Shown here piece by piece: positions 1 through 64,000 of a stretch of DNA of 64,000 nucleotides. Position 1 is the stretch's first letter. Each line of letters opens with the position of its first letter. This DNA is from Microtetraspora malaysiensis (GTDB lineage: Bacteria; Actinomycetota; Actinomycetes; Streptosporangiales; Streptosporangiaceae): the NCBI RefSeq assembly GCF_001528665.1, contig NZ_BBYJ01000004.1, forward strand, positions 560,472 to 624,471, in the 5' to 3' direction. The position numbers and the translations under genes were made by a program. Under the pieces are notes generated by a model, which saw nothing but the letters and a program-made list of their open reading frames with translations, had not been told where the DNA came from and did not search any database.

Positions 1-48
1 CTGATGGACTTCTAGCCCACTCCCCCTCCCGCCCGAAACGGCCGGTGA

Positions 49-1353
<1,305 letters not shown>

Positions 1354-1464
1354 CATCCCCAACGTCTCCGCTTCCGGCCCTCGCCGCTCCATTTCCGACC
1401 TCGACCTCCACGCTTCCGGCCCCCTTCCTCCCCACCCCCGGTTCCTGACTCCTGGTCCGGGTTT

Positions 1465-1500
1465 CCGGTGCCCTGGCTCTCGTTCCGCTCAGGGCACCGG
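1465..1500. terminator. hairpin between convergent genes
   Basis: An 11-bp perfect stem (CCGGTGCCCTG with CAGGGCACCGG, 14-nt loop) sits between the converging thiolase and NlpC/P60 genes. It probably serves both strands. There is no U-tract. Confidence 0.6.
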
Positions 1501-1516
1501 CTTCCCGGGCAGGGCG

Positions 1517-2617
1517 TCAGACGGGGCGGACCGCGCCGCGAAAAGTCGTCATGTAGTGACGGGAGCCGAGAACGTCCACCTTCTTGACGACGTCACCCGT
1601 CTTCGGGGCGTGGATCATCGCGCCGCCCCCGGCGTACAAGCCCACGTGAGTCGGGTCGCCCCGGCTCCCTCCGAAGAACATGAGATCGCCCGGGCGCACC
1701 TCATCGAGAGCGACCCTGTGGCCCTGCCGGAACTGCGTGCCCGTGTAGTGGCCGAGTTCGACCCCTGCTTTGGCCCATGCCGCCATCACAAGGCCGGAGC
1801 AGTCGAACCCGACCCGCGCCGCACCTCTGCCGACTCCCTTGCTCGGGCCACCGGCCGCTCCGCCACCCCACGTGTATGGCGTGCCGAGCCAGCTCTCCGC
1901 CGCCTTGACCGCGACGTCACCACGTGTCGCCAACGCCGGTTCGCCCTGGGTGCCGGTCGCCTTCGGACCGAGCTCTCCGGCCTTCACGGGCGGAGCTCCC
2001 GATGCCGCCGTGCCGTCTGCCGCTGCCTCACCGGCGGTCTCCACACAGTCCTCGAACTGGTCCGGACGGGGGGAGCCGGCGACACCGAGGAGCGCCCCCT
2101 CCCCCTCCGCCCGCTGTTCCCCGACGGCCGTCCTCGCGTCTGCGGGCAGAGCCGCGGAGTGCTGCGCCTGCCGTGTCCACACCTCCGTGTGGGCCAGGGC
2201 CACCCAGCGCTCGATCCAACGAACAAGGGCTTCACCGCTCGCTCCGATCGGGGGCCAACCGCCGACGAGAGGCCCGTCGCCGGTTGAGCGCCAGATCGGC
2301 ACCGCGGTTCGTATGCCGACCACGCCCGCGACCCCGGCGCCTGCCGCCCAAGCGGTCTCCGTCCGGATGTCGCCTCCGCGCCGGCCGTCGGTTTCTTCCG
2401 GCCGTCGCCCGCGAGCGCCGGACCGCGATCGGCCGGTCGCGCCCTCCGGCGACCGGGCGCCGCTCTCGGGCCCACGTGGCAGCCCGGGTGGACCGCAGAG
2501 GCTCGGGACCGCCGTGTCACGCGCAGAAACCTTCGCGGTCTCCGTCGCCGGGCCGGTGACGGTCACTCCAGCGATGGCCGCGGTGCCGAGCTTGACGGCG
2601 AGCATGACGGGGATCAT
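1517..2617 (-). CDS. secreted NlpC/P60 cell-wall peptidase
   Basis: A 366-residue protein with a C-terminal NlpC/P60 domain, a family that cleaves peptide stems of peptidoglycan. Catalytic Cys273 is in FDCSG, His324 in THVGLY, and the third polar residue His336 in IHAP. The preceding ~240 residues are a low-complexity Gly/Ala/Arg-rich linker without a recognisable domain. The N-terminus (MIPVMLAVKLGTAAIAGV) looks like a signal peptide or anchor, which fits an extracytoplasmic enzyme. The ATG at 2617 was chosen because AGGAGGAGC sits just upstream; the longer open frame would include the ribosome site. It is single and convergent with the thiolase. Confidence 0.85.
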   Translation of the reverse strand: MIPVMLAVKLGTAAIAGVTVTGPATETAKVSARDTAVPSLCGPPGLPRGPESGARSPEGATGRSRSGARGRRPEETDGRRGGDIRTETAWAAGAGVAGVVGIRTAVPIWRSTGDGPLVGGWPPIGASGEALVRWIERWVALAHTEVWTRQAQHSAALPADARTAVGEQRAEGEGALLGVAGSPRPDQFEDCVETAGEAAADGTAASGAPPVKAGELGPKATGTQGEPALATRGDVAVKAAESWLGTPYTWGGGAAGGPSKGVGRGAARVGFDCSGLVMAAWAKAGVELGHYTGTQFRQGHRVALDEVRPGDLMFFGGSRGDPTHVGLYAGGGAMIHAPKTGDVVKKVDVLGSRHYMTTFRGAVRPV

Positions 2618-2825
2618 GTGCTCCTCCTGGGTCCGATCGACATCGAGACCCAGCATCGGAGCCGACGGCCCGGCCGCAGGAGACCGAAAGTGGTTCTGGG
2701 GATATCCAGAGGGATGTGGAAAACCCGCCCGGTCGGCCTTCTCCCTCACGAGGCGCGGGGAGAGACGGCGCGGGCGAACGCCGCCGGATACCGGCCGCGT
2801 CCGCCCTATGACCTCGGTGTCTACC

Positions 2826-4139
2826 TCAGCCGCGTGACCGGCTCCTGGAGGAGTTCCGGTTGTGCTGGTTCTGTCGCCCGGATGCCCGGTGCGACTGGTG
2901 CTGGGACTGCTTGGCCCGGGTCTGAACCGGCCTGTGCCTCGGACGATTTGCCGCGGCAGCGGCAGCGGCAGCGGCGGCGGCCGCTGCCTTCTCCTCCGGC
3001 GTCAGCGGCGGCCTCGGCGGCCGCGTTGGCTCCGGCTCGGGCTCGGGCTCCGGCTCGGGCTCCGGCGGCACCACGGTGGCGATCCGGAGGTTCCTGATCA
3101 GATGCACGTCGTTGAACAGCCCGGTGGAGGCGGTGAAGCCGAAGGAGTAGTTCGCGGGAACCGGCTCCGGAGCGTCGAAGGCGAGGACCGGCTGGAAGCC
3201 GTTGCCGTCGTTGAAGTCGATGGCCACCGTCACGACCGGGTCGGGCGACGGGGTGATGCGGATGTGCACCGTACGCCGGCTCGGCTCCAGATCCTCCACC
3301 GCCTGCTGCGGGTTGTTCGAGACCGCGGTCGTCGGCCCCTGCAGGTTACCGGGCAGGGTGGACGGCCACGGTCCGACGTCGGAGAAGTTCGAGGTCGTGG
3401 CGGTCAGGAAGCAGTATCCTTCGACTCCCTCGCCGGGGCCGCGCACCGTGACCATGTTCAGGCCGGGCGCGGGGACTCGGAAGATCGTGCCGGCCGGTGA
3501 GCGTTCCCCGGGGGGGCATCCGTTCCCGCGATGCTCCCAGTCTCCGAAATAGTTGCCCAGCACATCGAGCCCGACGCCGAGGTATCCCCCGGGCACCCCC
3601 GGAAGGAACGGGTTGGCGGGATTGTCGTCCGGGAGAAGCTGCGCGTATCCGAGGCTGCCGCCGAAGCCACCGGGCGCGATCTGCCGCCCGGCCTCGGCCA
3701 GGAAGAACCCGATGCCGTCGGCCGGCACGAGGGTGTCGCTCCCGTACTGCCACTGCTCGAAGGTCAGGTCCAGCCCGTCCCTGGACGGGATGGGCGCATC
3801 GAAGATGACGCCACCGCGCTGGTCGAGGTGCGCGTCGGTCAGTTGCAGGAACCCGAACGGCGCCGCGTTGCCCGGTGGCACCGGTCCATGCGGGTCGGAA
3901 CGGCAACCGACCAGGTCGTGCGCGCCGATGGGAGGAACCCCGTTACGCGGTGCCCCGGTCAGACATGCCGACCCGAAGGCGACGAAACGCGGATCGGCGG
4001 TCGCGCCGGTGAAGGGCTCCTCGAATAGAACGGCCTGGCGGGCGGCTTCGGCTTGCCCTTCGAGCAGGGGCGGGGTCACCGCGGTGGCGACGAAGACCCC
4101 TGCCGCGGCCATGATGGCGCGAACAGGACGTTTGATCAC
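2826..4139 (-). CDS. secreted L-type-lectin-like protein with low-complexity tail
   Basis: A 437-residue secreted protein. A signal peptide (about residues 1-36) is followed by a ~320-residue beta-sandwich resembling bacterial L-type (legume) lectin-fold proteins, with phrases such as FLQLTDA, DGIGFFLAE and GYLGVGLDVLG. I infer carbohydrate or surface binding, not catalysis. From about residue 357 the tail is (PE)n, then Pro-rich, then a 13-residue Ala run, then ~40 residues rich in Arg, Gln, His and Ser. No LPXTG or membrane anchor is visible. The GTG start at 4139 has GGGAG 7 nt upstream and puts the signal peptide at the N-terminus. It stands alone in the minus direction. Confidence 0.75.
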   Translation of the reverse strand: MIKRPVRAIMAAAGVFVATAVTPPLLEGQAEAARQAVLFEEPFTGATADPRFVAFGSACLTGAPRNGVPPIGAHDLVGCRSDPHGPVPPGNAAPFGFLQLTDAHLDQRGGVIFDAPIPSRDGLDLTFEQWQYGSDTLVPADGIGFFLAEAGRQIAPGGFGGSLGYAQLLPDDNPANPFLPGVPGGYLGVGLDVLGNYFGDWEHRGNGCPPGERSPAGTIFRVPAPGLNMVTVRGPGEGVEGYCFLTATTSNFSDVGPWPSTLPGNLQGPTTAVSNNPQQAVEDLEPSRRTVHIRITPSPDPVVTVAIDFNDGNGFQPVLAFDAPEPVPANYSFGFTASTGLFNDVHLIRNLRIATVVPPEPEPEPEPEPEPTRPPRPPLTPEEKAAAAAAAAAAAAANRPRHRPVQTRAKQSQHQSHRASGRQNQHNRNSSRSRSRG

Positions 4140-4550
4140 AGAATGTCTCCCAGAAGGTGGGACCGCTTCTCCGGCGCGCCGACGCGCGACCACGGGAAGC
4201 GGTGATCGGCATGAGACCGGTCGGCGTGCCGATGCCGCCGCCGACCGCGAGCATCGGACCACGGGGAACGGGTGCGATATCGTCCGGACACACCTCGACC
4301 GGCGGCGATTTTGGGATACCCGACCCGAAGTTCCCTGCCGTTTACACCCGGCTTAACCGAAGCCGTATATACGGTGGAGATCACATAGCGCCGCCAGGCG
4401 ATCGCGCGTCCGATCACCACGCGGAAGCGTTCAGCTCGCCCTTCCCACTCCGGCCCGCCTTGCCGAACCATCAGATCTCCGTAGCCGTACGGCCTGCCGG
4501 TACGGGCGTCGCGGTTGGCGCCCTTCCTTGACGGGCAGAGCACCGCGTAA

Positions 4551-4564
4551 TAGAACACGTTCCA
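4551..4564. promoter_or_regulatory. KstR-type operator upstream of P450
   Basis: TAGAACACGTTCCA matches TNNAACNNGTTNNA at all fixed positions. It lies about 110 nt before the P450 start. Same reasoning as for the box at 138. Confidence 0.65.
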
Positions 4565-4590
4565 GAAAGGAAATCTGCCAAGCGTTTGAT

Positions 4591-4606
4591 TGGGAGTGAA
4601 CTCCCA
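4591..4606. promoter_or_regulatory. palindrome TGGGAGTGAACTCCCA
   Basis: Seven-bp arms TGGGAGT/ACTCCCA around GA, between the KstR-type box and the P450 start. The arms share TGGGAG/CTCCCA with the CebR box at 29172 but the centre differs. It could be an operator or a leader hairpin. Confidence 0.4.
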
Positions 4607-4674
4607 TGATGCGCGCGGCCGATCGCACCCCCGCCGACACGGCCCCCGACCTCCAGGCCATATCTCCCCAGTAG

Positions 4675-5889
4675 GTGACTCCTGTGCAAATCAACGTCGT
4701 CGACCAGGACTACTACGCGCGGCACGGCGTGCCGCACGAGCAGCTCAAATGGCTGCGGGACAACGCCCCGGTGTTCTGGCACGAGGGTGACGCCGAACTC
4801 GGCTGGCCGGGCTTCTGGGCGGTGACCAAGCACGAGGATGTCGTGCACGTCTCCCGGCACTCCGACCTCTTCTCCTCGGCACGCCGCCTGGCGCTCTTCA
4901 ACGAGCTGCCGGAGGAGGAGCGGGAACTCCAGCGGATGATGATGCTCAACCAGGACCCGCCGGAGCACACTCGCCGGCGCTCCCTCGTCAACCGCGGCTT
5001 CACGCCCCGCGTGATCTCCCTGCTGGAAGAGCACATCCGCGACATCTGCCACCGTCTGGTCGACGAGGCCGAGGGCAAGTCCGACCTGGACTTCGTCACG
5101 GACATCTCCGCACCGCTGCCGCTGTACGTGATCTGCGAGCTCCTCGGCGCGCCGGTCGAGGACCGGGACAAGATCTTCGAGTGGTCCAACCGGCTCATCG
5201 GGGCCGAGGACCCCGACTACGCGACCACGCCCGAGGAGGGGCAGGCCGCCGCGGCCGAGGTCTACGCGTACGCCGGGAGCCTGGCGGCGGCCCGCAGGGA
5301 GGATCCGCGCGACGACATCGTCACCCGGCTCATCCAGCCGAACGAGGGCGGCGAGGTGCTGACCGAGGACGAGTTCAACCTGTTCGTCCTGCTGCTCATC
5401 GTCGCGGGCAACGAGACGACCCGCAACGCGGCGACCGGCGGGATGCTCACGTTCTTCCAGCATCCGGAGCAGTGGGCCCGGCTGGTGGCCGACCGGGCGA
5501 TGGCCCGGACCGCGGCCGACGAGATCGTCCGCTGGGTGTCCCCCGTGAACCTGTTCCGCCGTACGGCCACCGCGGACACCGAGATCCGCGGGCAGAGGAT
5601 CGCCGAGGGCGACAAGGTGGTGATCTTCTACGCCTCGGCCAACCGCGACGCCGGCGTCTTCGCCGACCCGGACGTCTTCGACATCGGGCGGGACCCCAAC
5701 CCGCAGATCGGGTTCGGCGGCGGCGGAGCGCACTTCTGTCTCGGCAACCACCTGGCCAAGCTGGAACTCCGGGTGCTGTTCGAGGTCCTGTCCGAGCGAC
5801 TCCCGAAGATCGGCCAGGCGGGCGAGGCGGCCCGGCTCAGGTCCAACTTCATCAACGGCATCAAGTCGCTGCCGGTCCACCTGCGCTGA
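4675..5889 (+). CDS. cytochrome P450, CYP124/125/142-like
   Basis: A 404-residue soluble P450 monooxygenase with all canonical motifs: I-helix AGNETT (244-249), K-helix ExxR (Glu283-Arg286) and the heme loop FGGGGAHFCLGNHLA with Cys355 as thiolate ligand. The N-terminal phrase INVVDQDYYARHGVPHEQ and the C-terminal FINGIKSLPVHLR resemble actinobacterial CYP124/125/142 enzymes, which oxidise terminal methyls of sterol side chains or methyl-branched lipids. The upstream KstR-type box fits that role. The ferredoxin gene at 11697 is a plausible electron donor. The start is GTG 4675, with GTG 4684 as alternative; neither has a strong ribosome site. Confidence 0.9.
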   Translation: MTPVQINVVDQDYYARHGVPHEQLKWLRDNAPVFWHEGDAELGWPGFWAVTKHEDVVHVSRHSDLFSSARRLALFNELPEEERELQRMMMLNQDPPEHTRRRSLVNRGFTPRVISLLEEHIRDICHRLVDEAEGKSDLDFVTDISAPLPLYVICELLGAPVEDRDKIFEWSNRLIGAEDPDYATTPEEGQAAAAEVYAYAGSLAAARREDPRDDIVTRLIQPNEGGEVLTEDEFNLFVLLLIVAGNETTRNAATGGMLTFFQHPEQWARLVADRAMARTAADEIVRWVSPVNLFRRTATADTEIRGQRIAEGDKVVIFYASANRDAGVFADPDVFDIGRDPNPQIGFGGGGAHFCLGNHLAKLELRVLFEVLSERLPKIGQAGEAARLRSNFINGIKSLPVHLR

Positions 5890-5896
5890 CAGCGGG

Positions 5897-5927
5897 CCCG
5901 GCGCTCCTCAGGGGCGGGAGCGCCGGG
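5897..5927. terminator. bidirectional terminator hairpin
   Basis: An 11-bp stem CCCGGCGCTCC/GGAGCGCCGGG lies between the convergent P450 and GDP-mannose dehydratase genes. Confidence 0.6.
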
Positions 5928-5940
5928 TCATCCCCCGAGA

Positions 5941-6966
5941 TCAGGGCCAGGAGGAGTCCTGGTGGGGGTCGCCGCCTCCGGCGAGGAGGGCGACGTCGGC
6001 CTCCACCATCATGGCCACGAGCTCCTCGAACGAGACCGTCGGCTCCCAGCCGAGCTGCGTCCTGGCCTTCTTCGGGTCGGCACAGAGCAGGTCCACCTCG
6101 GCCGGGCGGTGCAGGGCCTGGTCGCACACGACGTACTGCTCCCAGTCCAGGCCCGCCGCGCCGAAGGCCGCCTCGACCAGCTCCCGCACCGAGTGCGTAC
6201 GGCCGGTGCCGATCACGTAGTCCTCGGGCTCGGCCGCCTGGAGCATCATGTGCATGGCGCGGGCGTAGTCGCCGGCGAATCCCCAGTCGCGGCGCGCCTC
6301 CATGTTGCCGAGCCGCAGTTCGCCGGCCAGGCCGAGCTTGATCCGCGCGACGCCGAGGCTGACCTTGCGGGTCACGAACTCGGCTCCGCGCCTCGGCGAC
6401 TCGTGGTTGAACAGGATGCCCGACACGGCGTACATGCCGTACGACTCGCGGTAGTTCTGGGTGAGGAAGTGCCCGTACGCCTTGGCCACGCCGTACGGCG
6501 AGCGGGGATGGAACGGGGTGCGCTCGTTCTGTGGAGTCTCGCGCACCTGGCCGAACATCTCTGAGGACGAAGCCTGATAAAAGCGGATCTGGCCGGATCC
6601 GGCGCCACGGGCCGCGGTGATCCCCGAGCAGACCCGGATGGCCTCCAGCACGCGGAGCACGCCCATCCCGGTGACCTCGGCGGTCAGCTCCGCCTGCTCC
6701 CATGACATCGGGACGAACGAGATCGCGCCCAGGTTGTACACCTCGTCGGGCCGGACCTTCTCCACGGCCGAGATCAACGACCCCTGGTCCAGCAGGTCAC
6801 CGCGTACGAGCTTGACGTCCTGCAGCAGCTGGCGCACCCGCGAGACCCTCGGGTTCGCCTGGCCGCGCACCAGCCCCCAGACCTCGTATCCCTCATGCAG
6901 CAGGTGTTCAGCGAGATAAGAGCCGTCCTGGCCGGTGATGCCAGTGATCAGCGCACGCCTGGCCAA
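5941..6966 (-). CDS. gmd: GDP-mannose 4,6-dehydratase
   Basis: A 341-residue extended SDR. It would convert GDP-D-mannose to GDP-4-keto-6-deoxymannose, the precursor of fucose, rhamnose and related deoxysugars. It shows the N-terminal NADP-binding TGITGQDGSYLAE, the active-site pattern with YGVAK, and the family phrases ETPQNERTPFHPRSPYG and RRDWGFAGDYARAM. I place the start at TTG 6966 because GAGGAGG lies 4 nt upstream; the longer frame would run through that site. It is divergent from the glycosyltransferase at 7264 and probably feeds a deoxysugar into the 7.2-11.0 kb cluster. Confidence 0.9.
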   Translation of the reverse strand: MARRALITGITGQDGSYLAEHLLHEGYEVWGLVRGQANPRVSRVRQLLQDVKLVRGDLLDQGSLISAVEKVRPDEVYNLGAISFVPMSWEQAELTAEVTGMGVLRVLEAIRVCSGITAARGAGSGQIRFYQASSSEMFGQVRETPQNERTPFHPRSPYGVAKAYGHFLTQNYRESYGMYAVSGILFNHESPRRGAEFVTRKVSLGVARIKLGLAGELRLGNMEARRDWGFAGDYARAMHMMLQAAEPEDYVIGTGRTHSVRELVEAAFGAAGLDWEQYVVCDQALHRPAEVDLLCADPKKARTQLGWEPTVSFEELVAMMVEADVALLAGGGDPHQDSSWP

Positions 6967-7263
6967 GGATCCTCCTCGCATCGGGGGGCACCCGAATTCT
7001 CCGAAGTCCGCAGAGATAGCGGAGAAAGCAGCTATGAGAGGCGAATGTACCGCTCTGACCCCATCTGAGCGCAGTCGCGACACGGACAGCAGACTAGAAC
7101 CTGTTCCACCGAACCGCATTCGGGTAAGCTAACTGCGCACTTCGCGCCCGGTGAAGTCGCGAAGAGAGACCAATTTCACCTCCACTCCCCCTTGGTAGGG
7201 TCCGGAGGTTAAGGTCATCTTTATGGCAGCCCCAAGGGGGGCACAGCTGGAGAGGGGTGCCCC

Positions 7264-8508
7264 TTGGCGGAGAGCCTGCGAGTCGCGCTGCTGTCCTACC
7301 GCAGCAAGCCCACCTGCGGCGGTCAGGGGGTGTACCTGCGCCACATCAGCCGCGAGCTGGTCGCCCTCGGGCACCACGTCGAGGTCTTCTCCGGTCAGCC
7401 GTATCCCGAGCTCGACGAGGGCGTCATCCTCAACAAGGTCCCCAGCCTCGACCTCTACGACGACGCCGACCCGTTCCGCACGCCGAAGCTCCACGAGTAC
7501 CGCGACTGGATCGACGCGCTCGAAGTGGCCACGATGTGGACGGCCGGCTTCCCCGAGCCGCTCACCTTCACCCTGCGGGCCTACCGCGAGCTCAAGAAGC
7601 GCCAGGGCGACTTCGACGTCGTCCAGGACAACCAGACCCTCGGCTACGGCCTGCTCGGGATCCAGAAGCTCTTCCCCGTCGTCGGCACCATCCACCACCC
7701 GATCAGCGTGGACCGGCGCATCGAGCTGCAGGCCGCCAAAGGCTGGAAGAAGCTCTCCATGCGCCGCTGGTACGGATTCGTCCGTATGCAGAGCATCGTC
7801 GCCCCCCGGCTCAGCCCGATCCTCACCGTCAGCGAGTCGTCCCTCGCGGACATCCACCGCGACTTCAACGTGCCGCAGTCCAACATGCGGCTGATCCCGC
7901 TCGGCGTGGACACCCGCTTCTTCCACCCCCGCCCCCACCTGCCGAAGCGGCCCGGCTCGATCGTGGCCGTCGCCAGCGCCGACTCCCCCATGAAGGGCGT
8001 CTCGACGCTGCTGCGCGCGGTCGCCAAGCTCGCCACCGAGCGCGAGGTGAACCTGACCGTGGTCAGCAAGCCCACCCCCGGCGGGCCGACCGAGAAGCTG
8101 GTCGCCGAGCTCTCCCTGCACGACCGGGTCCGGTTCCTGCACGGCATCTCGGACGAGGAGCTGGCCGAGCTGATCGCCACCTCCGAGGTCGCGGTCGTGC
8201 CCTCGCTGTACGAGGGCTTCTCCCTCCCGGCGGTGGAGCACATGGCCTGCGGCACGCCCCTGGTCGCCTCCAGGACCGGAGCGCTGCCCGAGGTCGTCGG
8301 GGACGCCGCCGTCCAGGTGACACCGGGCGACCCCGAGGAGCTGGCCGCCGTGCTGCGCCGCCTGCTCGACTCGCCGGAGGAACGCGCCGAGGTCGGCCAC
8401 AAGGGCTACGACCGCGTGATGGAGCGCTACGCGTGGCCGGTCGTCGCCCAGCGCACCGTCGACGCCTACCGCGAGGCCATCGCCGCCCGTACGGCCGTCG
8501 CGTCCTAG
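7264..8508 (+). CDS. glycosyltransferase family 4
   Basis: A 414-residue GT-B retaining glycosyltransferase. The N-terminal Rossmann half contains GGQGVYLRHISRELVALGH, the acceptor-side glycine loop. The C-terminal half has the nucleotide-sugar E-x7-E motif in YEGFSLPAVEHMACGTPLVAS. It is cytoplasmic or membrane-associated. The start is TTG 7264 with a GAGAGGGG ribosome site. It is the first of three same-strand genes (GT4, methyltransferase, toroid protein) and divergent from gmd, which suggests a GDP-deoxysugar donor. The acceptor is unknown. Confidence 0.88.
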   Translation: MAESLRVALLSYRSKPTCGGQGVYLRHISRELVALGHHVEVFSGQPYPELDEGVILNKVPSLDLYDDADPFRTPKLHEYRDWIDALEVATMWTAGFPEPLTFTLRAYRELKKRQGDFDVVQDNQTLGYGLLGIQKLFPVVGTIHHPISVDRRIELQAAKGWKKLSMRRWYGFVRMQSIVAPRLSPILTVSESSLADIHRDFNVPQSNMRLIPLGVDTRFFHPRPHLPKRPGSIVAVASADSPMKGVSTLLRAVAKLATEREVNLTVVSKPTPGGPTEKLVAELSLHDRVRFLHGISDEELAELIATSEVAVVPSLYEGFSLPAVEHMACGTPLVASRTGALPEVVGDAAVQVTPGDPEELAAVLRRLLDSPEERAEVGHKGYDRVMERYAWPVVAQRTVDAYREAIAARTAVAS

Positions 8509-8607
8509 GACCACGCCGCGCGCAACCGTCCCCGTCCCCCGTTCCGTGCCCGCGCCTGTTCCCGAAGCCGGACCGGATGCCCCCATGATCAGGAAAGGTA
8601 GGCAGGA

Positions 8608-9321
8608 GTGCTGACCGTCGACTTCGACCGGCTGCCCGTCGGGCCTGGCGACCGCGTTCTCGACCTCGGCGCCGGCGGCGGCCGGCACGCCTTCGAGGTG
8701 CTCCGCCGGGGCGCCGACGTGGTGGCGTTCGACATGGACGCGGCCGAGCTCGAAAGCGTCGCCGCGATGTTCTCCGCGATGGACAAGGAGGGGCAGATCC
8801 CCCCGGGTGCCTCCGGCGAGACCGTGGTCGGCGACGCGCTCGCCATGCCGTTCCCCGACGCGTCCTTCGACCGGGTCATCGCGGCCGAGGTGCTGGAGCA
8901 CATCCCGGACGACACGGCCGCCATGCGGGAGATCGTCCGCGTGCTCAAGCCCGGCGGACAGGCCGCCATCACCGTACCGAGCTTCCTGCCCGAGCGCATC
9001 TGCTGGGCGCTGTCGGAGGACTACCACACCGCGCCCGGCGGGCACATCAGGATCTACACGCTGGCGGAGCTGCAGGCCAAGCTCAAGGCGTCCGGGCTGG
9101 AGGTCGGCTCCCACCACCACGCGCACGGCCTGCACTCGCCGTACTGGTGGATCAAATGCGCGGTGGGGGTGAACAACGACGACCACCCGCTGGCGAAGGC
9201 GTACCACGAGCTTCTCGTGTGGGACATCATGAAGCGTCCCGCCGCCACCCGGATCGCGGAGTCCCTGCTCAATCCGCTGATCGGCAAGAGCGTGGTCGTC
9301 TACGTCCGGAAGCCCGTATGA
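8608..9321 (+). CDS. class I SAM-dependent methyltransferase
   Basis: A 237-residue Methyltransf_11-type enzyme. Motif I is VLDLGAGGGRHAFEVL, the acidic motif II VVAFDMD, and the post-motif region contains FDRVIAAEVLEHIPDD. The C-terminal part (HHHAHGLHSPYWWIKCAVG) is probably the substrate domain. GTG 8608 follows an AGGAAAGG-type ribosome site. Its stop overlaps the start of the next gene (ATGA), so the two are translationally coupled. Substrate unknown; probably a sugar or polyketide/terpenoid intermediate made by the same cluster. Confidence 0.85.
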   Translation: MLTVDFDRLPVGPGDRVLDLGAGGGRHAFEVLRRGADVVAFDMDAAELESVAAMFSAMDKEGQIPPGASGETVVGDALAMPFPDASFDRVIAAEVLEHIPDDTAAMREIVRVLKPGGQAAITVPSFLPERICWALSEDYHTAPGGHIRIYTLAELQAKLKASGLEVGSHHHAHGLHSPYWWIKCAVGVNNDDHPLAKAYHELLVWDIMKRPAATRIAESLLNPLIGKSVVVYVRKPV

Positions 9322-10376
9322 GCGTCCCCGCCGTCCCGGGAGTGATATCGGCGGATCAGGTGGTGGCCACCGCGCGCAGCATCGCGGCGGTCCAGGACGA
9401 CGAGGGCGGCGTGCCGTGGCCCGAGGGCCACATCGACGCGTGGAACCACGTCGAGTGCCTGATGGCCATGACGGCGGCCGGGCTGCGCGACGAGGCCCGC
9501 CGGGGGTACGGCTGGCTCGCCCGCCACCAGCGGCGGGACGGCTCCTGGCCGATGAAGGTCGTGAACGGAGAGGCGGTCGAGAGGGGCGGCGAGTCCAACC
9601 ACGCGGCCTACGTCGCCGTCGGGGTCTGGCACGACCTGCTCGTGACCGGCGACGAGGCGTTCGCGGCCTCCGCGTGGCCGATGGTCAGCCGGGCGCTCAC
9701 CTTCGTCGTCGAGCTGCAGACGGCCCGCGGCGAGATCGTGTGGGAACGCGACGCGCACGGCGTTCCCGCGGCGTACGCGCTGCTCACCGGCTCGTCGTCG
9801 ATCTACCAGGGGCTGCGCTGCGGCGTCCTGCTGGGCGAGCGGCTCGGCGACCCGCAGCCCGACTGGGAGCTGGCCGCCGACCAGCTGGGGCACGCGCTCG
9901 CCACGCATCCCGAGGCGTTCGCCGACAAGAGCCGCTTCTCGATGGACTGGTACTACCCGGTCCTCGGCGGCGCCGTACGGGGACCGGGTGGCGACAAGCG
10001 CCTCGCCGAGGAGTGGGACACCTTCGTCGTGCCGGGGCTGGGCGTGCGCTGCGTCTCCGACCAGCCCTGGGTGACCGGCGCCGAGTCCTGCGAGCTGGTG
10101 CTGGCCCTGGACGCGATGGGCGACCGTGAGCGGGCCCTGCGCGTCTTCGCGGACATGCAGCACCTGCGCCACGAGGACGGCTCGTACTGGACGGGCTGGC
10201 AGTTCGTGAACGAGAGGCACTTCCCGCACGAGCGCTCCGCCTACACGGCGGCCGCGGTGATCCTCGCGGCCGACGCGCTGTCCGAAGCCACGGCGGGGGC
10301 CTCGATCTTCCGCGACGCGGGCGCGTACGACGTCCACCTCACCGGCGACTGCGGCTGCGAGCACGCCCGCGCCTAG
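9318..10376 (+). CDS. alpha/alpha-toroid (prenyltransferase/squalene-oxidase-like) protein
   Basis: A 352-residue protein with repeated helical hairpins of the type YGWLARHQRRDGSWP and QHLRHEDGSYWTGW, as in the prenyltransferase/squalene-hopene-cyclase toroid superfamily and six-hairpin glycosidases. I see no DxDD or metal-binding Cys/His set, so the activity is uncertain; it could be a hydrolase, lyase or binding scaffold. The start ATG 9318 overlaps the preceding stop (ATGA). Co-translation with the methyltransferase and glycosyltransferase argues for a shared glycan or natural-product pathway. Confidence 0.75.
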   Translation: MSVPAVPGVISADQVVATARSIAAVQDDEGGVPWPEGHIDAWNHVECLMAMTAAGLRDEARRGYGWLARHQRRDGSWPMKVVNGEAVERGGESNHAAYVAVGVWHDLLVTGDEAFAASAWPMVSRALTFVVELQTARGEIVWERDAHGVPAAYALLTGSSSIYQGLRCGVLLGERLGDPQPDWELAADQLGHALATHPEAFADKSRFSMDWYYPVLGGAVRGPGGDKRLAEEWDTFVVPGLGVRCVSDQPWVTGAESCELVLALDAMGDRERALRVFADMQHLRHEDGSYWTGWQFVNERHFPHERSAYTAAAVILAADALSEATAGASIFRDAGAYDVHLTGDCGCEHARA

Positions 10377-10391
10377 GGTCGTGTCCGGGCG

Positions 10392-11066
<675 letters not shown>

Positions 11067-11115
11067 TCATGTACGGCTGTCGCCTGCAAGCCAGGGAGCC
11101 TAGCCCACAACGACC

Positions 11116-11127
11116 GGAACAAGGTTC
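11116..11127. promoter_or_regulatory. palindromic box GGAACAAGGTTC
   Basis: Identical to the 12-mer at 162-173. It lies 24 nt before the KstR-type box of the 11174 operon, so both promoters pair the two motifs. Confidence 0.4.
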
Positions 11128-11137
11128 GGGAGTCCCC

Positions 11138-11173
11138 TTGTCCGGCATGATGGAACGTGTTCTACTTTGCAGC
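11138..11173 (+). promoter_or_regulatory. leaderless promoter overlapped by a KstR-type operator
   Basis: A -35-like TTGTCC (11138-11143) is 17 nt from TCTACT (11161-11166); a TACTTT at 11163-11168 is the alternative -10. Transcription would begin at about the GTG at 11174, so the mRNA would be leaderless. The perfect TNNAACNNGTTNNA box TGGAACGTGTTCTA (11151-11164) covers the spacer and -10, a position that would block RNA polymerase. Confidence 0.65.
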
Positions 11174-11650
11174 GTGAACCAGCGCTCCCGGATCGCGATG
11201 TCCGACGAGGAGGTCGCGGGACTCCTCGGCGAAGCCCGCAAGCTCCAGCTCGGCACCATCAACCCCGACGGCACCCCCCACATGGTGACCATGTTCTACG
11301 GCCTGGTCGGCGGGAAAATCGCGTTCTGGACGTACGGCAAGGCCCAGAAGACCCGCAACATCGAACGCGACCCGCGGGTGACCTGCCTGATCGAGGACGG
11401 CGACGACTACGCCGAGCTGCGCGGCGTCATGCTGTACGGCGTGGCCCGGCGGGTCGACGACCCGGCGGGCGTCCTCGGCATCGGGATGGAGGTCACCCGG
11501 CGGATGACCCGGATGGACGACGTCGAGCCGCTCCGGGCGTACGTCGAGCAGACCGGGCGCAAGCGCGTCGGCTACATCGTCGAGCCGACCCGGGTGGTCT
11601 CCTGGGATCACCGGAAACTCGCCGCGGTCCCGGGCCAAGGCTCCGGGTGA
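11174..11650 (+). CDS. pyridoxamine-phosphate-oxidase-fold F420/FMN-binding protein
   Basis: A 158-residue split-barrel protein of the PPOX/F420-dependent reductase superfamily. It contains LGTINPDGTPHMVTMFYGLV (strand-turn-strand cofactor region) and TRNIERDPRVTCLIEDGDDYAELRG. Such proteins bind F420 or FMN and reduce enones or biliverdin-like molecules. GTG 11174 was chosen because an upstream ATG pair at 11147/11150 runs into the operator and -10, and because the promoter geometry predicts a leaderless mRNA. It heads an apparent three-gene operon with a P450-type ferredoxin and an alcohol dehydrogenase under KstR-type control. Confidence 0.82.
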   Translation: MNQRSRIAMSDEEVAGLLGEARKLQLGTINPDGTPHMVTMFYGLVGGKIAFWTYGKAQKTRNIERDPRVTCLIEDGDDYAELRGVMLYGVARRVDDPAGVLGIGMEVTRRMTRMDDVEPLRAYVEQTGRKRVGYIVEPTRVVSWDHRKLAAVPGQGSG

Positions 11651-11696
11651 TCCCTCCCCGCCCCCCGGAACAGCGGCCCCCGTCCAAGGAGATCCA

Positions 11697-11891
11697 TTGA
11701 AGGTCAAAGTCGACGAGCTGGTGTGCGAGGCCAACGCGGTGTGCACCGGGCTGGCCCCCGAGGTCTTCGAACTCGACGACGACGACCGGCTGCTCGTCGT
11801 GCTACCCGAGCCGCCCGCGGAGATGCTCGCCCGCGTACGGCACGCGGTCCGTTCCTGTCCCAAAGCCGCCCTATCGCTCGAAGACGAGTAA
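11697..11891 (+). CDS. [3Fe-4S] ferredoxin, P450-associated type
   Basis: A 64-residue acidic ferredoxin with exactly three cysteines, Cys10 and Cys16 in CEANAVC and Cys54 in SCPKAA. This is the CxxXxxC...CP arrangement of actinobacterial P450 redox partners; the variable middle residue is Asn. It should pass single electrons to a P450, plausibly the KstR-boxed one at 4675. The start is TTG 11697, with AAGGAG 5 nt upstream. It lies 46 nt after the split-barrel gene and 16 nt before the dehydrogenase. Confidence 0.9.
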   Translation: MKVKVDELVCEANAVCTGLAPEVFELDDDDRLLVVLPEPPAEMLARVRHAVRSCPKAALSLEDE

Positions 11892-11907
11892 CCCCCCAGG
11901 AGGTCAA

Positions 11908-12993
11908 ATGCGCGGAGCTCTGCTGCACGCGGTCGGCGACGACAAGCTGGACATCCGTGACGACTTCACGCTCGCCCCGGTCGGCCCCACGGACGTCCGC
12001 GTGAAGATCAAGGCGACCGGCGTGTGCCACTCCGACCTGTCGGTGCTCTCCGGCGTACTGCCCATGCCGCTGCCTGTGATCCCCGGGCACGAGGGCGCGG
12101 GCGAGGTCGTCGAGGTGGGCGACCACGTGACCTCGGTCCAGCCGGGCGACCACGTGATCATCAACTGGACGCCCGCCTGCGGCGACTGCGCCCACTGCAT
12201 CGGCGGCCAGCCGCATCTCTGCATGACGTTCGTGATGAAGAGCTTCACGGACGCGCGCTTCCGGTACGGCGGCGACACCCCGGCGTTCGGCATGGCCGGC
12301 TGCGGCACCTGGGCCGAGGAGATCGTCGTCCCCTGGCAGGGTGCGATCAAGGTCGATCCCGAGGTGCCGTACGAGGCGGCCGCGCTGATCGGCTGCGGCA
12401 TCACCACCGGCGTCGGCGCGGCGATCAACACGGCCAAGGTGCGGCCGGGCTCCACCGTCGCGGTCGTCGGCTGCGGCGGCGTGGGCCTCTCGGTGATCCA
12501 GGGCGCCCGGCTGTCGGGGGCGAGCACGATCCTCGCGATCGACCCGCTCGAGTCCAAGCACGAGCTGGCGAAGAAGGTCGGTGCCACGCACGCGATCACG
12601 CCGGACCAGCTCATGGACGCGCTCGGCACGCTGACCGGCGGCCAGGGCTTCGACTACGGCTTCGAGGTGGTCGGCAAGTCGGCGGCGATCATGACCGCCT
12701 GGCAGGCCACCCGGCGCGGCGGCGACGTGGTGATCGTCGGCGCGGGCGCCATGGACGACACGGTGCCGCTGACCGCCTTCAACCTGCTCTTCGAGGGCAA
12801 GAACGTCCTCAGCTCGCTCTACGGCGGCTCGGACGTGCGCCACGACTTCCCGTTCTTCGCCGGTCTCTACAAGGCGGGCAAGCTCGACCTGGAGAGCATG
12901 ATCAGTTCCAGGATCAAGCTGTCCGACCTCAACGACGCCGTCGCGGCGCTCAAGAGCGGCGAGGTCCTGCGCCAGATCGTGGTCATGGACTGA
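11908..12993 (+). CDS. zinc-dependent alcohol dehydrogenase (MDR family, NDMA-type)
   Basis: A 361-residue class III-like MDR dehydrogenase. Catalytic zinc ligands are Cys40 (GVCHSD), His61/Glu62 (GHEGAGE) and Cys165 (GCGITTG). Structural zinc is held by Cys91, 94, 97 and 105 (CGDCAHC plus C). The NAD site is VGCGGVGLSVIQ. Full-length family proteins are similar in size. It would oxidise a primary alcohol to aldehyde, which suits the product of terminal hydroxylation by a CYP124/125/142-like P450. ATG 11908 follows AGGAGG. It is the last gene of the operon, followed by a strong terminator. Confidence 0.9.
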   Translation: MRGALLHAVGDDKLDIRDDFTLAPVGPTDVRVKIKATGVCHSDLSVLSGVLPMPLPVIPGHEGAGEVVEVGDHVTSVQPGDHVIINWTPACGDCAHCIGGQPHLCMTFVMKSFTDARFRYGGDTPAFGMAGCGTWAEEIVVPWQGAIKVDPEVPYEAAALIGCGITTGVGAAINTAKVRPGSTVAVVGCGGVGLSVIQGARLSGASTILAIDPLESKHELAKKVGATHAITPDQLMDALGTLTGGQGFDYGFEVVGKSAAIMTAWQATRRGGDVVIVGAGAMDDTVPLTAFNLLFEGKNVLSSLYGGSDVRHDFPFFAGLYKAGKLDLESMISSRIKLSDLNDAVAALKSGEVLRQIVVMD

Positions 12994-13007
12994 ACGCCGG
13001 CGATCGA

Positions 13008-13041
13008 GGCCCGTCCGGCACCCGGTGGTGCCGGACGGGCC
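13008..13041. terminator. strong terminator hairpin
   Basis: A 13-bp perfect stem GGCCCGTCCGGCA/TGCCGGACGGGCC with an 8-nt loop, then TTAC. It ends the alcohol-dehydrogenase operon. Confidence 0.75.
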
Positions 13042-13135
13042 TTACGGCGCCGCGGGCGCACTCGGTGGCGGACCAGGACGACGGGCAGGTCCCGGGCCGC
13101 CGGAACGAACCCGGCGGCCACTCACCGAGCAGGGG

Positions 13136-14143
13136 TCACTCGGAGGAGAACGCGGCGTCGAAGGACGCCTCCGGCGGGGTGATGGCGTTCAGCCGCCGGA
13201 TGTACTCCAGGGACTCGGGAGCCCCGGCGAGGCGGTCCATGCCGGCGTCCTCCCACTCGATCGAGACCGGGCCGTCGTAGCCGATGGCGTTCAGCGCGCG
13301 GAAGCACTCCTCCCACGGCACGTCGCCCCGCCCGGTCGAGACGAAGTCCCAGCCGCGCCGGAGGTCGGCCCAGGGCAGATGGGACGACAGCCGGCCGCGG
13401 CGGCCGTCGCCCACCCGGACCTTGGTGTCCTTGCAGTCGACGTGGTAGATCCGGTCGGCGAAGTCGAGGATGAACCCCGCCGGGTCGACCTGCTGCCACA
13501 CCATGTGGGAGGGGTCCCAGTTCAGCCCGAACGCCGGGCGGCGGCCGACGGCCTCCAGCGTCCGCACGGTCGTGTGGTAGTCGTACGCGATCTCGCTGGG
13601 GTGCACCTCGAGCGCGAAGCGCACGCCCACCTCGTCGAAGACGTCCAGGACGGGGTTCCACCGGTCGGCGAAGTCCCGGTAGCCCGCCTCGATCATCGAC
13701 GGCGGGACGGGCGGGAACATCGCCACGGTGTGCCAGATGGACGAACCGGTGAAGCCGACCACCGTGGGGACACCAAGCTTGGCCGCGGCCCGCGCTGTGT
13801 CCTTCATCTCCTCGGCCGCGCGCCGCCGCACCTCCTCCGGCTCTCCGTCGCCCCACACGCGCGCGGGCAGGATGCCCCTGTGCCGCTCGTCGATCGGGTG
13901 GTCGCAGACGGCCTGCCCGACGAGGTGGTTGGAGACGGCCCACACGCCGAGGTTGTGCTTGGCGAGGACCTCCCGTTTCCGGTCCACGTACGTGTCGTCG
14001 GAGAGGGCCTTGTCCACCTCGAAGTGGTCGCCCCAGCAGGCGATCTCCAGGCCGTCGTATCCCCATTCGGCGGCGAGCCGGCACACCTCCTCGAAGGGGA
14101 GGTCGGCCCATTGCCCGGTGAACAACGTGATCGGTCGCGTCAT
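13136..14143 (-). CDS. sugar phosphate isomerase/epimerase (AP-endonuclease-2 TIM barrel)
   Basis: A 335-residue xylose-isomerase-like TIM barrel (IolE/hydroxypyruvate-isomerase superfamily). Metal-ligand regions are visible in [46 protein letters not shown] and IYHVDCKD. It probably isomerises or dehydrates a keto-sugar or keto-inositol formed by the upstream Gfo/Idh oxidoreductase. The start is ATG 14143, with GGGAGG just upstream; the longer frame would contain that site. It is the last gene of the minus-strand sugar operon that begins with the ROK regulator. Confidence 0.87.
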
Positions 14144-14216
14144 CTTCGTTCCTCCCAATACGGGATTTCATGTGATGTCACGTGATGTAGGGAAACTTCA
14201 AGGGATGTCGGGGTGG

Positions 14217-15377
14217 TTACAGCGGTGTCCAGCGCGACTCGTTGGCCGCGCTCTCCTCGACGGCGGCCAGCACCCGCTGCACCCGCAGGCCGTCCTGGAA
14301 TGAGGGCGACGGGTCGGTCCCGGCGGCCACGGCCGCGAGGAAGTCGCGCACCTCGTGCGTGAAGGTGTGCTCGTAGCCCAGGCCGTGCCCCGGCGGCCAC
14401 CACGCCTCCAGGTACGGGTGACCGGGCTCGGTGACGAGGATCCGCCGGAACCCGGCGTCGGACTCGGTCTCGTCGTGGAACCACAGCTCGTTCATGGCCT
14501 CGAAGTCGAACGCCAGGCTGCCCAGGGAGCCGTTGACCTCCAGCCGGAGGGCGTTCTTGCGCCCGGTGGCGAAGCGGGTGGCCTCGAACGACCCCAGAGC
14601 GCCGCCGTCGAACCTGCCGATGAACAGGGCCGCGTCGTCGACGGTCACCTTCCCGCGCCCACCCGTACGGCTCCCGCCCGAGAGCCCGTCGGCGTCCTCG
14701 GCCAGCGGGCGTTCCTTGACGAACGTCTCGGTGATGGCCGAGACGCCGGTCAGCATCTGGCCGGTCACGAACTGGGCGGCGTCCACGATGTGCGCGCCGA
14801 TGTCCCCGAGGGCCCCCGAGCCGGCCTGCTCCTTGCGCAGCCGCCACACCAGCGGGAACTCCGGATCGACGATCCAGTCCTGGAGGTACTGGGCACGGAC
14901 GTGCCGGATCTCGCCCAGCCGCCCCTCGGCGACGAACCTCCTGGCCAGCGCGAGGGCGGGCACCCGGCGGTAGTTGAAGGCGACCATGCTGCGCACGCCG
15001 CGCGCCGCCGCCTCCGACGCCGCCGCGGCCATCGCCTCGGCCTCGGCCACGGTGTTGGCGAGCGGCTTCTCGCAGATCACGTGTTTGCCCGCCTCCAGCG
15101 CGGCGATCGCGATCTCCGCGTGCGAGTCGCCGGGCGTGCAGATGTCCACGACCTGCACGTCGTCGCGCCGGACCAGCTCGCGCCAATCCGTCTCGACCGC
15201 GGCCCAGCCCAGCTCGGCCGCGGCCGCCGCGGCGCGTTCCCGAGACCGGCCGGCGAGCACCGCCATCGACGGCGTCACCGGCAGGTCGAAGAAGGCGGTT
15301 ACGTTCCGCCAGGCCTGGGAGTGCGCGCGTCCCATGAACGCGTATCCCACCAGGCCCACCCCGATCAGCGGCTTCAC
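14217..15377 (-). CDS. Gfo/Idh/MocA family NAD(P)-dependent oxidoreductase
   Basis: A 386-residue two-domain dehydrogenase for sugars or inositols. The N-terminal Rossmann motif is GLVGYAFMGRAHSQAW and the conserved catalytic-lysine region is HVICEKPLANTVAEAEAM. The C-terminal alpha/beta domain includes GDIGAHIVDAAQF. GTG 15377 overlaps the stop of the substrate-binding protein gene (GTGA), so translation is coupled. In this context it oxidises the imported sugar. Related enzymes include myo-inositol 2-dehydrogenase and 1,5-anhydrofructose reductase; the substrate cannot be decided here. Confidence 0.88.
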   Translation of the reverse strand: MKPLIGVGLVGYAFMGRAHSQAWRNVTAFFDLPVTPSMAVLAGRSRERAAAAAAELGWAAVETDWRELVRRDDVQVVDICTPGDSHAEIAIAALEAGKHVICEKPLANTVAEAEAMAAAASEAAARGVRSMVAFNYRRVPALALARRFVAEGRLGEIRHVRAQYLQDWIVDPEFPLVWRLRKEQAGSGALGDIGAHIVDAAQFVTGQMLTGVSAITETFVKERPLAEDADGLSGGSRTGGRGKVTVDDAALFIGRFDGGALGSFEATRFATGRKNALRLEVNGSLGSLAFDFEAMNELWFHDETESDAGFRRILVTEPGHPYLEAWWPPGHGLGYEHTFTHEVRDFLAAVAAGTDPSPSFQDGLRVQRVLAAVEESAANESRWTPL

Positions 15378-16438
15378 GATTCGAACCCCAGCGGGAGGTA
15401 GGTCGCGACGTTGTCCTTGGTGACGGTCTCGGAGGCGAGGGTGATCGACTGCGGGACCTGGTTCTCCGTCAGGTCGGACATGCCCTTGCCCTGGGCGATG
15501 AGCCGGGCCAGCTTGATCGCGGACGAGGCCATCGTCGGGCTGTAGGTCACCGTGGCGGCCAGCACGCCGGAGCCGGACTGGATCTCCCGCATGGCGTTCG
15601 CCGAGCCCGCGCCGCCCACCATGATGAACTCGCTGCGACCCGCCTCCTTGATCGCCGCCAGGACGCCGATGCCCTGGTCGTCGTCGTGGTTCCAGATCGC
15701 GTCGATCTTCTTGTGCGCCTGCAGCAGGTTCGCCGCGACCTCGGTGCCGGACTCGACGGTGAACTGGGCGTCCTGCTTGGCCGTGACGCTGAAGCCGTAG
15801 CTCTTGAGCGCGTCGGCGAAGCCCTTGCTGCGGTCCTGCGTGAGCGGCAGCGTGGCGATGCCCTGGATCTCGACGATCACCGGATTGGACACCCCCTTCT
15901 CCTTGAGCGTCTTGCCGATGTAGTGCCCGGCCGCGACGCCCATGCCGTAGTTGTCGCCGCCGATCCAGGTCCGGTACGACAGCTTGTCGGGGAAGACCCG
16001 GTCGAGGTTGACGACCGGGATGCCGGCGTCCATGGCCTGCCGGGCGACCTGGTTGAGCTGCTGGCCGTCGTTCGGCAGCAGCACCAGGACGTCGACCTTC
16101 GCCTGGATCAGGGACTCCACGGCGGAGATCTGCTGGTTGATGTCGTTGGTCGGCTCGACCGGCTTGAACACCACGTCGGAGTACTGCTTGGCGGCGGCCT
16201 CGGCGTTCTTGGCGATGGCCGCGATCCAGCCGTGGTCGGCGGCGGGCGCGGAGAAACCGATCGTCACCTGGGTGCCGGGCTGGTCGTTGCCGCCCGCGGC
16301 GGCTTCGGTCGTCGCCGCGGCCGCCGCCGCGCTGGGCTGCGCGGCCGGCTCGTTGCTGGTGCAGGCGGAGACGAGCGCTCCCGCGCCGAGTACGGCACCG
16401 CCGAGGAGGAATCCCCGGCGACCAGGGGTCTGGGTCAT
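15374..16438 (-). CDS. sugar ABC transporter substrate-binding lipoprotein (RbsB type)
   Basis: A 354-residue extracytoplasmic solute-binding protein. The N-terminus carries a twin-arginine motif (RRGFLLGG) followed by the lipobox VSAC, so it is probably a Tat-exported lipoprotein anchored at Cys26. The mature part is a Peripla_BP_4 fold (ITVGFSAPAADHGW-like start, IPVVNLDRVF, IWNHDDDQGIGVLAAI). It should deliver a monosaccharide or inositol to the permease and ATPase. ATG 16438 has AAGGAG 5 nt upstream. An Ala/Thr-rich linker follows the lipobox. Confidence 0.9.
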   Translation of the reverse strand: MTQTPGRRGFLLGGAVLGAGALVSACTSNEPAAQPSAAAAAATTEAAAGGNDQPGTQVTIGFSAPAADHGWIAAIAKNAEAAAKQYSDVVFKPVEPTNDINQQISAVESLIQAKVDVLVLLPNDGQQLNQVARQAMDAGIPVVNLDRVFPDKLSYRTWIGGDNYGMGVAAGHYIGKTLKEKGVSNPVIVEIQGIATLPLTQDRSKGFADALKSYGFSVTAKQDAQFTVESGTEVAANLLQAHKKIDAIWNHDDDQGIGVLAAIKEAGRSEFIMVGGAGSANAMREIQSGSGVLAATVTYSPTMASSAIKLARLIAQGKGMSDLTENQVPQSITLASETVTKDNVATYLPLGFES

Positions 16439-16584
16439 CGAATCTCCTTGTTCGTGGAGCCCCAGGGCGGCTCGCCCTTGGGGGGTGGGCGAATGGCTGG
16501 CTGAAGAAGAGGTGATCGAGGGCGTGCCGGGCCGGGGCCGCGAGTCGTCGCTCCCGGCCCTGGACGCTGTCGGAAGTGAGGGGG

Positions 16585-17571
16585 TCAGGTGCCGGTGAGC
16601 GCGCCGCGCCGCTGCATCAGCACGGCGACGACGATGATCAGGCCTTTCGCGATGAGCTGGTCGCTGGTGTTGAGCCCGTTCAGGATGAACAGGTTGGTGA
16701 TCACGGTGAAGATCAGGAGGCCCAGGATCGAGCCGATGATGGTCCCCCGGCCTCCGCTGAGCAGGGTGCCGCCGATGATCACGGCGGCGATGGCGTCCAG
16801 CTCGTAGAGGTCGCCGTGCGTGGAGGATCCGGTGGTCGTCCTGGCCATGATGAGGACGGCCGCGATCCCGCAGCACAGGCCGGACAGCCCGTACAGCAGC
16901 ATCGTGTGCCGCCGGACGTCGATGCCGGCCAGCCGGGCCGCCTCGGGGTTGCCGCCCACGGCGTACGTCCGGCGGCCGAAGGTGGTCCGGTTGAGCAGGA
17001 TCCAGCCGAGCGCCACCACCAGGGCGAAGACGTAGACCAGCAGCGGCAGCCCGAGCACCCGGGTGGTGGACAGTTCGACGATCGCGGTGTTGGCCTGCTG
17101 CACCAGCTGGGTCCGCTGGCCGGACATGCGCTGGGCCAGTCCCCGGGCCGCCACCAGCATCGCGAGGGTGGCGATGAACGGCACCATCCGGCCGTAGGCG
17201 ATGAGGAAGCCGTTCACCAGCCCGGCCCCCGTCCCCACCAGGACCGCGCAAAGGATCATGACCGCCGGGCCGTACGACTGGGTGGCCAGGGTGGTGGCCC
17301 AGACGGAGGAGAGCGCCATGACCGCTCCGACGGACAGGTCGATGCCGCCTCCGATGATCACGAACGTCATGCCGACCGTGATCACGCCGATGGTCGAGGC
17401 GAGCGCGAGGATGCTCACCAGGTTGGAGGAGGTGGCGAAGTTCTCCGGCCGGGTCGCCAGCCCGACGATCGCCAGGAGGACGAGCGCGGCGACGAGGCCG
17501 ACATGCGGTACCTCCCCGATCCTCCCCAGGAAGGGCCTTCTCGCCACGTTTGTCGGGGTCGCCTCAGTCAA
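16585..17571 (-). CDS. sugar ABC transporter permease (RbsC type)
   Basis: A 328-residue polytopic membrane protein with about eight to ten hydrophobic helices and the BPD_transp_2 hallmark GGGIDLSVGAVMALSSVWA. It forms the channel of a ribose/inositol-type importer. The start TTG 17571 has GAGGAG 7 nt upstream and overlaps the end of the ATPase gene by 8 bp, so the two are coupled. A GTG nine codons further in (17544) is an alternative start. The 146-bp gap to the binding-protein gene holds only its ribosome site and low-complexity sequence. Confidence 0.9.
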   Translation of the reverse strand: MTEATPTNVARRPFLGRIGEVPHVGLVAALVLLAIVGLATRPENFATSSNLVSILALASTIGVITVGMTFVIIGGGIDLSVGAVMALSSVWATTLATQSYGPAVMILCAVLVGTGAGLVNGFLIAYGRMVPFIATLAMLVAARGLAQRMSGQRTQLVQQANTAIVELSTTRVLGLPLLVYVFALVVALGWILLNRTTFGRRTYAVGGNPEAARLAGIDVRRHTMLLYGLSGLCCGIAAVLIMARTTTGSSTHGDLYELDAIAAVIIGGTLLSGGRGTIIGSILGLLIFTVITNLFILNGLNTSDQLIAKGLIIVVAVLMQRRGALTGT

Positions 17572-19096
17572 CGCGGGACTCCTCGTTCGTCGAAACCATG
17601 ACCAGGTCGAGGACGCGGTGCTCATCGAGCTCCACGGCGGGGGCCTCGTGGACGATCCGGCCCTCGCGGACGACCAGCACCCGGTCCGCGAGCCCGAGCA
17701 CCTCGGGCACCTCGCTGGACACCAGCAGGACCGCCACGCCCTCGTCGGCCAACCGCCGGATGACGGCGTACAGCTCGGCGCGGGCGCCCACGTCCACACC
17801 GCGGGTCGGCTCGTCGAGCAGCAGCAGCCTGCGTGGCTCGACGAGCCAGCGGGCCAGCACGGCCTTCTGCTGGTTGCCGCCGGAGAGCGTCTTCACCGGC
17901 CGGCGCGGATCGGGCGGCCGGATGTCGAGGGCCTCGGCCAGCCGGGCCGCCTCGGCCGCCTCACGGCGCCGGTCCACCCAGCCGGCCCGCGCGTACCGGC
18001 CGAGCCCGGCGAGCGTGATGTTGCGGGTGACGCTCTGGTCGAGCAGCAGGGCCTGCGCCTTGCGCTCCTCCGGCGCGAGGCCCATGCCGAGCCGTACGGA
18101 CGCGGCCGTCCGGCCCGGCGGCACGGCGCGGCCGTCGAGCAGGACCCGGCCGGACGCGCGGCGGGCGCCGTACACGGCCTCCAGGATCTCGGAGCGGCCG
18201 GACCCGACCAGCCCGGCCAGCCCGACAATCTCTCCGGCACGGACCGAGAAGGAGACGTCGGAGAAGACCCCGGGCACGGTCAGCCCCTCCACCCGCAGCA
18301 CCTCGGGCCGCTCTCCGGAGGGCGCCGGGCGCGGCGGGAAGACGTACTCGACGTCACGGCCGGTCATCAGCGAGACGATCCGGCCGGTGGGGGTCGTGGC
18401 GGGCAGCCCCACCGCGACCGTGCGGCCGTCCTTGAGCACGGTGACCCGGTCGCCGATCTCGCGGATCTCCTCCAGCCGGTGCGAGATGTAGACCACGGCC
18501 ACACCCTGGGCGGTGATCTCGCGGATGATCCGGAAGAGGTTGGCCACCTCGTCGTGCGAGAGCGCGGCGGACGGCTCGTCCATGACGATCAGGCGGGCGT
18601 CGTGCGAGAGCGCGCGGGCCATGCTGACGATCTGCTTGGCGGCCGGGGGCAGCCGTCCCACCTCGGTTCCGGGCGGGATCTCGCCGTGTCCGAGCCGCCG
18701 CAGCAGGTCTGCGGCGATCCGGTTGCTCTCGCCGCGCCGGGTGAACCCGAACGACGCCCGCTCGTGGCCGAGCAGGATGTTCTCGGCGACCGAGAGCCCG
18801 TCCACCAGGTCGAGCTCCTGGTAGATGGTCGCGATGCCCTGCCGCATGGCCGCCGTCGGGGTGGCCAGCCGTACGGACTCGCCGCCCAGCAGGACCTCGC
18901 CCTCGTCGGGCTGGTGCGCGCCGGAGAGGATCTTGATGAGCGTGGACTTGCCCGCCCCGTTCTGGCCGAGCAGGCAGTGCACCTCGCCCGCCCTGACTTC
19001 GAGGTCGACGCCGTCCAGGGCTCGTACGCCGGGGAACCGCTTGACGATTCCCCGCATGGTGAGCAGGGGTGCCGTGTCGGGGGGTGACGCCGGCAT
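17564..19096 (-). CDS. sugar ABC transporter ATP-binding protein (RbsA type)
   Basis: A 510-residue protein with two tandem ABC domains. The first has a good Walker A (GQNGAGKST), a signature-like region before ARALSHDARLIVMDEPSAAL, and a Walker B. The second has the degenerate P-loop GLVGSGRSE and the signature LSGGNQQKAVLARWL typical of RbsA/MglA proteins. It powers import of the sugar bound by the lipoprotein at 15374. ATG 19096 follows GGAGG with a 4-nt gap. Confidence 0.92.
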   Translation of the reverse strand: MPASPPDTAPLLTMRGIVKRFPGVRALDGVDLEVRAGEVHCLLGQNGAGKSTLIKILSGAHQPDEGEVLLGGESVRLATPTAAMRQGIATIYQELDLVDGLSVAENILLGHERASFGFTRRGESNRIAADLLRRLGHGEIPPGTEVGRLPPAAKQIVSMARALSHDARLIVMDEPSAALSHDEVANLFRIIREITAQGVAVVYISHRLEEIREIGDRVTVLKDGRTVAVGLPATTPTGRIVSLMTGRDVEYVFPPRPAPSGERPEVLRVEGLTVPGVFSDVSFSVRAGEIVGLAGLVGSGRSEILEAVYGARRASGRVLLDGRAVPPGRTAASVRLGMGLAPEERKAQALLLDQSVTRNITLAGLGRYARAGWVDRRREAAEAARLAEALDIRPPDPRRPVKTLSGGNQQKAVLARWLVEPRRLLLLDEPTRGVDVGARAELYAVIRRLADEGVAVLLVSSEVPEVLGLADRVLVVREGRIVHEAPAVELDEHRVLDLVMVSTNEESRVD

Positions 19097-19178
19097 GGTG
19101 CCTCCAGTTGCTGCGGTGGGGCGTTACGCGTACGCGGTGCGCGTTCGTCGGGAGTCGGCGATGGGAAGGGACGGCCGG

Positions 19179-20360
19179 TTAACCGGCCGAGTAGACGTGA
19201 TCGCTGATGAGCCGGGTCGCGCCGACGATCCCGGCGGCGTCGCCGAGCTCGGAGAGCACGATGGGCAGGTTGCCGGTCGCCAGCGGCAGCGACCTGCGGT
19301 AGACGACGCTCCTGATCTCCGCGAGCAGCACGTGCCCGAGCCGGGCCACGCCTCCGGCGATGATGACGAGCCCCGGGTTGAAGAAGCTGACCAGGCTGGC
19401 GAGCACCTGGCCGACCCGCCGCCCGCCGTCGCGGATGATCTGGATCGCCGCGGCGTCCCCCTGCGCCGCCGCGACCGCCACGTCCTGCGCGGTCAGCTCC
19501 CCGGCCGCCGCGAGCCGCTCCGCCAGGTACGGCGAGCCGCCCGACCGTGCGACGGCCGTCGCCTCCCGGGCGAGCGCCGCGCCGCCGAAGTACGCCTCCA
19601 GGCAGCCGGAGTTGCCGCAGGCGCAGATCGGGCCGTCGTCGTCCACCCTGATGTGGCCGATGTCGCCGGCGCTGCCGGAGACGCCGCGGTAGATCTTGCC
19701 GTCGACCACGATGCCGCAGCCGACGCCGGTGCCGATCTTGACGAGCAGGAAGTCGCCGACCTGCCGGGCCAGCCCGGCGTGCAGCTCGCCGAGCGCCATG
19801 ATGTTGACGTCGTTGTCCACCAGGGCCGGGCAGCCGAGCTCCTCGCTGACCGCCTCCCTGACCGGGTAGCGGTCCCAGCCCGGCATGATCGGCGGGACGA
19901 CGGGGACGCCCTCGGGGAAGCTGACCGGGCCCGGCAGGCCGATGCCCGCGCCGTGGAGCTGGCTGTACAGGCCCTGCTCTCGGAGCTTGCCCAGCAGGGT
20001 GACCGCCCGATCGAGCACGACGGCCGGGCCCTCCCGGATGTCGCACGGCTCGCTCAGATGCCCGAGGACGTTCAGCTCACCGTCGGTGACCGCGACGTCG
20101 ACCGACGTCGCGCCGATGTCGATCCCGGCGAATCGCGTCTGCCGCGACAGCCGTACCTTGCCGGACCGCCGGCCGCCGCGTGACTCGGCGAGCCCGTCCG
20201 GCTCGACGAGGCCCAGCTCGATCAGCCGGTCGAGCTCAACGTTCAGCTTGGACCTGGACAGGTCCACCACATCGCCCAGCTCTGCCCGGGACCGTCCGCC
20301 CTCCCGCAGGAGCCGCAACAACATCGCCTGGTGCGCGTTCTCTGGCCGCATGCGCTTCAC
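19179..20360 (-). CDS. ROK family transcriptional repressor
   Basis: A 393-residue ROK protein. An N-terminal winged HTH (about 1-70: AELGDVVDLSRSKLNVELDRL) is fused to a sugar-kinase-like domain starting GIDIGATSVDVAVTDG. The structural zinc motif CACGNSGCLEAYFGG is intact. Such proteins repress sugar operons until the sugar binds. GTG 20360 has CGGAGG 4 nt upstream; an ATG four codons later is possible. It is the first gene of the ABC/Gfo/isomerase operon and is probably its local regulator. Confidence 0.9.
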   Translation of the reverse strand: MKRMRPENAHQAMLLRLLREGGRSRAELGDVVDLSRSKLNVELDRLIELGLVEPDGLAESRGGRRSGKVRLSRQTRFAGIDIGATSVDVAVTDGELNVLGHLSEPCDIREGPAVVLDRAVTLLGKLREQGLYSQLHGAGIGLPGPVSFPEGVPVVPPIMPGWDRYPVREAVSEELGCPALVDNDVNIMALGELHAGLARQVGDFLLVKIGTGVGCGIVVDGKIYRGVSGSAGDIGHIRVDDDGPICACGNSGCLEAYFGGAALAREATAVARSGGSPYLAERLAAAGELTAQDVAVAAAQGDAAAIQIIRDGGRRVGQVLASLVSFFNPGLVIIAGGVARLGHVLLAEIRSVVYRRSLPLATGNLPIVLSELGDAAGIVGATRLISDHVYSAG

Positions 20361-20468
20361 GAAGCCTCCGCATCGGAGTGAGATGGCGCGAACTTACCCC
20401 TCTTCTGCGGAACTGTGAAGACCTTTTCTACGTAGGCCGCATAACTTTCGTCGAAATCTGCAAAAGTC

Positions 20469-21647
20469 TCAGCCGCGCAGGCGCACCGGAAGGGTGGTCA
20501 GCCTGCTCCCCTGAATGCCGCCGAAGTCGGCCTGAAGGAGCTCGGCGTACGGCACGGCAAGCCTCGCGTGAGGGAAGTCGGCCCGGATCACGTCCACGAC
20601 GACGCGCAGCTGCACCTGGGCCAAGTGCGCGCCGGTGCAGTAGTGGGGGCCCGCGCCGAAGGTGAGGTCTGGGCCGATCGAGCGCCGGGGGTCGGTGTTG
20701 ATGCCCTGGATGTCGATGAGAATCGGAGAGCGGGCGGGGAGCCTCAGCCCGGCGAGGTCGATCTCGGCTGACGTGAAGCGCCAGAGGGTGAAGGGCGCCG
20801 GCGCGTGTTCGCGCAGCGTGTCGCGGACGAGGTCCTCGACCGCGGTCCCGTCCGCCACGGCGTGGTCTTCCCCGAAGAAACGTGCGAGCAGGAAGCCCAG
20901 CGACGGGTCGGTGGTCAGCTGCCCGGCGTAGATCAGGGTGAAGAGCAGGTAGTGAAGTTGCGATCGAGTGATCTCGCCGGGGACCCGGTCGCGGAGCTTG
21001 ACGGCGAGGCCGTGGCGGCCCTCCTCCAGCGCGGCGGCGGCCAGATCGGCGAAGGCGGCCATCGCCATGCCGACCTCCTCGGGGTTACCGCTGTACATGC
21101 GGCGGCAGGCGGCGATGGCCTGATCGACGCGGTCGAGCGGGACGCCGAGCAGGTCGCAGATCACGGTAAGCGGGAACCGGGTGGTGAAGTCCGCCGTCAG
21201 ATCCACCGCCTCGCCGGCCTCGCCGGTCTCGCCGGTCTCGCCGGCCACGCCGGCCAGCAGGGAGCGGGCGATCGCGGCGACCCTCTCGGCGTAGCCACTC
21301 ATGCGCCGGGCGGTGAACAGCGGGGCGTGCGCCTGGCGCAGGCGGGTGTGTGCCGGGCCGTCGAAAGTCGTGAGTGACGGCTGGACGGCGGCGGCCGGTT
21401 CGAGCCCCGCGAGGCGCGGCTCCCAGTCGGCAGGGGCGAAAGCGGGGTCCTTGACGATGCGGGGATGGACGAGGGCCTCCCGGGCGAGCACGTCATCGGT
21501 GATGATCCACACCGGGCCGCCGGCCGGGGCCTGGGCCCGGACGATGGGACCCGCCGCGCGCATGGCGGCGCGGCCGGGATGCGGCTCGGTGAGCCCGCGG
21601 GTGGTGATCGCGAACGGGTCGATGGCGGCATCGGGCGCGGCGGTCAT
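20469..21647 (-). CDS. cytochrome P450 with altered K- and I-helix motifs
   Basis: A 392-residue P450. The heme loop is canonical (FGAGPHYCTGAHLA, Cys337). The usually invariant ExxR reads DTLR (Asp276-Arg279). The I-helix reads AGQLTT (241-246), lacking the acidic residue that normally precedes Thr. A short Gly-Glu-Thr/Ala repeat (about 136-146) lies in the D-E region. ATG 21647 has GAGGGAGA 4 nt upstream; another ATG at 21680 overlaps the exporter stop. Genes are ordered exporter then P450, so this P450 may make or modify a compound that the exporter removes. The catalytic competence of the variant motifs is uncertain. Confidence 0.87.
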   Translation of the reverse strand: MTAAPDAAIDPFAITTRGLTEPHPGRAAMRAAGPIVRAQAPAGGPVWIITDDVLAREALVHPRIVKDPAFAPADWEPRLAGLEPAAAVQPSLTTFDGPAHTRLRQAHAPLFTARRMSGYAERVAAIARSLLAGVAGETGETGEAGEAVDLTADFTTRFPLTVICDLLGVPLDRVDQAIAACRRMYSGNPEEVGMAMAAFADLAAAALEEGRHGLAVKLRDRVPGEITRSQLHYLLFTLIYAGQLTTDPSLGFLLARFFGEDHAVADGTAVEDLVRDTLREHAPAPFTLWRFTSAEIDLAGLRLPARSPILIDIQGINTDPRRSIGPDLTFGAGPHYCTGAHLAQVQLRVVVDVIRADFPHARLAVPYAELLQADFGGIQGSRLTTLPVRLRG

Positions 21648-21676
21648 CGGCTCTCCCTCAGCGGTGGATCTCGCGG

Positions 21677-23146
21677 TCATGCGTGCGGCGCGTGCGCGCG
21701 AGCGGGGAGGAGGAACATCAGGGCGGCCGCGACGACGTAGCAGGCGATCTGCCACGGCAGGATCGCGGCCAGGCCATCCCCGTAGGCGGCGAGGGGGGTG
21801 GCTGCGCCGGTGAAGGAGCCTTCGACCCGGGCGAAGAACACGGCACCGAGGGCGGCGACGCCGAGCGCGTTGCCGAGCTGGGTGACGGTGGTGAGAACGC
21901 CGCCCGCGGCGCCGGCGTCCTTACCCGGCACGCCGGCGAGGACGACGTTGATCAGGGACGGGGCGGTGAGTCCCAGTCCCAGACCGCCGAGGAACAGCGG
22001 TGCGGCGAGGGCCCAGAAGGAGGGAGCGGCGCCGCCGCGGACGAGCAGCAGCAGGACGACCTGGGACGCGGCCAGGACCAGGGCGCCGGAGACGATCAGG
22101 GCGCGGCCGGCGCGGTGCGCGAGCTGGGCGCCGACGCCCGAGGTGACGATCGAGCCGACGGCGTACGGAAGGATCACCAGGCCGGTCTCGAGCGCGGTGC
22201 GGCCGGTGCCGAGTTGCAGGTAGAGGGACAACAGGAGGAAGAAGGAGCCGATCGCCCCGAAGAACAGCAGGCTCACCGACAGGCCGCCGGCGAAGGCGCG
22301 CACGCGCAGCAGGGCGGGGTCGAGGATGGGCTGACCGCCACGTGCGGCGAGCCGCCGTTCACGCAGGAGGAACAGGGCGGCGACGAAGATCGCGGAGGCG
22401 AGGATGGCGAACCCCCACCAGGGCCAGCCCCATTCGCGGCCCTGCACCAAGGGCAGGAGCAAAAGCACCGAGGCAGCCGCGGCGAGCATCGCGCCGGGCA
22501 GATCCAGACGGGCGCCGCCCGCCGCTGTGGACTCGGGCAGGAAGCGGATCCCGATGATCAGCCCGATGATCGCGATCGGCACGTTAACCCAGAAGACCGC
22601 CCGCCAGCCCAGGCCCAGCAGGTCGGCTTCGGTCAGGACCCCGCCGAGCAGCGGACCGGCCACGGAGGCCAGGCCCAGCACGGCGCCGTAGACGCCGAGT
22701 GCCTTGCCCCGCGCCTCCGGCGCGAACGAGGCGCGGATCACGCCGAACACCTGCGGGATCATCAGCCCGCCGGCCAGACCCTGCGCGACGCGCATGCCGA
22801 TGAGCGCGCCGGATGTCGGCGCCAGCCCGCAGCCGGCCGACGCCAGCATGAACCCGCCCAGCCCCAGGAGGAACACCCGTCGGCGTCCGAACTGGTCGCC
22901 GACGCGGCCGCCGGTGATCAGACCCGCTCCGACGGCGAGGGTGTACCCGGCGAGCGTCCACTGCAGGGCAGCCTCGCCGGCGCCCAGGTCCGCGGCGATC
23001 TGGGGGGCAGCCACGCTGACGATCGTGGCGTCGAGCAGCTCCATGAAGGAGGCGATGAGGACCGCGGCCAGGACGACGGCCGCGGCCCGTCCGGACAGGG
23101 GGGCGGGAGTGGCGCCGCTGTTGCGGCGGGACGAAGTGGTGATCAC
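21677..23146 (-). CDS. MFS drug exporter, DHA2 (EmrB/QacA) family
   Basis: A 489-residue membrane protein with about 14 predicted helices. It carries the DHA2 motifs LDATIVSVAAPQIAADLG (motif D1), GGRVGDQFGRRRVFLLG (motif A) and GLGLTAPSLINVVLAGVP (motif C-like region). It is a proton-driven exporter of small molecules or drugs. GTG 23146 is the start. It is divergent from a MarR regulator across a region with three operator repeats, so it is probably MarR-repressed and ligand-induced. The P450 gene follows directly (stop within 30 bp of its start) and is probably co-transcribed. Confidence 0.92.
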   Translation of the reverse strand: MITTSSRRNSGATPAPLSGRAAAVVLAAVLIASFMELLDATIVSVAAPQIAADLGAGEAALQWTLAGYTLAVGAGLITGGRVGDQFGRRRVFLLGLGGFMLASAGCGLAPTSGALIGMRVAQGLAGGLMIPQVFGVIRASFAPEARGKALGVYGAVLGLASVAGPLLGGVLTEADLLGLGWRAVFWVNVPIAIIGLIIGIRFLPESTAAGGARLDLPGAMLAAAASVLLLLPLVQGREWGWPWWGFAILASAIFVAALFLLRERRLAARGGQPILDPALLRVRAFAGGLSVSLLFFGAIGSFFLLLSLYLQLGTGRTALETGLVILPYAVGSIVTSGVGAQLAHRAGRALIVSGALVLAASQVVLLLLVRGGAAPSFWALAAPLFLGGLGLGLTAPSLINVVLAGVPGKDAGAAGGVLTTVTQLGNALGVAALGAVFFARVEGSFTGAATPLAAYGDGLAAILPWQIACYVVAAALMFLLPARAHAPHA

Positions 23147-23188
23147 GCTGAGCCTGCACTCCAGGATCGGACGAATGCGATATCATTG

Positions 23189-23266
23189 CTGCACAGAACA
23201 GCAGTAGCGATGCCGACTACTGCTCTATGCAGCAAACGCTAGCACGGGATTACTGCACAGGGCAGC
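23189..23266. promoter_or_regulatory. three operator repeats, probable MarR sites
   Basis: Three 14-bp copies of CTGCNCNNNNCAGC lie at 23189-23202 (CTGCACAGAACAGC), 23220-23233 (CTGCTCTATGCAGC) and 23253-23266 (CTGCACAGGGCAGC). Start-to-start spacings are 31 and 33 bp, about three helical turns, so they face one side of the DNA. They fill the region between the divergent exporter and MarR genes, as expected for an autoregulated MarR switch. Confidence 0.7.
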
Positions 23267-23289
23267 GAATTGAGTGGGGTACAGCCACG

Positions 23290-23769
23290 ATGACGGGGTC
23301 CGACCAGGACAGACGCGCACTACTCGACGAGCTCATCACGGCCGCGGTGCCCAGCTGGGCGATCCTGGTGGTCCAGCTCAACAACGTCGTGGCGGCCAGC
23401 CTGGGCGTCTCCGACACCGATGTGCAATGCCTGTACGTGCTGGACCAGCAGGGCCCCACGACACCGGGAGCACTGGCCAAGCGGGTCAACATCACCACGG
23501 GCTCGGCCACGCGCATGATCGATCGGCTGGTCGCCGCCGGCTGCGTGCGCCGCGTGCCGGCTCCTGGCGACCGCAGGCGGATCCTCATCGAGCCCACCAA
23601 GGAAGGCCTCGACAGAGTGCGGGCCGCCTACGCGGGGCTGATCGAACGGACGCGAGATGACGTGAGCGGCTACACCGACGAAGAACTCGCCGCGGTGCTG
23701 CGCTTCGTCAGAGCGGCCGAGCGCAGCACCGCCGCCGAGATCCACCGCCTCAAGTCGGCCGGCGACTGA
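23290..23769 (+). CDS. MarR family transcriptional regulator
   Basis: A 159-residue winged-helix protein. The HTH region is QQGPTTPGALAKRVNITTGSATRMIDRLVAAG and the wing is RRVPAPGDRRRILIEPTKEG. It is a dimeric, usually ligand-released repressor. ATG 23290 was chosen over an upstream ATG (23227) because the longer form would translate through two operator repeats. It is divergent from the DHA2 exporter, which it presumably controls together with itself. Confidence 0.88.
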   Translation: MTGSDQDRRALLDELITAAVPSWAILVVQLNNVVAASLGVSDTDVQCLYVLDQQGPTTPGALAKRVNITTGSATRMIDRLVAAGCVRRVPAPGDRRRILIEPTKEGLDRVRAAYAGLIERTRDDVSGYTDEELAAVLRFVRAAERSTAAEIHRLKSAGD

Positions 23770-23776
23770 GCGCGCG

Positions 23777-23850
23777 AGAAGATCCGGCCAGGGCCGGGGT
23801 TACAGCTTTCCGATACGGGAGGAGATCCGGCGAAGGCCGGGGTTACAGCA
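23777..23850. repeat. tandem duplication of a stop codon and hairpin
   Basis: Two copies of a ~27-nt unit (GATCCGGC...GCCGGGGTTACAGC) start 47 nt apart. On the minus strand each reads TGTAACCCCGGCC-loop-GGCCGGATC, that is, the end of the SDR gene with its stop and a small hairpin. The promoter-distal copy lies outside the gene and may be a duplicated terminator. Confidence 0.6.
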
Positions 23851-24739
23851 TCGCCTGCATCGATGCGCCGCCCTGCTGTCCGAGGGTGGTGGGCCGGAGG
23901 TACGGCTCCTCGGCCATGACGGCCTCCCAGTTGTCGCGCACCGCCTCGGGGGTGATCGCGTCGTCCCGCCATCCGGGGCCCTCGGCGACGAAGATGCGGG
24001 CGACCCGGCCGCCGCCGACGGAGAACACCTCTCCGCTGGTCTCGCAGCTCTCGTGCGCGAGGTAGGCGACCAGCGGGCTGATCCGCTCCGGGGTGAACTT
24101 GGCCTCGAACTCGGCCGGGAGCAGTGTCTCGGTCATCCGCGTCCAGGCGATCGGCGCGATCGCGTTGGCCTTGATGTTGGCGCGGGCGCCCTCGATGCCG
24201 AGCGTCTTGGTCAGGCCGACCAGCCCCATCTTCGCGGTGGAGTAGTTGGCCTGGCCGAAGTTGCCGAACAGCCCCGCCGGCGAAGAGGTGTTGACGATAC
24301 GGCCGTACCCCTGCTCCTTCATGTGCGGGAACGCGGCCCGGCTCACCAGGAACGCCCCGCGCACGTGGACGGCGATGACCGCGTCGAAGTCCTCGACGCC
24401 CATCTTCCCGAAGGACTTGTCGCGCAGGATGCCGGCGTTGTTGACGACGACGTCGATCCGGCCGAAGGCGTCGCGTGCCGCCTGCACGATGGCCTGGGCG
24501 CCCTCCGGGGTGGCGACGCTGTCCGCGTTCACGACCGCCTCGCCGCCGTTCTTGGTGATCAGCTCGACGACCTCCGCGGCCGGGCCGGTCGAGGCGCCGC
24601 TGCCGTCGAGCGCGCCGCCGAGGTCGTTCACGACGACCTTCGCGCCCCGCTCGGCGAGCAGGAGCGCGTGCGAGCGGCCGAGCCCGTGGCCCGCGCCGGT
24701 GACGATGGCGACCTTCCCGTCGAACCTGAGATCGGACAT
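23843..24739 (-). CDS. SDR oxidoreductase (MFE-2/17beta-HSD4-like 3-hydroxyacyl dehydrogenase)
   Basis: A 298-residue short-chain dehydrogenase. The NAD(P) motif is TGAGHGLGRSHALLLAERGAK with NDLGG at the end of strand 2, typical of multifunctional enzyme type 2 relatives. The catalytic set is Asn (VVNNAG), Ser (NTSSPAG) and Tyr-Lys (NYSTAKMG). It should oxidise 3-hydroxyacyl-CoA or steroid alcohols. The C-terminal ~60 residues extend beyond the minimal SDR fold. ATG 24739 follows a G-rich, weak ribosome site; an open frame extends upstream but has no family similarity. It is divergent from the DapB-like gene. Confidence 0.87.
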   Translation of the reverse strand: MSDLRFDGKVAIVTGAGHGLGRSHALLLAERGAKVVVNDLGGALDGSGASTGPAAEVVELITKNGGEAVVNADSVATPEGAQAIVQAARDAFGRIDVVVNNAGILRDKSFGKMGVEDFDAVIAVHVRGAFLVSRAAFPHMKEQGYGRIVNTSSPAGLFGNFGQANYSTAKMGLVGLTKTLGIEGARANIKANAIAPIAWTRMTETLLPAEFEAKFTPERISPLVAYLAHESCETSGEVFSVGGGRVARIFVAEGPGWRDDAITPEAVRDNWEAVMAEEPYLRPTTLGQQGGASMQAML

Positions 24740-24927
24740 CCCGTCCCGCCCTTCCGAAGAGAACAACATTCTGGTGCCCGTGCAAACAATAACTCCCCCT
24801 CCCGTAAGGGACATCAGACGACAATCTGCCTTTGCAGATAGTGATCGACTCAGTAAATTTCTGCTATAGTCCTTGATCCCGCACGGGCATGGGTGAAAGC
24901 GACGGCACACCTGACGGGAGGCCCCCG

Positions 24928-25986
24928 ATGCCCTCATCTCCACCGCTGCGCGTGGTCCAGTGGGCCACCGGCGCAGTCGGGGGGTACGCGCTCCGCGATG
25001 TGATCAACAGGTCGGACTTCGAGCTGGCCGGGGTCCTCGTCTACGACCCGGACAAGGTCGGGGTCGACGCGGGGGAACTGGTGGGCCTCGGCGCCACCGG
25101 GGTCCGGTGCACCGACGACGTCGACGAGATCCTCGCGCTCGACGCCGACTGCGTGCTGCACATGCCGCTCCCCGCCGCCTACTTCGGTGGTGATCCGGCG
25201 AGCGACGTGGAGGCCGTCTGCGCCCTGCTGTCCTCCGGCAAGAACGTCATCACCACCGCCGGATTCGTCTACCCCCGCGCGCACGGCCCGCGCCTGGTCG
25301 AGCGGCTGGAGACGGCGTGCGCGCACGGCGGGACGTCGCTGCACGGCACCGGCATCAACCCCGGGTTCATGAGCGACCTGCTGCCGCTCGCGCTGAGCGG
25401 GCTGTCCGGCCGCATCGACCACATCTACGTGCGCGAGTCGTCCGACTACCGGGGCCATCCGTCCCGCCAGATCGTCACGGACCTGATCGGGTTCACCCGC
25501 GAGCCGAAGGACTACGCCGCGACCGTCCGGCCGTTCCGGGCGTTCCAGCGGGCGCTGTTCTCCGAGAGCGTGCAGCTCGTCGCGCACGCGCTCGGCGTCG
25601 ACCTCGACGACGTCGAGGAGAGCGACGAGTACGACCTGGCCGCCGACGAGTTCGAGATCGCCGCGGGGGTGGTGCGGCCGGGCACGGTCTGCGCGTCCCG
25701 GTGGGTCTTCAGCGGCCTGGTCAGGGGACGGCCCCTCATGACCGTCGAGTGCGTCTACAAGGCGGACGCCACTCGGGTGTCGCGGTGGGCCCCGCCGGGC
25801 TTCGCCGTCCACATCCAGGGCCGTCCCTCGATGGCGGTGGCGATCGACGAGGTGGAGCACGGCCTGGCCGGGGCGGCGGCGCACGCCGTCAACTCGATCG
25901 CCTCCGTGTGCGCCGCGCCGCCGGGCATCCGCACGGTCCTCGACCTGCCGCTCACCGTCGGACGCGGCACCGTACGGCTCGCCTGA
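24928..25986 (+). CDS. DapB-like NAD(P)-dependent oxidoreductase
   Basis: A 352-residue protein with an N-terminal dihydrodipicolinate-reductase-type Rossmann domain (RVVQWATGAVGGYALRDVI) and a C-terminal domain like 2,4-diaminopentanoate dehydrogenases (GTGINPGFMSDLLPLAL). In actinobacteria such proteins occur among lipid and steroid catabolism genes, but their reaction is undefined. ATG 24928 has GGGAGG 6 nt upstream; an ATG at 24889 is possible but lacks one. A TATAGT -10-like element lies at 24865-24870. It converges with the MBL-fold gene. Confidence 0.78.
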   Translation: MPSSPPLRVVQWATGAVGGYALRDVINRSDFELAGVLVYDPDKVGVDAGELVGLGATGVRCTDDVDEILALDADCVLHMPLPAAYFGGDPASDVEAVCALLSSGKNVITTAGFVYPRAHGPRLVERLETACAHGGTSLHGTGINPGFMSDLLPLALSGLSGRIDHIYVRESSDYRGHPSRQIVTDLIGFTREPKDYAATVRPFRAFQRALFSESVQLVAHALGVDLDDVEESDEYDLAADEFEIAAGVVRPGTVCASRWVFSGLVRGRPLMTVECVYKADATRVSRWAPPGFAVHIQGRPSMAVAIDEVEHGLAGAAAHAVNSIASVCAAPPGIRTVLDLPLTVGRGTVRLA

Positions 25987-26034
25987 CGGGGCGTCGTTCC
26001 GGCGAAGTGACCGACCGGCCGAGGTCCGTGGCCC

Positions 26035-27102
26035 CTACTGGTTTTCCGCGAAAAGCCATACGTCGGGCTCGCCCGCGACCCGGGTCGCCAGGCCCCTGAC
26101 CTCCAGCCACACCAGGTGGGCGAGGGTCTCGTTGGTCGCGGAGCGCCGCATGAACAGCGGAATCGTCTCCCACGGCCGCGACCAGGTGAGGCGGGTGGCC
26201 AGCTCCCAGCAGGTCACGCCGTCCGCCGCCTTGAGCACGGCCGCGACCTCGGCGAGCCGCTCCTCGTGGTGGCCGATCACGTAGTCCACCCGCTCCGACA
26301 GTTCCAGGAAGCGGTACTCGTGGGCGGGCAGCACCTCGTCCACGTCCAGCTTGCCGACGCTCCGCAGCGAGTCGAGGTAGTCCGCCAGCGGGTTGGCCGC
26401 CGACTGCGGGTGGACGGCCACGTGCGGCGTGATGCGGGGAAGCACATGGTCGCCGGAGAAGAGCAGCTTGCGGTCGGCCTCGACGAAGCACAGGTGGCCC
26501 GGCGAGTGACCGGGCGTCCAGAGGGCCTTCAGGTTCCAGCCGGGCAGGTCGAGGCGCTCGCCGTCCTCAATCAGCCGGTCCGGCACGGCCGTCGAGACGT
26601 AGCTGCGCATCATCATCGACGCCCCGGCGAGCTCCTGGGCCGTCAGGTCCGGCACGCCGCAGCGGAGCAGCAGCTCGCGCCCCCGGTCCGCGAGCTCCTT
26701 GATGCCCGGCTCGTCGTAGCGGTCGTGCACCAGCCGGGCGTCCTCGGGGTGCAGCCCGATCCACGCGCCGGACGCCTCCCGGAGCCGTCCCGCGAGGCCG
26801 TAGTGGTCCGGGTGGATGTGCGTCACCAGCACGGCCTTGATGTCGGTGACCGCGTATCCCGCCACGCCGAGGCCGGCGGAGAGCGCCTCGTACGCCTCGT
26901 CGGTGTTCCACCCCGCGTCGATGACCGCGACGCCGTCCGGCAACTCCATCGCGTACACCAGGACGTACCGCAGCGGGTTGATCGGGATCGGCACCGGGAT
27001 CGACCAGAGTCCGGGCCGCACCCGCTCCACTTCGGGCAGCGCCCCTCCGTTCCAGGCCGCACGCTGCTGCTCGTTCGCCGCGGTCACCATCGGCTTGCTC
27101 AT
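26035..27102 (-). CDS. MBL-fold metallo-hydrolase
   Basis: A 355-residue metallo-beta-lactamase-fold hydrolase. The metal motif is THIHPDHYGLAG (HxHxDH), followed by further ligand regions TPGHSPGHLCFVEADRKLLFSGDH and LPAHEYRF. The C-terminal ~80 residues form a helical/winged extension as in lactonase or thioesterase-like relatives. Such enzymes hydrolyse thioesters, lactones or similar bonds. The start is ATG 27102, with GGGG 8 nt upstream; GTG 27108 is equally possible. Its neighbours suggest lipid or xenobiotic catabolism. Confidence 0.82.
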   Translation of the reverse strand: MSKPMVTAANEQQRAAWNGGALPEVERVRPGLWSIPVPIPINPLRYVLVYAMELPDGVAVIDAGWNTDEAYEALSAGLGVAGYAVTDIKAVLVTHIHPDHYGLAGRLREASGAWIGLHPEDARLVHDRYDEPGIKELADRGRELLLRCGVPDLTAQELAGASMMMRSYVSTAVPDRLIEDGERLDLPGWNLKALWTPGHSPGHLCFVEADRKLLFSGDHVLPRITPHVAVHPQSAANPLADYLDSLRSVGKLDVDEVLPAHEYRFLELSERVDYVIGHHEERLAEVAAVLKAADGVTCWELATRLTWSRPWETIPLFMRRSATNETLAHLVWLEVRGLATRVAGEPDVWLFAENQ

Positions 27103-27147
27103 CGGCACTGCCCCTTTCGCCGGAACGATTCTGCCCCGGCTACCGAA

Positions 27148-28437
27148 TCAAGTTCTAGTCGGGGCGGGTACGGGGGCCGTCCGACGGGCCGGGAGCCGTA
27201 CGAACAGGAGGGACGAGACGAGGATCAGGACGGCCACGGCCGCCCAGGTGCCGCCGATGCCGAGGCCGGTGGTCAGCGGGCCCAGCCCGAGCGTGATCAG
27301 CAGGCCGCCGAACTGGAGCTGGAGGGAGTCCACGGACATCACCGTGGCGCGCCGGGCCGACTCCACCCGCAGATGGATCAGCTCGCCGCGGACCAGCTCC
27401 TCGACGGAGAGCGCCGCGAAGACGAGGAAGTACGCCACGCCCGCCGCGACGACGCCCGCCGTGCCGGACAGCGCGACCGACGCCGCCAGCCCGCCGAGCG
27501 ACGCGGCGGCCACCGCGATCGCGGCGACCGCGGCGCGGGTGGACGTGCGGAGGAGCCGGGCCACGAGCGGGGCGACCGAGCTCCCGACGGCGTTCGCGGC
27601 GAAGCCGACGGCGGCCACGAACGCGTAGACCGTGCTCCCCGACTCCAGCCGGCCGGTGAGCTCGGCCAGCCGCACCGGCGTCAGCGTCTCGATGGCGGCC
27701 AGCATCATCCCGCCCGCCGCCGAGACCAGCAGCAGCCGGGCCAGGCCCCGGTCGCGCACCGCCATGTGGAGGCCGTCCCGGATCGTCAGCGGGACGTCCG
27801 CGAGGATCTCGCCGAACCGCGATCGGACCGTCCCACCGATCGACGCCGACCGCCGCGGCTCCGGCATCGCGACGACGACCGCGACGAGCGCGGCGGCCGC
27901 CGCGACCGCGCCGCACCACACCGGGACCGAGAGCCGCAGCACCTCGTCGCCGGGCAGCACCAGCGGCACGAGACCGCCCGCGAGCACCCCGCCGAGCAGG
28001 GCCGTCGAACTCGCGGCGGACCCCACAGCGAGGCCGGGCTTGAGATCGGCGTCCGGCCCCTCGGCCGCGTGCAGCGCGTCGACGTACCAGGCCTGGGCGG
28101 GGCCGCTGGACAGCGCCCGCGCGACGCCCTTGAACAGCGAGGCCACGAAGAACAGCCACACGGAGTCGGCCAGGGCCATCACGACGAGGCCGACCGCGCT
28201 GAAGCCGGTGCCGACCGCGAGCACCGTACGGCGCCCCACGACGTCGGCGAGCCCGCCGGTCGGCAGCTCCAGCACCACGATGGTGACGGAGTACACCGCA
28301 CCCACCAGGCCGATCTCGCCCAGGTCGAGCCCCCTGGCGGACATCAGCAGCACCATCGGCGCCATCATGAGCCCCGGCGGCAGCCACATCAGGAACTGGA
28401 CGAGGGCGTACCGCCGCCGCGCGCTCGCCGCGCTCAC
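27148..28437 (-). CDS. MFS transporter
   Basis: A 429-residue membrane protein with about 12 helices. MFS motif A is GGLADVVGRRTVLAVGTGFS. The closest types are MFS drug-efflux proteins. Substrate unknown. I place the start at GTG 28437, with GGGG 7 nt upstream and 4 bp after the stop of the ArsR-like gene; an ATG at 28452 inside that gene is an alternative. The two genes form a minus-strand operon, so the exporter is probably controlled by the regulator before it. Confidence 0.85.
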   Translation of the reverse strand: MSAASARRRYALVQFLMWLPPGLMMAPMVLLMSARGLDLGEIGLVGAVYSVTIVVLELPTGGLADVVGRRTVLAVGTGFSAVGLVVMALADSVWLFFVASLFKGVARALSSGPAQAWYVDALHAAEGPDADLKPGLAVGSAASSTALLGGVLAGGLVPLVLPGDEVLRLSVPVWCGAVAAAAALVAVVVAMPEPRRSASIGGTVRSRFGEILADVPLTIRDGLHMAVRDRGLARLLLVSAAGGMMLAAIETLTPVRLAELTGRLESGSTVYAFVAAVGFAANAVGSSVAPLVARLLRTSTRAAVAAIAVAAASLGGLAASVALSGTAGVVAAGVAYFLVFAALSVEELVRGELIHLRVESARRATVMSVDSLQLQFGGLLITLGLGPLTTGLGIGGTWAAVAVLILVSSLLFVRLPARRTAPVPAPTRT

Positions 28438-28441
28438 CACG

Positions 28442-29011
28442 TCACCCCACATAGCCGCGCACCGGGTGGGCGCTGACGAACACGGCCACGCGCTCGGTGT
28501 CGGGCGCGTCCTTGTCGCGCTCCTCAAGCTCCTGGACCATGGCGGAGACCCGCTCGTAGAGCATCGTGACCGAGGCGGGCGTGAGCCGCGCGATGTCGTC
28601 GGACATGCCGGCCGCCTCGATCCACTCCGGGCCGAAGGACGCGCTCTCCCGGTCGAACGACTCGACGGTGGACCTGAGCAGCTCAAGCTGCCTGCGGCGC
28701 ATGAAGGAGACCGCCTCGCGCCCCTCGGGCGTGCCGGCCAGTTCGAGGTTGCTCCACGACGTGTACGCGTGAACCGCCCGCCAGCGGCGCTCGCGCCGGT
28801 CGCGCTGCTCGCTGTCCTCCTCGACGAAGCCGTACTTGGCGAGCTGGCGCAGGTGATAGCTGGTCGAGCCGGAGCTCTCGCCGAACATGGCGGCCAGCTC
28901 GGTGGCCGTGGCGGGCCCTTGACTCCGCAACGCGCCGAGGAGGCGGACGCGCAGCGGGTGGGCCACGGCCTTGAGCGCCCGTGGATCGGTGACATGGAAG
29001 GAGTCGTTCAT
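28442..29011 (-). CDS. ArsR-like winged-helix regulator
   Basis: A 189-residue protein. The N-terminal ~85 residues form an ArsR-type winged HTH (RALKAVAHPLRVRLLGALRSQ, then ELAAMFGESSGSTSYHLRQLAKYG). The C-terminal half is helical and probably dimerises or senses. No metal-binding cysteines are present, so metal sensing is unlikely. ATG 29011 is the start, with a weak GAAG ribosome site. It is the first gene of an operon with the MFS transporter. An AT-rich inverted-repeat region lies directly upstream. Confidence 0.83.
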   Translation of the reverse strand: MNDSFHVTDPRALKAVAHPLRVRLLGALRSQGPATATELAAMFGESSGSTSYHLRQLAKYGFVEEDSEQRDRRERRWRAVHAYTSWSNLELAGTPEGREAVSFMRRRQLELLRSTVESFDRESASFGPEWIEAAGMSDDIARLTPASVTMLYERVSAMVQELEERDKDAPDTERVAVFVSAHPVRGYVG

Positions 29012-29028
29012 GCTTCAGCATCTAACAT

Positions 29029-29067
29029 CACAAAGAGAACTTTGCAAATATATCTTTGCGATTTGTG
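29029..29067. promoter_or_regulatory. AT-rich inverted repeats, probable ArsR-like operator/promoter
   Basis: CAAAG-AGAA-CTTTG (29031-29044) is a perfect inverted repeat. It is nested in CACAAA...TTTGTG (29029-29067), with CTTTGC repeated at 29040 and 29054. This is the most AT-rich stretch nearby and lies 18-56 nt upstream of the regulator start. Confidence 0.5.
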
Positions 29068-29171
29068 AAACTTTCACGGCCGTCCAGGCGCGGAGCGGCT
29101 CATCGCACGAGCCCCGGCCGCTGATCGTTGACGGAGCGGGAGAGGCCGGGCGACCATCGAGGCGCTTCCAT

Positions 29172-29185
29172 TGGGAGCGCTCCCA
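29172..29185. promoter_or_regulatory. CebR operator (perfect)
   Basis: TGGGAGCGCTCCCA is the exact 14-bp palindrome bound by CebR/CelR, the LacI-family cellobiose-responsive repressors of actinomycetes. It lies 21 nt before the GH9 cellulase start. No cebR gene is in the window. Confidence 0.9.
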
Positions 29186-29206
29186 CACTCCCCCCAAGGA
29201 TCCCCC

Positions 29207-31738
29207 GTGATCAGACGACTCAGCATCCTCGCCGCGGCGGCGCTGGCCGCGACCTGCCTCGCCGGCGTCCCCGCGCGCGCCGACGGCCCCGAGCAGATCC
29301 CCAACGGCACCTTCGACACCACGACCGAGCCCTGGTGGCACACCGATAACCTCACGTTCGAGCTCGACGGCGGACGCCTGTGCGCCGACGTCCCCGGCGG
29401 CACCGTCAACCCATGGGACGCGATCATCGGGATCAACGACATCCCGCTGGTCAAGGACGAGACCTACGCCTTCGGCTTCTTCGCCTCCGCCACCCCCGGC
29501 AAGGTCGTCAAGGCGCTGGTCCAGCTCCCCGTCGATCCGTACACGCAGTACCTCGCCGCCAACCCCGAGCTGAGCGTCTCGGGCAACGCGTACGCCTACA
29601 CGTTCACCTCGCCGGTGGACCTCCCGAACGGGCAGGTCGCCTTCCAGCTCGGCGGCAGCGCCGAACCCTGGCGGTTCTGCCTGGACGACGTGTCACTCAC
29701 GGGCGGCGCGGAGCCCGAGGTCTACACCCCGGACACCGGGCCGCGCGTCCGGGTGAACCAGGTCGCCTACCTGCCCGAGGGGCCGAAGAACGCCACCCTC
29801 GTCACCGAGGCGACCGAGGCGCTCCCCTGGCGGCTCAAGGACGCGCACGGCGCCACCGTGGCCGAGGGCCGCACCACCCCGCGCGGCGTCGACGGCAGCT
29901 CCGGCCAGAACGTCCACACCATCGACTTCGGCGCGTACCGCACGGCCGGCGAGGGCTACACGCTGAGCGCGGACGGCGAGACCAGCCGTCCGTTCGACAT
30001 CGGCGGCGACGCGTACCGGAAGCTGAAGCGCGACGCGCTGAAGTTCTACTACACGCAGCGCAGCGGGATCGCGATCGACGACGCACTGCGCCCCGGGTAC
30101 GGCAGGCCCGCCGGGCACGCGGGCGTCTCCCCCAACCGGGGCGACACCGCCGTGCCGTGCCGGCCGGGCGTCTGCGACTACACCCTGGACGTCTCCGGCG
30201 GCTGGTACGACGCGGGCGACCACGGCAAGTACGTCGTCAACGGCGGCATCTCGGTCGCCCAGCTCATGGGCGAGTTCGAGCGTACGAAGAACGCGCCCGC
30301 CGCCGCGCCCGTCGGCGGCCTCGACATCCCCGAGAGCGGCGACGCGGTGCCCGACATCCTCGATGAGGCCCGCTGGGAGCAGGAGTTCCTGCTGAAGATG
30401 CAACGCCCCGACGGCATGGTCCACCACAAGATCCACGACGAGAACTGGACCGGCCTGCCGCTGCTGCCGCACCTCGACCCGCAGAAGCGGGAGCTCCACC
30501 CCGTGTCCACCGCGGCCACGCTCAACCTCGCCGCCACCGCCGCCCAGGCCGCCCGGGTCTTCGCGCCGTACGACACCGCGTTCGCGGCGCGCAACCTGAG
30601 CGCGGCGAAGAAGGCGTGGGCCGCCGCCACGGCCCACCCCGGCATCCTCGCCTCGCCCTCCGACGGCGTCGGCGGCGGCACCTACGACGACCCCGACGTC
30701 AGCGACGAGTTCTACTGGGCCGCGGCCGAGCTCTACATCACCACCGGTGAGAAGGACTTCCGGGACTTCGTCCTCGCCTCGCCCCATCACACCGCCGACA
30801 TCTGGGGCGAACGCGGCTTCGACTGGGGCCACACCGCCCAGCTGGGCCGCCTCGACCTCGCGACCGTGCCCAACGACCTGCCCGGCCGCGCCGACGTCCG
30901 CCGATCCGTCGTCGCCGGCGCGGAGAAGTACCTCGCCATCCAGAACGCGCACCCGTACGGCATGCCGTACAACCCGCCGACCTACGACTGGGGATCCAAC
31001 GCCCTGGTCCTCAACAACATGATCGTCATCGCGGCGGCGTACGACATCACCGGCGACCTCGCATACCGGGACGGCGTGCTGCGGGGCGTCGACTACCTCC
31101 TCGGCCGCAACGCCCTCAACCAGTCGTACGTCACCGGCTACGGCGAGGTCGCCTCGAAGAACCAGCACAGCCGGTGGTACGCCCACTCGCTCAACGCCGA
31201 CCTGCCGAACCCGCCGCCCGGGACGCTCGCCGGAGGCCCCAACTCCGGCGTCCAGGACCCGGTCGCGCAGGCGAAGCTGAAGGGCTGCGAGCCGCAGTTC
31301 TGCTACATCGACGACATCGAGGCCTGGTCCACCAACGAGCTGACGATCAACTGGAACGCGCCCCTCGCGTGGATCTCGGCGTTCGTCGCCGACCAGGGCG
31401 ACGGCGCCCCGCCGGCCCCGCCCACGTGCAAGGTGGACTACACGATCCACGGATCGTGGCCGCAGGGCTTCACCACCCAGGTCACGATCAAGAACACCGG
31501 CGCCGAGACGATCGACGACTGGTCGCTCAAGTGGTCCTTCCTCGGCGGTCAGACGATCGCCCACGAGTGGAGCGCCGTCGTCTCCCAGAGCGGCGCGACC
31601 GTCACCGCCGCCGGCGAGTCCCACAACAGGAAGATCCGCCCCGGCCAGTCGGTGACGTTCGGCTTCAACGGCGTCGCCGCCCCCGGCGCCAACCCCGTCC
31701 CCGACCTGTTCACCCTGAACGGCGCCGCCTGCGCCTGA
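29207..31738 (+). CDS. secreted GH9 endoglucanase with CBM4-like, Ig and CBM2 modules
   Basis: An 843-residue modular cellulase. A signal peptide (about 1-25) precedes a CBM4-like module (about 30-165), an Ig-like cellulase N-domain (from [11 protein letters not shown], about 180-260), the GH9 catalytic domain (about 270-735) and a C-terminal CBM2 (about 740-843, bracketed by two Cys). Catalytic features are [12 protein letters not shown] (Asp base, near 331), [12 protein letters not shown] and [21 protein letters not shown] (Glu acid). It would cut cellulose outside the cell. GTG 29207 has AAGGA 7 nt upstream. The perfect CebR box implies induction by cello-oligosaccharides. Confidence 0.93.
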
Positions 31739-31749
31739 TCCCCCGGCCC

Positions 31750-31780
31750 GGCCGTCGCCCCGTCCGCGGGGCGGCGGCCG
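31750..31780 (+). terminator. terminator of GH9 gene
   Basis: A GC-rich hairpin GGCCGTCGCCCC/GGGGCGGCGGCC (one mismatch) just after the stop. Confidence 0.5.
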
Positions 31781-31882
31781 TACCAGCGCCGGAAACAGAC
31801 CAAGACATGTCACGCTTCGCGAGCAATCGATTCCGCTATGCCACGACGGGTGGGATGCCCCGTGGCACGTAGGCTGTACCGC

Positions 31883-32524
31883 ATGATCGAGGCAATCCGG
31901 GTGGATGAGGCGGTCCGCGAGCTGCGGCCGGACTTCGCCGTCCTGACCGTCTGCGCGTACGGCCTGGGCAACGGCCCCAGTGACGAGCGGTCGCGCGGCT
32001 GGCTGGACGCGGCGGCGGAGGCGGCGCCCGAGCTCGACGACCCGAAGATCGAGGCGTGGCGTACGGCCTACCGGGCGTTCGGCGCCAAGCCGCAGCGCAC
32101 CCGCCCCTCGGTGGACGCGCTGATCCGGCGGATGCCGCTCCCCGAGATCAACCTGGTGGTCGACGCCTACAACGCCGTGTCCGTACGGCACGGCCTGCCG
32201 ATCGGCGGCGAGGACCTCGCCCACTACCGGGGCGCGGCGCGCCTGGTCCGGGCCGCGGGCGACGAGCCGTCCGACGAGGCTCTCGGCGACCCGGGCATCG
32301 GCGAGGTCGTCTGGCGGGACGACGAGGGCGTCACCTGCCGCAGGTGGAACTGGCGGCAGTGCGTCCGGACCCGCATCACGGAGGACACCGTGGACGCCCT
32401 GTTCCTCCTCGAACGCCTGGAGCCGCTCTCGCTGGACGAGCTGGCGGCCGCCGGAGACGAGCTGACGGCCCGGCTGGAGGAGATCACTCCCGGTGTTCGG
32501 ATCGTGTCCCGCCTGGTCCGGTAA
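31883..32524 (+). CDS. B3/B4 tRNA-binding-domain protein
   Basis: A 213-residue protein of the B3/4-domain family, related to the editing domain of phenylalanyl-tRNA synthetase beta subunits. Typical phrases are RPSVDALIRRMPLPEINLVVDAYNAVSVRHGLPIGGED. Free-standing copies may hydrolyse mischarged tRNA, but function is unproven. ATG 31883 lacks a ribosome site; TAGGCT at 31870-31875 would be a -10 for a leaderless mRNA. It lies alone between the cellulase and kgd. Confidence 0.8.
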   Translation: MIEAIRVDEAVRELRPDFAVLTVCAYGLGNGPSDERSRGWLDAAAEAAPELDDPKIEAWRTAYRAFGAKPQRTRPSVDALIRRMPLPEINLVVDAYNAVSVRHGLPIGGEDLAHYRGAARLVRAAGDEPSDEALGDPGIGEVVWRDDEGVTCRRWNWRQCVRTRITEDTVDALFLLERLEPLSLDELAAAGDELTARLEEITPGVRIVSRLVR

Positions 32525-32715
32525 CACCGATATGACCATACGGTAAGCATCGGCTCATCACCCAGATGGGCTACCCGGGCGTGACCTGTTTGGTCAGTCC
32601 TGGGAGGATAGGCCGGGACCTGCGACCGGACGGGCGCACCCCCTGTCCCGGGCGAGTAGCCTTGGACGAGTTCTCTATCATCAACGCCGATCTGCGGAAG
32701 AGGGCGATTTCCGCC

Positions 32716-35700
32716 GTGTCGTCTGAGTCGTCGCGGACTAACCCGCTGGCAAGCTTTGGGCAAAACGAGTGGCTTGTCGACGAGTTGTACCAGAAGTACT
32801 TGCAGGATCCCGAGTCAGTGGACAAGGCGTGGTGGCACTTCTTCGCTGATTACAACGGAACCGGTAAGGCCCCCGCGGCCGCCGGCGCCACCGCCGTTGC
32901 CGCTCCTCCCACCCCAGCTCCCTCCCCCGCGAAGGCGCCCACCGCGCCGCCGGTCAGGGCTGAGAAGCCGGAGAGGAAGGCGGCCGCTCCGGCGCCCGTC
33001 CCGGCCGGAGCCGCCGAGGAGAAGCTGCGCGGTGCCGCGGCTCGCACGGCGCTCAACATGGAGTCGTCGCTCGCGATCCCGACGGCGACGAGCGTGCGCG
33101 CCGTCCCGGCGAAGCTGCTGATCGACAACCGCATCGTTATCAACAACCACCTCCAGCGCGGGCGTGGCGGCAAGATCTCCTTCACCCACGTGATCGGCTA
33201 CGCCATCGTGCGGGCGCTGCAGTCGATGCCGGAGATGAACTACTCCTACGCCGAGGTCGACGGCAAGCCGGTCCTCGTCAAGCCCGAGCACGTGGGTCTC
33301 GGCCTCGCCATCGACGTGCAGAAGGCCGACGGCACCCGCCAGCTCCTCGTCCCGTCGATCAAGACGGCCGAGACGCTCGACTTCCGCCAGTTCTGGGTCG
33401 CGTACGAGGAGGTCGTACGCAAGGCGCGCTCCGGCAAGCTCGGCGTGGACGACTTCCAGGGCACCACGATCTCCCTGACGAACCCCGGCACGATCGGCAC
33501 GGTCCACTCCGTGCCGCGTCTGATGCCCGGCCAGGGCACGATCATCGGCGTCGGCGCGATGGAGTACCCGGCGGAGTACCAGGGCGCCTCGGTCGACACG
33601 CTGAACCGCCTGGCGATCAGCAAGGTCATGACGCTGACCTCGACGTACGACCACCGGATCATCCAGGGTGCCCAGTCGGGTGACTTCCTGCGCCGGATCC
33701 ACCAGCTGCTGCTCGGCGAGAACGGCTTCTACGACGACATCTTCGAGTCGCTGCAGATCCCGTACGAGCCGGTCCGCTGGGTCAAGGACATCTCCGCCAC
33801 CCACGACGACGACGTGGCGAAGTCCGCCCGCGTCCTGGAGCTCATCCACGCGTACCGGGTGCGCGGCCACCTCATGGCGGCCACCGACCCGCTGGAGTAC
33901 CGCCAGCGCAAGCACCCCGACCTCGACATCAAGTCGCACGGCCTGACGCTGTGGGACCTGGAGCGCGAGTTCGCCACCGGCGGCTTCGGCGGCAAGCCGC
34001 TGATGCAGCTGCGCGACGTCCTCGGCGTGCTGCGCGACACCTACTGTCGCACCGTCGGCATCGAGTACATGCACATCCAGGACCCCGAGGAGCGGGCCTG
34101 GATCCAGGCGCGGATCGAGAAGCCGCACGCCAAGGCGAACCGCGACGAGCAGCTGCACATCCTGCGCCGGCTCAACACTGCCGAGGCGTTCGAGACCTTC
34201 CTGCAGACCAAGTACGTCGGCCAGAAGCGGTTCTCCCTTGAGGGTGGCGAGTCCCTGATCCCGCTGCTCGACTCGGTGATCAGCGCCGCGTCGGCCGAGG
34301 GCCTGGACGAGGTCGTCATCGGCATGGCCCACCGCGGCCGCCTCAACGTGCTGGCCAACATCGTGGGCAAGTCCTACGCCCAGGTGTTCGGCGAGTTCGA
34401 GGGCAACATCGACCCGCGCAGCGCGCACGGCTCGGGCGACGTGAAGTACCACCTCGGCGCGACCGGCGACTTCGTCGCCCCCGACGGCAGCACGATCACC
34501 GCCTCGGTGGTGGCCAACCCGTCGCACCTGGAGGCGGTCGACCCGGTCCTCGAAGGCGTCGTCCGCGCCAAGCAGGACCTGCTGGAGCGCGGCGAGGAGG
34601 GCTTCACCGTCCTGCCGGTGCTCGTGCACGGCGACGCGGCGTTCGCCGGCCAGGGTGTGGTCGCCGAGACGCTGCACCTGTCGCAGCTCCGCGGCTACCG
34701 CACCGGCGGCACCGTCCACATCGTGGTCAACAACCAGGTCGGCTTCACCACCAGCCCGGCCAGCTCGCGGTCCTCGGTCTACGCCACCGACGTCGCCCGG
34801 ATGATCCAGGCGCCGATCTTCCACGTCAACGGCGACGACCCCGAGGCCGTGGTCCGGGTCGGCGAGCTCGCGTACGAGTACCGCCAGACGTTCCGCAAGG
34901 ACGTCGTCATCGACATGGTCTGCTACCGGCGCCGCGGTCACAACGAGACGGACAACCCCTCGTTCACCCAGCCGCTGATGTACGACCTGATCGACGCCAA
35001 GCGGTCCACCCGCAAGCTCTACACCGAGGCCCTGATCGGCCGCGGCGACATCACGGTCGAAGAGGCCGAGCAGGCGCTGCGCGACTACCAGGACCAGCTC
35101 GAGCGGGCGTTCACCGAGACCCGCGAGGCGGCCAAGAAGCCGCTGGAGCCGGGCGCGGTCGTCAAGCCGCCGGCGGACGAGGTGATCCCGTGGTCGCACG
35201 AGGACACCGAGACGGCGATCTCCGAGGAGACGGTCAAGCGGGTCATCGAGACCCAGCTGAACCTGCCCGAGGGCTTCACGGTCCACCCGCGTCTGACGCC
35301 GATCCTGCAGCGCCGCGGCACGATGATCACCGACGACGCCATCGACTGGGCGACCGGCGAGGCGCTCGCCATCGGCGGCCTGCTGATCGACGGCCACCCC
35401 GTCCGTCTCGTCGGGCAGGACTCCCGCCGCGGCACGTTCGGCCAGCGGCACGCCGTCCTGGTCGACCGGGTCACCGGCGAGGACCACACCCCGCTGAAGA
35501 CGTTCAACCACGGCACCACGAAGTTCTACGTGTACGACTCGCTGCTGAGCGAGTTCGCCGCGATGGGCTTCGAGTACGGCTACAGCGTGGTGCGCCCCGA
35601 CGCCCTGGTCTGCTGGGAGGCCCAGTTCGGCGACTTCGCCAACGGCGCCCAGTCGATCATCGACGAGTTCATCTCGTCCGGTGAGCAGAAGTGGGGCCAG

Positions 35701-36369
35701 CGGTCGTCGGTCGTGCTGCTGCTGCCGCACGGTTACGAGGGCCAGGGTCCGGACCACTCCTCGGCCCGGATCGAGCGCTACCTCCAGATGTGCGCGCTGG
35801 ACAACATGACTGTCGCCCAGCCGACCACCTCGGCGAACTACTTCCACCTGCTGCGCTGGCAGGTCCTGTCCAACCGGCGCAGGCCGCTGATCGTGTTCAC
35901 GCCCAAGTCGCTGCTGCGGCACAAGGGCGCGGCCTCGGCGACGTCGGAGTTCACCACAGGCTCGTTCCGGCCGGTCATCGGCGACACGACGGTGGATCCG
36001 GCGGCGGTCACCCGGGTGGTCCTGTGCTCCGGCAAGGTCTACTACGACCTGGTCAACGCGCGGGAGAAGTCCGGCCGGACCGACGTCGCGATCGTCCGCA
36101 TCGAGCGGCTCTTCCCGTTCCCGGAGAACCCGCTGAAGGCGGAGCTGGCGCGCTACTCCGGCAGCGCCGAGCTGATCTGGGCGCAGGACGAGCCGGTCAA
36201 CATGGGCCCGTGGCCGTACCTCACGCTGAAGTTGACCGAGCGGCCCGAGCTGCTCGACGGCCGGAAGCTGCGCCGGGTCTCCCGTCCGGCGAACTCGTCG
36301 CCGGCGACCGGCTCCCACTCGGCGCACGACGCCGAGCTGGCGGCGATCGCCAAGGAGATCTTCGGCTAG
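32716..36369 (+). CDS. kgd: multifunctional 2-oxoglutarate decarboxylase/dehydrogenase E1-E2 (Kgd)
   Basis: A 1217-residue actinobacterial Kgd. The N-terminal E1 tail ([16 protein letters not shown]) is followed by an Ala/Pro linker and an E2 succinyltransferase core (about 117-325, catalytic [14 protein letters not shown]) that lacks a lipoyl domain. The thiamine-diphosphate E1 part follows (about 358-1217, [27 protein letters not shown]). It converts 2-oxoglutarate in the TCA cycle, working with E3 and a lipoylated E2 supplied elsewhere. GTG 32716 was chosen because the protein then begins like its homologues ([15 protein letters not shown]); upstream in-frame sequence is not conserved in type. 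Confidence 0.95.
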
Positions 36370-36403
36370 TCGTCCGGGCCTCCGGGCCCACGGCATCCCG
36401 AGA

Positions 36404-36436
36404 GAAGTCCCCCACGGCCGGTCCGCGGGGGACTTC
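36404..36436 (+). terminator. terminator of kgd
   Basis: A 10-bp perfect stem GAAGTCCCCC/GGGGGACTTC followed by CCCTTTAT. Confidence 0.75.
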
Positions 36437-36467
36437 CCCTTTATGGAGACGATCAGGAGCGAGGTAC

Positions 36468-36644
36468 ATGTACTTCACCGACAGGGGCATCGAAGAGCTG
36501 GCCGACCGGCGCGGCGACGAGGAGGTCAGCGTCCGCTGGCTCGCGGAGCGGCTACGCGAGTTCGTCGATCTCAATCCGGAGTTCGAGACCCCGATCGAGC
36601 GGCTGGCCACCTGGCTCGCCCGCCTCGACGACGAGGACGAATAG
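36468..36644 (+). CDS. DUF6104 small protein
   Basis: A 58-residue acidic protein (MYFTDRGIEELADRRGDEEV ... LATWLARLDDEDE) matching the DUF6104 family, which in actinomycetes commonly follows the 2-oxoglutarate dehydrogenase gene. Function is unknown; the size and acidic helices suggest a protein partner. ATG 36468 has AGGAG 8 nt upstream. It is flanked by terminators on both sides, so it has its own promoter. Confidence 0.8.
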   Translation: MYFTDRGIEELADRRGDEEVSVRWLAERLREFVDLNPEFETPIERLATWLARLDDEDE

Positions 36645-36651
36645 GACGCCC

Positions 36652-36679
36652 CCCGCGGCCCGGCCGGCCGGGCCGCGGG
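36652..36679 (+). terminator. terminator of DUF6104 gene
   Basis: A 12-bp perfect stem CCCGCGGCCCGG/CCGGGCCGCGGG with a CCGG loop, 8 nt after the stop. Confidence 0.65.
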
Positions 36680-36722
36680 ACGGGACGCATTTCACGTAAG
36701 GATCCAGCTCCGGCGAAGGCGA

Positions 36723-36770
36723 CAAGACGCGATACATCTTGACTTTCGGCAGACACGACATATCGTGTCT
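36723..36770. promoter_or_regulatory. operator region of the DUF4097-PadR operon
   Basis: AGACACGA-CATA-TCGTGTCT (36751-36770) is an 8-bp-arm palindrome. CAAGA...TCTTG (36723-36741) is a weaker inverted repeat containing CGATACAT. A PadR protein encoded two genes downstream is the natural candidate ligand, as PadR genes are often autoregulated; this is inference. Confidence 0.55.
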
Positions 36771-36830
36771 TGTGAGGGTTGGTCGCCGATCCCACGGGGG
36801 CGGCGAAACATCACGTCGAAAGGGCGGGCC

Positions 36831-37652
36831 ATGTCCCACTGGATGATCGAGAAACCCGGGCAGCTCACATTCGGGCCCGTGTCACAGTTGAGCGTGCGCA
36901 TCGTGGCCGGGCAACTGACTGTGCTCGCCAGTGACGGCCCGCCGACGCTGGAGGTCAGCGACACCGGCACCCCACCCCTCGTGGTCACGCACGACGAGGA
37001 CGGCCGGCTCACGGTGGCGTACAAGGACCTCACCTGGGACGGCGTCCTCGGCTGGCTGCGCCCCGGGAAGCGGGTCACCGTCGCCACGCTGACCGTGCCG
37101 AAGGACTGCCCGGTGCAGGTCGGCGTGATCTCGGCGTCCGCGGTCGTGGCCGGCTTCGAGGGACGTACCAACGTCAAGAGCGTCTCCGGCGAGATCGTCC
37201 TGGACGGCGTGACCGGCGATGTGAGCGCCGAGACGATGTCGGGCTCGGTGGAGAGCCGCGGCCTCGCCGGCGACCTCTCGTTCACCAGCGTCTCGGGCGA
37301 GCTGACCGTCGCCAACGGAAGGCCGCACCGGCTGCGCGCCAACACGGTCTCCGGCCGGATCACCGCCGACCTCGAACTCACCCCGACCGGCCACATCACG
37401 CTCAACAGCGTGTCCGGCGACATCGTCGTACGGCTCCCGCAGTCGGTGGACACCGACGTGGCGCTGCGTTCCGCCTCCGGCGACCTCCACGCGGCGTTCC
37501 CGCACCTGGAGAGCAACAACCGGCCGGGAGCGAAGACGCTCACCGGACGGATCGGCGGCGGCATGGCCTCGATCACGGCGACCACGGTCTCCGGCGACGT
37601 CACGCTGCTCAGCAAGGAATCCGCGAACCATCGGAACGGAGAGTGGGCATGA
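36831..37652 (+). CDS. DUF4097 beta-helix-like protein
   Basis: A 273-residue protein built of short repeats of the form VKSVSGEIVLDGVTGDVSAE / TMSGSVESRGLAGDLSFTSV, the DUF4097 adhesin-like beta-strand repeat. There is no signal peptide and no membrane helix, so it is probably cytoplasmic. ATG 36831 has AAAGGGCGGG upstream. It overlaps the PadR gene by 4 bp (ATGA). DUF4097-PadR pairs recur in actinomycetes, which suggests they work together, perhaps in envelope or stress sensing, but no function is established. Confidence 0.8.
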   Translation: MSHWMIEKPGQLTFGPVSQLSVRIVAGQLTVLASDGPPTLEVSDTGTPPLVVTHDEDGRLTVAYKDLTWDGVLGWLRPGKRVTVATLTVPKDCPVQVGVISASAVVAGFEGRTNVKSVSGEIVLDGVTGDVSAETMSGSVESRGLAGDLSFTSVSGELTVANGRPHRLRANTVSGRITADLELTPTGHITLNSVSGDIVVRLPQSVDTDVALRSASGDLHAAFPHLESNNRPGAKTLTGRIGGGMASITATTVSGDVTLLSKESANHRNGEWA

Positions 37653-38386
37653 GTCCCGTGTTCGGGCATGGCCGACTTCGGCTGTACCTGCTCAAGCTGC
37701 TCGAAGAGAGCCCCAAGCACGGCTACGAGGTGATCCGGCTGCTCCAGGACCGGTTCCTCGGGGTGTACTCGCCGTCTCCGGGCACGATCTACCCCCGGCT
37801 CGCCCGGCTGGAGGAGGAGGGCCTGGTCACCCACGAGGTGGTGGACGGCAAGAAGGTCTTCACGCTCACCGACAAGGGCCGGGCGGAGCTGAACAACCGC
37901 CTCGACGAGCTGGCCGAGCTGGAGCAGGAGATCACCGCCTCGGTGCAGGACATCGCCCGCGAGGTGAAGGAGGACGTCCGCCAGACGGTCCGCTCGCTGC
38001 GGCACGAGCTGACCCAGATGGCCAAGGACATCAACCAGACCGGCAGGCGGGAGACCCGCGACGCCTGGCGTGAGCAGAAGGACGAATGGAAGCGTCAGCG
38101 CCAGCAGCAGAAGGAGGAGTGGAAGCGCCACACGCAGCAGTGGCGCGCCGAGGCCGAACGCTGGCAGCGTGAATGGGACCGCATCTGGGCGGAAACCTGG
38201 TCCCTGGCGGGTCCGCCCCCGTCCCACGGCCGGGCGGACGCCGAGTTCGGGCAGATGCTGGCCGAGTTCGTCGCACAGGTCCAGCGTGAGGCTCATCAGG
38301 AAGGGATCAGCGAGCAGGCCCTCGACGAGTGCCGGACGATCCTGGACGAGGCCGCCGCCCGCATCCGCGACACGCTCCGCTCCTGA
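37649..38386 (+). CDS. PadR family regulator with long coiled coil
   Basis: A 245-residue regulator. The N-terminal PadR winged helix (LYLLKLLEESPKHGYEVIRL, then SPGTIYPRLARLEEEGLVT) ends near residue 90. A long charged coiled coil follows (about 90-185, rich in Glu, Lys, Arg, Gln and Trp: KDEWKRQRQQQKEEWKRHTQ). The C-terminal ~45 residues are helical. Typical PadR proteins have a much shorter dimerisation helix. ATG 37649 overlaps the preceding stop; GTG 37643 is an alternative. It probably autoregulates through the palindrome at 36751. Confidence 0.87.
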   Translation: MSPVFGHGRLRLYLLKLLEESPKHGYEVIRLLQDRFLGVYSPSPGTIYPRLARLEEEGLVTHEVVDGKKVFTLTDKGRAELNNRLDELAELEQEITASVQDIAREVKEDVRQTVRSLRHELTQMAKDINQTGRRETRDAWREQKDEWKRQRQQQKEEWKRHTQQWRAEAERWQREWDRIWAETWSLAGPPPSHGRADAEFGQMLAEFVAQVQREAHQEGISEQALDECRTILDEAAARIRDTLRS

Positions 38387-38637
38387 GCACCGCCATGTAC
38401 GGCTGGCGCAACCCGTTCCTGCCCGCACACCCCCCACCGGGCCTGCTCAGCGTTCAGGTGAGCGGCTACGCCGCTCCCCCTTCCGGCTCTCCGCACACCG
38501 GGGAACGGGAACAGGGCGTCCCCGAGAGCGGCCACACGCGACCTGATCGCGCCGTGCCGCCCCCTCGGGAACGCCCCTCCTCGCCCGGCGGATCACGTTT
38601 GGGCGGATCTCACCTGGGCCGAGCGCGGACCGAGCGA

Positions 38638-39600
38638 TCACACGGTGAAGACGATCTTTCCGAAGACGTCGCCCTCGTGCATGGCGGCGAACCCCTCCTC
38701 CGCCTGCGTGAGCGGGAGCACGCGGTCGATGATCGGGCGGACGCCGGTCTGCTCCAGGAAGACGGCCAGCCTGGCGAGCTGCTCCCTCGTCCCCATGGTG
38801 GAGCCGATGATGGAGCGCTGCAGGAAGAAGACCTGGGCGAGCTGCGTGGGCGCGACCAGGCCGCTGGTCGCGCCGCAGATCACGATCCGGCCGCCGGGCC
38901 GCAGCGAGCTGAGCGAGTGGTCCCACGTCGCCGCGCCGACACTCTCCATGACCGCGTCGACCCGCTCGGGCAACCTGGCCCCGCTCTCGAAGACCTGGTC
39001 CGCGCCGAGTTCGAGGGCCCGCGCCCGCTTCTCCTCCGAGCGGCTCGTGGCCCAGATCCGGAAGCCGCCGGCGCGTCCCAACGCGATGAGCGCGGTCGCC
39101 ACCCCTCCGCCCGCCCCCTGGACCAGCACCGTCGACCCCGGCTCCAGCGCGGCCTTGTCGAACAGCATCCGGTAGGCCGTCAGCCAAGCGGTGGGCAGAC
39201 AGGCGGCCTCCTCGAAGGAGATCGCGGCCGGCTTGGGCACGAGGTTCCGCTTCGGGACGGCCACCTTCTCGGCGAAGGTGCCGTCGTGAACCTCTGAGAG
39301 CAGCGAGCGCCGGGGGTCGAGCGTCTCGTCCCCGTTCACCGGAGTCCCGATCACCGAGTGGACGATGACCTCGTTGCCGTTCTCGTCCAGTCCCGAGGCG
39401 TCGCAGCCGAGGATGATGGGCAGACGGTCCTGGCGGACGCCGACGCCCTTGAGCGTCCACAGGTCGTGGTGGTTGAGGGCCGCGGCCTTGACGGTGACCG
39501 TGGTCCAGCCGTCGGGGACCGTGGGATCAGGGCGCTCACCGAGCGTCAGCCCCTTGAGAGGGTTGTCAGGATCGGTCTGCGTGGCGGTTACGGCGAACAT
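38638..39600 (-). CDS. MDR (quinone-oxidoreductase-like) NAD(P)-dependent oxidoreductase
   Basis: A 320-residue medium-chain dehydrogenase. The N-terminal GroES-like domain includes ALNHHDLWTLKGVGV and the substrate/zinc region ILGCDASGLDENG. The nucleotide site is VLVQGAGGGVATALIALGRA. Structural-zinc cysteines are absent, so it is closer to zinc-free quinone/enoyl reductases. ATG 39600 lacks a clear ribosome site; TAATGT six to seven nt upstream would make a leaderless mRNA. The 250-bp gap to the convergent PadR gene shows nothing else. Confidence 0.87.
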   Translation of the reverse strand: MFAVTATQTDPDNPLKGLTLGERPDPTVPDGWTTVTVKAAALNHHDLWTLKGVGVRQDRLPIILGCDASGLDENGNEVIVHSVIGTPVNGDETLDPRRSLLSEVHDGTFAEKVAVPKRNLVPKPAAISFEEAACLPTAWLTAYRMLFDKAALEPGSTVLVQGAGGGVATALIALGRAGGFRIWATSRSEEKRARALELGADQVFESGARLPERVDAVMESVGAATWDHSLSSLRPGGRIVICGATSGLVAPTQLAQVFFLQRSIIGSTMGTREQLARLAVFLEQTGVRPIIDRVLPLTQAEEGFAAMHEGDVFGKIVFTV

Positions 39601-39669
39601 GCCCGAACATTACTCCGTTCACCTATCAAGATCGCGTATGCCCCGGACGGGGTCGGCCCCGGACACGGC

Positions 39670-39702
39670 AAAGGGGCCCGGCGGGCGGTGCCGGACCCCT
39701 TT
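39670..39702 (-). terminator. terminator of SSI-like gene
   Basis: AAAGGGG...CCCCTTT closes a ~12-bp stem (one bulge) with a 7-nt loop, 18 nt after the SSI stop in the minus direction. Confidence 0.7.
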
Positions 39703-39719
39703 CACGCACGGCGGCTCGC

Positions 39720-40175
39720 TCAGAAGGCGAAGACGACACCTGTCGTCGCGCGGAGCTGGCAGGAGTTGCCGTACGTGCGCTCGAACCTGACGTAGGCGTC
39801 GTTCCAGATCCCGTAAGCCGTCACCGTGACCGGGTCGAAGATCATCGGACACGCGACGGCCGGATCGGGCTGGAGCTTGGCGGGATCCCCACCGACCTTC
39901 TCCAGCGCCGGGCACGCCCCTCCGGGCGCCGGGTGCGTGCCGCGCGCGAAGGAGCAGTTCAGCAACGCGTAGCGCTGGGGCGGCGTCCCGGCCTGCCCCT
40001 TGGCCACGGTCACCACCAACGCTTTGGTCCGCGCCTTCATAGGGTGGACCCTGGTGACCGGTACGTCGGCGTTGACGTCCGGCCCCCACGGAGGTGGGAC
40101 GGTGGCGGCGACGGCGGCGCCCGCAGGGCTGATCGCGACAGCCGTGAAGGCGAGAAGTGCGAGAAGTGGCCTCAT
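39720..40175 (-). CDS. secreted SSI-family serine protease inhibitor
   Basis: A 151-residue secreted protein: signal peptide (about 1-24) and a Streptomyces-subtilisin-inhibitor domain. The four SSI cysteines are present (Cys74, 88, 109, 139; the last pair spaced 30 as in SSI). The reactive loop CPMIFDP puts P1 at Met111 and P1' at Ile112, exactly where SSI has Met73-Val74. The C-terminal GVVFAF also matches. It should bind subtilisin- or chymotrypsin-like proteases outside the cell. ATG 40175 has GGGGG 7 nt upstream. It is divergent, 203 bp away, from an intact secreted peptidase gene, a plausible partner. Confidence 0.88.
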   Translation of the reverse strand: MRPLLALLAFTAVAISPAGAAVAATVPPPWGPDVNADVPVTRVHPMKARTKALVVTVAKGQAGTPPQRYALLNCSFARGTHPAPGGACPALEKVGGDPAKLQPDPAVACPMIFDPVTVTAYGIWNDAYVRFERTYGNSCQLRATTGVVFAF

Positions 40176-40378
40176 GTCAATCCCCCGGATTCGGCTGACG
40201 ACAGCCTGTCCGGCCGACCCCCTCGGATCAAGCGCCCACTCCGCGCCGCCGGCGAAATCTGACGTCCCGCGATTATCATCGGTTCCATCAGTTTCATAAC
40301 AACCAGGTCACGAAGCTTCGCGTGCTCTATGCTGATCTGGAAAAATCACCCCTTACCACCCAAGAAGAAGGGCAGAAA

Positions 40379-41476
40379 GTGTTTCGGCGACTCACATCCG
40401 GCCTCGTCGGCGGCCTCGCCGCGGCGAGCGCGGTCGCCGTGCTCTCCGTCCCGGTGCCCGCCACACCCGCCGCCGCGGTGGCCGCGTCGGTGCCACCGAA
40501 GTCCCTGAAGGGTGATGTCAGCTCCTACGCCCTGGCCGCCACGCAGGCGGACATGCTCAAGGTCGCGTCGTACTGGAGCCCGGATCGGCTGAAGCGGGCG
40601 AGCAGCTACGAGCCGAAGACCAAGCCGTCCCCCACGGCCTCGGCCACCACGTCGGCGGCGGAGATGGGCAAGGCGTCGACCCCCCTCCGCGCCCCGGCCA
40701 TCGCCCCCGCGCCCGACGCCCCGCCCATGGTGGGGAAGGTCTTCTTCAAGGTCGACGACAAGGAGTACTGGTGCTCCGCGTCGGCGGTGCATTCGGCGTA
40801 CAAGAACCTGGTCGCGACAGCGGGGCATTGCACCTACTCCCTCGCGCGGGACAAGCCGGTCGAGAACTGGATCTTCATCCCGTCGTACGCCAACGGAGCG
40901 ACGAGCGCGGGCATCTTCGTCGGGCACACGCTCTACATGCACCAGGACTTCCAGGGGCAGGGCGACTTCGACCGAGATTACGCGTTCGTCACCGTCTATC
41001 CGGGCTTCACCTGGCAGCCGTACACCGAGGCGGGCAAGATGAAGTATCGCTCGGTCTCTGTGGGCGCCCTTGAGGACCGGGTGGGGGCGTTCCGCTTCGC
41101 CTGGAACAAGGGCTCCGGCCTGAATGTCCGGGTGTTCGGCTACCCCGCGGGCGCCCACCCGGACGGCAGCCGGCCGTACAACGGGCAGGAGCTCAAGACC
41201 TGCTCGAACGCGACCGAGAAGAAGACGGTCAGCGCGCCCACCTGGCAGCTCGAACACGGCGTACGGCTGGCCGGCTGCGGCTTCACGTCCGGGGCCAGCG
41301 GCGGCCCCTGGGTGATCGGCTACGACAGCGTCAAGCACACCGGCTGGATCAACGGTGTGACCAGCCTGACCTGGAACCTGAACGGGGACGGGAAGGTCGA
41401 CGCCGTCTCCACGCCGTACTTCAACGCGATCGCCCAGCGCGTCTACCTCCAAGCCGCGCGCCAGGCCACCTCCTGA
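40379..41476 (+). CDS. secreted S1/V8-like serine peptidase, copy 1 (triad intact)
   Basis: A 365-residue secreted chymotrypsin-fold peptidase. Signal peptide about 1-36, a pro-region rich in Ala/Pro/Thr to about 115, then the catalytic domain. The triad is complete: His150 (TAGHC), Asp200 (DRDYAFVTV) and Ser307 (GASGGPW). Cys132/151 and Cys275/300 can form the two usual disulfides. The loop after the Asp strand is short. GTG 40379 has GAAGGG upstream and starts directly with the signal peptide. It is the most divergent family member apart from copy 8, lacks the shared leader, and is probably closest to the ancestral active form. Confidence 0.88.
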   Translation: MFRRLTSGLVGGLAAASAVAVLSVPVPATPAAAVAASVPPKSLKGDVSSYALAATQADMLKVASYWSPDRLKRASSYEPKTKPSPTASATTSAAEMGKASTPLRAPAIAPAPDAPPMVGKVFFKVDDKEYWCSASAVHSAYKNLVATAGHCTYSLARDKPVENWIFIPSYANGATSAGIFVGHTLYMHQDFQGQGDFDRDYAFVTVYPGFTWQPYTEAGKMKYRSVSVGALEDRVGAFRFAWNKGSGLNVRVFGYPAGAHPDGSRPYNGQELKTCSNATEKKTVSAPTWQLEHGVRLAGCGFTSGASGGPWVIGYDSVKHTGWINGVTSLTWNLNGDGKVDAVSTPYFNAIAQRVYLQAARQATS

Positions 41477-41818
41477 CGCCTCCCGCCGCGCCGCCCTGAT
41501 GGGGCGGCCGGCGGCCCCACGGGAACTTTCTCCGCCGCCACTCCGTTTCGCCCCCGCAGCACCGGCGTCAGCCAGTACGCGGGGGCGTTCCCGTGCGCAC
41601 CCCTCTGCCGCTGCGCGTCCATCGCAATCAGCGGCCGCGCGGCGCCGCGTGAACACGCCCGACCATGAGCCCGCGCCAGACAACCCGTGGCGCGGGGCGG
41701 GCGTACGACGCGGGGACCGTTCCCGGAAGTTGCGAAGAGCCACCCCTCGGGCTAGGAATTCCTTCCTTTCTGGGGCAAGTTAGACGTGATCTTCAGACGA
41801 TCGGTGCCGGGCGATTTG
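41477..41818. other. intergenic stretch without a gene
   Basis: After copy 1 there is a GCCGCCC/GGGCGGC hairpin (41490-41508), a possible terminator. From there to the Crp-type box I see no gene, only GC-rich sequence turning AT-richer after 41740. Confidence 0.45.
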
Positions 41819-41834
41819 TGTGATTTATGTCACA
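41819..41834. promoter_or_regulatory. Crp-type box, copy 2
   Basis: TGTGATTTATGTCACA is a perfect TGTGA-N6-TCACA site, the Crp consensus shared by E. coli and mycobacteria. It lies 254 nt before the start of copy 2. Confidence 0.75.
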
Positions 41835-42018
41835 TAGCCGAGCGAAACGATCTCGAGACCAGGAGCGAAACCTCGGATCGTCACCAGCCGATCACCAGCA
41901 CATACATCACGAAATGATCTCGCAAGTGACACCGCTTGCGGAAAATCACGGAAACGTCACGGCTCCTCCGCCGGAGAAACCGTCCACAACATGGCCGGGA
42001 ACCGCAAGATCTCGCATG

Positions 42019-42087
42019 TAGTGTTTTGACCATCCCTTTACTGACGGATGTGACGTTCTCGCGTCTATCGACAGCGCAAGGAGCTCC
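42019..42087 (+). promoter_or_regulatory. -10 and conserved leader, copy 2
   Basis: TAGTGT (42019) is 12 nt before CATCCCTTTACTGACG (42031), the start of the shared leader and the likely transcription start. The leader hairpin is weak here (GACG/CGTC). It ends CAAGGAGCTCC before the ATG. Confidence 0.6.
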
Positions 42088-43260
42088 ATGAACACCCGAG
42101 TCAAGCGCCTGGTTCTCCCTCTCGGGGGGCTCGCCGCCGCCGGCCTCATCGGCAGCACCCTCGTGGCACCCGCCCAGGCCGCTGGCGACACGGCTACCGA
42201 CCCGCTGGCCGCCAGCGGGATGGCCGCCAAGAACGTTGTCGCCTTCTGGCTGAACCAGAAGGCCGCCAATCTGGTCAACGCCTCACCGTACGAGACCCAG
42301 GTGGTGGCGAAGCACATCTCCAAGGGCGGCCCCTCCGCGGACAGCAAGCCCGGCCTCGTCTCGCCGATCGGCAAGGGCGGATCCGGCACGTCCAAGAACG
42401 TGAACCTGCCCAAGACCACCGGCAAGGTGTTCTTCACCGGCTCCGACGGCCGGCCGCACTGGTGCTCGGCCACGTCCCTCCAGGCGAAGTACCGCAACCT
42501 GGTGGCCACGGCCGGCCACTGCGTGTACGACACGGTGTCGAACAAGGCCACCCTGAACCGCTGGGTCTTCATCCCCGGCTACTACCAGGGCAAGGCGCCG
42601 TGGGGCATCTATGTCGGCAAGCAGGCGTTCACGCACTACGACTTCGACGTGTACGAGGACGGCGACCGCGACTACGCGTTCGTGACGGTCTACAACGGCC
42701 TCAAGGCCGGCTCGGGCACGAGCTGGTTCGACACCGCGGAGTGGAACTGGCAGGAGGTCAACAAGGCCACCTACGACAAGTACAGCCCGTACATCCGCAA
42801 GTCGAAGGGCGGCAAGTACTACGTCGTCAGGTTCACCGACGTCGGCCGCCTCGGCGACAACGTCGGCGGCCAGGGCCTGGCCTACAACCAGAAGCTCGGC
42901 AAGAGCGTCTACGTCTTCGGCTACCCGAGCGGGTCCCATCCGGACGGCAACTACGCGTACTCCGGCAAGACGCTCAAGTGGAGCTACGGCAAGACGTTCG
43001 CCGCCAAGGCGCCCGAGGTGAAGGCCGAGGAGCTGGTGGGCGTGAAGTCCTCCTTCACCGGCGAGGGCTCCTCGGGCTCGGCCTGGCTGTTCAACTACAG
43101 CAGCGCGCGCCGCATCGGCTACCTGAACGGCGTCACGAGCGGTGTCGCGGACACCGACGGCAACAACCGGATCGACACCAGCGTCTCGCCGTACTTCGAC
43201 GGTGAGCTTTACGGCATCTACAAGGCCGCCGCGAACGTCTGGTCCGGCAGCATCGCCTGA
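42088..43260 (+). CDS. secreted S1/V8-like serine peptidase, copy 2 (triad intact)
   Basis: A 390-residue secreted protein. Signal peptide about 1-31 (ends PAQAAG), a conserved ~75-residue pro-region (KHISKGGPSADSKPG), then the peptidase domain from TTGKVFF. The triad is present: His144, Asp195 and Ser329 (GEGSSGSAW, with Ser in place of the usual second Gly after SG). Cys126/145 remain, but the second disulfide pair of copies 1 and 8 is gone. A ~45-residue insert (SWFDTAEWNWQEVNKATYDK) follows the Asp strand. It is either a weakly active protease or the link between active and inactive members. Confidence 0.85.
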   Translation: MNTRVKRLVLPLGGLAAAGLIGSTLVAPAQAAGDTATDPLAASGMAAKNVVAFWLNQKAANLVNASPYETQVVAKHISKGGPSADSKPGLVSPIGKGGSGTSKNVNLPKTTGKVFFTGSDGRPHWCSATSLQAKYRNLVATAGHCVYDTVSNKATLNRWVFIPGYYQGKAPWGIYVGKQAFTHYDFDVYEDGDRDYAFVTVYNGLKAGSGTSWFDTAEWNWQEVNKATYDKYSPYIRKSKGGKYYVVRFTDVGRLGDNVGGQGLAYNQKLGKSVYVFGYPSGSHPDGNYAYSGKTLKWSYGKTFAAKAPEVKAEELVGVKSSFTGEGSSGSAWLFNYSSARRIGYLNGVTSGVADTDGNNRIDTSVSPYFDGELYGIYKAAANVWSGSIA

Positions 43261-43275
43261 CACCTGACGTGAGAG

Positions 43276-43306
43276 AAGGGCCCGGCTCCCAAGCCGGGCC
43301 CTTTTT
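43276..43306 (+). terminator. terminator, copy 2
   Basis: GGGCCCGGCT/AGCCGGGCCC stem followed by TTTTT: a strong intrinsic terminator, the same stem as after most other copies. The rest of the gap to 43538 has no gene. Confidence 0.85.
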
Positions 43307-43538
43307 CATGGAATTTCTAGATTTGTCCGGTAAACCTCCCCCGACCGCACGGCGTCGCTGTCCGTTTAGCGGCATTTTGCGACATTTGTAATGACGTGGC
43401 ACCATCGAGCGGCGGGGCGAGCCTGAATGACAGCTGAATGTCAGTGCCAATTCACAACACCGCAGCTCAACGCATTGACAAGCCTGTCTGGCGAAGTCAG
43501 ACACGGCGGAACGAACGGCCCAACCTGAGCCTCTCCTG

Positions 43539-43554
43539 TGTGATTTGCATCACA
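43539..43554. promoter_or_regulatory. Crp-type box, copy 3
   Basis: TGTGATTTGCATCACA is a perfect TGTGA-N6-TCACA site, 268 nt before the start of copy 3. Confidence 0.75.
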
Positions 43555-43748
43555 TGAAGACTTGCAGCGCTGGAGTGTCGAAATGACGGACATGGCGCAG
43601 CAAAGAGAGTCGAAGGATCATCTAGCTGCGGCGACATCTACGGTCTCGCCTCGTTCACGGAACGGCCGACTGGGACGCGACCAGTGAGGTGACCTAACCC
43701 GCCGAGAAATGCCGACTTATGTCGGTTTTAAGGGAACTCGGCCGGATG

Positions 43749-43821
43749 TATGGTTCCTCCATCCCTTTACTGACGCATGGGGCGCAAGATGCGTTCCACG
43801 ACAGCCCAAGGAGTTCCCCAA
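43749..43821 (+). promoter_or_regulatory. -10 and conserved leader, copy 3
   Basis: TATGGT (43749) is 11 nt before CATCCCTTTACTGACG (43760). The hairpin TGGGGCGC/GCGTTCCA pairs through G-U. It ends CAAGGAGTTCCCCAA before the ATG. Confidence 0.65.
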
Positions 43822-45066
43822 ATGAAGCGCACTCTCGCCTTCGGTGGCCTCGTCGCCACCGCCGGCCTCCTGGCCGCCGGCCTCGCCGCCCCGGCTCAGG
43901 CGACCGGCGACGTCGCCAGCGCCCCGCTGGCCGCCACTGGCATCGCCGCGAAGAACATCGTGGCCTTCTGGGCCGCCGAGAACATGGCCGCCCTGAAGGG
44001 CGCCACGCCGTACAACGCGGAGACCAAGGTCGTCGCCAAGCACATCTCCAAGGGTGGCCCGGCTCCGGACAGCAAGCCGGGCATCGTGCCGGCGATCGGC
44101 GACGAGAAGAAGGCCGCCGGCAAGTCGAAGAACGTGAACCTGCCCCGGACCACGGGCAAGGTGTTCTTCATCGGCGCCGACAAGGAGGCCCACTGGTGCA
44201 CCGCGACCTCGGTTCAGTCGCAGTACAAGAACCTGGTCGCGACCGCTGGTAGCTGCGTCTACGACACCGAGTCCAACGCTCAGACGCTGGACTACTGGGT
44301 CTTCATCCCGGGTTACTACCAGGGCAAGACCCCGTACGGCATCTACGTCGGCAAGCAGGCCTTCACCCACTACGACTTCGACGTCTACGAGGACGGCGAC
44401 CGCAACTACGCGTTCGTCACCGTCTACAACGGCCTCAAGTTCCCCCACGACGGCTTCGCCGGTCTCCGCGACCTGGCCGAGGACGGCAAGTACGAGGAGC
44501 TCAAGACGTACGGCGGCCTCCAGGAGGTCGACGAGGCCACCTTCGAGGCGTACAAGAAGGCCGACTTCTACAAGCGGGGCTGGGGCCGTCGCGTTGCTCG
44601 CGACGAGCAGGGCAAGAAGCACTACTTCGTGTGGAAGTTCGCGGACGCGGGCGCCCTGGGTGCGAACGTCGGCGGGCAGGGCCTGGCCTACAACCAGAAG
44701 GTCGGCAAGCCGGTCTTCGTGTTCGGCTACCCGAGCGGGCAGCACCCGGACGGCAACCAGGCCTACTCCGGCCACACCCTCAAGTGGACCTACGGCAAGA
44801 CCTTCGCGGTCCAGGCCCCGGCCATCAAGGGCGAGGAGCTCGTCGGCACCAAGTCGTCGTTCACCGGCGAGGGCGCCCTCGGCTCCGCGTGGCTGCTGAA
44901 CTACAACAACGGCCGCCGCATCGGCTACCTGAACGGTGTCACCATCGGCGTCTCCGACACCGACAACAACAACCGTTACGACACCAGCTTCTCCCCGTAC
45001 TTCGACGGCGAGCTGGCCGGCGTCTACAACGCGGCCAAGAACCTCTGGTCCGGCTCGATCGCCTAG
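43822..45066 (+). CDS. secreted pseudoprotease, copy 3 (His, Asp and Ser all lost)
   Basis: A 414-residue secreted chymotrypsin-fold protein. Signal peptide about 1-28, the conserved pro-region, then the domain. Every triad position is changed: Ser144 in TAGSC (was His), Asn195 in DRNYAF (was Asp), Leu353 in GEGALGSAW (was Ser). Scaffold strands (YWVFIPGYYQGKTPYG, VGGQGLAYNQKVGKPVFVFG, YFDGELAGVY) are otherwise unbroken, so the fold is kept without catalysis. The insert after the Asp strand is ~70 residues (LRDLAEDGKYEELKTYGG, KKADFYKRGWGRR). ATG 43822 has CAAGGAG upstream. The 3' half is nearly identical to copy 5. Confidence 0.88.
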   Translation: MKRTLAFGGLVATAGLLAAGLAAPAQATGDVASAPLAATGIAAKNIVAFWAAENMAALKGATPYNAETKVVAKHISKGGPAPDSKPGIVPAIGDEKKAAGKSKNVNLPRTTGKVFFIGADKEAHWCTATSVQSQYKNLVATAGSCVYDTESNAQTLDYWVFIPGYYQGKTPYGIYVGKQAFTHYDFDVYEDGDRNYAFVTVYNGLKFPHDGFAGLRDLAEDGKYEELKTYGGLQEVDEATFEAYKKADFYKRGWGRRVARDEQGKKHYFVWKFADAGALGANVGGQGLAYNQKVGKPVFVFGYPSGQHPDGNQAYSGHTLKWTYGKTFAVQAPAIKGEELVGTKSSFTGEGALGSAWLLNYNNGRRIGYLNGVTIGVSDTDNNNRYDTSFSPYFDGELAGVYNAAKNLWSGSIA

Positions 45067-45095
45067 TCTCCGCTCGCGGAAACACGGCGATACGC

Positions 45096-45122
45096 GAGAG
45101 CAGGGGTCCAAACCCTGCTCTC
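45096..45122 (+). other. conserved 3'-UTR hairpin, copy 3
   Basis: GAGAGCAGGG/CCCTGCTCTC, a 10-bp perfect stem with loop GTCCAAA. The CAGGG-GTCCAAA-CCCTG core recurs after copies 5, 6 and 7-proximal gene 51551. Confidence 0.6.
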
Positions 45123-45137
45123 ACCCTCGCTTCATCG

Positions 45138-45166
45138 AAGGGCCCGGCTCTCCAGCCGGGCCTTTT
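45138..45166 (+). terminator. terminator, copy 3
   Basis: GGCCCGGCT/AGCCGGGCC stem with CTCC loop, then CCTTTTCGTTTTG. The gap from here to 45389 holds no gene I can support. Confidence 0.85.
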
Positions 45167-45389
45167 CGTTTTGTTGAACCCCAATTTGTGACGGGTCTTT
45201 GAAACACCGCCCGTTTCCGAACTCGGCGAACGAGACCCGTCAACACCAATCGGCGGGCCCGAGGCATCGGCCACGATGGCCGGTCATTTCTACAAAAGTT
45301 TCCGGGCTGCGGGGTAAACCCGTCCGGGCAGTAAAGCGACGCCGCCCGACGACAGTGCTTTTCACTTTTTGTCAACGGACGGATAACCC

Positions 45390-45405
45390 TGTGATTTAGC
45401 CTACA
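45390..45405. promoter_or_regulatory. degenerate Crp-type box, copy 4
   Basis: TGTGATTTAGCCTACA keeps one perfect half (TGTGA) while the other is CTACA. The position (274 nt before the start) matches the boxes of the other copies. The site may be weak. Confidence 0.4.
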
Positions 45406-45606
45406 GGCGCAGGCCGACAAATACCTTTACACAGAGACGACGACGCCGGGAAGAAACGCCTCCATATACCCTCACCTGCGGGAACGCGCCACCATCCCAG
45501 TGGCGATCGGACTACACAGACTCTTTCGCGTTGTCACTTCCACAGAAAAGCTGGCAGACCTCCCAGAAAGCCCTCTTTATGTCTTTCTTACGGTGACCGA
45601 CTGCGC

Positions 45607-45678
45607 TATCTTTTCGGCATCCCTTTCCTGACGTATGGGGCACAAGAAGTGCCCCACGACAGACCAAGGAGTTTCCCC
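45607..45678 (+). promoter_or_regulatory. -10 and conserved leader, copy 4
   Basis: TATCTT (45607) is 11 nt before CATCCCTTTCCTGACG (45618). The hairpin TGGGGCAC-AAGAA-GTGCCCCA (45636-45656) is perfect and changed at a base pair relative to copy 6, a compensatory change. Confidence 0.7.
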
Positions 45679-46959
45679 ATGAAGCGCACTATGGCTTTCG
45701 GTGGCCTCGTCGCCACCGCCGGCCTGCTGGCCGCGGGCCTCGCCGCCCCGGCCCAGGCCGCCGGCGACGTCGCGACCGACGCCCTGGCCACCAACGGCAT
45801 CGCGGCGTGGTCCACGATCGCCTACTGGTACAACAACCAGGCCGCGAACCTGATCAACGCGACCCCGTACAACGTCGAGACCAAGGTCGTCGCCAAGCAC
45901 GTCTCCAAGGGCGGCCCGGCTCCCGACAGCAAGCCGGGCATCGTGCCGGCGATCGGCGACGAGAAGAAGGCCGCCGCCAAGTCGAAGAACGTCAACCTGC
46001 CCAAGACCACCGGCAAGGTGTTCTTCGATGGTGCTGACGGCCAGCCGCACTGGTGCACGGCCACCTCGGTGCAGTCCGCGTACAAGAACCTGGTCGCCAC
46101 CGCCGGACACTGTGTCTACGACACCGGCAAGAACGCCTCCACCATGGAGAACTGGGTCTTCATCCCGGGTTACTACCAGGGCAAGACCCCGTGGGGCATC
46201 TACGTGGGCAAGCAGGCCTTCACCCACTACGACTTCGACGTCTACGAGGACGGCGACCGCGACTACGCCTTCGTCACGGTCTACAACGGTCTCACGATGG
46301 GCCACGACGGCATCTCCGAACCCGACGAGGCGCCCGGCGAGTGGTACGAGGTCTCCTACGAGACCTACTCGAAGTTCCCGAAGATGTACCGCGACCTCGC
46401 CAAGGAGCGCGGACGCTGCTACCTCAAGGAGCGGCCGGGCAAGGACGGCAAGACCCACTACTTCGTGTGGAAGTTCGTGGACGCGGGCGCCCTGGGTGCC
46501 AACGTCGGCGGGCAGGGCCTGGCCTACAACCAGAAGGTCGGCAAGCCGGTCTTCGTGTTCGGCTACCCGAGCGGGCAGCACCCGGACGGCAACCAGGCCT
46601 ACTCCGGCCAGACGCTCAAGTGGACCTACGGCAAGACCTTCCCCGTCCAGGTTCCGGCCATCAAGGGCGAGGAGCTCCTCGGCACCAAGTCGTCGTTCAC
46701 CGGTGAGGGCGCCCTCGGCTCCGCGTGGCTGGTGAACTACAACAACGGCCGCCGCCTGGGCTACCTGAACGGTGTGACCATCGGCGTCTCCGACACCGAC
46801 GGCAACAACCGTTACGACACCAGCTTCTCCCCGTACTTCGACGGCGAGCTGTACGGCGTCTACAACGCGGCCAAGAACCTCTGGTCCGGCTCGATCGCCA
46901 TTCCGTTCGAGTCGCCGGCGATCCCGCACGCGAGCGAGTCGCCCCGGCCGCGCAGCTAA
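45679..46959 (+). CDS. secreted pseudoprotease, copy 4 (Ser lost)
   Basis: A 426-residue secreted family member. Signal peptide about 1-28. His144 (TAGHC) and Asp195 (DRDYAF) are kept, but the nucleophile is Leu346 (GEGALGSAW). The insert after the Asp strand differs again (PDEAPGEWYEVSYETYSKFP, KERGRCYLKERPGKDGK) and adds an unpaired Cys247. Alone in the family it does not stop after WSGSIA: the TAG of its relatives is replaced and reading continues for 20 residues rich in Pro and Ser. The 3' half is nearly identical to copy 7 (51551). ATG 45679 follows CAAGGAGTTTCCCC. Confidence 0.87.
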   Translation: MKRTMAFGGLVATAGLLAAGLAAPAQAAGDVATDALATNGIAAWSTIAYWYNNQAANLINATPYNVETKVVAKHVSKGGPAPDSKPGIVPAIGDEKKAAAKSKNVNLPKTTGKVFFDGADGQPHWCTATSVQSAYKNLVATAGHCVYDTGKNASTMENWVFIPGYYQGKTPWGIYVGKQAFTHYDFDVYEDGDRDYAFVTVYNGLTMGHDGISEPDEAPGEWYEVSYETYSKFPKMYRDLAKERGRCYLKERPGKDGKTHYFVWKFVDAGALGANVGGQGLAYNQKVGKPVFVFGYPSGQHPDGNQAYSGQTLKWTYGKTFPVQVPAIKGEELLGTKSSFTGEGALGSAWLVNYNNGRRLGYLNGVTIGVSDTDGNNRYDTSFSPYFDGELYGVYNAAKNLWSGSIAIPFESPAIPHASESPRPRS

Positions 46960-46984
46960 GTAGCCTGTCGGTTAGTTCGTTCAG

Positions 46985-47011
46985 AAAGGCCCGGCCGCCA
47001 GCCGGGCCTTT
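46985..47011 (+). terminator. terminator, copy 4
   Basis: AAAGGCCCGGC/GCCGGGCCTTT stem, then CTGG. No gene is visible from here to 47231. Confidence 0.8.
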
Positions 47012-47231
47012 CTGGCGTTTCAGGAAACGAACGATGACGCGCCTCGGCCCCGGCCGCATGAGCCCGCCGGAATGGCAGCCCAGCAGCTCCGTTGTCTGGA
47101 CCGATGACGCGGGCCATCCCTCGGCCACAAATCCTCGCACTATGTGATCACTCAAATTCGGAACGACAACAGAGGCCGACCGAAGTTCGGGCTTAGACGC
47201 GACTCGCGTCGATACGGTGCCCCGGACTAGT

Positions 47232-47247
47232 TGTGATCTACACCACA
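47232..47247. promoter_or_regulatory. Crp-type box, copy 5
   Basis: TGTGATCTACACCACA has one mismatch to TGTGA-N6-TCACA. It lies 275 nt before the start of copy 5. Confidence 0.6.
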
Positions 47248-47448
47248 GCATTTCCGGGACGCTCCGGCGCCGCTTCACGGAGACCCGGGCGACGCAGTCT
47301 CACGCCAGGGCAAAGAGCAGCGAAAACGAGAGCGTCCGAAACCTGACTAGTCGGCTTTCGTCGAGTCAGCCAAGTAACGGGATGATCTCGCCGTTCCGCG
47401 TCGCCTCAAAGCGATGACTTGGGGGGTTTCCACGACGAGATCGCGCTG

Positions 47449-47521
47449 TATGTTTTGGCCATCCCTTTACTGACGTCTGGGACGCAAGAAGCGCCCCACG
47501 ACAGCCCAAGGAGTTCCCCAA
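47449..47521 (+). promoter_or_regulatory. -10 and conserved leader, copy 5
   Basis: TATGTT (47449) is 11 nt before CATCCCTTTACTGACG (47460). The hairpin TGGGACGC/GCGCCCCA has one mismatch. The end is identical to copy 3. Confidence 0.65.
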
Positions 47522-48748
47522 ATGAAGCGCACTCTCGCCTTCGGTGGCCTCGTCGCCACCGCCGGCCTCCTGGCCGCCGGCCTCGCCGCCCCGGCTCAGG
47601 CCGCCGGTGACGTCGCCAGCGCCCCGCTGGCCACCAACGGCGTCGCCGGACAGAACGTCGCCGCCTTCTGGCTCGCTGAGAACGCCGCGGCCCTGAAGGG
47701 CGCCACGCCGTACAACACCGAGACCAAGGTCGTCGCCAAGCACATCTCCAAGGGCGGCCCGGCTCCGGACAGCAAGCCGGGCATCGTGCCGGCGATCGGC
47801 GACGAGAAGAAGGCCGCCGGCAAGTCGAAGAACGTCAACCTGCCCCGGACCACGGGCAAGGTGTTCTTCATGGGCGCCGACAAGCAGGCCCACTGGTGCA
47901 CCGCCACCTCGGTCCAGTCGCAGTACAAGAACCTGGTCGCGACCGCTGGTAGCTGCGTCTACGACACCGAGTCCAACGCCGCCACGCTGGACCGCTGGGT
48001 CTTCATCCCGGGCTACTACCAGGGCAAGACCCCGTACGGCATCTACGTCGGCAAGCAGGCCTTCACCCACTACGACTTCGATGTCTACGAGGACGCCGAC
48101 CGCAACTACGCGTTCGTCACCGTCTACAACGGCATCAAGTTCCCGGCCAACGGCTGGTCGGACGTCTTCCGCATGATCCAGGACCGGAAGTGGGAGGAGC
48201 TCGACAAGTACGCGGGCTTCCGCGAGGTCGACAAGGCCACTTACGAGGCCTACGACAAGGACGGCAAGGGCACCGTCCCGCACTACATCTCCCGCAGCGG
48301 CAAGTACAAGGTCTGGAAGTTCGAGGACGCCGGCGCCCTGGGTGCCGCGGTCGGTGGGCAGGGCCTGGCCTACAACCAGAAGGTCGGCAAGCCGGTCTTC
48401 GTGTTCGGCTACCCGAGCGGGCAGCACCCGGACGGCAACCAGGCCTACTCCGGCCACACCCTCAAGTGGACCTACGGCAAGACCTTCGCGGTCCAGGCCC
48501 CGGCCATCAAGGGCGAGGAGCTCGTCGGCACCAAGTCGTCGTTCACCGGCGAGGGCGCCCTCGGCTCCGCGTGGCTGCTGAACTACAACAACGGCCGCCG
48601 CATCGGCTACCTGAACGGTGTCACCATCGGCGTCTCCGACACCGACAACAACAACCGTTACGACACCAGCTTCTCCCCGTACTTCGACGGCGAGCTGGCC
48701 GGCGTCTACAACGCGGCCAAGAACCTCTGGTCCGGCTCGATCGCCTAG
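47522..48748 (+). CDS. secreted pseudoprotease, copy 5 (His, Asp and Ser all lost)
   Basis: A 408-residue secreted family member with the same triple loss as copy 3: Ser144 (TAGSC), Asn195 (DRNYAF), Leu347 (GALGSAW). The signal peptide and first ~30 codons match copies 3 and 6. From about codon 277 to the stop the DNA is nearly identical to copy 3, while the insert between is its own (SDVFRMIQDRKWEELDKYAG, YDKDGKGTVPHYISRSGKY). This pattern indicates duplication or gene conversion with a diversified middle. ATG 47522 has CAAGGAG upstream. Confidence 0.88.
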   Translation: MKRTLAFGGLVATAGLLAAGLAAPAQAAGDVASAPLATNGVAGQNVAAFWLAENAAALKGATPYNTETKVVAKHISKGGPAPDSKPGIVPAIGDEKKAAGKSKNVNLPRTTGKVFFMGADKQAHWCTATSVQSQYKNLVATAGSCVYDTESNAATLDRWVFIPGYYQGKTPYGIYVGKQAFTHYDFDVYEDADRNYAFVTVYNGIKFPANGWSDVFRMIQDRKWEELDKYAGFREVDKATYEAYDKDGKGTVPHYISRSGKYKVWKFEDAGALGAAVGGQGLAYNQKVGKPVFVFGYPSGQHPDGNQAYSGHTLKWTYGKTFAVQAPAIKGEELVGTKSSFTGEGALGSAWLLNYNNGRRIGYLNGVTIGVSDTDNNNRYDTSFSPYFDGELAGVYNAAKNLWSGSIA

Positions 48749-48780
48749 TCTCCGCTTGCGGAAACACGGCGATCCCGTGA

Positions 48781-48849
48781 GAGCAGGGGTCCAAACCCTG
48801 CTCCCACCCTCGCTTCATCGAAGGGCCCGGCTCTCCAGCCGGGCCCTTT
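48781..48849 (+). terminator. hairpin plus terminator, copy 5
   Basis: GAGCAGGG-GTCCAAA-CCCTGCTC (48781-48803), then the GGGCCCGGCT/AGCCGGGCCC terminator (48821-48849) followed by TTTCGTTTTG. Almost the same as after copy 3. Confidence 0.85.
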
Positions 48850-49496
48850 CGTTTTGCCCGGAAGCCATCGATGCTGACCGGGTCCAGTTCGCCGCGATCA
48901 CGCCTTGGAGGGTCGCGCGCGCTGTCGCCACGACTACATCGCGGCAGTTGCCGCCGCACCCATGAGCGGCCGCGATATCAGCGGCGCACCGCGCCACCGA
49001 GCGGCGGCCAAGCACTGCGACTCGCCCGTCTCGCCAAGCTCCCCTGAACCCCACTGCCATGGCACCGCTTCGCGATCACCGTCTCGGTCTCGGTCTCTGT
49101 CCGCCGAGGAGCGTCCCGTCCGTTCCTCTACGCCCTGGTGGTTCTCCTCGACAGGAGCGGCGGCTCCGCCGGGGGGCGGTGTCTCAGGACCGGAATCCGC
49201 GGCATTCCGGACAGCGCGGACGAGAGGCACCACCCTCCGAAAGCCGGCTCGATCGTTGCCGGGGCAGCCCGCCCGCTGGCGATTCGCCACCGGAGACGCC
49301 TCCCTCCCCGCAGTTTTGGACAGCATCAAATAGGCCACCTTCCGCGACCGCTGATCACAATCAGAGCCCCGACAGCACCCCGGCAGTGCGCGACGAGCCC
49401 CGTTCGACTGAGAACCCGGCGAACCGCCTCCGGAGGCGTCGCACCCTCGGGGGCGCGTTAGACGCGAGAGGGGCCACTTTGGTGCCATGTCGGAAA
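48850..49496. other. ~650-bp intergenic stretch, no supported gene
   Basis: Longest gap in the array. Open frames on both strands have no family similarity, no ribosome sites and unnatural composition. It may hold decayed sequence, but I could find no peptidase motif in it. Confidence 0.45.
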
Positions 49497-49512
49497 TGTG
49501 TTTTACATCACA
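49497..49512. promoter_or_regulatory. Crp-type box, copy 6
   Basis: TGTGTTTTACATCACA has one mismatch to TGTGA-N6-TCACA. It lies 271 nt before the start of copy 6. Confidence 0.6.
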
Positions 49513-49684
49513 CAGCGGTTTTTCAGGGTCTATCGATGTAACGACTTCGCCGCGACGATCTCGCCCCGGAATGCGGCGTTGATCTGCGGAGATGAAGATC
49601 GCCCGACCTTCTGGATCAGATTCGAACATAAGGTCACGGAAAGATCTCCACACTTTTCGCAGCGATCCACCGCAACCCGACGGC

Positions 49685-49782
49685 TTTCGCCACGAAAGAT
49701 CGCGCCGGTATGTTTCCGGTCATCCCTTTACTGACGCATGGGGCGCAAGAGGCGTCCCACGACAGCGCAAGGAGTTCCCCAA
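49685..49782 (+). promoter_or_regulatory. promoter and conserved leader, copy 6
   Basis: CTTTCGCCACGAAAG (49684-49698) is an inverted repeat just upstream of the -10 TATGTT (49709), which lies 12 nt before CATCCCTTTACTGACG (49721). Hairpin TGGGGCGC/GCGTCCCA pairs through one G-U. Confidence 0.6.
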
Positions 49783-51021
49783 ATGAAGCGCACCCTCGCA
49801 TTCGGTGGCCTCGTCGCCACCGCCGGCCTCCTGGCCGCCGGCCTGGCCGCCCCGGCTCAGGCCGCCGGTGACGTCGCCAGCACCCCGCTGGCCGCCAACA
49901 AGATCGCCGCGCAGAACATCGTGGCGTTCTGGGCAGCGGAGAACGCCGCCAACCTGGTTCAGGCCACGCCGTACAACGTCGAGACCCAGGTCTCGGCCAA
50001 GCACGTCTCGACCGGCGGTCCGTCCGCGGACAGCAAGCCCGGCGTCGTCCCGGCCATTGGCGACGAGAAGAAGGCTGCCGCCAAGTCGAAGAACGTGAAC
50101 CTCCCGAAGACCACCGGCAAGGTGTTCTTCCTCGGCGCTGACGGCCAGCCGCACTGGTGCTCCGCGACCTCGGTCCAGTCCGGGTACAAGAACCTGGTCG
50201 CGACCGCGGGTCACTGCGTGTACGACACCGTGTCCAACAAGGCCACGATGGACTACTGGGTCTTCGTCCCGGGTTACTACCAGGGCAAGACCCCGTGGGG
50301 CATCTACGTGGGCAAGCAGGCCTACACCCACTACGACTTCGACGTCTACGAGGACGGCGACCGCGACTACGCGTTCGTGACCGTCTACAACGGCCTCAAG
50401 TTCCCGGCCGGTGGCTTCAAGGACTTCAAGGGCATGTCCCGCGACGAGCGGAAGCAGTACGCGGGCTTCCAGCAGGTCGACAAGGCCACGTACGACGCCT
50501 ACGTCGCGGCCGACACCTCGAAGCGTCGCCACGGCAAGGGCTACTACGAGGACAAGGACGAGAACGGCAACACGGTCTACTTCGTGTGGAAGTACGCCGA
50601 CGCCGGTCGCCTCGGCGACAACGTCGGTGGCCAGGGCCTGGCCTACAACCAGAAGATCGGCAAGCCGGTCTTCGTGTTCGGCTACCCGAGCGGCGCCCAC
50701 CCGGACGGCAACCAGGCCTTCTCCGGCAAGACCCTCAAGTGGAGCTACGGCAAGACCTTCGCAGCCACCGCGCCGGCCATCAAGGGCGAGGAGCTGCAGG
50801 GTGTCAAGTCCTCCTTCACCGGCGAGGGCTCGCTCGGCTCCGCGTGGCTGCTCAACTACAACAACGGCCGCCGCGTCGGCTACCTGAACGGTGTCACCAT
50901 CGCGGTGGCCGACCGTGACAACAACAAGCGGATCGACACCAGCCTCTCCCCGTACTTCGACGGCGAGACCTACGGCGTCTACAGCGCGGCCAAGAACAAC
51001 TGGTCCGGCTCGATCGCCTAG
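49783..51021 (+). CDS. secreted pseudoprotease, copy 6 (Ser lost)
   Basis: A 412-residue secreted family member. Signal peptide about 1-28 as in copies 3 and 5. His144 and Asp195 remain; the nucleophile is Leu351 in GEGSLGSAW, one codon change from the GSSGSAW of copy 2. The insert after the Asp strand (KDFKGMSRDERKQYAGFQQV, VAADTSKRRHGKGYYEDKD) is strongly charged. Downstream scaffold features (ADAGRLGDNVGGQG, KWSYGKTFAA) resemble copy 2 more than copies 3-5. ATG 49783 has CAAGGAG upstream. Confidence 0.87.
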   Translation: MKRTLAFGGLVATAGLLAAGLAAPAQAAGDVASTPLAANKIAAQNIVAFWAAENAANLVQATPYNVETQVSAKHVSTGGPSADSKPGVVPAIGDEKKAAAKSKNVNLPKTTGKVFFLGADGQPHWCSATSVQSGYKNLVATAGHCVYDTVSNKATMDYWVFVPGYYQGKTPWGIYVGKQAYTHYDFDVYEDGDRDYAFVTVYNGLKFPAGGFKDFKGMSRDERKQYAGFQQVDKATYDAYVAADTSKRRHGKGYYEDKDENGNTVYFVWKYADAGRLGDNVGGQGLAYNQKIGKPVFVFGYPSGAHPDGNQAFSGKTLKWSYGKTFAATAPAIKGEELQGVKSSFTGEGSLGSAWLLNYNNGRRVGYLNGVTIAVADRDNNKRIDTSLSPYFDGETYGVYSAAKNNWSGSIA

Positions 51022-51054
51022 TTCCCGGCCTGCGGGAACCAGGTGGTCACGGGT

Positions 51055-51119
51055 CAGGGGTCCAAACCCTGCCCCAACCGCTTGACTCACACAGGGTCCG
51101 GCTTTCAGCCGGGCCCTGT
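51055..51119 (+). terminator. hairpin plus terminator, copy 6
   Basis: CAGGG-GTCCAAA-CCCTG (51055-51071), then ACAGGGTCCGGCT/AGCCGGGCCCTGT (51091-51119) before GCCTTTC. A further small stem GTTCCCG/CGGGAAC lies at 51021-51039. Confidence 0.75.
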
Positions 51120-51190
51120 GCCTTTCTCTGGAGACGCGTGAGTGGAACGGCGGGCGCGCCGCCTTCCCACTCTGTATGCTCCAGACAACT

Positions 51191-51222
51191 GAAGGCCCCG
51201 GGGCGTCCGCCCCGGGGCCTTC
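51191..51222 (+). terminator. second terminator after copy 6
   Basis: GAAGGCCCCGGGG/CCCCGGGGCCTTC, a 13-bp perfect stem with a 6-nt loop. It stands between copy 6 and the Crp box of the next copy and insulates them. Confidence 0.65.
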
Positions 51223-51278
51223 GCCGTTCCGGAGGCCCTTAGACGTGACCACACGTCGGTTCGGTGCCATCCAAAGGA

Positions 51279-51294
51279 TGTGATTTAGGTCACA
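51279..51294. promoter_or_regulatory. Crp-type box, gene 51551
   Basis: TGTGATTTAGGTCACA is a perfect TGTGA-N6-TCACA site, 257 nt before the start. Confidence 0.75.
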
Positions 51295-51477
51295 CGGTCC
51301 ATGATCCCTGGTCGTGGCGTCACATCATCACCAAAGCGAGCGCTTCGCTCTTGATCTGCCCATATGCCATCCGGCGGGCAAAAGACCGTCTTCCGCAGAA
51401 AGGTAACGGAACGATTACACCGAGTGGGCGGCGAATGACCCGGTTGAAGTCGCTTCCACGCCGGAAGAGCGCGGCTG

Positions 51478-51550
51478 TATCTTTCCCGCAGTCCTTTACT
51501 GACGCATGGGGCGCATGAGGCGCCCCACGACAGACCAAGGAGTTCCCCCC
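51478..51550 (+). promoter_or_regulatory. -10 and conserved leader, gene 51551
   Basis: TATCTT (51478) is 11 nt before CAGTCCTTTACTGACG (51489). The hairpin TGGGGCGC-ATGAG-GCGCCCCA (51507-51527) is perfect. A CTTCC/GGAAG inverted repeat lies just upstream (51452-51466). Confidence 0.7.
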
Positions 51551-52831
51551 ATGAAGCGCGCTCTCGCGTTCGGCGGTATCGTCGCCGCCACCGGCATGCT
51601 GGCAGCCGGCCTGACCTCCCCCGCCCAGGCCGCCGGCGACGTCGCCAGCAAGCCGCTCGCCTCCACCGGCATCGCGGCGAAGAACATCGTGGCCTACTGG
51701 TACGCCGAGGACTCGGCAAACCTGAAGGGCGCCACGCCGTACAACACCGAGACCAAGGCCGTCGCCAAGCACGTCTCCAAGGGCGGCCCGGCTGCCGACA
51801 GCAAGCCCGGCATCGTGCCGGCCATCGGCGACGAGAAGAAGACCGTCTCGAAGTCGAAGAACGTCAACCTGCCCAAGACCACCGGCAAGGTGTTCTTCAA
51901 GGGTGGCGACGGCGAGAACCACTGGTGCACCGCCACCTCCGTGCAGTCGGCCTACAAGAACCTGGTCGCGACCGCGGGTAGCTGCGTGTACGACACCGTG
52001 TCCAACAAGGCCACGATGGACTACTGGGTCTTCGTCCCGGGTTACTACCAGGGCAAGACCCCGTGGGGCATCTACGTGGGCAAGCAGGCCTTCACCCACT
52101 ACGACTTCGACGTCTACGAGGACGCCGACCGCGACTACGCGTTCGTCACGGTCTACAACGGCCTCAAGACGCCCCACGACGGCGTGCCGCACGGCAACGA
52201 CGTGCCGAAGAAGTCGGACAACGGCGGCACGGGCTGGGCGAACATCGGTGGCTGGCAGGAGGTCACCAAGGACGTCTACGACCAGTACCGCGGTTGGGAC
52301 ACCTTCGTCGGTGACACTGCGACCGTGTACGGCCCGGACTACGACGACTTCAACAAGAACGGCAACCGCACCGAGGAGTTCCAGCACTACTTCGTCTTCA
52401 AGTTCGTGGACGCGGGTGCTCTGGGTGCGAACGTCGGTGGGCAGGGTCTGGCCTACAACCAGAAGGTCGGCAAGCCGGTCTTCGTGTTCGGCTACCCGAG
52501 CGGCTCGCACCCGGACGGCAACCACGCCTACTCCGGCCACACGCTCAAGTGGACCTACGGCAAGACCTTCCCCGTCCAGGTTCCGGCCATCAAGGGCGAG
52601 GAGCTCCTCGGCACCAAGTCGTCGTTCACCGGTGAGGGCGCCCTCGGCTCCGCGTGGCTGGTGAACTACAACAACGGCCGCCGCCTGGGCTACCTGAACG
52701 GTGTGACCATCGGCGTCTCCGACACCGACGGCAACAACCGTTACGACACCAGCTTCTCCCCGTACTTCGACGGCGAGCTGGCCGGCGTCTACAACGCGGC
52801 CAAGAACAACTGGTCCGGCTCGATCGCCTAA
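51551..52831 (+). CDS. secreted pseudoprotease, gene 51551 (His and Ser lost)
   Basis: A 426-residue secreted family member, sixth peptidase-like gene of the long type if copy 1 is excluded. Signal peptide about 1-28. His is Ser144 (TAGSC) and the nucleophile is Leu365 (GEGALGSAW); Asp195 is kept. It has the longest insert, ~80 residues (VPKKSDNGGTGWANIGGWQE, VYGPDYDDFNKNGNRTEEFQ), rich in Asp, Asn and Gly. The 3' ~250 nt match copy 4 closely, including FPVQVPAIKGEELLG. ATG 51551 has CAAGGAG upstream. Confidence 0.88.
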   Translation: MKRALAFGGIVAATGMLAAGLTSPAQAAGDVASKPLASTGIAAKNIVAYWYAEDSANLKGATPYNTETKAVAKHVSKGGPAADSKPGIVPAIGDEKKTVSKSKNVNLPKTTGKVFFKGGDGENHWCTATSVQSAYKNLVATAGSCVYDTVSNKATMDYWVFVPGYYQGKTPWGIYVGKQAFTHYDFDVYEDADRDYAFVTVYNGLKTPHDGVPHGNDVPKKSDNGGTGWANIGGWQEVTKDVYDQYRGWDTFVGDTATVYGPDYDDFNKNGNRTEEFQHYFVFKFVDAGALGANVGGQGLAYNQKVGKPVFVFGYPSGSHPDGNHAYSGHTLKWTYGKTFPVQVPAIKGEELLGTKSSFTGEGALGSAWLVNYNNGRRLGYLNGVTIGVSDTDGNNRYDTSFSPYFDGELAGVYNAAKNNWSGSIA

Positions 52832-52862
52832 TTTCCGCTCGCGGAAACACGGCGATCCGAGA

Positions 52863-52929
52863 CAGGGGTCCAAACCCTGCTCTCACAATCGCATCACCCG
52901 CAGGGCCCGGCTCTCCAGCCGGGCCCTGC
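52863..52929 (+). terminator. hairpin plus terminator, gene 51551
   Basis: CAGGG-GTCCAAA-CCCTG (52863-52879), then GCAGGGCCCGGCT/AGCCGGGCCCTGC (52900-52929) before GCCTTTTC. Confidence 0.8.
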
Positions 52930-53492
52930 GCCTTTTCTGCGGCGCCTCCACCGGAAAGCACGAGAAGCGCCACAGGAAACGCGGAAAGGACGCCCCCGGC
53001 CTTTTATCCCGGCCATCCCACGCGCGGACGGGGCCGATATCCGTGAGCGAGCCGCAGGGGTGTCGAGGAGCTGTTCAAGCTCCTCCGGGCCTGGCCCGAC
53101 CGGAGGGTCGGACGCCCGCGCCAGCAGGGACATCTCGGCGAAAGGCCGGTCGTGGGATCGGAGGGCGGCCCCGTTCCACACCTCTTCCACGAGCTCACGT
53201 CATTTCGTCGAAGCATCGGCGAGCCGGCGCCGACAACCGCTACGTCGCCGACGATTCTTCGCGGCGAAACCTCCACCGCCTCAGCGAGGAAACTGCGAAA
53301 TAACGGCCCTCGTTCAACGGCGCCACGCACTGCCGGCGGAAAATCTTCCACCATCATCGACGGGCCTTACCGCCCGCCCCCGGTCCTTACTGAAGTGGAA
53401 ACTCTTCCAGCCTCGCGCGACCGCAACCGCCATCCGCTCTTATGTCAGCGGAAAGTCGTCGGTGGAAGGCCCCGCCGCCGACCACTACGCGG
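52930..53492. other. ~560-bp stretch without an intact gene
   Basis: No open frame here has recognisable similarity. Immediately downstream lies a fragment of a peptidase-family gene, so this stretch may be the decayed 5' part of a lost copy. I could not confirm that by eye. Confidence 0.4.
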
Positions 53493-53552
53493 GTCCGGAA
53501 GGCCACCCTCGACAAGTGGGTCTTCATCCCGGGCCATTACCGGGGCGACCCG
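53493..53552 (+). pseudogene. remnant of a peptidase-family gene
   Basis: Translation gives VRKATLDKWVFIPGHYRGDP, closely matching NKATLNRWVFIPGYYQGKAP of copy 2, the segment just after the catalytic His. No start, pro-region or downstream half remains, and the surrounding frame turns to unrelated sequence. It is a decayed copy between gene 51551 and gene 53720. Confidence 0.75.
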
Positions 53553-53628
53553 TGTCGCGCGCCCGGCACGATCTCGTACGGCACGCTCCGACCGCCTGAG
53601 CACAGGGCCTGGCGCGCAGTCAGATTTT

Positions 53629-53640
53629 GTGCCATGCCAC
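53629..53640. promoter_or_regulatory. possible Crp-type site, gene 53720
   Basis: GTGCCATGCCAC fits the looser GTG-N6-CAC reported for Streptomyces Crp. It is only ~80 nt before the start, unlike the ~260-nt position of the other boxes. Confidence 0.3.
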
Positions 53641-53719
53641 GGCAAATGAGCGGTAATCTTCCTCTTTACCGAGGCAAAGGGCGCTGCGGGCGTCCACGCA
53701 GAGAGCGCGAGGAGCGTCC

Positions 53720-54931
53720 GTGAAGCGCGTCGTCCTGGCCGCCACGCGTACGGCGGCCGCCGCCGGGGCGCTCTGCGCCGCCACGCTCGTCACCTCCGGC
53801 GCGCCCGCGCCCGCGCACGCGTACGACATCGCCGCCACCCGCCCCCTCGCCACCGAGGCCCAGGTCCCGTCCGTGGTCGCGTACTGGCTCGGCGGCGACG
53901 GCCGCGCCCTCGCGGCCGCGACGCCGTACGCGTTGCGCCTCAAGGTGAGCGCGCGGCAGACGGAGAACGGCGCGGCTCCGGACGGCAAACCGGGCGGCGT
54001 ACGGCCCGCCGACAGCGGGTCAGCGCAGGAGAAGGCCGGGCAGGAGAAGGCCGGGCAGGGAAAGACCGCGGCCGGGAAGACCCCCAGCGCGAACCCCCCC
54101 GGCGCGAAACCGGACGGCGGCAAGCCGGCCCAGGACACGACCGATCCGGACCGGACGGCACAGGACGGGAACCGCACCGCCGCCTCCAAGAACGTCAACC
54201 TGCCCCGGACCACGGGCCGGGTCTTCTTCGTCGGATCCGACGACAAGCCCCACTGGTGCTCGGGCACCTCGGTCCAGGGCCCGCACCGCAATCTCGTCGC
54301 CACCGCCGGGCACTGCGTCTTCGACACAGAGACCGACGGCGCGCCGATGCGGAAATGGATCTTCATCCCCGGCTACCAGCCGGGCGCGGCCCCCTTCGGC
54401 GTGTACGCCGGAAAGCAGGCGTTCACCCACCACGACTTCGCGACGTACCGGGACCTCGACCGCGACTACGCCTTCGTCGCCGTCCACAACGGCCTCGCGC
54501 CGCAGCCCTCGCGCACCCCGGGACGCGTCATCAAGCTGGCCGACGGCGGCCGGCTCGGGGACGGCGTCGGTGGCCAGGGGCTCGCCTACAACCAGGAGAT
54601 CGGCCGCAGGACCGTCATACTCGGACACTCCGCGCCGCCGGTGCGCGGCGCGACGTTCCGGCTCCAGGATCCGTCCATCCACGCGAACGCTCTGCTCGGC
54701 CTGAAGTCGTCCCGGACGACCGATGGCTCGTCCTGGCTGATCGGCTACCGCAAGACCGGACGGCTGGGTTATCTGAACGGCGTCGCCATCGCCACGTCCG
54801 GCGGCGCCGCCGTGTCGCCCTATTTCGACAGCGAGCTCTTCAGCGTCTACGTCGCGGCCCGGAAGGTCCGCTCCGGCGCGGTGCCCGGCGGCGTCTTCCG
54901 TGACGGCGCGAACGAGATCAACATTCTGTAA
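53720..54931 (+). CDS. secreted pseudoprotease, gene 53720 (Ser region deleted/replaced)
   Basis: A 403-residue divergent family member. Signal peptide about 1-34. A charged spacer (about 97-153: repeated AGQEKAGQGK, then Pro/Gly/Asp-rich) is inserted between the pro-region and the domain. His198 and Asp249 are kept. The nucleophile segment is shortened by about three residues and reads TTDGSSW, placing Asp where Ser should be. The variable insert after the Asp strand is very short here. GTG 53720 has GGAG 5 nt upstream. It has only a vestige of the shared leader (CCTCTTTACCGAGG) after TAATCT. Confidence 0.85.
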   Translation: MKRVVLAATRTAAAAGALCAATLVTSGAPAPAHAYDIAATRPLATEAQVPSVVAYWLGGDGRALAAATPYALRLKVSARQTENGAAPDGKPGGVRPADSGSAQEKAGQEKAGQGKTAAGKTPSANPPGAKPDGGKPAQDTTDPDRTAQDGNRTAASKNVNLPRTTGRVFFVGSDDKPHWCSGTSVQGPHRNLVATAGHCVFDTETDGAPMRKWIFIPGYQPGAAPFGVYAGKQAFTHHDFATYRDLDRDYAFVAVHNGLAPQPSRTPGRVIKLADGGRLGDGVGGQGLAYNQEIGRRTVILGHSAPPVRGATFRLQDPSIHANALLGLKSSRTTDGSSWLIGYRKTGRLGYLNGVAIATSGGAAVSPYFDSELFSVYVAARKVRSGAVPGGVFRDGANEINIL

Positions 54932-54980
54932 CAAACCGCTCCGCATATATCGGGACATGAGGGCCCCTAAATGGGTGCTG

Positions 54981-55054
54981 TAGGTTTTTTACCATCCCTT
55001 TACTGACGATAGGGGCGCAGTAGCGGCCCTCATCAGCGCAAGGAGCGAACCCTC
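54981..55054 (+). promoter_or_regulatory. -10 and conserved leader, gene 55055
   Basis: TAGGTT (54981) is 12 nt before CATCCCTTTACTGACG (54993). The hairpin AGGGGCGC/GCGGCCCT has a mismatch. There is no Crp-type box in the 122-bp gap. Confidence 0.6.
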
Positions 55055-56155
55055 ATGCAGAAGCAGCTGCTTCTCCCCCTGGGCGGCCTCGCCGCCACCG
55101 GCCTTCTGGCCGCTGCCCTGGTCACCCCCGCCACGGCCGCATCCACCGTGTCGAAGGCCAAGCTCGCCTCCCCCGCGAACGCCGCGGACATCATCGACTT
55201 CTGGACCACCGACGGCGGCACCAACCTCAAGGCCGCCAAGGCATACGGCGCCGAGCACAAGCGGGTGCCGAAGCACGTCTCCACCGGCGGACCGGCCGCC
55301 GACGGCAAGCCGGGCGTCGTGCCGGCGATCGGCGACGAGAAGAAGGCCGCCGGCAAGTCCAAGAACGTCAACCTGCCCAAGACCGTGGGCCGCGCGTTCT
55401 TCGTCATCGACGACGAGCTCTACGCCTGCTCCGCGTCGGCGATCCAGTCGCAGTACCGCAACATGGTCGCCACCGCCGGCCACTGCGTCTACGACATCGA
55501 CACCAACCGGCAGACCGTGAGCAAGTGGGTCTTCGTCCCCGGCTACTACGACGGCAAGGCCCCGTGGGGTGTCTACGTCGGCAAGCAGGCGTTCACGCAC
55601 TACGACTTCGACGTCTATGAGGACCTCGACCGCGACTACGCGTTCGTCACGGTCTACAACGGCATCGGGTACGACGCCAAGAAGGACGCGTTCGTCGACC
55701 TCGGCCCGCTCGGCGCCAACGCCGGCGGCCAGGGCTTCGCGTACAACCAGAAGGTCGGCCAGCCGGTCTTCGCCTTCGGCTACCCGGCCGCGCCGCACGA
55801 CGACGGCAACTACGTCTTCACCGGCCAGAAGATGAAGTGGTGCCACGGCAAGCCCGTCTACCCCATCGTCGAGAGCAGCGTGAAGGTCGAGGAGCAGATC
55901 GGCCTCAAGTGCTCGATGACCGGCGGCTCCTCCGGCGGCCCCTGGATCCTCAAGTACAACAGCAACCGTCGCCTCGGCTACATCAACGGCGTGACCAGCC
56001 TCGGTGGCGACACCGACGGCAACCACCGCAGCGACATGATCACCTCGGCCTACTTCGACGGTGAGACCTACAGCGTGTACCGCGCCGGCTTCTCCCTCTG
56101 GTCCGGCTCGCTGGTCAAGAAGGACGGCTCGATCGGGATCACCGAGACGAAGTAA
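55055..56155 (+). CDS. secreted S1/V8-like serine peptidase, last copy (triad intact)
   Basis: A 366-residue secreted peptidase. Signal peptide about 1-29, the conserved pro-region (KHVSTGGPAADGKPG), then the catalytic domain. The triad is complete: His143 (TAGHC), Asp194 (DRDYAF), Ser293 in a textbook GGSSGGPW. Four Cys (125, 144, 263, 286) allow both classic disulfides. The insert after the Asp strand is only ~20 residues. It shares pro-region and leader with the pseudoproteases but catalytic features with copy 1, so it may be an active enzyme and a relative of the array's ancestor. ATG 55055 has CAAGGAG upstream. Confidence 0.9.
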   Translation: MQKQLLLPLGGLAATGLLAAALVTPATAASTVSKAKLASPANAADIIDFWTTDGGTNLKAAKAYGAEHKRVPKHVSTGGPAADGKPGVVPAIGDEKKAAGKSKNVNLPKTVGRAFFVIDDELYACSASAIQSQYRNMVATAGHCVYDIDTNRQTVSKWVFVPGYYDGKAPWGVYVGKQAFTHYDFDVYEDLDRDYAFVTVYNGIGYDAKKDAFVDLGPLGANAGGQGFAYNQKVGQPVFAFGYPAAPHDDGNYVFTGQKMKWCHGKPVYPIVESSVKVEEQIGLKCSMTGGSSGGPWILKYNSNRRLGYINGVTSLGGDTDGNHRSDMITSAYFDGETYSVYRAGFSLWSGSLVKKDGSIGITETK

Positions 56156-56200
56156 CGCGGCCACCCTCCGCGCGCCCTCCTGGGAACGACGGACATGAGA

Positions 56201-56230
56201 CGGGGGCCCGGCCACATGGCCGGGCCCCCG
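56201..56230. terminator. terminator between peptidase array and malic enzyme
   Basis: CGGGGGCCCGGCC-ACAT-GGCCGGGCCCCCG, a 13-bp perfect stem followed by TTTCG. It is positioned to stop both converging genes. Confidence 0.85.
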
Positions 56231-56238
56231 TTTCGATG

Positions 56239-57423
56239 TCAGCGGCGGGCGACGCCGTCCAGCCGGGCCTGCTCGGCCACGGCCGCGATCACGGCGGGCG
56301 CGACACGGGGGTCGAACGGTGACGGGATCACGTAGTCCTCGGACAGCTCGTCCCCGACCACGGCCGCCAGTGCGGTGGCGGCGGCCACCTTCATGTTCTC
56401 GGTGATGGTCCTGGCCCGGACGTCGAGGGCGCCGCGGAACACGCCCGGGAAGGCGAGCACGTTGTTGATCTGGTTCGGGAAGTCGGACCGGCCGGTCGCG
56501 ACCACGCGCGCGTGCCGCCGGGCCACCTCGGGGTGGACTTCCGGCGTCGGGTTCGACAGCGCGAAGACGATCGCGTCCGAAGCCATCGACACGATGGCCT
56601 CCTCGGTCACCGTGGAGCCCGACAGGCCGATGAAAACGTCGGCGCCGCTGAGGGCCTCCTCGGTGGAACCGGTGAAGCCGGCCTTGTTCGTGTCCCTGGC
56701 CAGGGCCTCCTTGACGGGGTTGAGGCCGTCCCGCCCGGTGTAGATCACTCCCTTGGAGTCCGCCACCGCGACATCGCCGATGCCCGCGCCCAGCAGGATG
56801 CGCGTCACCGCCACGCCGGAGGCGCCGGCGCCCGCGATGACCGCGCGCAGGTCCCCCAGAGAGCGGCCGGTCAGCCGGGCGGCGTTCTGCAGCGCCGCGA
56901 GGGCGACGATGGCCGTGCCGTGCTGGTCATCGTGGAAGACCGGAATGTCGAGCAGCGAGCGGAGCCGATCCTCGACCTCGAAGCAGCGCGGGGCGCTGAT
57001 GTCCTCCAGGTTGATGCCGCCGAACGAGGGCGCGAGCCGGACCACGGTCTCGACCAGCGCGTCCACGTCGGTGCAGTCGAGGCAGATCGGCACGGCGTCG
57101 ACGCCCGCGAACTCCTTGAACAGCAGCGCCTTGCCTTCCATCACCGGCATCGCGGCGGCCGGGCCGATGTCGCCGAGGCCGAGGACCGCGGTGCCGTCGG
57201 AGACCACCGCGACGACGTTCGACACCCAGGTGTAGTCGTTCACCAGCTCGGGATTGTCGGCGATGGCGGTGCAGACCCGGGCGACGCCCGGCGTGTACGC
57301 CAGGGACAGATCGTCAGCGTCACGGACCGGGATGGTGGAGCGGACTTCGAGCTTGCCGCCGCGGTGCAGGGCGAACGCAGGATCGACGTCGAGAGCTTCC
57401 AGAGAAGCGGGAGTAATAGTCAC
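56239..57423 (-). CDS. NAD-dependent malic enzyme
   Basis: A 394-residue malic enzyme: oxidative decarboxylation of malate to pyruvate, cytoplasmic. The malic domain shows the catalytic Tyr in SLAYTPGVARVC, Lys in EGKALLFKEFAGVDA, and metal ligands in NLEDISAPRCFEVE and FHDDQHGTA. The NAD domain has AGAGASGVAVTRILL. The short bacterial type, without a phosphotransacetylase extension. GTG 57423 has GGGG 5 nt upstream; the longer open frame lacks family similarity. It converges with the peptidase array and is divergent from the CGNR-type gene. Confidence 0.92.
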   Translation of the reverse strand: MTITPASLEALDVDPAFALHRGGKLEVRSTIPVRDADDLSLAYTPGVARVCTAIADNPELVNDYTWVSNVVAVVSDGTAVLGLGDIGPAAAMPVMEGKALLFKEFAGVDAVPICLDCTDVDALVETVVRLAPSFGGINLEDISAPRCFEVEDRLRSLLDIPVFHDDQHGTAIVALAALQNAARLTGRSLGDLRAVIAGAGASGVAVTRILLGAGIGDVAVADSKGVIYTGRDGLNPVKEALARDTNKAGFTGSTEEALSGADVFIGLSGSTVTEEAIVSMASDAIVFALSNPTPEVHPEVARRHARVVATGRSDFPNQINNVLAFPGVFRGALDVRARTITENMKVAAATALAAVVGDELSEDYVIPSPFDPRVAPAVIAAVAEQARLDGVARR

Positions 57424-57657
57424 AGCGACCCCAGTGTCACGAGGAGTTCCTTCGGTAGACGCCGCAAGAGCGGTCCAGCCCGGGCTTCGGTAGCCGCCCG
57501 GCGGCCGTCGCCGTTGACGGTCGTCTCTTTGGGGGGTACGGGGGTCACCCGTTGTTTGATTGTGCCACATGATGAGATGGCGGCCCTCGAGGCGCGAGGG
57601 TTAACAAAGTGTCAGTTTTATTGCGTATGCAACAGTAGCCGCGGCATGTAATACTCG

Positions 57658-58248
57658 ATGTCCGGTCTGATCACTTACAACCGTGGGTCGCACGTGGACT
57701 TCACCTCATATGCCAAGCTCGCCGTACTCCTTGTCAACGAGCACGACCGGCTGAGATCCCTCGATTCCCTGCGTGAACTGCTCGCCGAAACCGGCCGAAA
57801 AGAGGCCGCCGCGCGCGCCAACCGCCGAGATCTCGACGCCATCTGCGAGCTGCGTGAGGAGCTGACGGGCGTCTTCGAGTCCGCGGCGAGGGGCGACGGG
57901 GCCGACGCGGTCGAGCGGCTGAACGGCCTCCTCGTCCGTCATCCCGTGCACCCGCAGATCTCCGGCCACGACGACCAACCGTGGCACATGCACCTGACGG
58001 AGGGCGGACGGGTGGCCGACACCCTCGCCGTGGGGTCGGTCATGGGCCTGGCGACGGTCGTCACCAGCCTCGGCATGGACCGGCTCGGCATCTGCCAGGC
58101 GCCGCTCTGCCGCAACGCCTACCTGGACACCTCGTCGAACCGGTCGCGCCGCTACTGCTCGGAGCGCTGCGCCAACCGCGTCAACGTCGCGAACTACCGG
58201 GCGCGCAAGCGCGGCACGGCGAGGCGGAAGGCGACGCGCGGCCAGTAG
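57658..58248 (+). CDS. CGNR/ABATE-type zinc-finger regulator
   Basis: A 196-residue protein with an N-terminal ABATE domain (about 12-140: LAVLLVNEHDRLRSLDSLRE) and a C-terminal zinc finger with Cys in CQAPLC and YCSERC, where CANR replaces the name-giving CGNR. A basic tail follows. Such proteins are presumed transcription factors, possibly sensing stress ligands. ATG 57658 lies 4 nt after TAATAC, a -10-like element; TTGCGTATGCAA (57621-57632) is a nearby palindrome. Its last 55 bp overlap the end of sodX on the other strand. Confidence 0.83.
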   Translation: MSGLITYNRGSHVDFTSYAKLAVLLVNEHDRLRSLDSLRELLAETGRKEAAARANRRDLDAICELREELTGVFESAARGDGADAVERLNGLLVRHPVHPQISGHDDQPWHMHLTEGGRVADTLAVGSVMGLATVVTSLGMDRLGICQAPLCRNAYLDTSSNRSRRYCSERCANRVNVANYRARKRGTARRKATRGQ

Positions 58249-58517
58249 CGCAGCACCACCCGTCCGACGATGTCGGACTCCGGCACCGCGCCGAAGTCCC
58301 AGCTGTCCCGCCGTCCCGGCGCGTTCTGGTTGTCGCTCTCGAGCCACCAGCCCTCGCTGGTGCGGCGGAACGCGCGCTTGACGATCAGGCCGTGCGGCCG
58401 CCGCGCCACCACCAGGTCGCCCTCCCGCACGGCGGCGCCGCGCCGTACGAGCAGGCAGTCCCCGGGACGCAGAACGGGCAGCATCGAGTCACCGACGACG
58501 CGGACCGTGGTGAGCAC
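58194..58517 (-). CDS. sodX: nickel-SOD maturation protease (S26 signal-peptidase-like)
   Basis: A 107-residue signal peptidase-type Ser-Lys protease. The catalytic Ser11 is in GDSMLPVLRPGD and Lys47 in LIVKRAF, with the DFGAVPESDIVGRVVLRYW C-terminal motif. It removes the N-terminal propeptide of SodN so that His1 can bind nickel. There is no clear membrane anchor. GTG 58517 has GGAGG 5 nt upstream; GTG 58529 is an alternative. It is divergent from sodN (81 bp apart) and overlaps the CGNR-type gene tail to tail. Confidence 0.9.
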   Translation of the reverse strand: MLTTVRVVGDSMLPVLRPGDCLLVRRGAAVREGDLVVARRPHGLIVKRAFRRTSEGWWLESDNQNAPGRRDSWDFGAVPESDIVGRVVLRYWPRVAFRLAVPRLRAR

Positions 58518-58569
58518 ATCCCCCTCCACACGTAGATTTCCAAGACGAGTAAGGTCGGTACCTGGACAG

Positions 58570-58582
58570 TGCTGTCACAGCA
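58570..58582. promoter_or_regulatory. palindrome upstream of sodN
   Basis: TGCTGTCACAGCA: 6-bp arms around one C, 17 nt before the sodN start and between the divergent sodX and sodN. It may be an operator or a leader hairpin. It does not clearly match the Nur consensus. Confidence 0.45.
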
Positions 58583-58598
58583 TTAAGGAAGGATTCCG

Positions 58599-59000
58599 AT
58601 GCTCGCACGACTGCTGCGGCCCAAGCACGAGGCGTCCGCCCACTGCGACCTGCCGTGCGGTGTTTACGACCCCGCCCAGGCCCGCATTGAGGCCGAGTCG
58701 GTCAAGGCCATCATGGCCAAGTACGCCGACAACGAGGACCCGGTGTTCCGCGCCCGCGCGCTCACGATCAAGGAAGAGCGCGCCGAGTTGGTCAAGCACC
58801 ACCTCTGGGTTCTGTGGACCGACTACTTCAAGCCGCCGCACCTTGAGCAGTACCCCCAGCTTCACCAGCTGTTCTGGGACGCCACCAAGCTCGCGGGCGC
58901 CGCCGGTGCGAAGGGCACCGTCGACGTGGCGAAGGCCGACGAGCTCCTGGGCAAGATCGACGAGATCGCGAAGATCTTCTGGGAGACCAAGGCCGCCTGA
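58599..59000 (+). CDS. sodN: nickel superoxide dismutase
   Basis: A 133-residue Ni-SOD, which dismutates superoxide in the cytoplasm. The propeptide (residues 1-14) is followed by the nickel hook HCDLPCGVYDP; after cleavage His15 becomes the N-terminal ligand, with Cys16 and Cys20 as thiolates. The rest is the four-helix bundle (KHHLWVLWTDYFKPPHLEQY). Length is standard. ATG 58599 has AAGGAAGGA upstream. It is paired with its protease gene sodX. In streptomycetes nickel via Nur controls this gene; here I see no confident Nur box. Confidence 0.96.
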   Translation: MLARLLRPKHEASAHCDLPCGVYDPAQARIEAESVKAIMAKYADNEDPVFRARALTIKEERAELVKHHLWVLWTDYFKPPHLEQYPQLHQLFWDATKLAGAAGAKGTVDVAKADELLGKIDEIAKIFWETKAA

Positions 59001-59014
59001 GCCTGAAACTGTCC

Positions 59015-59047
59015 AGACCCCGCTCGGTCCATGACCGCGCGGGGTCC
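59015..59047 (+). terminator. terminator of sodN
   Basis: GACCCCGC...GCGGGGTC with an inner CGGTC/GACCG stem, followed by CGGTGTTTTCC. Confidence 0.75.
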
Positions 59048-59199
59048 GGTGTTTTCCGGGCTGTCCGAACCGTGAGATTCCCCCATGACGACCTCCAAGA
59101 TCGCGACAATCGGCGCGTCCAAGCCGAGCAAACGTGGTCGAGTGGCGGTAGGTTGCAGTGAGCGGCAGTGCGCCGGCTCGATATGGGGCGAGGAGGAAC

Positions 59200-59625
59200 G
59201 TGACCGAGGAAACCGAGACGCCTGCGGTGGATCTGGCCGGGATCCGCGACGCTGTGAGTGTCCGGCTGCCCGCCGTGAGCGCCTATCTGTCAGTGCTGCG
59301 TACAGCTACCGCCGGGCTGGCCGCCCGGCTGGACTTCACCCTCGACCAGATCGAGGATCTCCGCATCGCGGTGGACGAGGCCTGCGCGATGCTCCTGCGG
59401 CAGGCTGTGCCCGGCACCGATCTGGTCGCCGAGTTCGAGCTCACCGGAGAGGAGATGACGGTCCGGGTCGAGGTCAACACGGTCGGAGTGACCACTCCCA
59501 AGCGCGACGACTTCGCCTGGATGGTGCTCACCGCGCTCGCCGACGACGTGGACGCCATCTCCGACTCCCCCGATCACATGGCGATCGTGCTGCGTAAGCG
59601 CCGAGGCGCAGCGAGGCCGGCGTGA
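59200..59625 (+). CDS. RsbW-like anti-sigma factor (HATPase fold)
   Basis: A 141-residue protein of the RsbW/UsfX family, presumably binding and holding the SigF encoded next. The fold is suggested by LDFTLDQIEDLRIAVDEACAMLLRQ and VRVEVNTVGV. The N-box asparagine of classical RsbW (EAxxNA) is not evident (EACAM), so ATP turnover may be altered; mycobacterial UsfX is similar in this. GTG 59200 has AGGAGG directly upstream; GTG 59158 is possible. The stop overlaps the sigF start (GTGA). Confidence 0.85.
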   Translation: MTEETETPAVDLAGIRDAVSVRLPAVSAYLSVLRTATAGLAARLDFTLDQIEDLRIAVDEACAMLLRQAVPGTDLVAEFELTGEEMTVRVEVNTVGVTTPKRDDFAWMVLTALADDVDAISDSPDHMAIVLRKRRGAARPA

Positions 59626-60422
59626 CGGAGAGGACGCGTGCCATGGCCTCGGGCGACTCGGCGGTGCCCGACCGCGTGCGTGCCCGCGCGCTCTTCGGGG
59701 AACTCGTCGAGTTGCCGGCCGACGATCCGAGGCGTCAGCGCATCCGCGACGAACTCGTCGAACTCCACCTCCCGCTGGTGGAGTACCTCGCCCGCCGGTT
59801 CCGCAACAGGGGCGAGTGGCTCGACGACCTCACCCAGGTCGCCACGATCGGCCTGATCAAGTCGATCGACCGCTTCGACCTGGGCCGCGGCGTCGAGTTC
59901 TCCACCTACGCGACCCCCACGATCGTCGGAGAGATCAAGCGGCATTTCCGCGACAAGGGCTGGGCGGTCCGGGTGCCGCGCCGGCTTCAGGAGCTCAAGC
60001 TGTCGCTCACCAAGGCGATCAGCGAGCTGTCGCAGCGGGAGAGCCGCGCGCCCACGGTCGCCGAGTTGGCGGCCCACCTGCAGATGACCGAGGAAGAGGT
60101 CCTCGAGGGCCTGGAGTCGGCCAACGCCTACTCCACCGTCTCCCTCGACGCGCCCGACTCCGGCGACGACGACGCGCCCGCCGTGTCCGACTCGCTCGGC
60201 ATCGTGGACGAGTCGCTGGAAGGCGTCGAGTACCGCGAGTCCCTCAAGCCGCTGCTGGAGCGGCTGCCTCCTCGGGAGAAGCGCATCCTGCTGCTGCGCT
60301 TCTTCGGGAACATGACGCAGTCGCAGATCGCGACGGAGCTCGGCATCTCGCAGATGCACGTGTCCCGTCTCCTCGCCCGGACCCTCGCCCAGCTTCGCGA
60401 GGGCCTGACCGCCGAGGACTAG
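59622..60422 (+). CDS. sigF: RNA polymerase sigma factor, SigF/SigB family
   Basis: A 266-residue group 3 sigma factor. Region 2 is EWLDDLTQVATIGLIKSIDRFDLGRGVEFSTYATPTIVGEIKRHF, region 3 has RRLQELKLSLTKAISELSQR, and region 4 ends with the HTH MTQSQIATELGISQMHVSRLLART (quoted in parts of under twenty residues: EWLDDLTQVATIGLIKSID; QIATELGISQMHVSRLLA). It directs stress or developmental transcription. GTG 59622 overlaps the anti-sigma stop; ATG 59643 is an alternative. Confidence 0.92.
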   Translation: MTERTRAMASGDSAVPDRVRARALFGELVELPADDPRRQRIRDELVELHLPLVEYLARRFRNRGEWLDDLTQVATIGLIKSIDRFDLGRGVEFSTYATPTIVGEIKRHFRDKGWAVRVPRRLQELKLSLTKAISELSQRESRAPTVAELAAHLQMTEEEVLEGLESANAYSTVSLDAPDSGDDDAPAVSDSLGIVDESLEGVEYRESLKPLLERLPPREKRILLLRFFGNMTQSQIATELGISQMHVSRLLARTLAQLREGLTAED

Positions 60423-60451
60423 GGAGGGGCTTCCTCCCCGGCCCGTCCGGC

Positions 60452-60847
60452 TCAGGACGCGTGCGGTCCGTCCTCGCCCATCAGCGCCTTCGTGGACGGC
60501 GGGGCGAGGAGCGTCACCAGGGCGATCACAGCGGCCAGCACCAGCGGCACCCCGTAGGTGTACTGCTGGGACTGGATCAACGTGATCGCCACAGGCAACG
60601 CGAAGATCTGGGTGAGCACGCCCGGCCCCCTGCTCCAGCGCAGCACCTGGAGAACCCCCCAGGCGACCCAGAGCAGGCCGAGGCCGGCCAGGATCCCGAA
60701 GGCCGCGACGGCGATGGAAGTCGTCATGTCGCTCGGCTGCCCGATCAGCGTCTCGACGGCGACGTAGCCGCCGAGGATCAGGGAGACGAGGCCCTCGACG
60801 GCCACGACGGCGGAGGCGACGGTCAGGGTCATGGGTCGGCTGCTCAC
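60452..60847 (-). CDS. small four-helix membrane protein, unknown function
   Basis: A 131-residue integral membrane protein with about four hydrophobic segments (TLTVASAVVAVEGLVSLIL, SIAVAAFGILAGLGLLWVAW, GVLTQIFALPVAITLIQ, GVPLVLAAVIALVTLLA). I recognise no motif. The start GTG 60847 lies 8 nt after TAGTGT, which suggests a leaderless mRNA. It converges on sigF and is divergent from the lipid-kinase-like gene. Confidence 0.72.
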   Translation of the reverse strand: MSSRPMTLTVASAVVAVEGLVSLILGGYVAVETLIGQPSDMTTSIAVAAFGILAGLGLLWVAWGVLQVLRWSRGPGVLTQIFALPVAITLIQSQQYTYGVPLVLAAVIALVTLLAPPSTKALMGEDGPHAS

Positions 60848-60906
60848 AGCGGCCAACACTAACAACTTGGGCGGTAGGGCATGGTTCGTGCTCTACCCTT
60901 CAGGGC

Positions 60907-61899
60907 ATGCGGGCTCTCCTTGTCGTCAACCCCAAGGCGACCTCGACCAACCATCGCACGCGTGACGTTCTGATGAGGGCGCTCGGCGCGGCCATGGACC
61001 TGACCGTCGAGGAGACCGGCTACCGAGGGCACGCGGCGATGATCGCGGGGACGGCGCACGCCAAGGGGTTCGACGCCGTCGCCGTGCTCGGCGGCGACGG
61101 CACCATCAATGAGGCGGCCAACGGCCTGCTGCGCGGGCAGCCCTCCGCGCCGGCGTCGGAGCGGCCCACGCTGATCGTGATCCCCGGAGGGAGCGCGAAC
61201 GTGTTCGCGCGGGCGCTCGGGCTGCCCAACAACCCGGTCGAGGCGACCGGAGCGGCCCTCGAAGCGCTGCGGGACGGCCGCCGGCGCACGATCGGCCTCG
61301 GCGAAGCCGTCTGGGACCACGATGTTTCACACGGCGACGCGGGGGCAGTGCCGCCGACAGGCCCGCACGGGTCGCGTTATTTCACATTCTGCGCTGGGCT
61401 CGGGTACGACGCCGAGGTCGTCCGGGCCGTCGAGGGGTTGCGGAGTGCCGGCTGCAAGGCGACGCCCGCCCTGTACGTCAAGACGGCGATCAACCACTAC
61501 TTCCTGACCGATCGCCGCCGTCCGGCCATGGTGCTGGAGCGTCCGCGGCAGGCGCCGCAGAGCCGGATCTTCATCGCGATCGTGTCCAACACCGCGCCGT
61601 GGACCTTCGCCGGGTCCCTCCCGATCAACCCGACGCCGTGGGCCGGGTTCGAGACGGGGCTGGACCTGCTGGCGCTGCGGAAGATGCGGTTGAGCACGGT
61701 CATCAGCCTGGTACGGCAGATCATCGGGGAGCGGTCGGGCCTGCCGACGGGTCGGCACCTGGTCCAGGCTCACGACGAGGAGGAGTTCACCCTTTCCGCC
61801 TCCCGTCCGGTCGCCTTCCAGTTGGACGGGGACTACCTGGGAGAACGTGAACGGGTGCTTTTCCGGTCTATCCCGGACGCATTACAAGTCCTCGTCTAG
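60907..61899 (+). CDS. diacylglycerol/sphingosine kinase-like lipid kinase
   Basis: A 330-residue DAGK-catalytic-domain protein. The nucleotide loop is AVLGGDGTINEAANGLL, preceded by LVVNPKATS and followed by VIPGGSANVFARALGLP. It would phosphorylate a membrane lipid such as diacylglycerol. ATG 60907 lies 7 nt after TACCCT (60894-60899), a -10-like element, so the mRNA may be leaderless. It is followed by whiB1 and pdtaS in the order usual for actinomycetes. Confidence 0.88.
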   Translation: MRALLVVNPKATSTNHRTRDVLMRALGAAMDLTVEETGYRGHAAMIAGTAHAKGFDAVAVLGGDGTINEAANGLLRGQPSAPASERPTLIVIPGGSANVFARALGLPNNPVEATGAALEALRDGRRRTIGLGEAVWDHDVSHGDAGAVPPTGPHGSRYFTFCAGLGYDAEVVRAVEGLRSAGCKATPALYVKTAINHYFLTDRRRPAMVLERPRQAPQSRIFIAIVSNTAPWTFAGSLPINPTPWAGFETGLDLLALRKMRLSTVISLVRQIIGERSGLPTGRHLVQAHDEEEFTLSASRPVAFQLDGDYLGERERVLFRSIPDALQVLV

Positions 61900-62110
61900 C
61901 CCGTTACATGCCGTCATAGTGTGACGAATCCGACAGCCATAACCGGCAAAACCTTCTCCCAAACCTCTTGTGCGGTCTTGGCGTCCCTGAAAAGCTGAAT
62001 GCGACGTCGGAACGTAGGACCTTTCCGGAAGCCACCGCTCCCTGGAGGCCCCGGCGATCAACGAACCCATCCCGAACTACCCGTGTTCCGGGAGCAAGTT
62101 CGCAGCAGTT

Positions 62111-62126
62111 AGTGAAAGACTTCACA
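62111..62126. promoter_or_regulatory. Crp-type box upstream of whiB1
   Basis: AGTGAAAGACTTCACA has one mismatch to TGTGA-N6-TCACA. It lies 52 nt before the whiB1 start. In M. tuberculosis, whiB1 is a known Crp target, so this site is plausible. A GGAGCC/GGCTCC hairpin (62140-62156) lies between it and the ribosome site. Confidence 0.6.
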
Positions 62127-62177
62127 AAGTTGACGGTCAGGAGCCGCGGAGGCTCCACTTACGAAGGAGTGGAACGC

Positions 62178-62432
62178 ATGGACTGGCGCCACCGCGCTGC
62201 CTGCCGTGACGTGGATCCCGAGCTTTTCTTCCCGATCGGCAACACCGGCCCCGCGCTCATGCAGATCGAAGAGGCGAAGCAGGTATGCCGGCAGTGCTCC
62301 GTCATGGAGTCGTGCCTCAAGTGGGCGCTGGAGTCCGGTCAGGACGCCGGCGTCTGGGGTGGGATGAGTGAGGACGAGCGGCGCGCGCTCAAGCGCCGGA
62401 CGGCCCGTGCCCGCGCCCGCGCGAACGTCTGA
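62178..62432 (+). CDS. whiB1: WhiB1/WblE-type iron-sulfur regulator
   Basis: An 84-residue WhiB protein with the four cluster ligands Cys9, 37, 40 and 46 (CRQCSVMESC) and the turn GVWGGMSEDERRALKRR, followed by a basic tail. The sequence, beginning MDWRHRAACRDVDPELFFP, is of the WhiB1 (mycobacteria) / WblE (streptomycetes) group, whose [4Fe-4S] cluster reacts with nitric oxide and which binds the primary sigma factor. ATG 62178 has AAGGAG 7 nt upstream. It is convergent with pdtaS, as in mycobacteria. Confidence 0.94.
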   Translation: MDWRHRAACRDVDPELFFPIGNTGPALMQIEEAKQVCRQCSVMESCLKWALESGQDAGVWGGMSEDERRALKRRTARARARANV

Positions 62433-62552
62433 ATTTCTCCCCCAGAGGTCCCGCACTGAAGATCTCGCATAGCGCCAAATACAACAGCGCTCTCTTTTCG
62501 CTGTTGTTTCGGTCACATGAAAGGCGAGGGTCGCGTCCGAAGGACGCGGCCC

Positions 62553-64000
62553 TTACCCCGTTTGTACGGGAATGCTGATCATTACTTCGGTCCCGCCGCC
62601 GTCGCGCGGCGCGATGGACAACCGTCCGGACAGCTCGCCGACCACGAGTGTGCGGACGATCTGCAATCCAAGGCTCGTCGTCGCCTCCAGGTCGAAATCG
62701 GTGGGCAGGCCCTTTCCGTCATCGGCCACCACCACCTCCAGGTGATCGGCGTCCCGCGACACGAGCACCTGGATGCTCCCGCTCGCGTGTGAGAAGCCGT
62801 GTTCCACCGCGTTCTGCAGCAGCTCGGTGAGCACCATCGCGATCGGCGTCGCCACCGCCGCCGGCAGCACGCCGAAGCTGCCGATCCGCTTGGGCGTCAC
62901 GTGCGCCACCGAGACCTCGGCGGTCATGGCGACGACCCGGTCGGCGATGTCGTCGAACTCGACCATCTCCTCGGGCATCTGGGCCAGGATCTCGTGCACG
63001 ATCGCGATCGACCCGACCCGCCTGACCGCCTCCTCCAGCGCCTCGCGCCCCTCAGGGTTGCCGAGTCTGCGGGCCTGCAGCCGCAGCAGCGCCGCCACCG
63101 TCTGCAGGTTGTTCTTCACCCGGTGGTGGATCTCGCGGATCGTGGCGTCCTTGGTCAGCAGCTCGCGCTCGCGGCGGCGCAGCTCGGTCACGTCGCGGAC
63201 CAGCACCAGCGCCCCGATCCGGCCGCCGCCGACCACGAGCGGGATCGCCCGCAGCAGCACGACGATGCCGCCGCGCTCGACCTCGGTCTCCCTCGGGGCC
63301 CGGCCGCTCGCGACGTGCATCAGGTCTTCGTTGATCGGCTCGTCCGAATAGCAGAGATCCGCCGTGGTGCGGCCCAGCTCCGCGCCGACCAGGTCCGCCT
63401 GCAGCCCGAGCCGCCGGTACGCCGAGAGCGCGTTGGGCGAGGCGTACGTCACCCGGCCCGCCCGGTCGAGCCGGAGCAGGCCGTCGCCGACCCGGGGCGA
63501 GCGGACGAGGGTCGGCTCCTCCTCCGGGAACGGGAACCTGCCCTCGGCCACCATCTGGGCCATGTCCGAGGCGCTCTGCAGATAGGTCAGTTCCAGCCGG
63601 GACGGCGTACGGGCCGAGGACAGGTTGGTCGAGCGCTGGATGACGCCGATGAACTCGCCGTCGAGGCCGCGCCGTACGGGGATGGTCTCCTCGCGGACCG
63701 GTACCCCGCTGGACCAGTCCGGGTCGCCCTCGCGGCAGATCCGGTGCTCGTTCCAGGCGACGTCGATCAGGGGGCGCTCCCCCTCGGCCACGACCATGCC
63801 GACGATGTCGTCGTGATAGACGGTGGGCCCGGTGGTCGGCCGCATCTGCGCGACGGCCACCCAGCCGGCTCCCTCTTTACGCGGGATCCACAGGATGAGG
63901 TCCGCGAACGACAGGTCGGCCAGCAACTGCCAGTCGGAGACGAGAGAGCGCATCCACTCGATGCCCGCGGCGTCGAGTGTGGTTCGGCGGTACACCTTGT
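62553..64000 (-). CDS. pdtaS: PdtaS-like sensor histidine kinase (5' end outside window)
   Basis: About 482 residues are visible. Order: a GAF-like N-terminal domain (WQLLADLSFADLILWIPR), a PAS domain (RLDRAGRVTYASPNALSAYR), the HisKA_2 phosphoacceptor (IREIHHRVKNNLQTVAALL, His in HHRVKNN) and a HATPase domain (ELLQNAVEH, DDGKGLP, SLGLQIVRTL). Mycobacterial PdtaS has the same layout and phosphorylates the antiterminator PdtaR. The reading frame is open to the edge; comparison with PdtaS suggests about seven residues are missing, although GTG 63995 could be read as a start. Confidence 0.9.
   Translation of the reverse strand, partial: KVYRRTTLDAAGIEWMRSLVSDWQLLADLSFADLILWIPRKEGAGWVAVAQMRPTTGPTVYHDDIVGMVVAEGERPLIDVAWNEHRICREGDPDWSSGVPVREETIPVRRGLDGEFIGVIQRSTNLSSARTPSRLELTYLQSASDMAQMVAEGRFPFPEEEPTLVRSPRVGDGLLRLDRAGRVTYASPNALSAYRRLGLQADLVGAELGRTTADLCYSDEPINEDLMHVASGRAPRETEVERGGIVVLLRAIPLVVGGGRIGALVLVRDVTELRRRERELLTKDATIREIHHRVKNNLQTVAALLRLQARRLGNPEGREALEEAVRRVGSIAIVHEILAQMPEEMVEFDDIADRVVAMTAEVSVAHVTPKRIGSFGVLPAAVATPIAMVLTELLQNAVEHGFSHASGSIQVLVSRDADHLEVVVADDGKGLPTDFDLEATTSLGLQIVRTLVVGELSGRLSIAPRDGGGTEVMISIPVQTG

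Follow-up and report, generated by a model that had tools for sequence, protein, structure and literature searches.

Comparison of nine related secreted protease-like genes (c1–c9), arranged as a tandem array in Microtetraspora malaysiensis, described as a soil-type actinobacterium, indicates that the flanks of a variable insert in c3–c7 have been rewritten by gene conversion while the insert itself was spared. We assign this reading a probability of roughly 85%. The array lies within the 64,000-nucleotide stretch of DNA that was analysed, referred to here as the window (Table 1); its products belong to one family of secreted proteins with the chymotrypsin fold, and most are predicted pseudoproteases. 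An earlier note had placed mosaic paralogues between 44674 and 52780; the mosaics observed there are real, but the array comprises nine copies and several of these fall beyond that interval.

Table 1. Features of the array and its surroundings (positions in the window).
Feature	Position	Strand	Remarks
SSI-family (subtilisin inhibitor-like) secreted protein gene	39720..40175	-	Divergent from array; Pfam PF00720, E 1.4e-21
c1	40322..41476	+	Trypsin fold; H-D-S triad intact (GASGGPW); short linker; leader of other kind
c2 leader	42022..42087	+	Fits model R1; predicted single-sequence fold differs from consensus hairpin
c2	42088..43260	+	H-D-S intact, Cys pair gone (GSSGSAW); insert 45 aa
c3 leader hairpin	43762..43821	+	Outer stem pairs AAGG of Shine-Dalgarno
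c3, predicted pseudoprotease	43822..45066	+	His to Ser, Asp to Asn, Ser to Leu
c3 tract in common with c5	44674..45074	+	401 bp, 100%; probable conversion tract
c4, predicted pseudoprotease	45679..46959	+	Ser to Leu; insert 62 aa, type found in 9 genomes of 4 genera
c4 tract in common with c7	46612..46851	+	240 bp, 100%; probable conversion tract
c5, predicted pseudoprotease	47522..48748	+	His to Ser, Asp to Asn, Ser to Leu; structure modelled
c5 insert (variable module)	48137..48325	+	63 aa, between the two beta-barrels
c5 tract in common with c3	48356..48756	+	Probable conversion tract
c6, predicted pseudoprotease	49783..51021	+	Ser to Leu (GSLGSAW); C half does not join that of c3, c4, c5 and c7
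c6 short tract in common with c7	50214..50323	+	110 bp, 100%
c7, predicted pseudoprotease	51551..52831	+	His to Ser, Ser to Leu; insert 81 aa, type found in 6 genomes of 3 genera
c7 short tract in common with c6	51982..52091	+	Counterpart of c6 50214..50323
c7 tract in common with c4	52541..52780	+	Probable conversion tract
c8, diverged copy	53720..54931	+	Shortened around catalytic Ser; leader of other kind; no Pfam match
c9	55055..56155	+	H-D-S triad and Cys pair intact (GSSGGPW); leader kind as in c2–c7

The longest of the common tracts, that of c3 and c5, contains no mismatch. A single mismatch follows at 45075, after which identity resumes to 45091, and the 3' UTRs agree at 96% over 45093–45173 and 48776–48856, the region holding the terminator hairpin; near-identity of the two copies from about 44674 and 48356 into hairpin and terminator had been claimed and was borne out. 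The 3' segment said to be common to c4 and c7 was likewise recovered at full identity, but mismatches at 46852–46853 and 46879–46880 end it before the stop codon, and c4 has a 3' end of its own with a 19-residue tail. A GENECONV-style test was performed on the 438 polymorphic columns of c2–c7 with 2000 column permutations. None of the 2000 permutations reached the runs of 99 sites (c3/c5), 67 sites (c4/c7) or 30 sites (c6/c7), and none reached the 24-site runs in the signal peptides of c3/c6 and c5/c6; these last agree with the proposed grouping of the signal-peptide codons of c3, c5 and c6. The middle segments follow none of these groupings, as had also been noted: identity in three insert windows (columns 660–870) was 40–79% in all 15 pairs of c2–c7, while c3 and c5 are 99–100% identical from column 900 onward. 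Recombination was further detected by the PHI statistic (own implementation), for which the permutation counts were 0 of 1000 for c2–c7 and 6 of 1000 for c3–c7; with the insert removed from c3–c7 the count was 60 of 1000, which is not significant.

The similarity of paralogues and orthologues was compared segment by segment. Out of 149 family ORFs, 28 were without the Asp anchor and 16 more without the second anchor, leaving 105 for the segment work; nearest neighbours were counted for the 48 of these with inserts of 40–90 aa from the named genomes and the window's genome, of which 47 share their genome with one or more other copies. Gaps were counted as mismatches for inserts and not for other segments, and the M. 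fusca array is incomplete in the sample. The nearest neighbour came from the same genome in 24 of 47 cases for the C-core (maximum of 13 in 300 label shuffles) and 16 of 47 for the N-core (maximum 11), as against 1 of 47 for the insert (maximum 11). Counts for the pro-region (9 of 46, shuffle maximum 11) and the 3' UTR (6 of 47, maximum 10) did not exceed the shuffles, and conversion reaching these segments is therefore no general feature. Individual copies show the same pattern. The insert of c5 agrees at 94% with that of M. niveoalba copy 5 but at 73% with that of c3, whereas the C-core of c5 is 92.9% identical to the former and 98.6% to the latter; the C-core of c4 is 96.7% identical to c7 versus 89.1% to its insert ortholog in Microtetraspora sp. 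NBRC 16547.

Trees were built from 36 of the 48 relatives. C-core data rejected a clade of c5 with M. niveoalba copy 5 (p-AU 5.2e-5) and one of c4 with NBRC 16547 copy 4 (p-AU 4.5e-4), and insert data in turn rejected c3+c5 (p-AU 4.1e-5) and c4+c7 (p-AU 6e-49). The pairing of c7 with M. niveoalba copy 7 was not rejected on the C-core (p 0.175). No conflict of the C-core with insert orthologues was found for c2 and c6, in the latter case because c6 and M. niveoalba copy 6 cluster in the C-core tree. In that tree c3, c4, c5 and c7 form one clade (95/94), outside of which fall the type-7 copies of M. fusca (97/96) and M. niveoalba (84/90). The segments are thus incongruent for c3, c4 and c5, as the earlier note had supposed, and with the exception of the one c7 test the AU tests on both data sets rule out a single topology for all segments.

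These observations are best accounted for by ectopic gene conversion between copies on the same chromosome, rewriting either side of the insert and above all the C-terminal half; we infer that c4, c3 and c5 probably received their sequence from the c7 lineage. The tracts would end at the insert because the inserts are too dissimilar to recombine. Conversion had been proposed alongside unequal crossing-over; the AU tests and the counts for C-core and insert support conversion. Were the mosaics chimeric genes left at the crossovers of unequal exchange, together with recent duplication, copy number would shift each time; the number of central-class copies does vary among genomes, and in one relative, G015, two adjacent copies are identical across 1,803 bp. 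Best insert matches of c2, c4, c5, c6 and c7 are nonetheless collinear in M. niveoalba, where c4 is matched weakly (44%), as are those of c2, c4 and c6 in NBRC 16547, and the intervening copy c4 has no part in the c3/c5 tract. As insert types hold their order across three species, crossing-over is improbable as the source of these tracts, and non-reciprocal conversion rather than paired crossovers probably made them. The varying copy number does mean that crossing-over or duplication also occurs over longer times.

Collapse or mis-joining of identical stretches in a short-read assembly was also considered, given that the genome is a draft of 53 contigs and that tracts of 110–401 bp are generally of a length that can mislead short reads. 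We regard such an artefact as highly improbable: C halves cluster by genome in four other assemblies with other pairings (Planotetraspora 1–5, M. triticiradicis 4/5/7, NBRC 16547 3/7 and M. niveoalba 3/5), and the upstream regions differ from copy to copy. Tandem paralogues undergoing conversion bear a superficial resemblance to silent-cassette antigenic variation, in which promoterless copies donate to one expressed locus. This is barely credible here, as two of the insert types are kept from genus to genus and, for each of c2–c7 and c9, a separate leader and Shine-Dalgarno precede a full ORF with its own signal peptide; because the leader-bearing copies appear from their sequence to be complete genes, the cassette model was rejected.

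Loss of catalytic residues is widespread in the family. The catalytic Ser is absent from 101 of 148 scorable ORFs, one of the 149 being unscorable. Within the array the triad is retained in c1, c2 and c9, c8 is without the Ser, and Leu replaces it in all five of c3–c7, with His to Ser changes in c3, c5 and c7 and Asp to Asn in c3 and c5. By this triad loss c3–c7 are predicted pseudoproteases, outside the active S1 peptidases. The model of c5 (mean pLDDT 86.7) has the double beta-barrel chymotrypsin fold, matched over residues 104–402, and the same fold is found in the bacterial trypsin-fold serine proteases Anisep of Arthrobacter nicotinovorans (PDB 3wy8; Z 28.1, rmsd 2.2, 216 aligned; profile match E 4.6e-26) and AL20 (PDB 3cp7; Z 27.5, rmsd 2.1, 214 aligned; E 3.6e-25). 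Unlike these, c3–c7 have lost the Cys pair and the catalytic Ser, some of them His and Asp as well, and an insert of 62–81 aa separates their barrels (45 aa in c2). The predicted structure of c7 is weak in the insert, and no fold is claimed for it because block means were only 49–76.

Among the loci examined, the c4-type and c7-type inserts each occur at most once per genome. The largest insert cluster unites c2, c3, c5 and c6, with up to four copies per genome. Conservation of the insert across genera lay beyond the reach of the earlier note, as did catalytic loss in most copies. Insert pN/pS was 0.12–1.26 in cross-genome pairs, pooled 0.67 and so below 1, and 0.90–1.42 in four paralogue pairs within the window; positive selection on the inserts is not shown by these values. 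Nor is selection for distinct targets needed to explain why inserts are spared, since divergence and heterology alone would suffice to block their homogenisation.

One kind of leader, captured by model R1, precedes c2–c7 and c9; the leaders of c1 and c8 differ. Its consensus is a hairpin with covariation whose outer stem (CCUU/AAGG) pairs with the Shine-Dalgarno. Two of the 149 genes lie too near a locus end to have entered the leader set. Model R1 gave 12 clear matches in the window's genome, all 12 directly upstream of family genes, the next match having an E of 0.06, and 115 sites in 14 chosen relatives. From among those away from the main arrays, 22 were retrieved (20 stretches in seven genomes); all 22 precede a family ORF, and membership of the leader in a wider regulon is accordingly unsupported by these sites and the 12 of the window's genome. 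The C8 copy of M. glauca, one of the genes at these 22 sites, is split over two frames. A search of 39500–56300 against Rfam 15 gave no match at the leaders and four with E up to 1 and sub-gathering scores, all at gene 3' ends; the leader is specific to the family and matches no known cis-regulatory RNA family in Rfam 15. Hairpins follow c2, c3, c5, c6 and c7 in a terminator scan, and inspection by eye shows a further one after c4 that the scan did not flag. A sigma-70-type promoter scan returned 0 sites, a scan that says little for this phylum.

Tentatively, the products may be secreted non-catalytic binders: conversion would keep the scaffold, an inactivated protease, the same from copy to copy, the insert would determine what each type binds, and the leader hairpin covering the Shine-Dalgarno would gate translation. 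A rival for this function, though not for conversion, is that the dead proteases act as decoys, binding the neighbouring SSI-type inhibitor or those of competitors through the old active site and sparing the active c1 and c9. An SSI gene stands next to the array in most of the genera sampled. It is present in 11 of the loci examined, the window included, and three further genomes have one no more than about 2 kb from the nearest leader; moreover, the triad-bearing c1 and c9 stand at opposite ends of the array. Against this, no SSI gene turned up in the interval from ADH to malic enzyme of G003 and G015 (loci L052 and L058), the Ser to Leu/Ile and His to Ser changes and loss of the Cys pair probably alter the cleft that an inhibitor needs, and the conserved inserts are left unexplained. 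We therefore consider decoys unlikely. More broadly, and more speculatively, the binder reading might extend to the Streptosporangiaceae at large, which would maintain some dozen secreted proteins with this leader, pseudoproteases for the most part; on a dead scaffold made uniform by conversion these would display stable cross-genus recognition inserts under one Shine-Dalgarno-hiding RNA switch, a bacterial counterpart of the serine-protease-homologue recognition families of animals. Conversion that homogenises flanks and spares a module offers a natural readout of the part of a protein that is kept individual, here the module that separates the two barrels of a protease that has lost its catalytic residues. 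In cultured actinobacteria, a tandem family equipped with an RNA leader of its own would make the non-catalytic role of such homologues testable.

Inactive serine-protease homologues have been studied best in animals. The family described here occurs in 44 of 120 Streptosporangiaceae genomes. As the tracts are real and distinct inserts are recognisable in other genera, the shuffling is real and takes place within a family of secreted 'dead' enzymes that has been little described and to which the array belongs; no description of it was found among the matches listed in open-licence PMC, and absence in print is not claimed. Bacterial pseudoproteases are known singly, CspC for example, and a 2008 survey gives 42 putative inactive serine protease homologues out of 966 in 91 prokaryote genomes (PMC2605481). 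The SMIPP-S of the scabies mite likewise form a family of paralogous serine proteases; they have no proteolytic activity and are reported to inhibit via a site away from the residual active-site region (PMC4031079). They are, however, animal proteins of presumably separate origin, and the abstract mentions neither conversion nor insert types nor an RNA leader (PMC4031079). As in concerted evolution of the tuf type, where within-genome paralogues are closer than orthologues owing to recurrent gene conversion (PMC6053082), copies in the array have probably been homogenised; the cases given there mostly concern key pathways and complexes, whereas the array is a secreted family with one module escaping homogenisation. 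By description, the Chp/Pat-1 proteins of Clavibacter (PMC11290698, PMC9006514) are likewise actinobacterial secreted serine-protease-like proteins.

Near-identity of c3 and c5 from 44674, proposed in an earlier note, was borne out with zero differences over 401 bp from that coordinate. The stretch said to be common to c4 and c7 spanned 240 bp and ended where the note had placed its end, and the signal-peptide codons were indeed shared by c3, c5 and c6. A further tract of 110 bp, in the N-terminal barrel, was common to c6 and c7. These four sets of shared runs were never reproduced in 2000 permutations of 438 polymorphic columns. The PHI statistic, suggested as a check for recombination, agreed for six copies (0/1000 permutations) and for c3-c7 (6/1000), but not for c3-c7 once the insert, the variable module between the two beta-barrels, was removed (60/1000).

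Trees of 36 copies calculated from the insert and from the C-core, the C-terminal flanking half, were in conflict, as the starred C-core clades corresponded to genomes and insert clades to types spanning species. Clades of the former kind were c3 + c4 + c5 + c7 (95/94), Planotetraspora 1-5 (95/94), M. triticiradicis 4, 5 and 7 (98/96) and NBRC 16547 3 and 7 (100/100). In AU tests on C-core data the insert pairing was rejected for c5 and c4 and not for c7 (p 0.175), and insert data rejected the C-core pairings c3+c5 and c4+c7. In one tree c3, c4 and c5 nest with c7-type copies, which suggests that c7 may have been their conversion source. Module exchange is also seen in another species: the C half that carries a c7-type insert in M. 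glauca clustered with c6-type copies.

Together the window and 44 other loci yielded a family set of 149 ORFs, and segments were compared in the 48 ORFs with an insert of 40-90 residues. The nearest neighbour of the insert lay in a different genome in 46 of 47 cases. Own-genome neighbours were found for 24 of 47 C-terminal cores and 16 of 47 N-cores (maxima of 13 and 11, respectively, in 300 label shuffles), while those of the pro-region (9/46) and 3' UTR (6/47) did not exceed the 300 shuffles. Single-linkage clustering of inserts at 45% identity and 75% coverage gave a c4 type spread over four genera (9 genomes) and a c7 type spread over three (6 genomes), each once per genome; a looser cluster (n=21) united the c2, c3, c5 and c6 types with at most 4 copies per genome. 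The insert of c7, compared with that of Planotetraspora copy 4, had a dN of 0.151 against a dS of 0.380, with flank dN values of 0.104 and 0.120, and is thus under constraint. The c5 model showed its insert (about residues 206-266) as a small alpha/beta subdomain between the barrels (block means 78-94), presumably away from the cleft given chymotrypsin-fold topology. By eye, inserts shared roughly the motif W/F-x-E/K-V-x4-Y/F ... Y-x-V-W-K-F.

The earlier note had left gene conversion and unequal crossing-over as alternatives. Best insert matches were collinear between species and conversion therefore requires fewer steps than crossing-over, the less likely reading of the mosaics. Duplication evidently also happens in the family: in a relative's genome (G015), two adjacent copies (4710-6512 and 7069-8871 of locus L058) were identical over 1,803 bp, the result of either fresh duplication or complete conversion. 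Under conversion, the favoured reading, long homology on both flanks (leader and signal peptide; C half) would drive recombination between neighbours that skips the insert, leaving a uniform scaffold with distinct inserts. Gene conversion and pseudoproteases are each already known kinds; nothing among the literature matches listed joined the two in a bacterium with a family-specific RNA leader and conserved insert types.

Features of the array and its surroundings
Feature	Position	Strand	Remark
Array c1-c9	40322-56155	+	nine genes
Leader	43762-43821 (c3); equivalents before c2, c4-c7, c9; L048, L049, L050		family-specific 5' hairpin
SSI-type protease inhibitor gene	39720-40175	divergent from array	adjoins array in most sampled genera

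The leader model (R1) was matched by c2-c7, c9 and dispersed copies on contigs 15, 17 and 20, with 12 clear sites in the host genome, all at family genes. Sites were present in 14 of 14 chosen array-bearing relatives; within the Streptosporangiaceae, 44 of 120 genomes and 24 of 68 genera had them. No Rfam match for the leader was found. In six of its 16 consensus pairs both partners had changed (mean of 2.1 in shuffles, with six reached in 1/500), a count inflated by relatedness among the sequences and by deriving the structure from the alignment that was scored. Folded as single sequences, the leaders of c3-c7 (z -1.8 to -3.9) and c9 (-1.2) formed the hairpin and that of c2 (-0.1) did not. 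CCUU of the outer stem pairs with AAGG of the Shine-Dalgarno, and the hairpin may gate translation. Genes of the c1 type have a different shared leader containing GATCTGGAAAAATC, upstream of c1 (40322 / 40379) and of c1-like genes in L053, L055, L058, L059, L060, L063, L064, L067 and L068, possibly another private regulatory element.

Among c1-c9 only c9 passed the Pfam cut-off (Trypsin_2 and Trypsin), c1-c8 scoring under it or giving no match; profile and fold searches clearly identified a trypsin fold, with Anisep 3wy8 and AL20 3cp7 as its nearest matches. Scored by alignment to c9, the triad was intact in c1, c2 and c9, the serine was lost in c4, c6 and c8, two catalytic residues in c7 and all three in c3 and c5. 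Family-wide the serine was kept in 47 ORFs, lost in 101 (Leu 64, Ile 16, Asp 16, Ala 2, Met 1, Gly 1, Val 1) and unscored in 1. Loss accompanied inserts of at least 40 residues in 79/94 cases versus 22/54 without (Fisher p 1.1e-7, with related rows and exceptions). In loci of other genera (L052, L053, L054, L055, L056, L058) the serine was often replaced by Asp (GADGGPW), not Leu/Ile, which suggests parallel inactivation. Open frames and a pooled pN/pS of 0.30-0.67 show that the genes are not pseudogenes in decay. Non-catalytic binding is the leading candidate for the use of these proteins; the main rival is a putative decoy role with the SSI (subtilisin-inhibitor-like secreted protein). The SSI gene was present in 11 loci, window counted, and at most about 2 kb from the nearest leader in three additional genomes; in the relatives' genomes G003 and G015 it was not found between alcohol dehydrogenase and malic enzyme.

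The gene slot PadR - alcohol dehydrogenase - SSI-type inhibitor - array - malic enzyme - CGNR regulator recurred in other genera, whole or in part within the reach of each locus. Closest named relatives of the c6 protein were from Microtetraspora spp., then other Streptosporangiaceae, and the host is provisionally described as Microtetraspora-like; its genome has a separate genus code in the genome collection. The host genome is a draft of 8.8 Mb in 53 contigs, and other contigs carry further relatives at L048 (three copies), L049, L050 and L051. Five of these have inserts of 155-233 aa that on visual inspection appear to consist of strand-helix repeats; a Pfam search of two such inserts, from L048 copy 1 and L049, gave no family. 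A dispersed M. glauca copy (L125) is split over two reading frames, so that either the gene is broken or its sequence contains an error.
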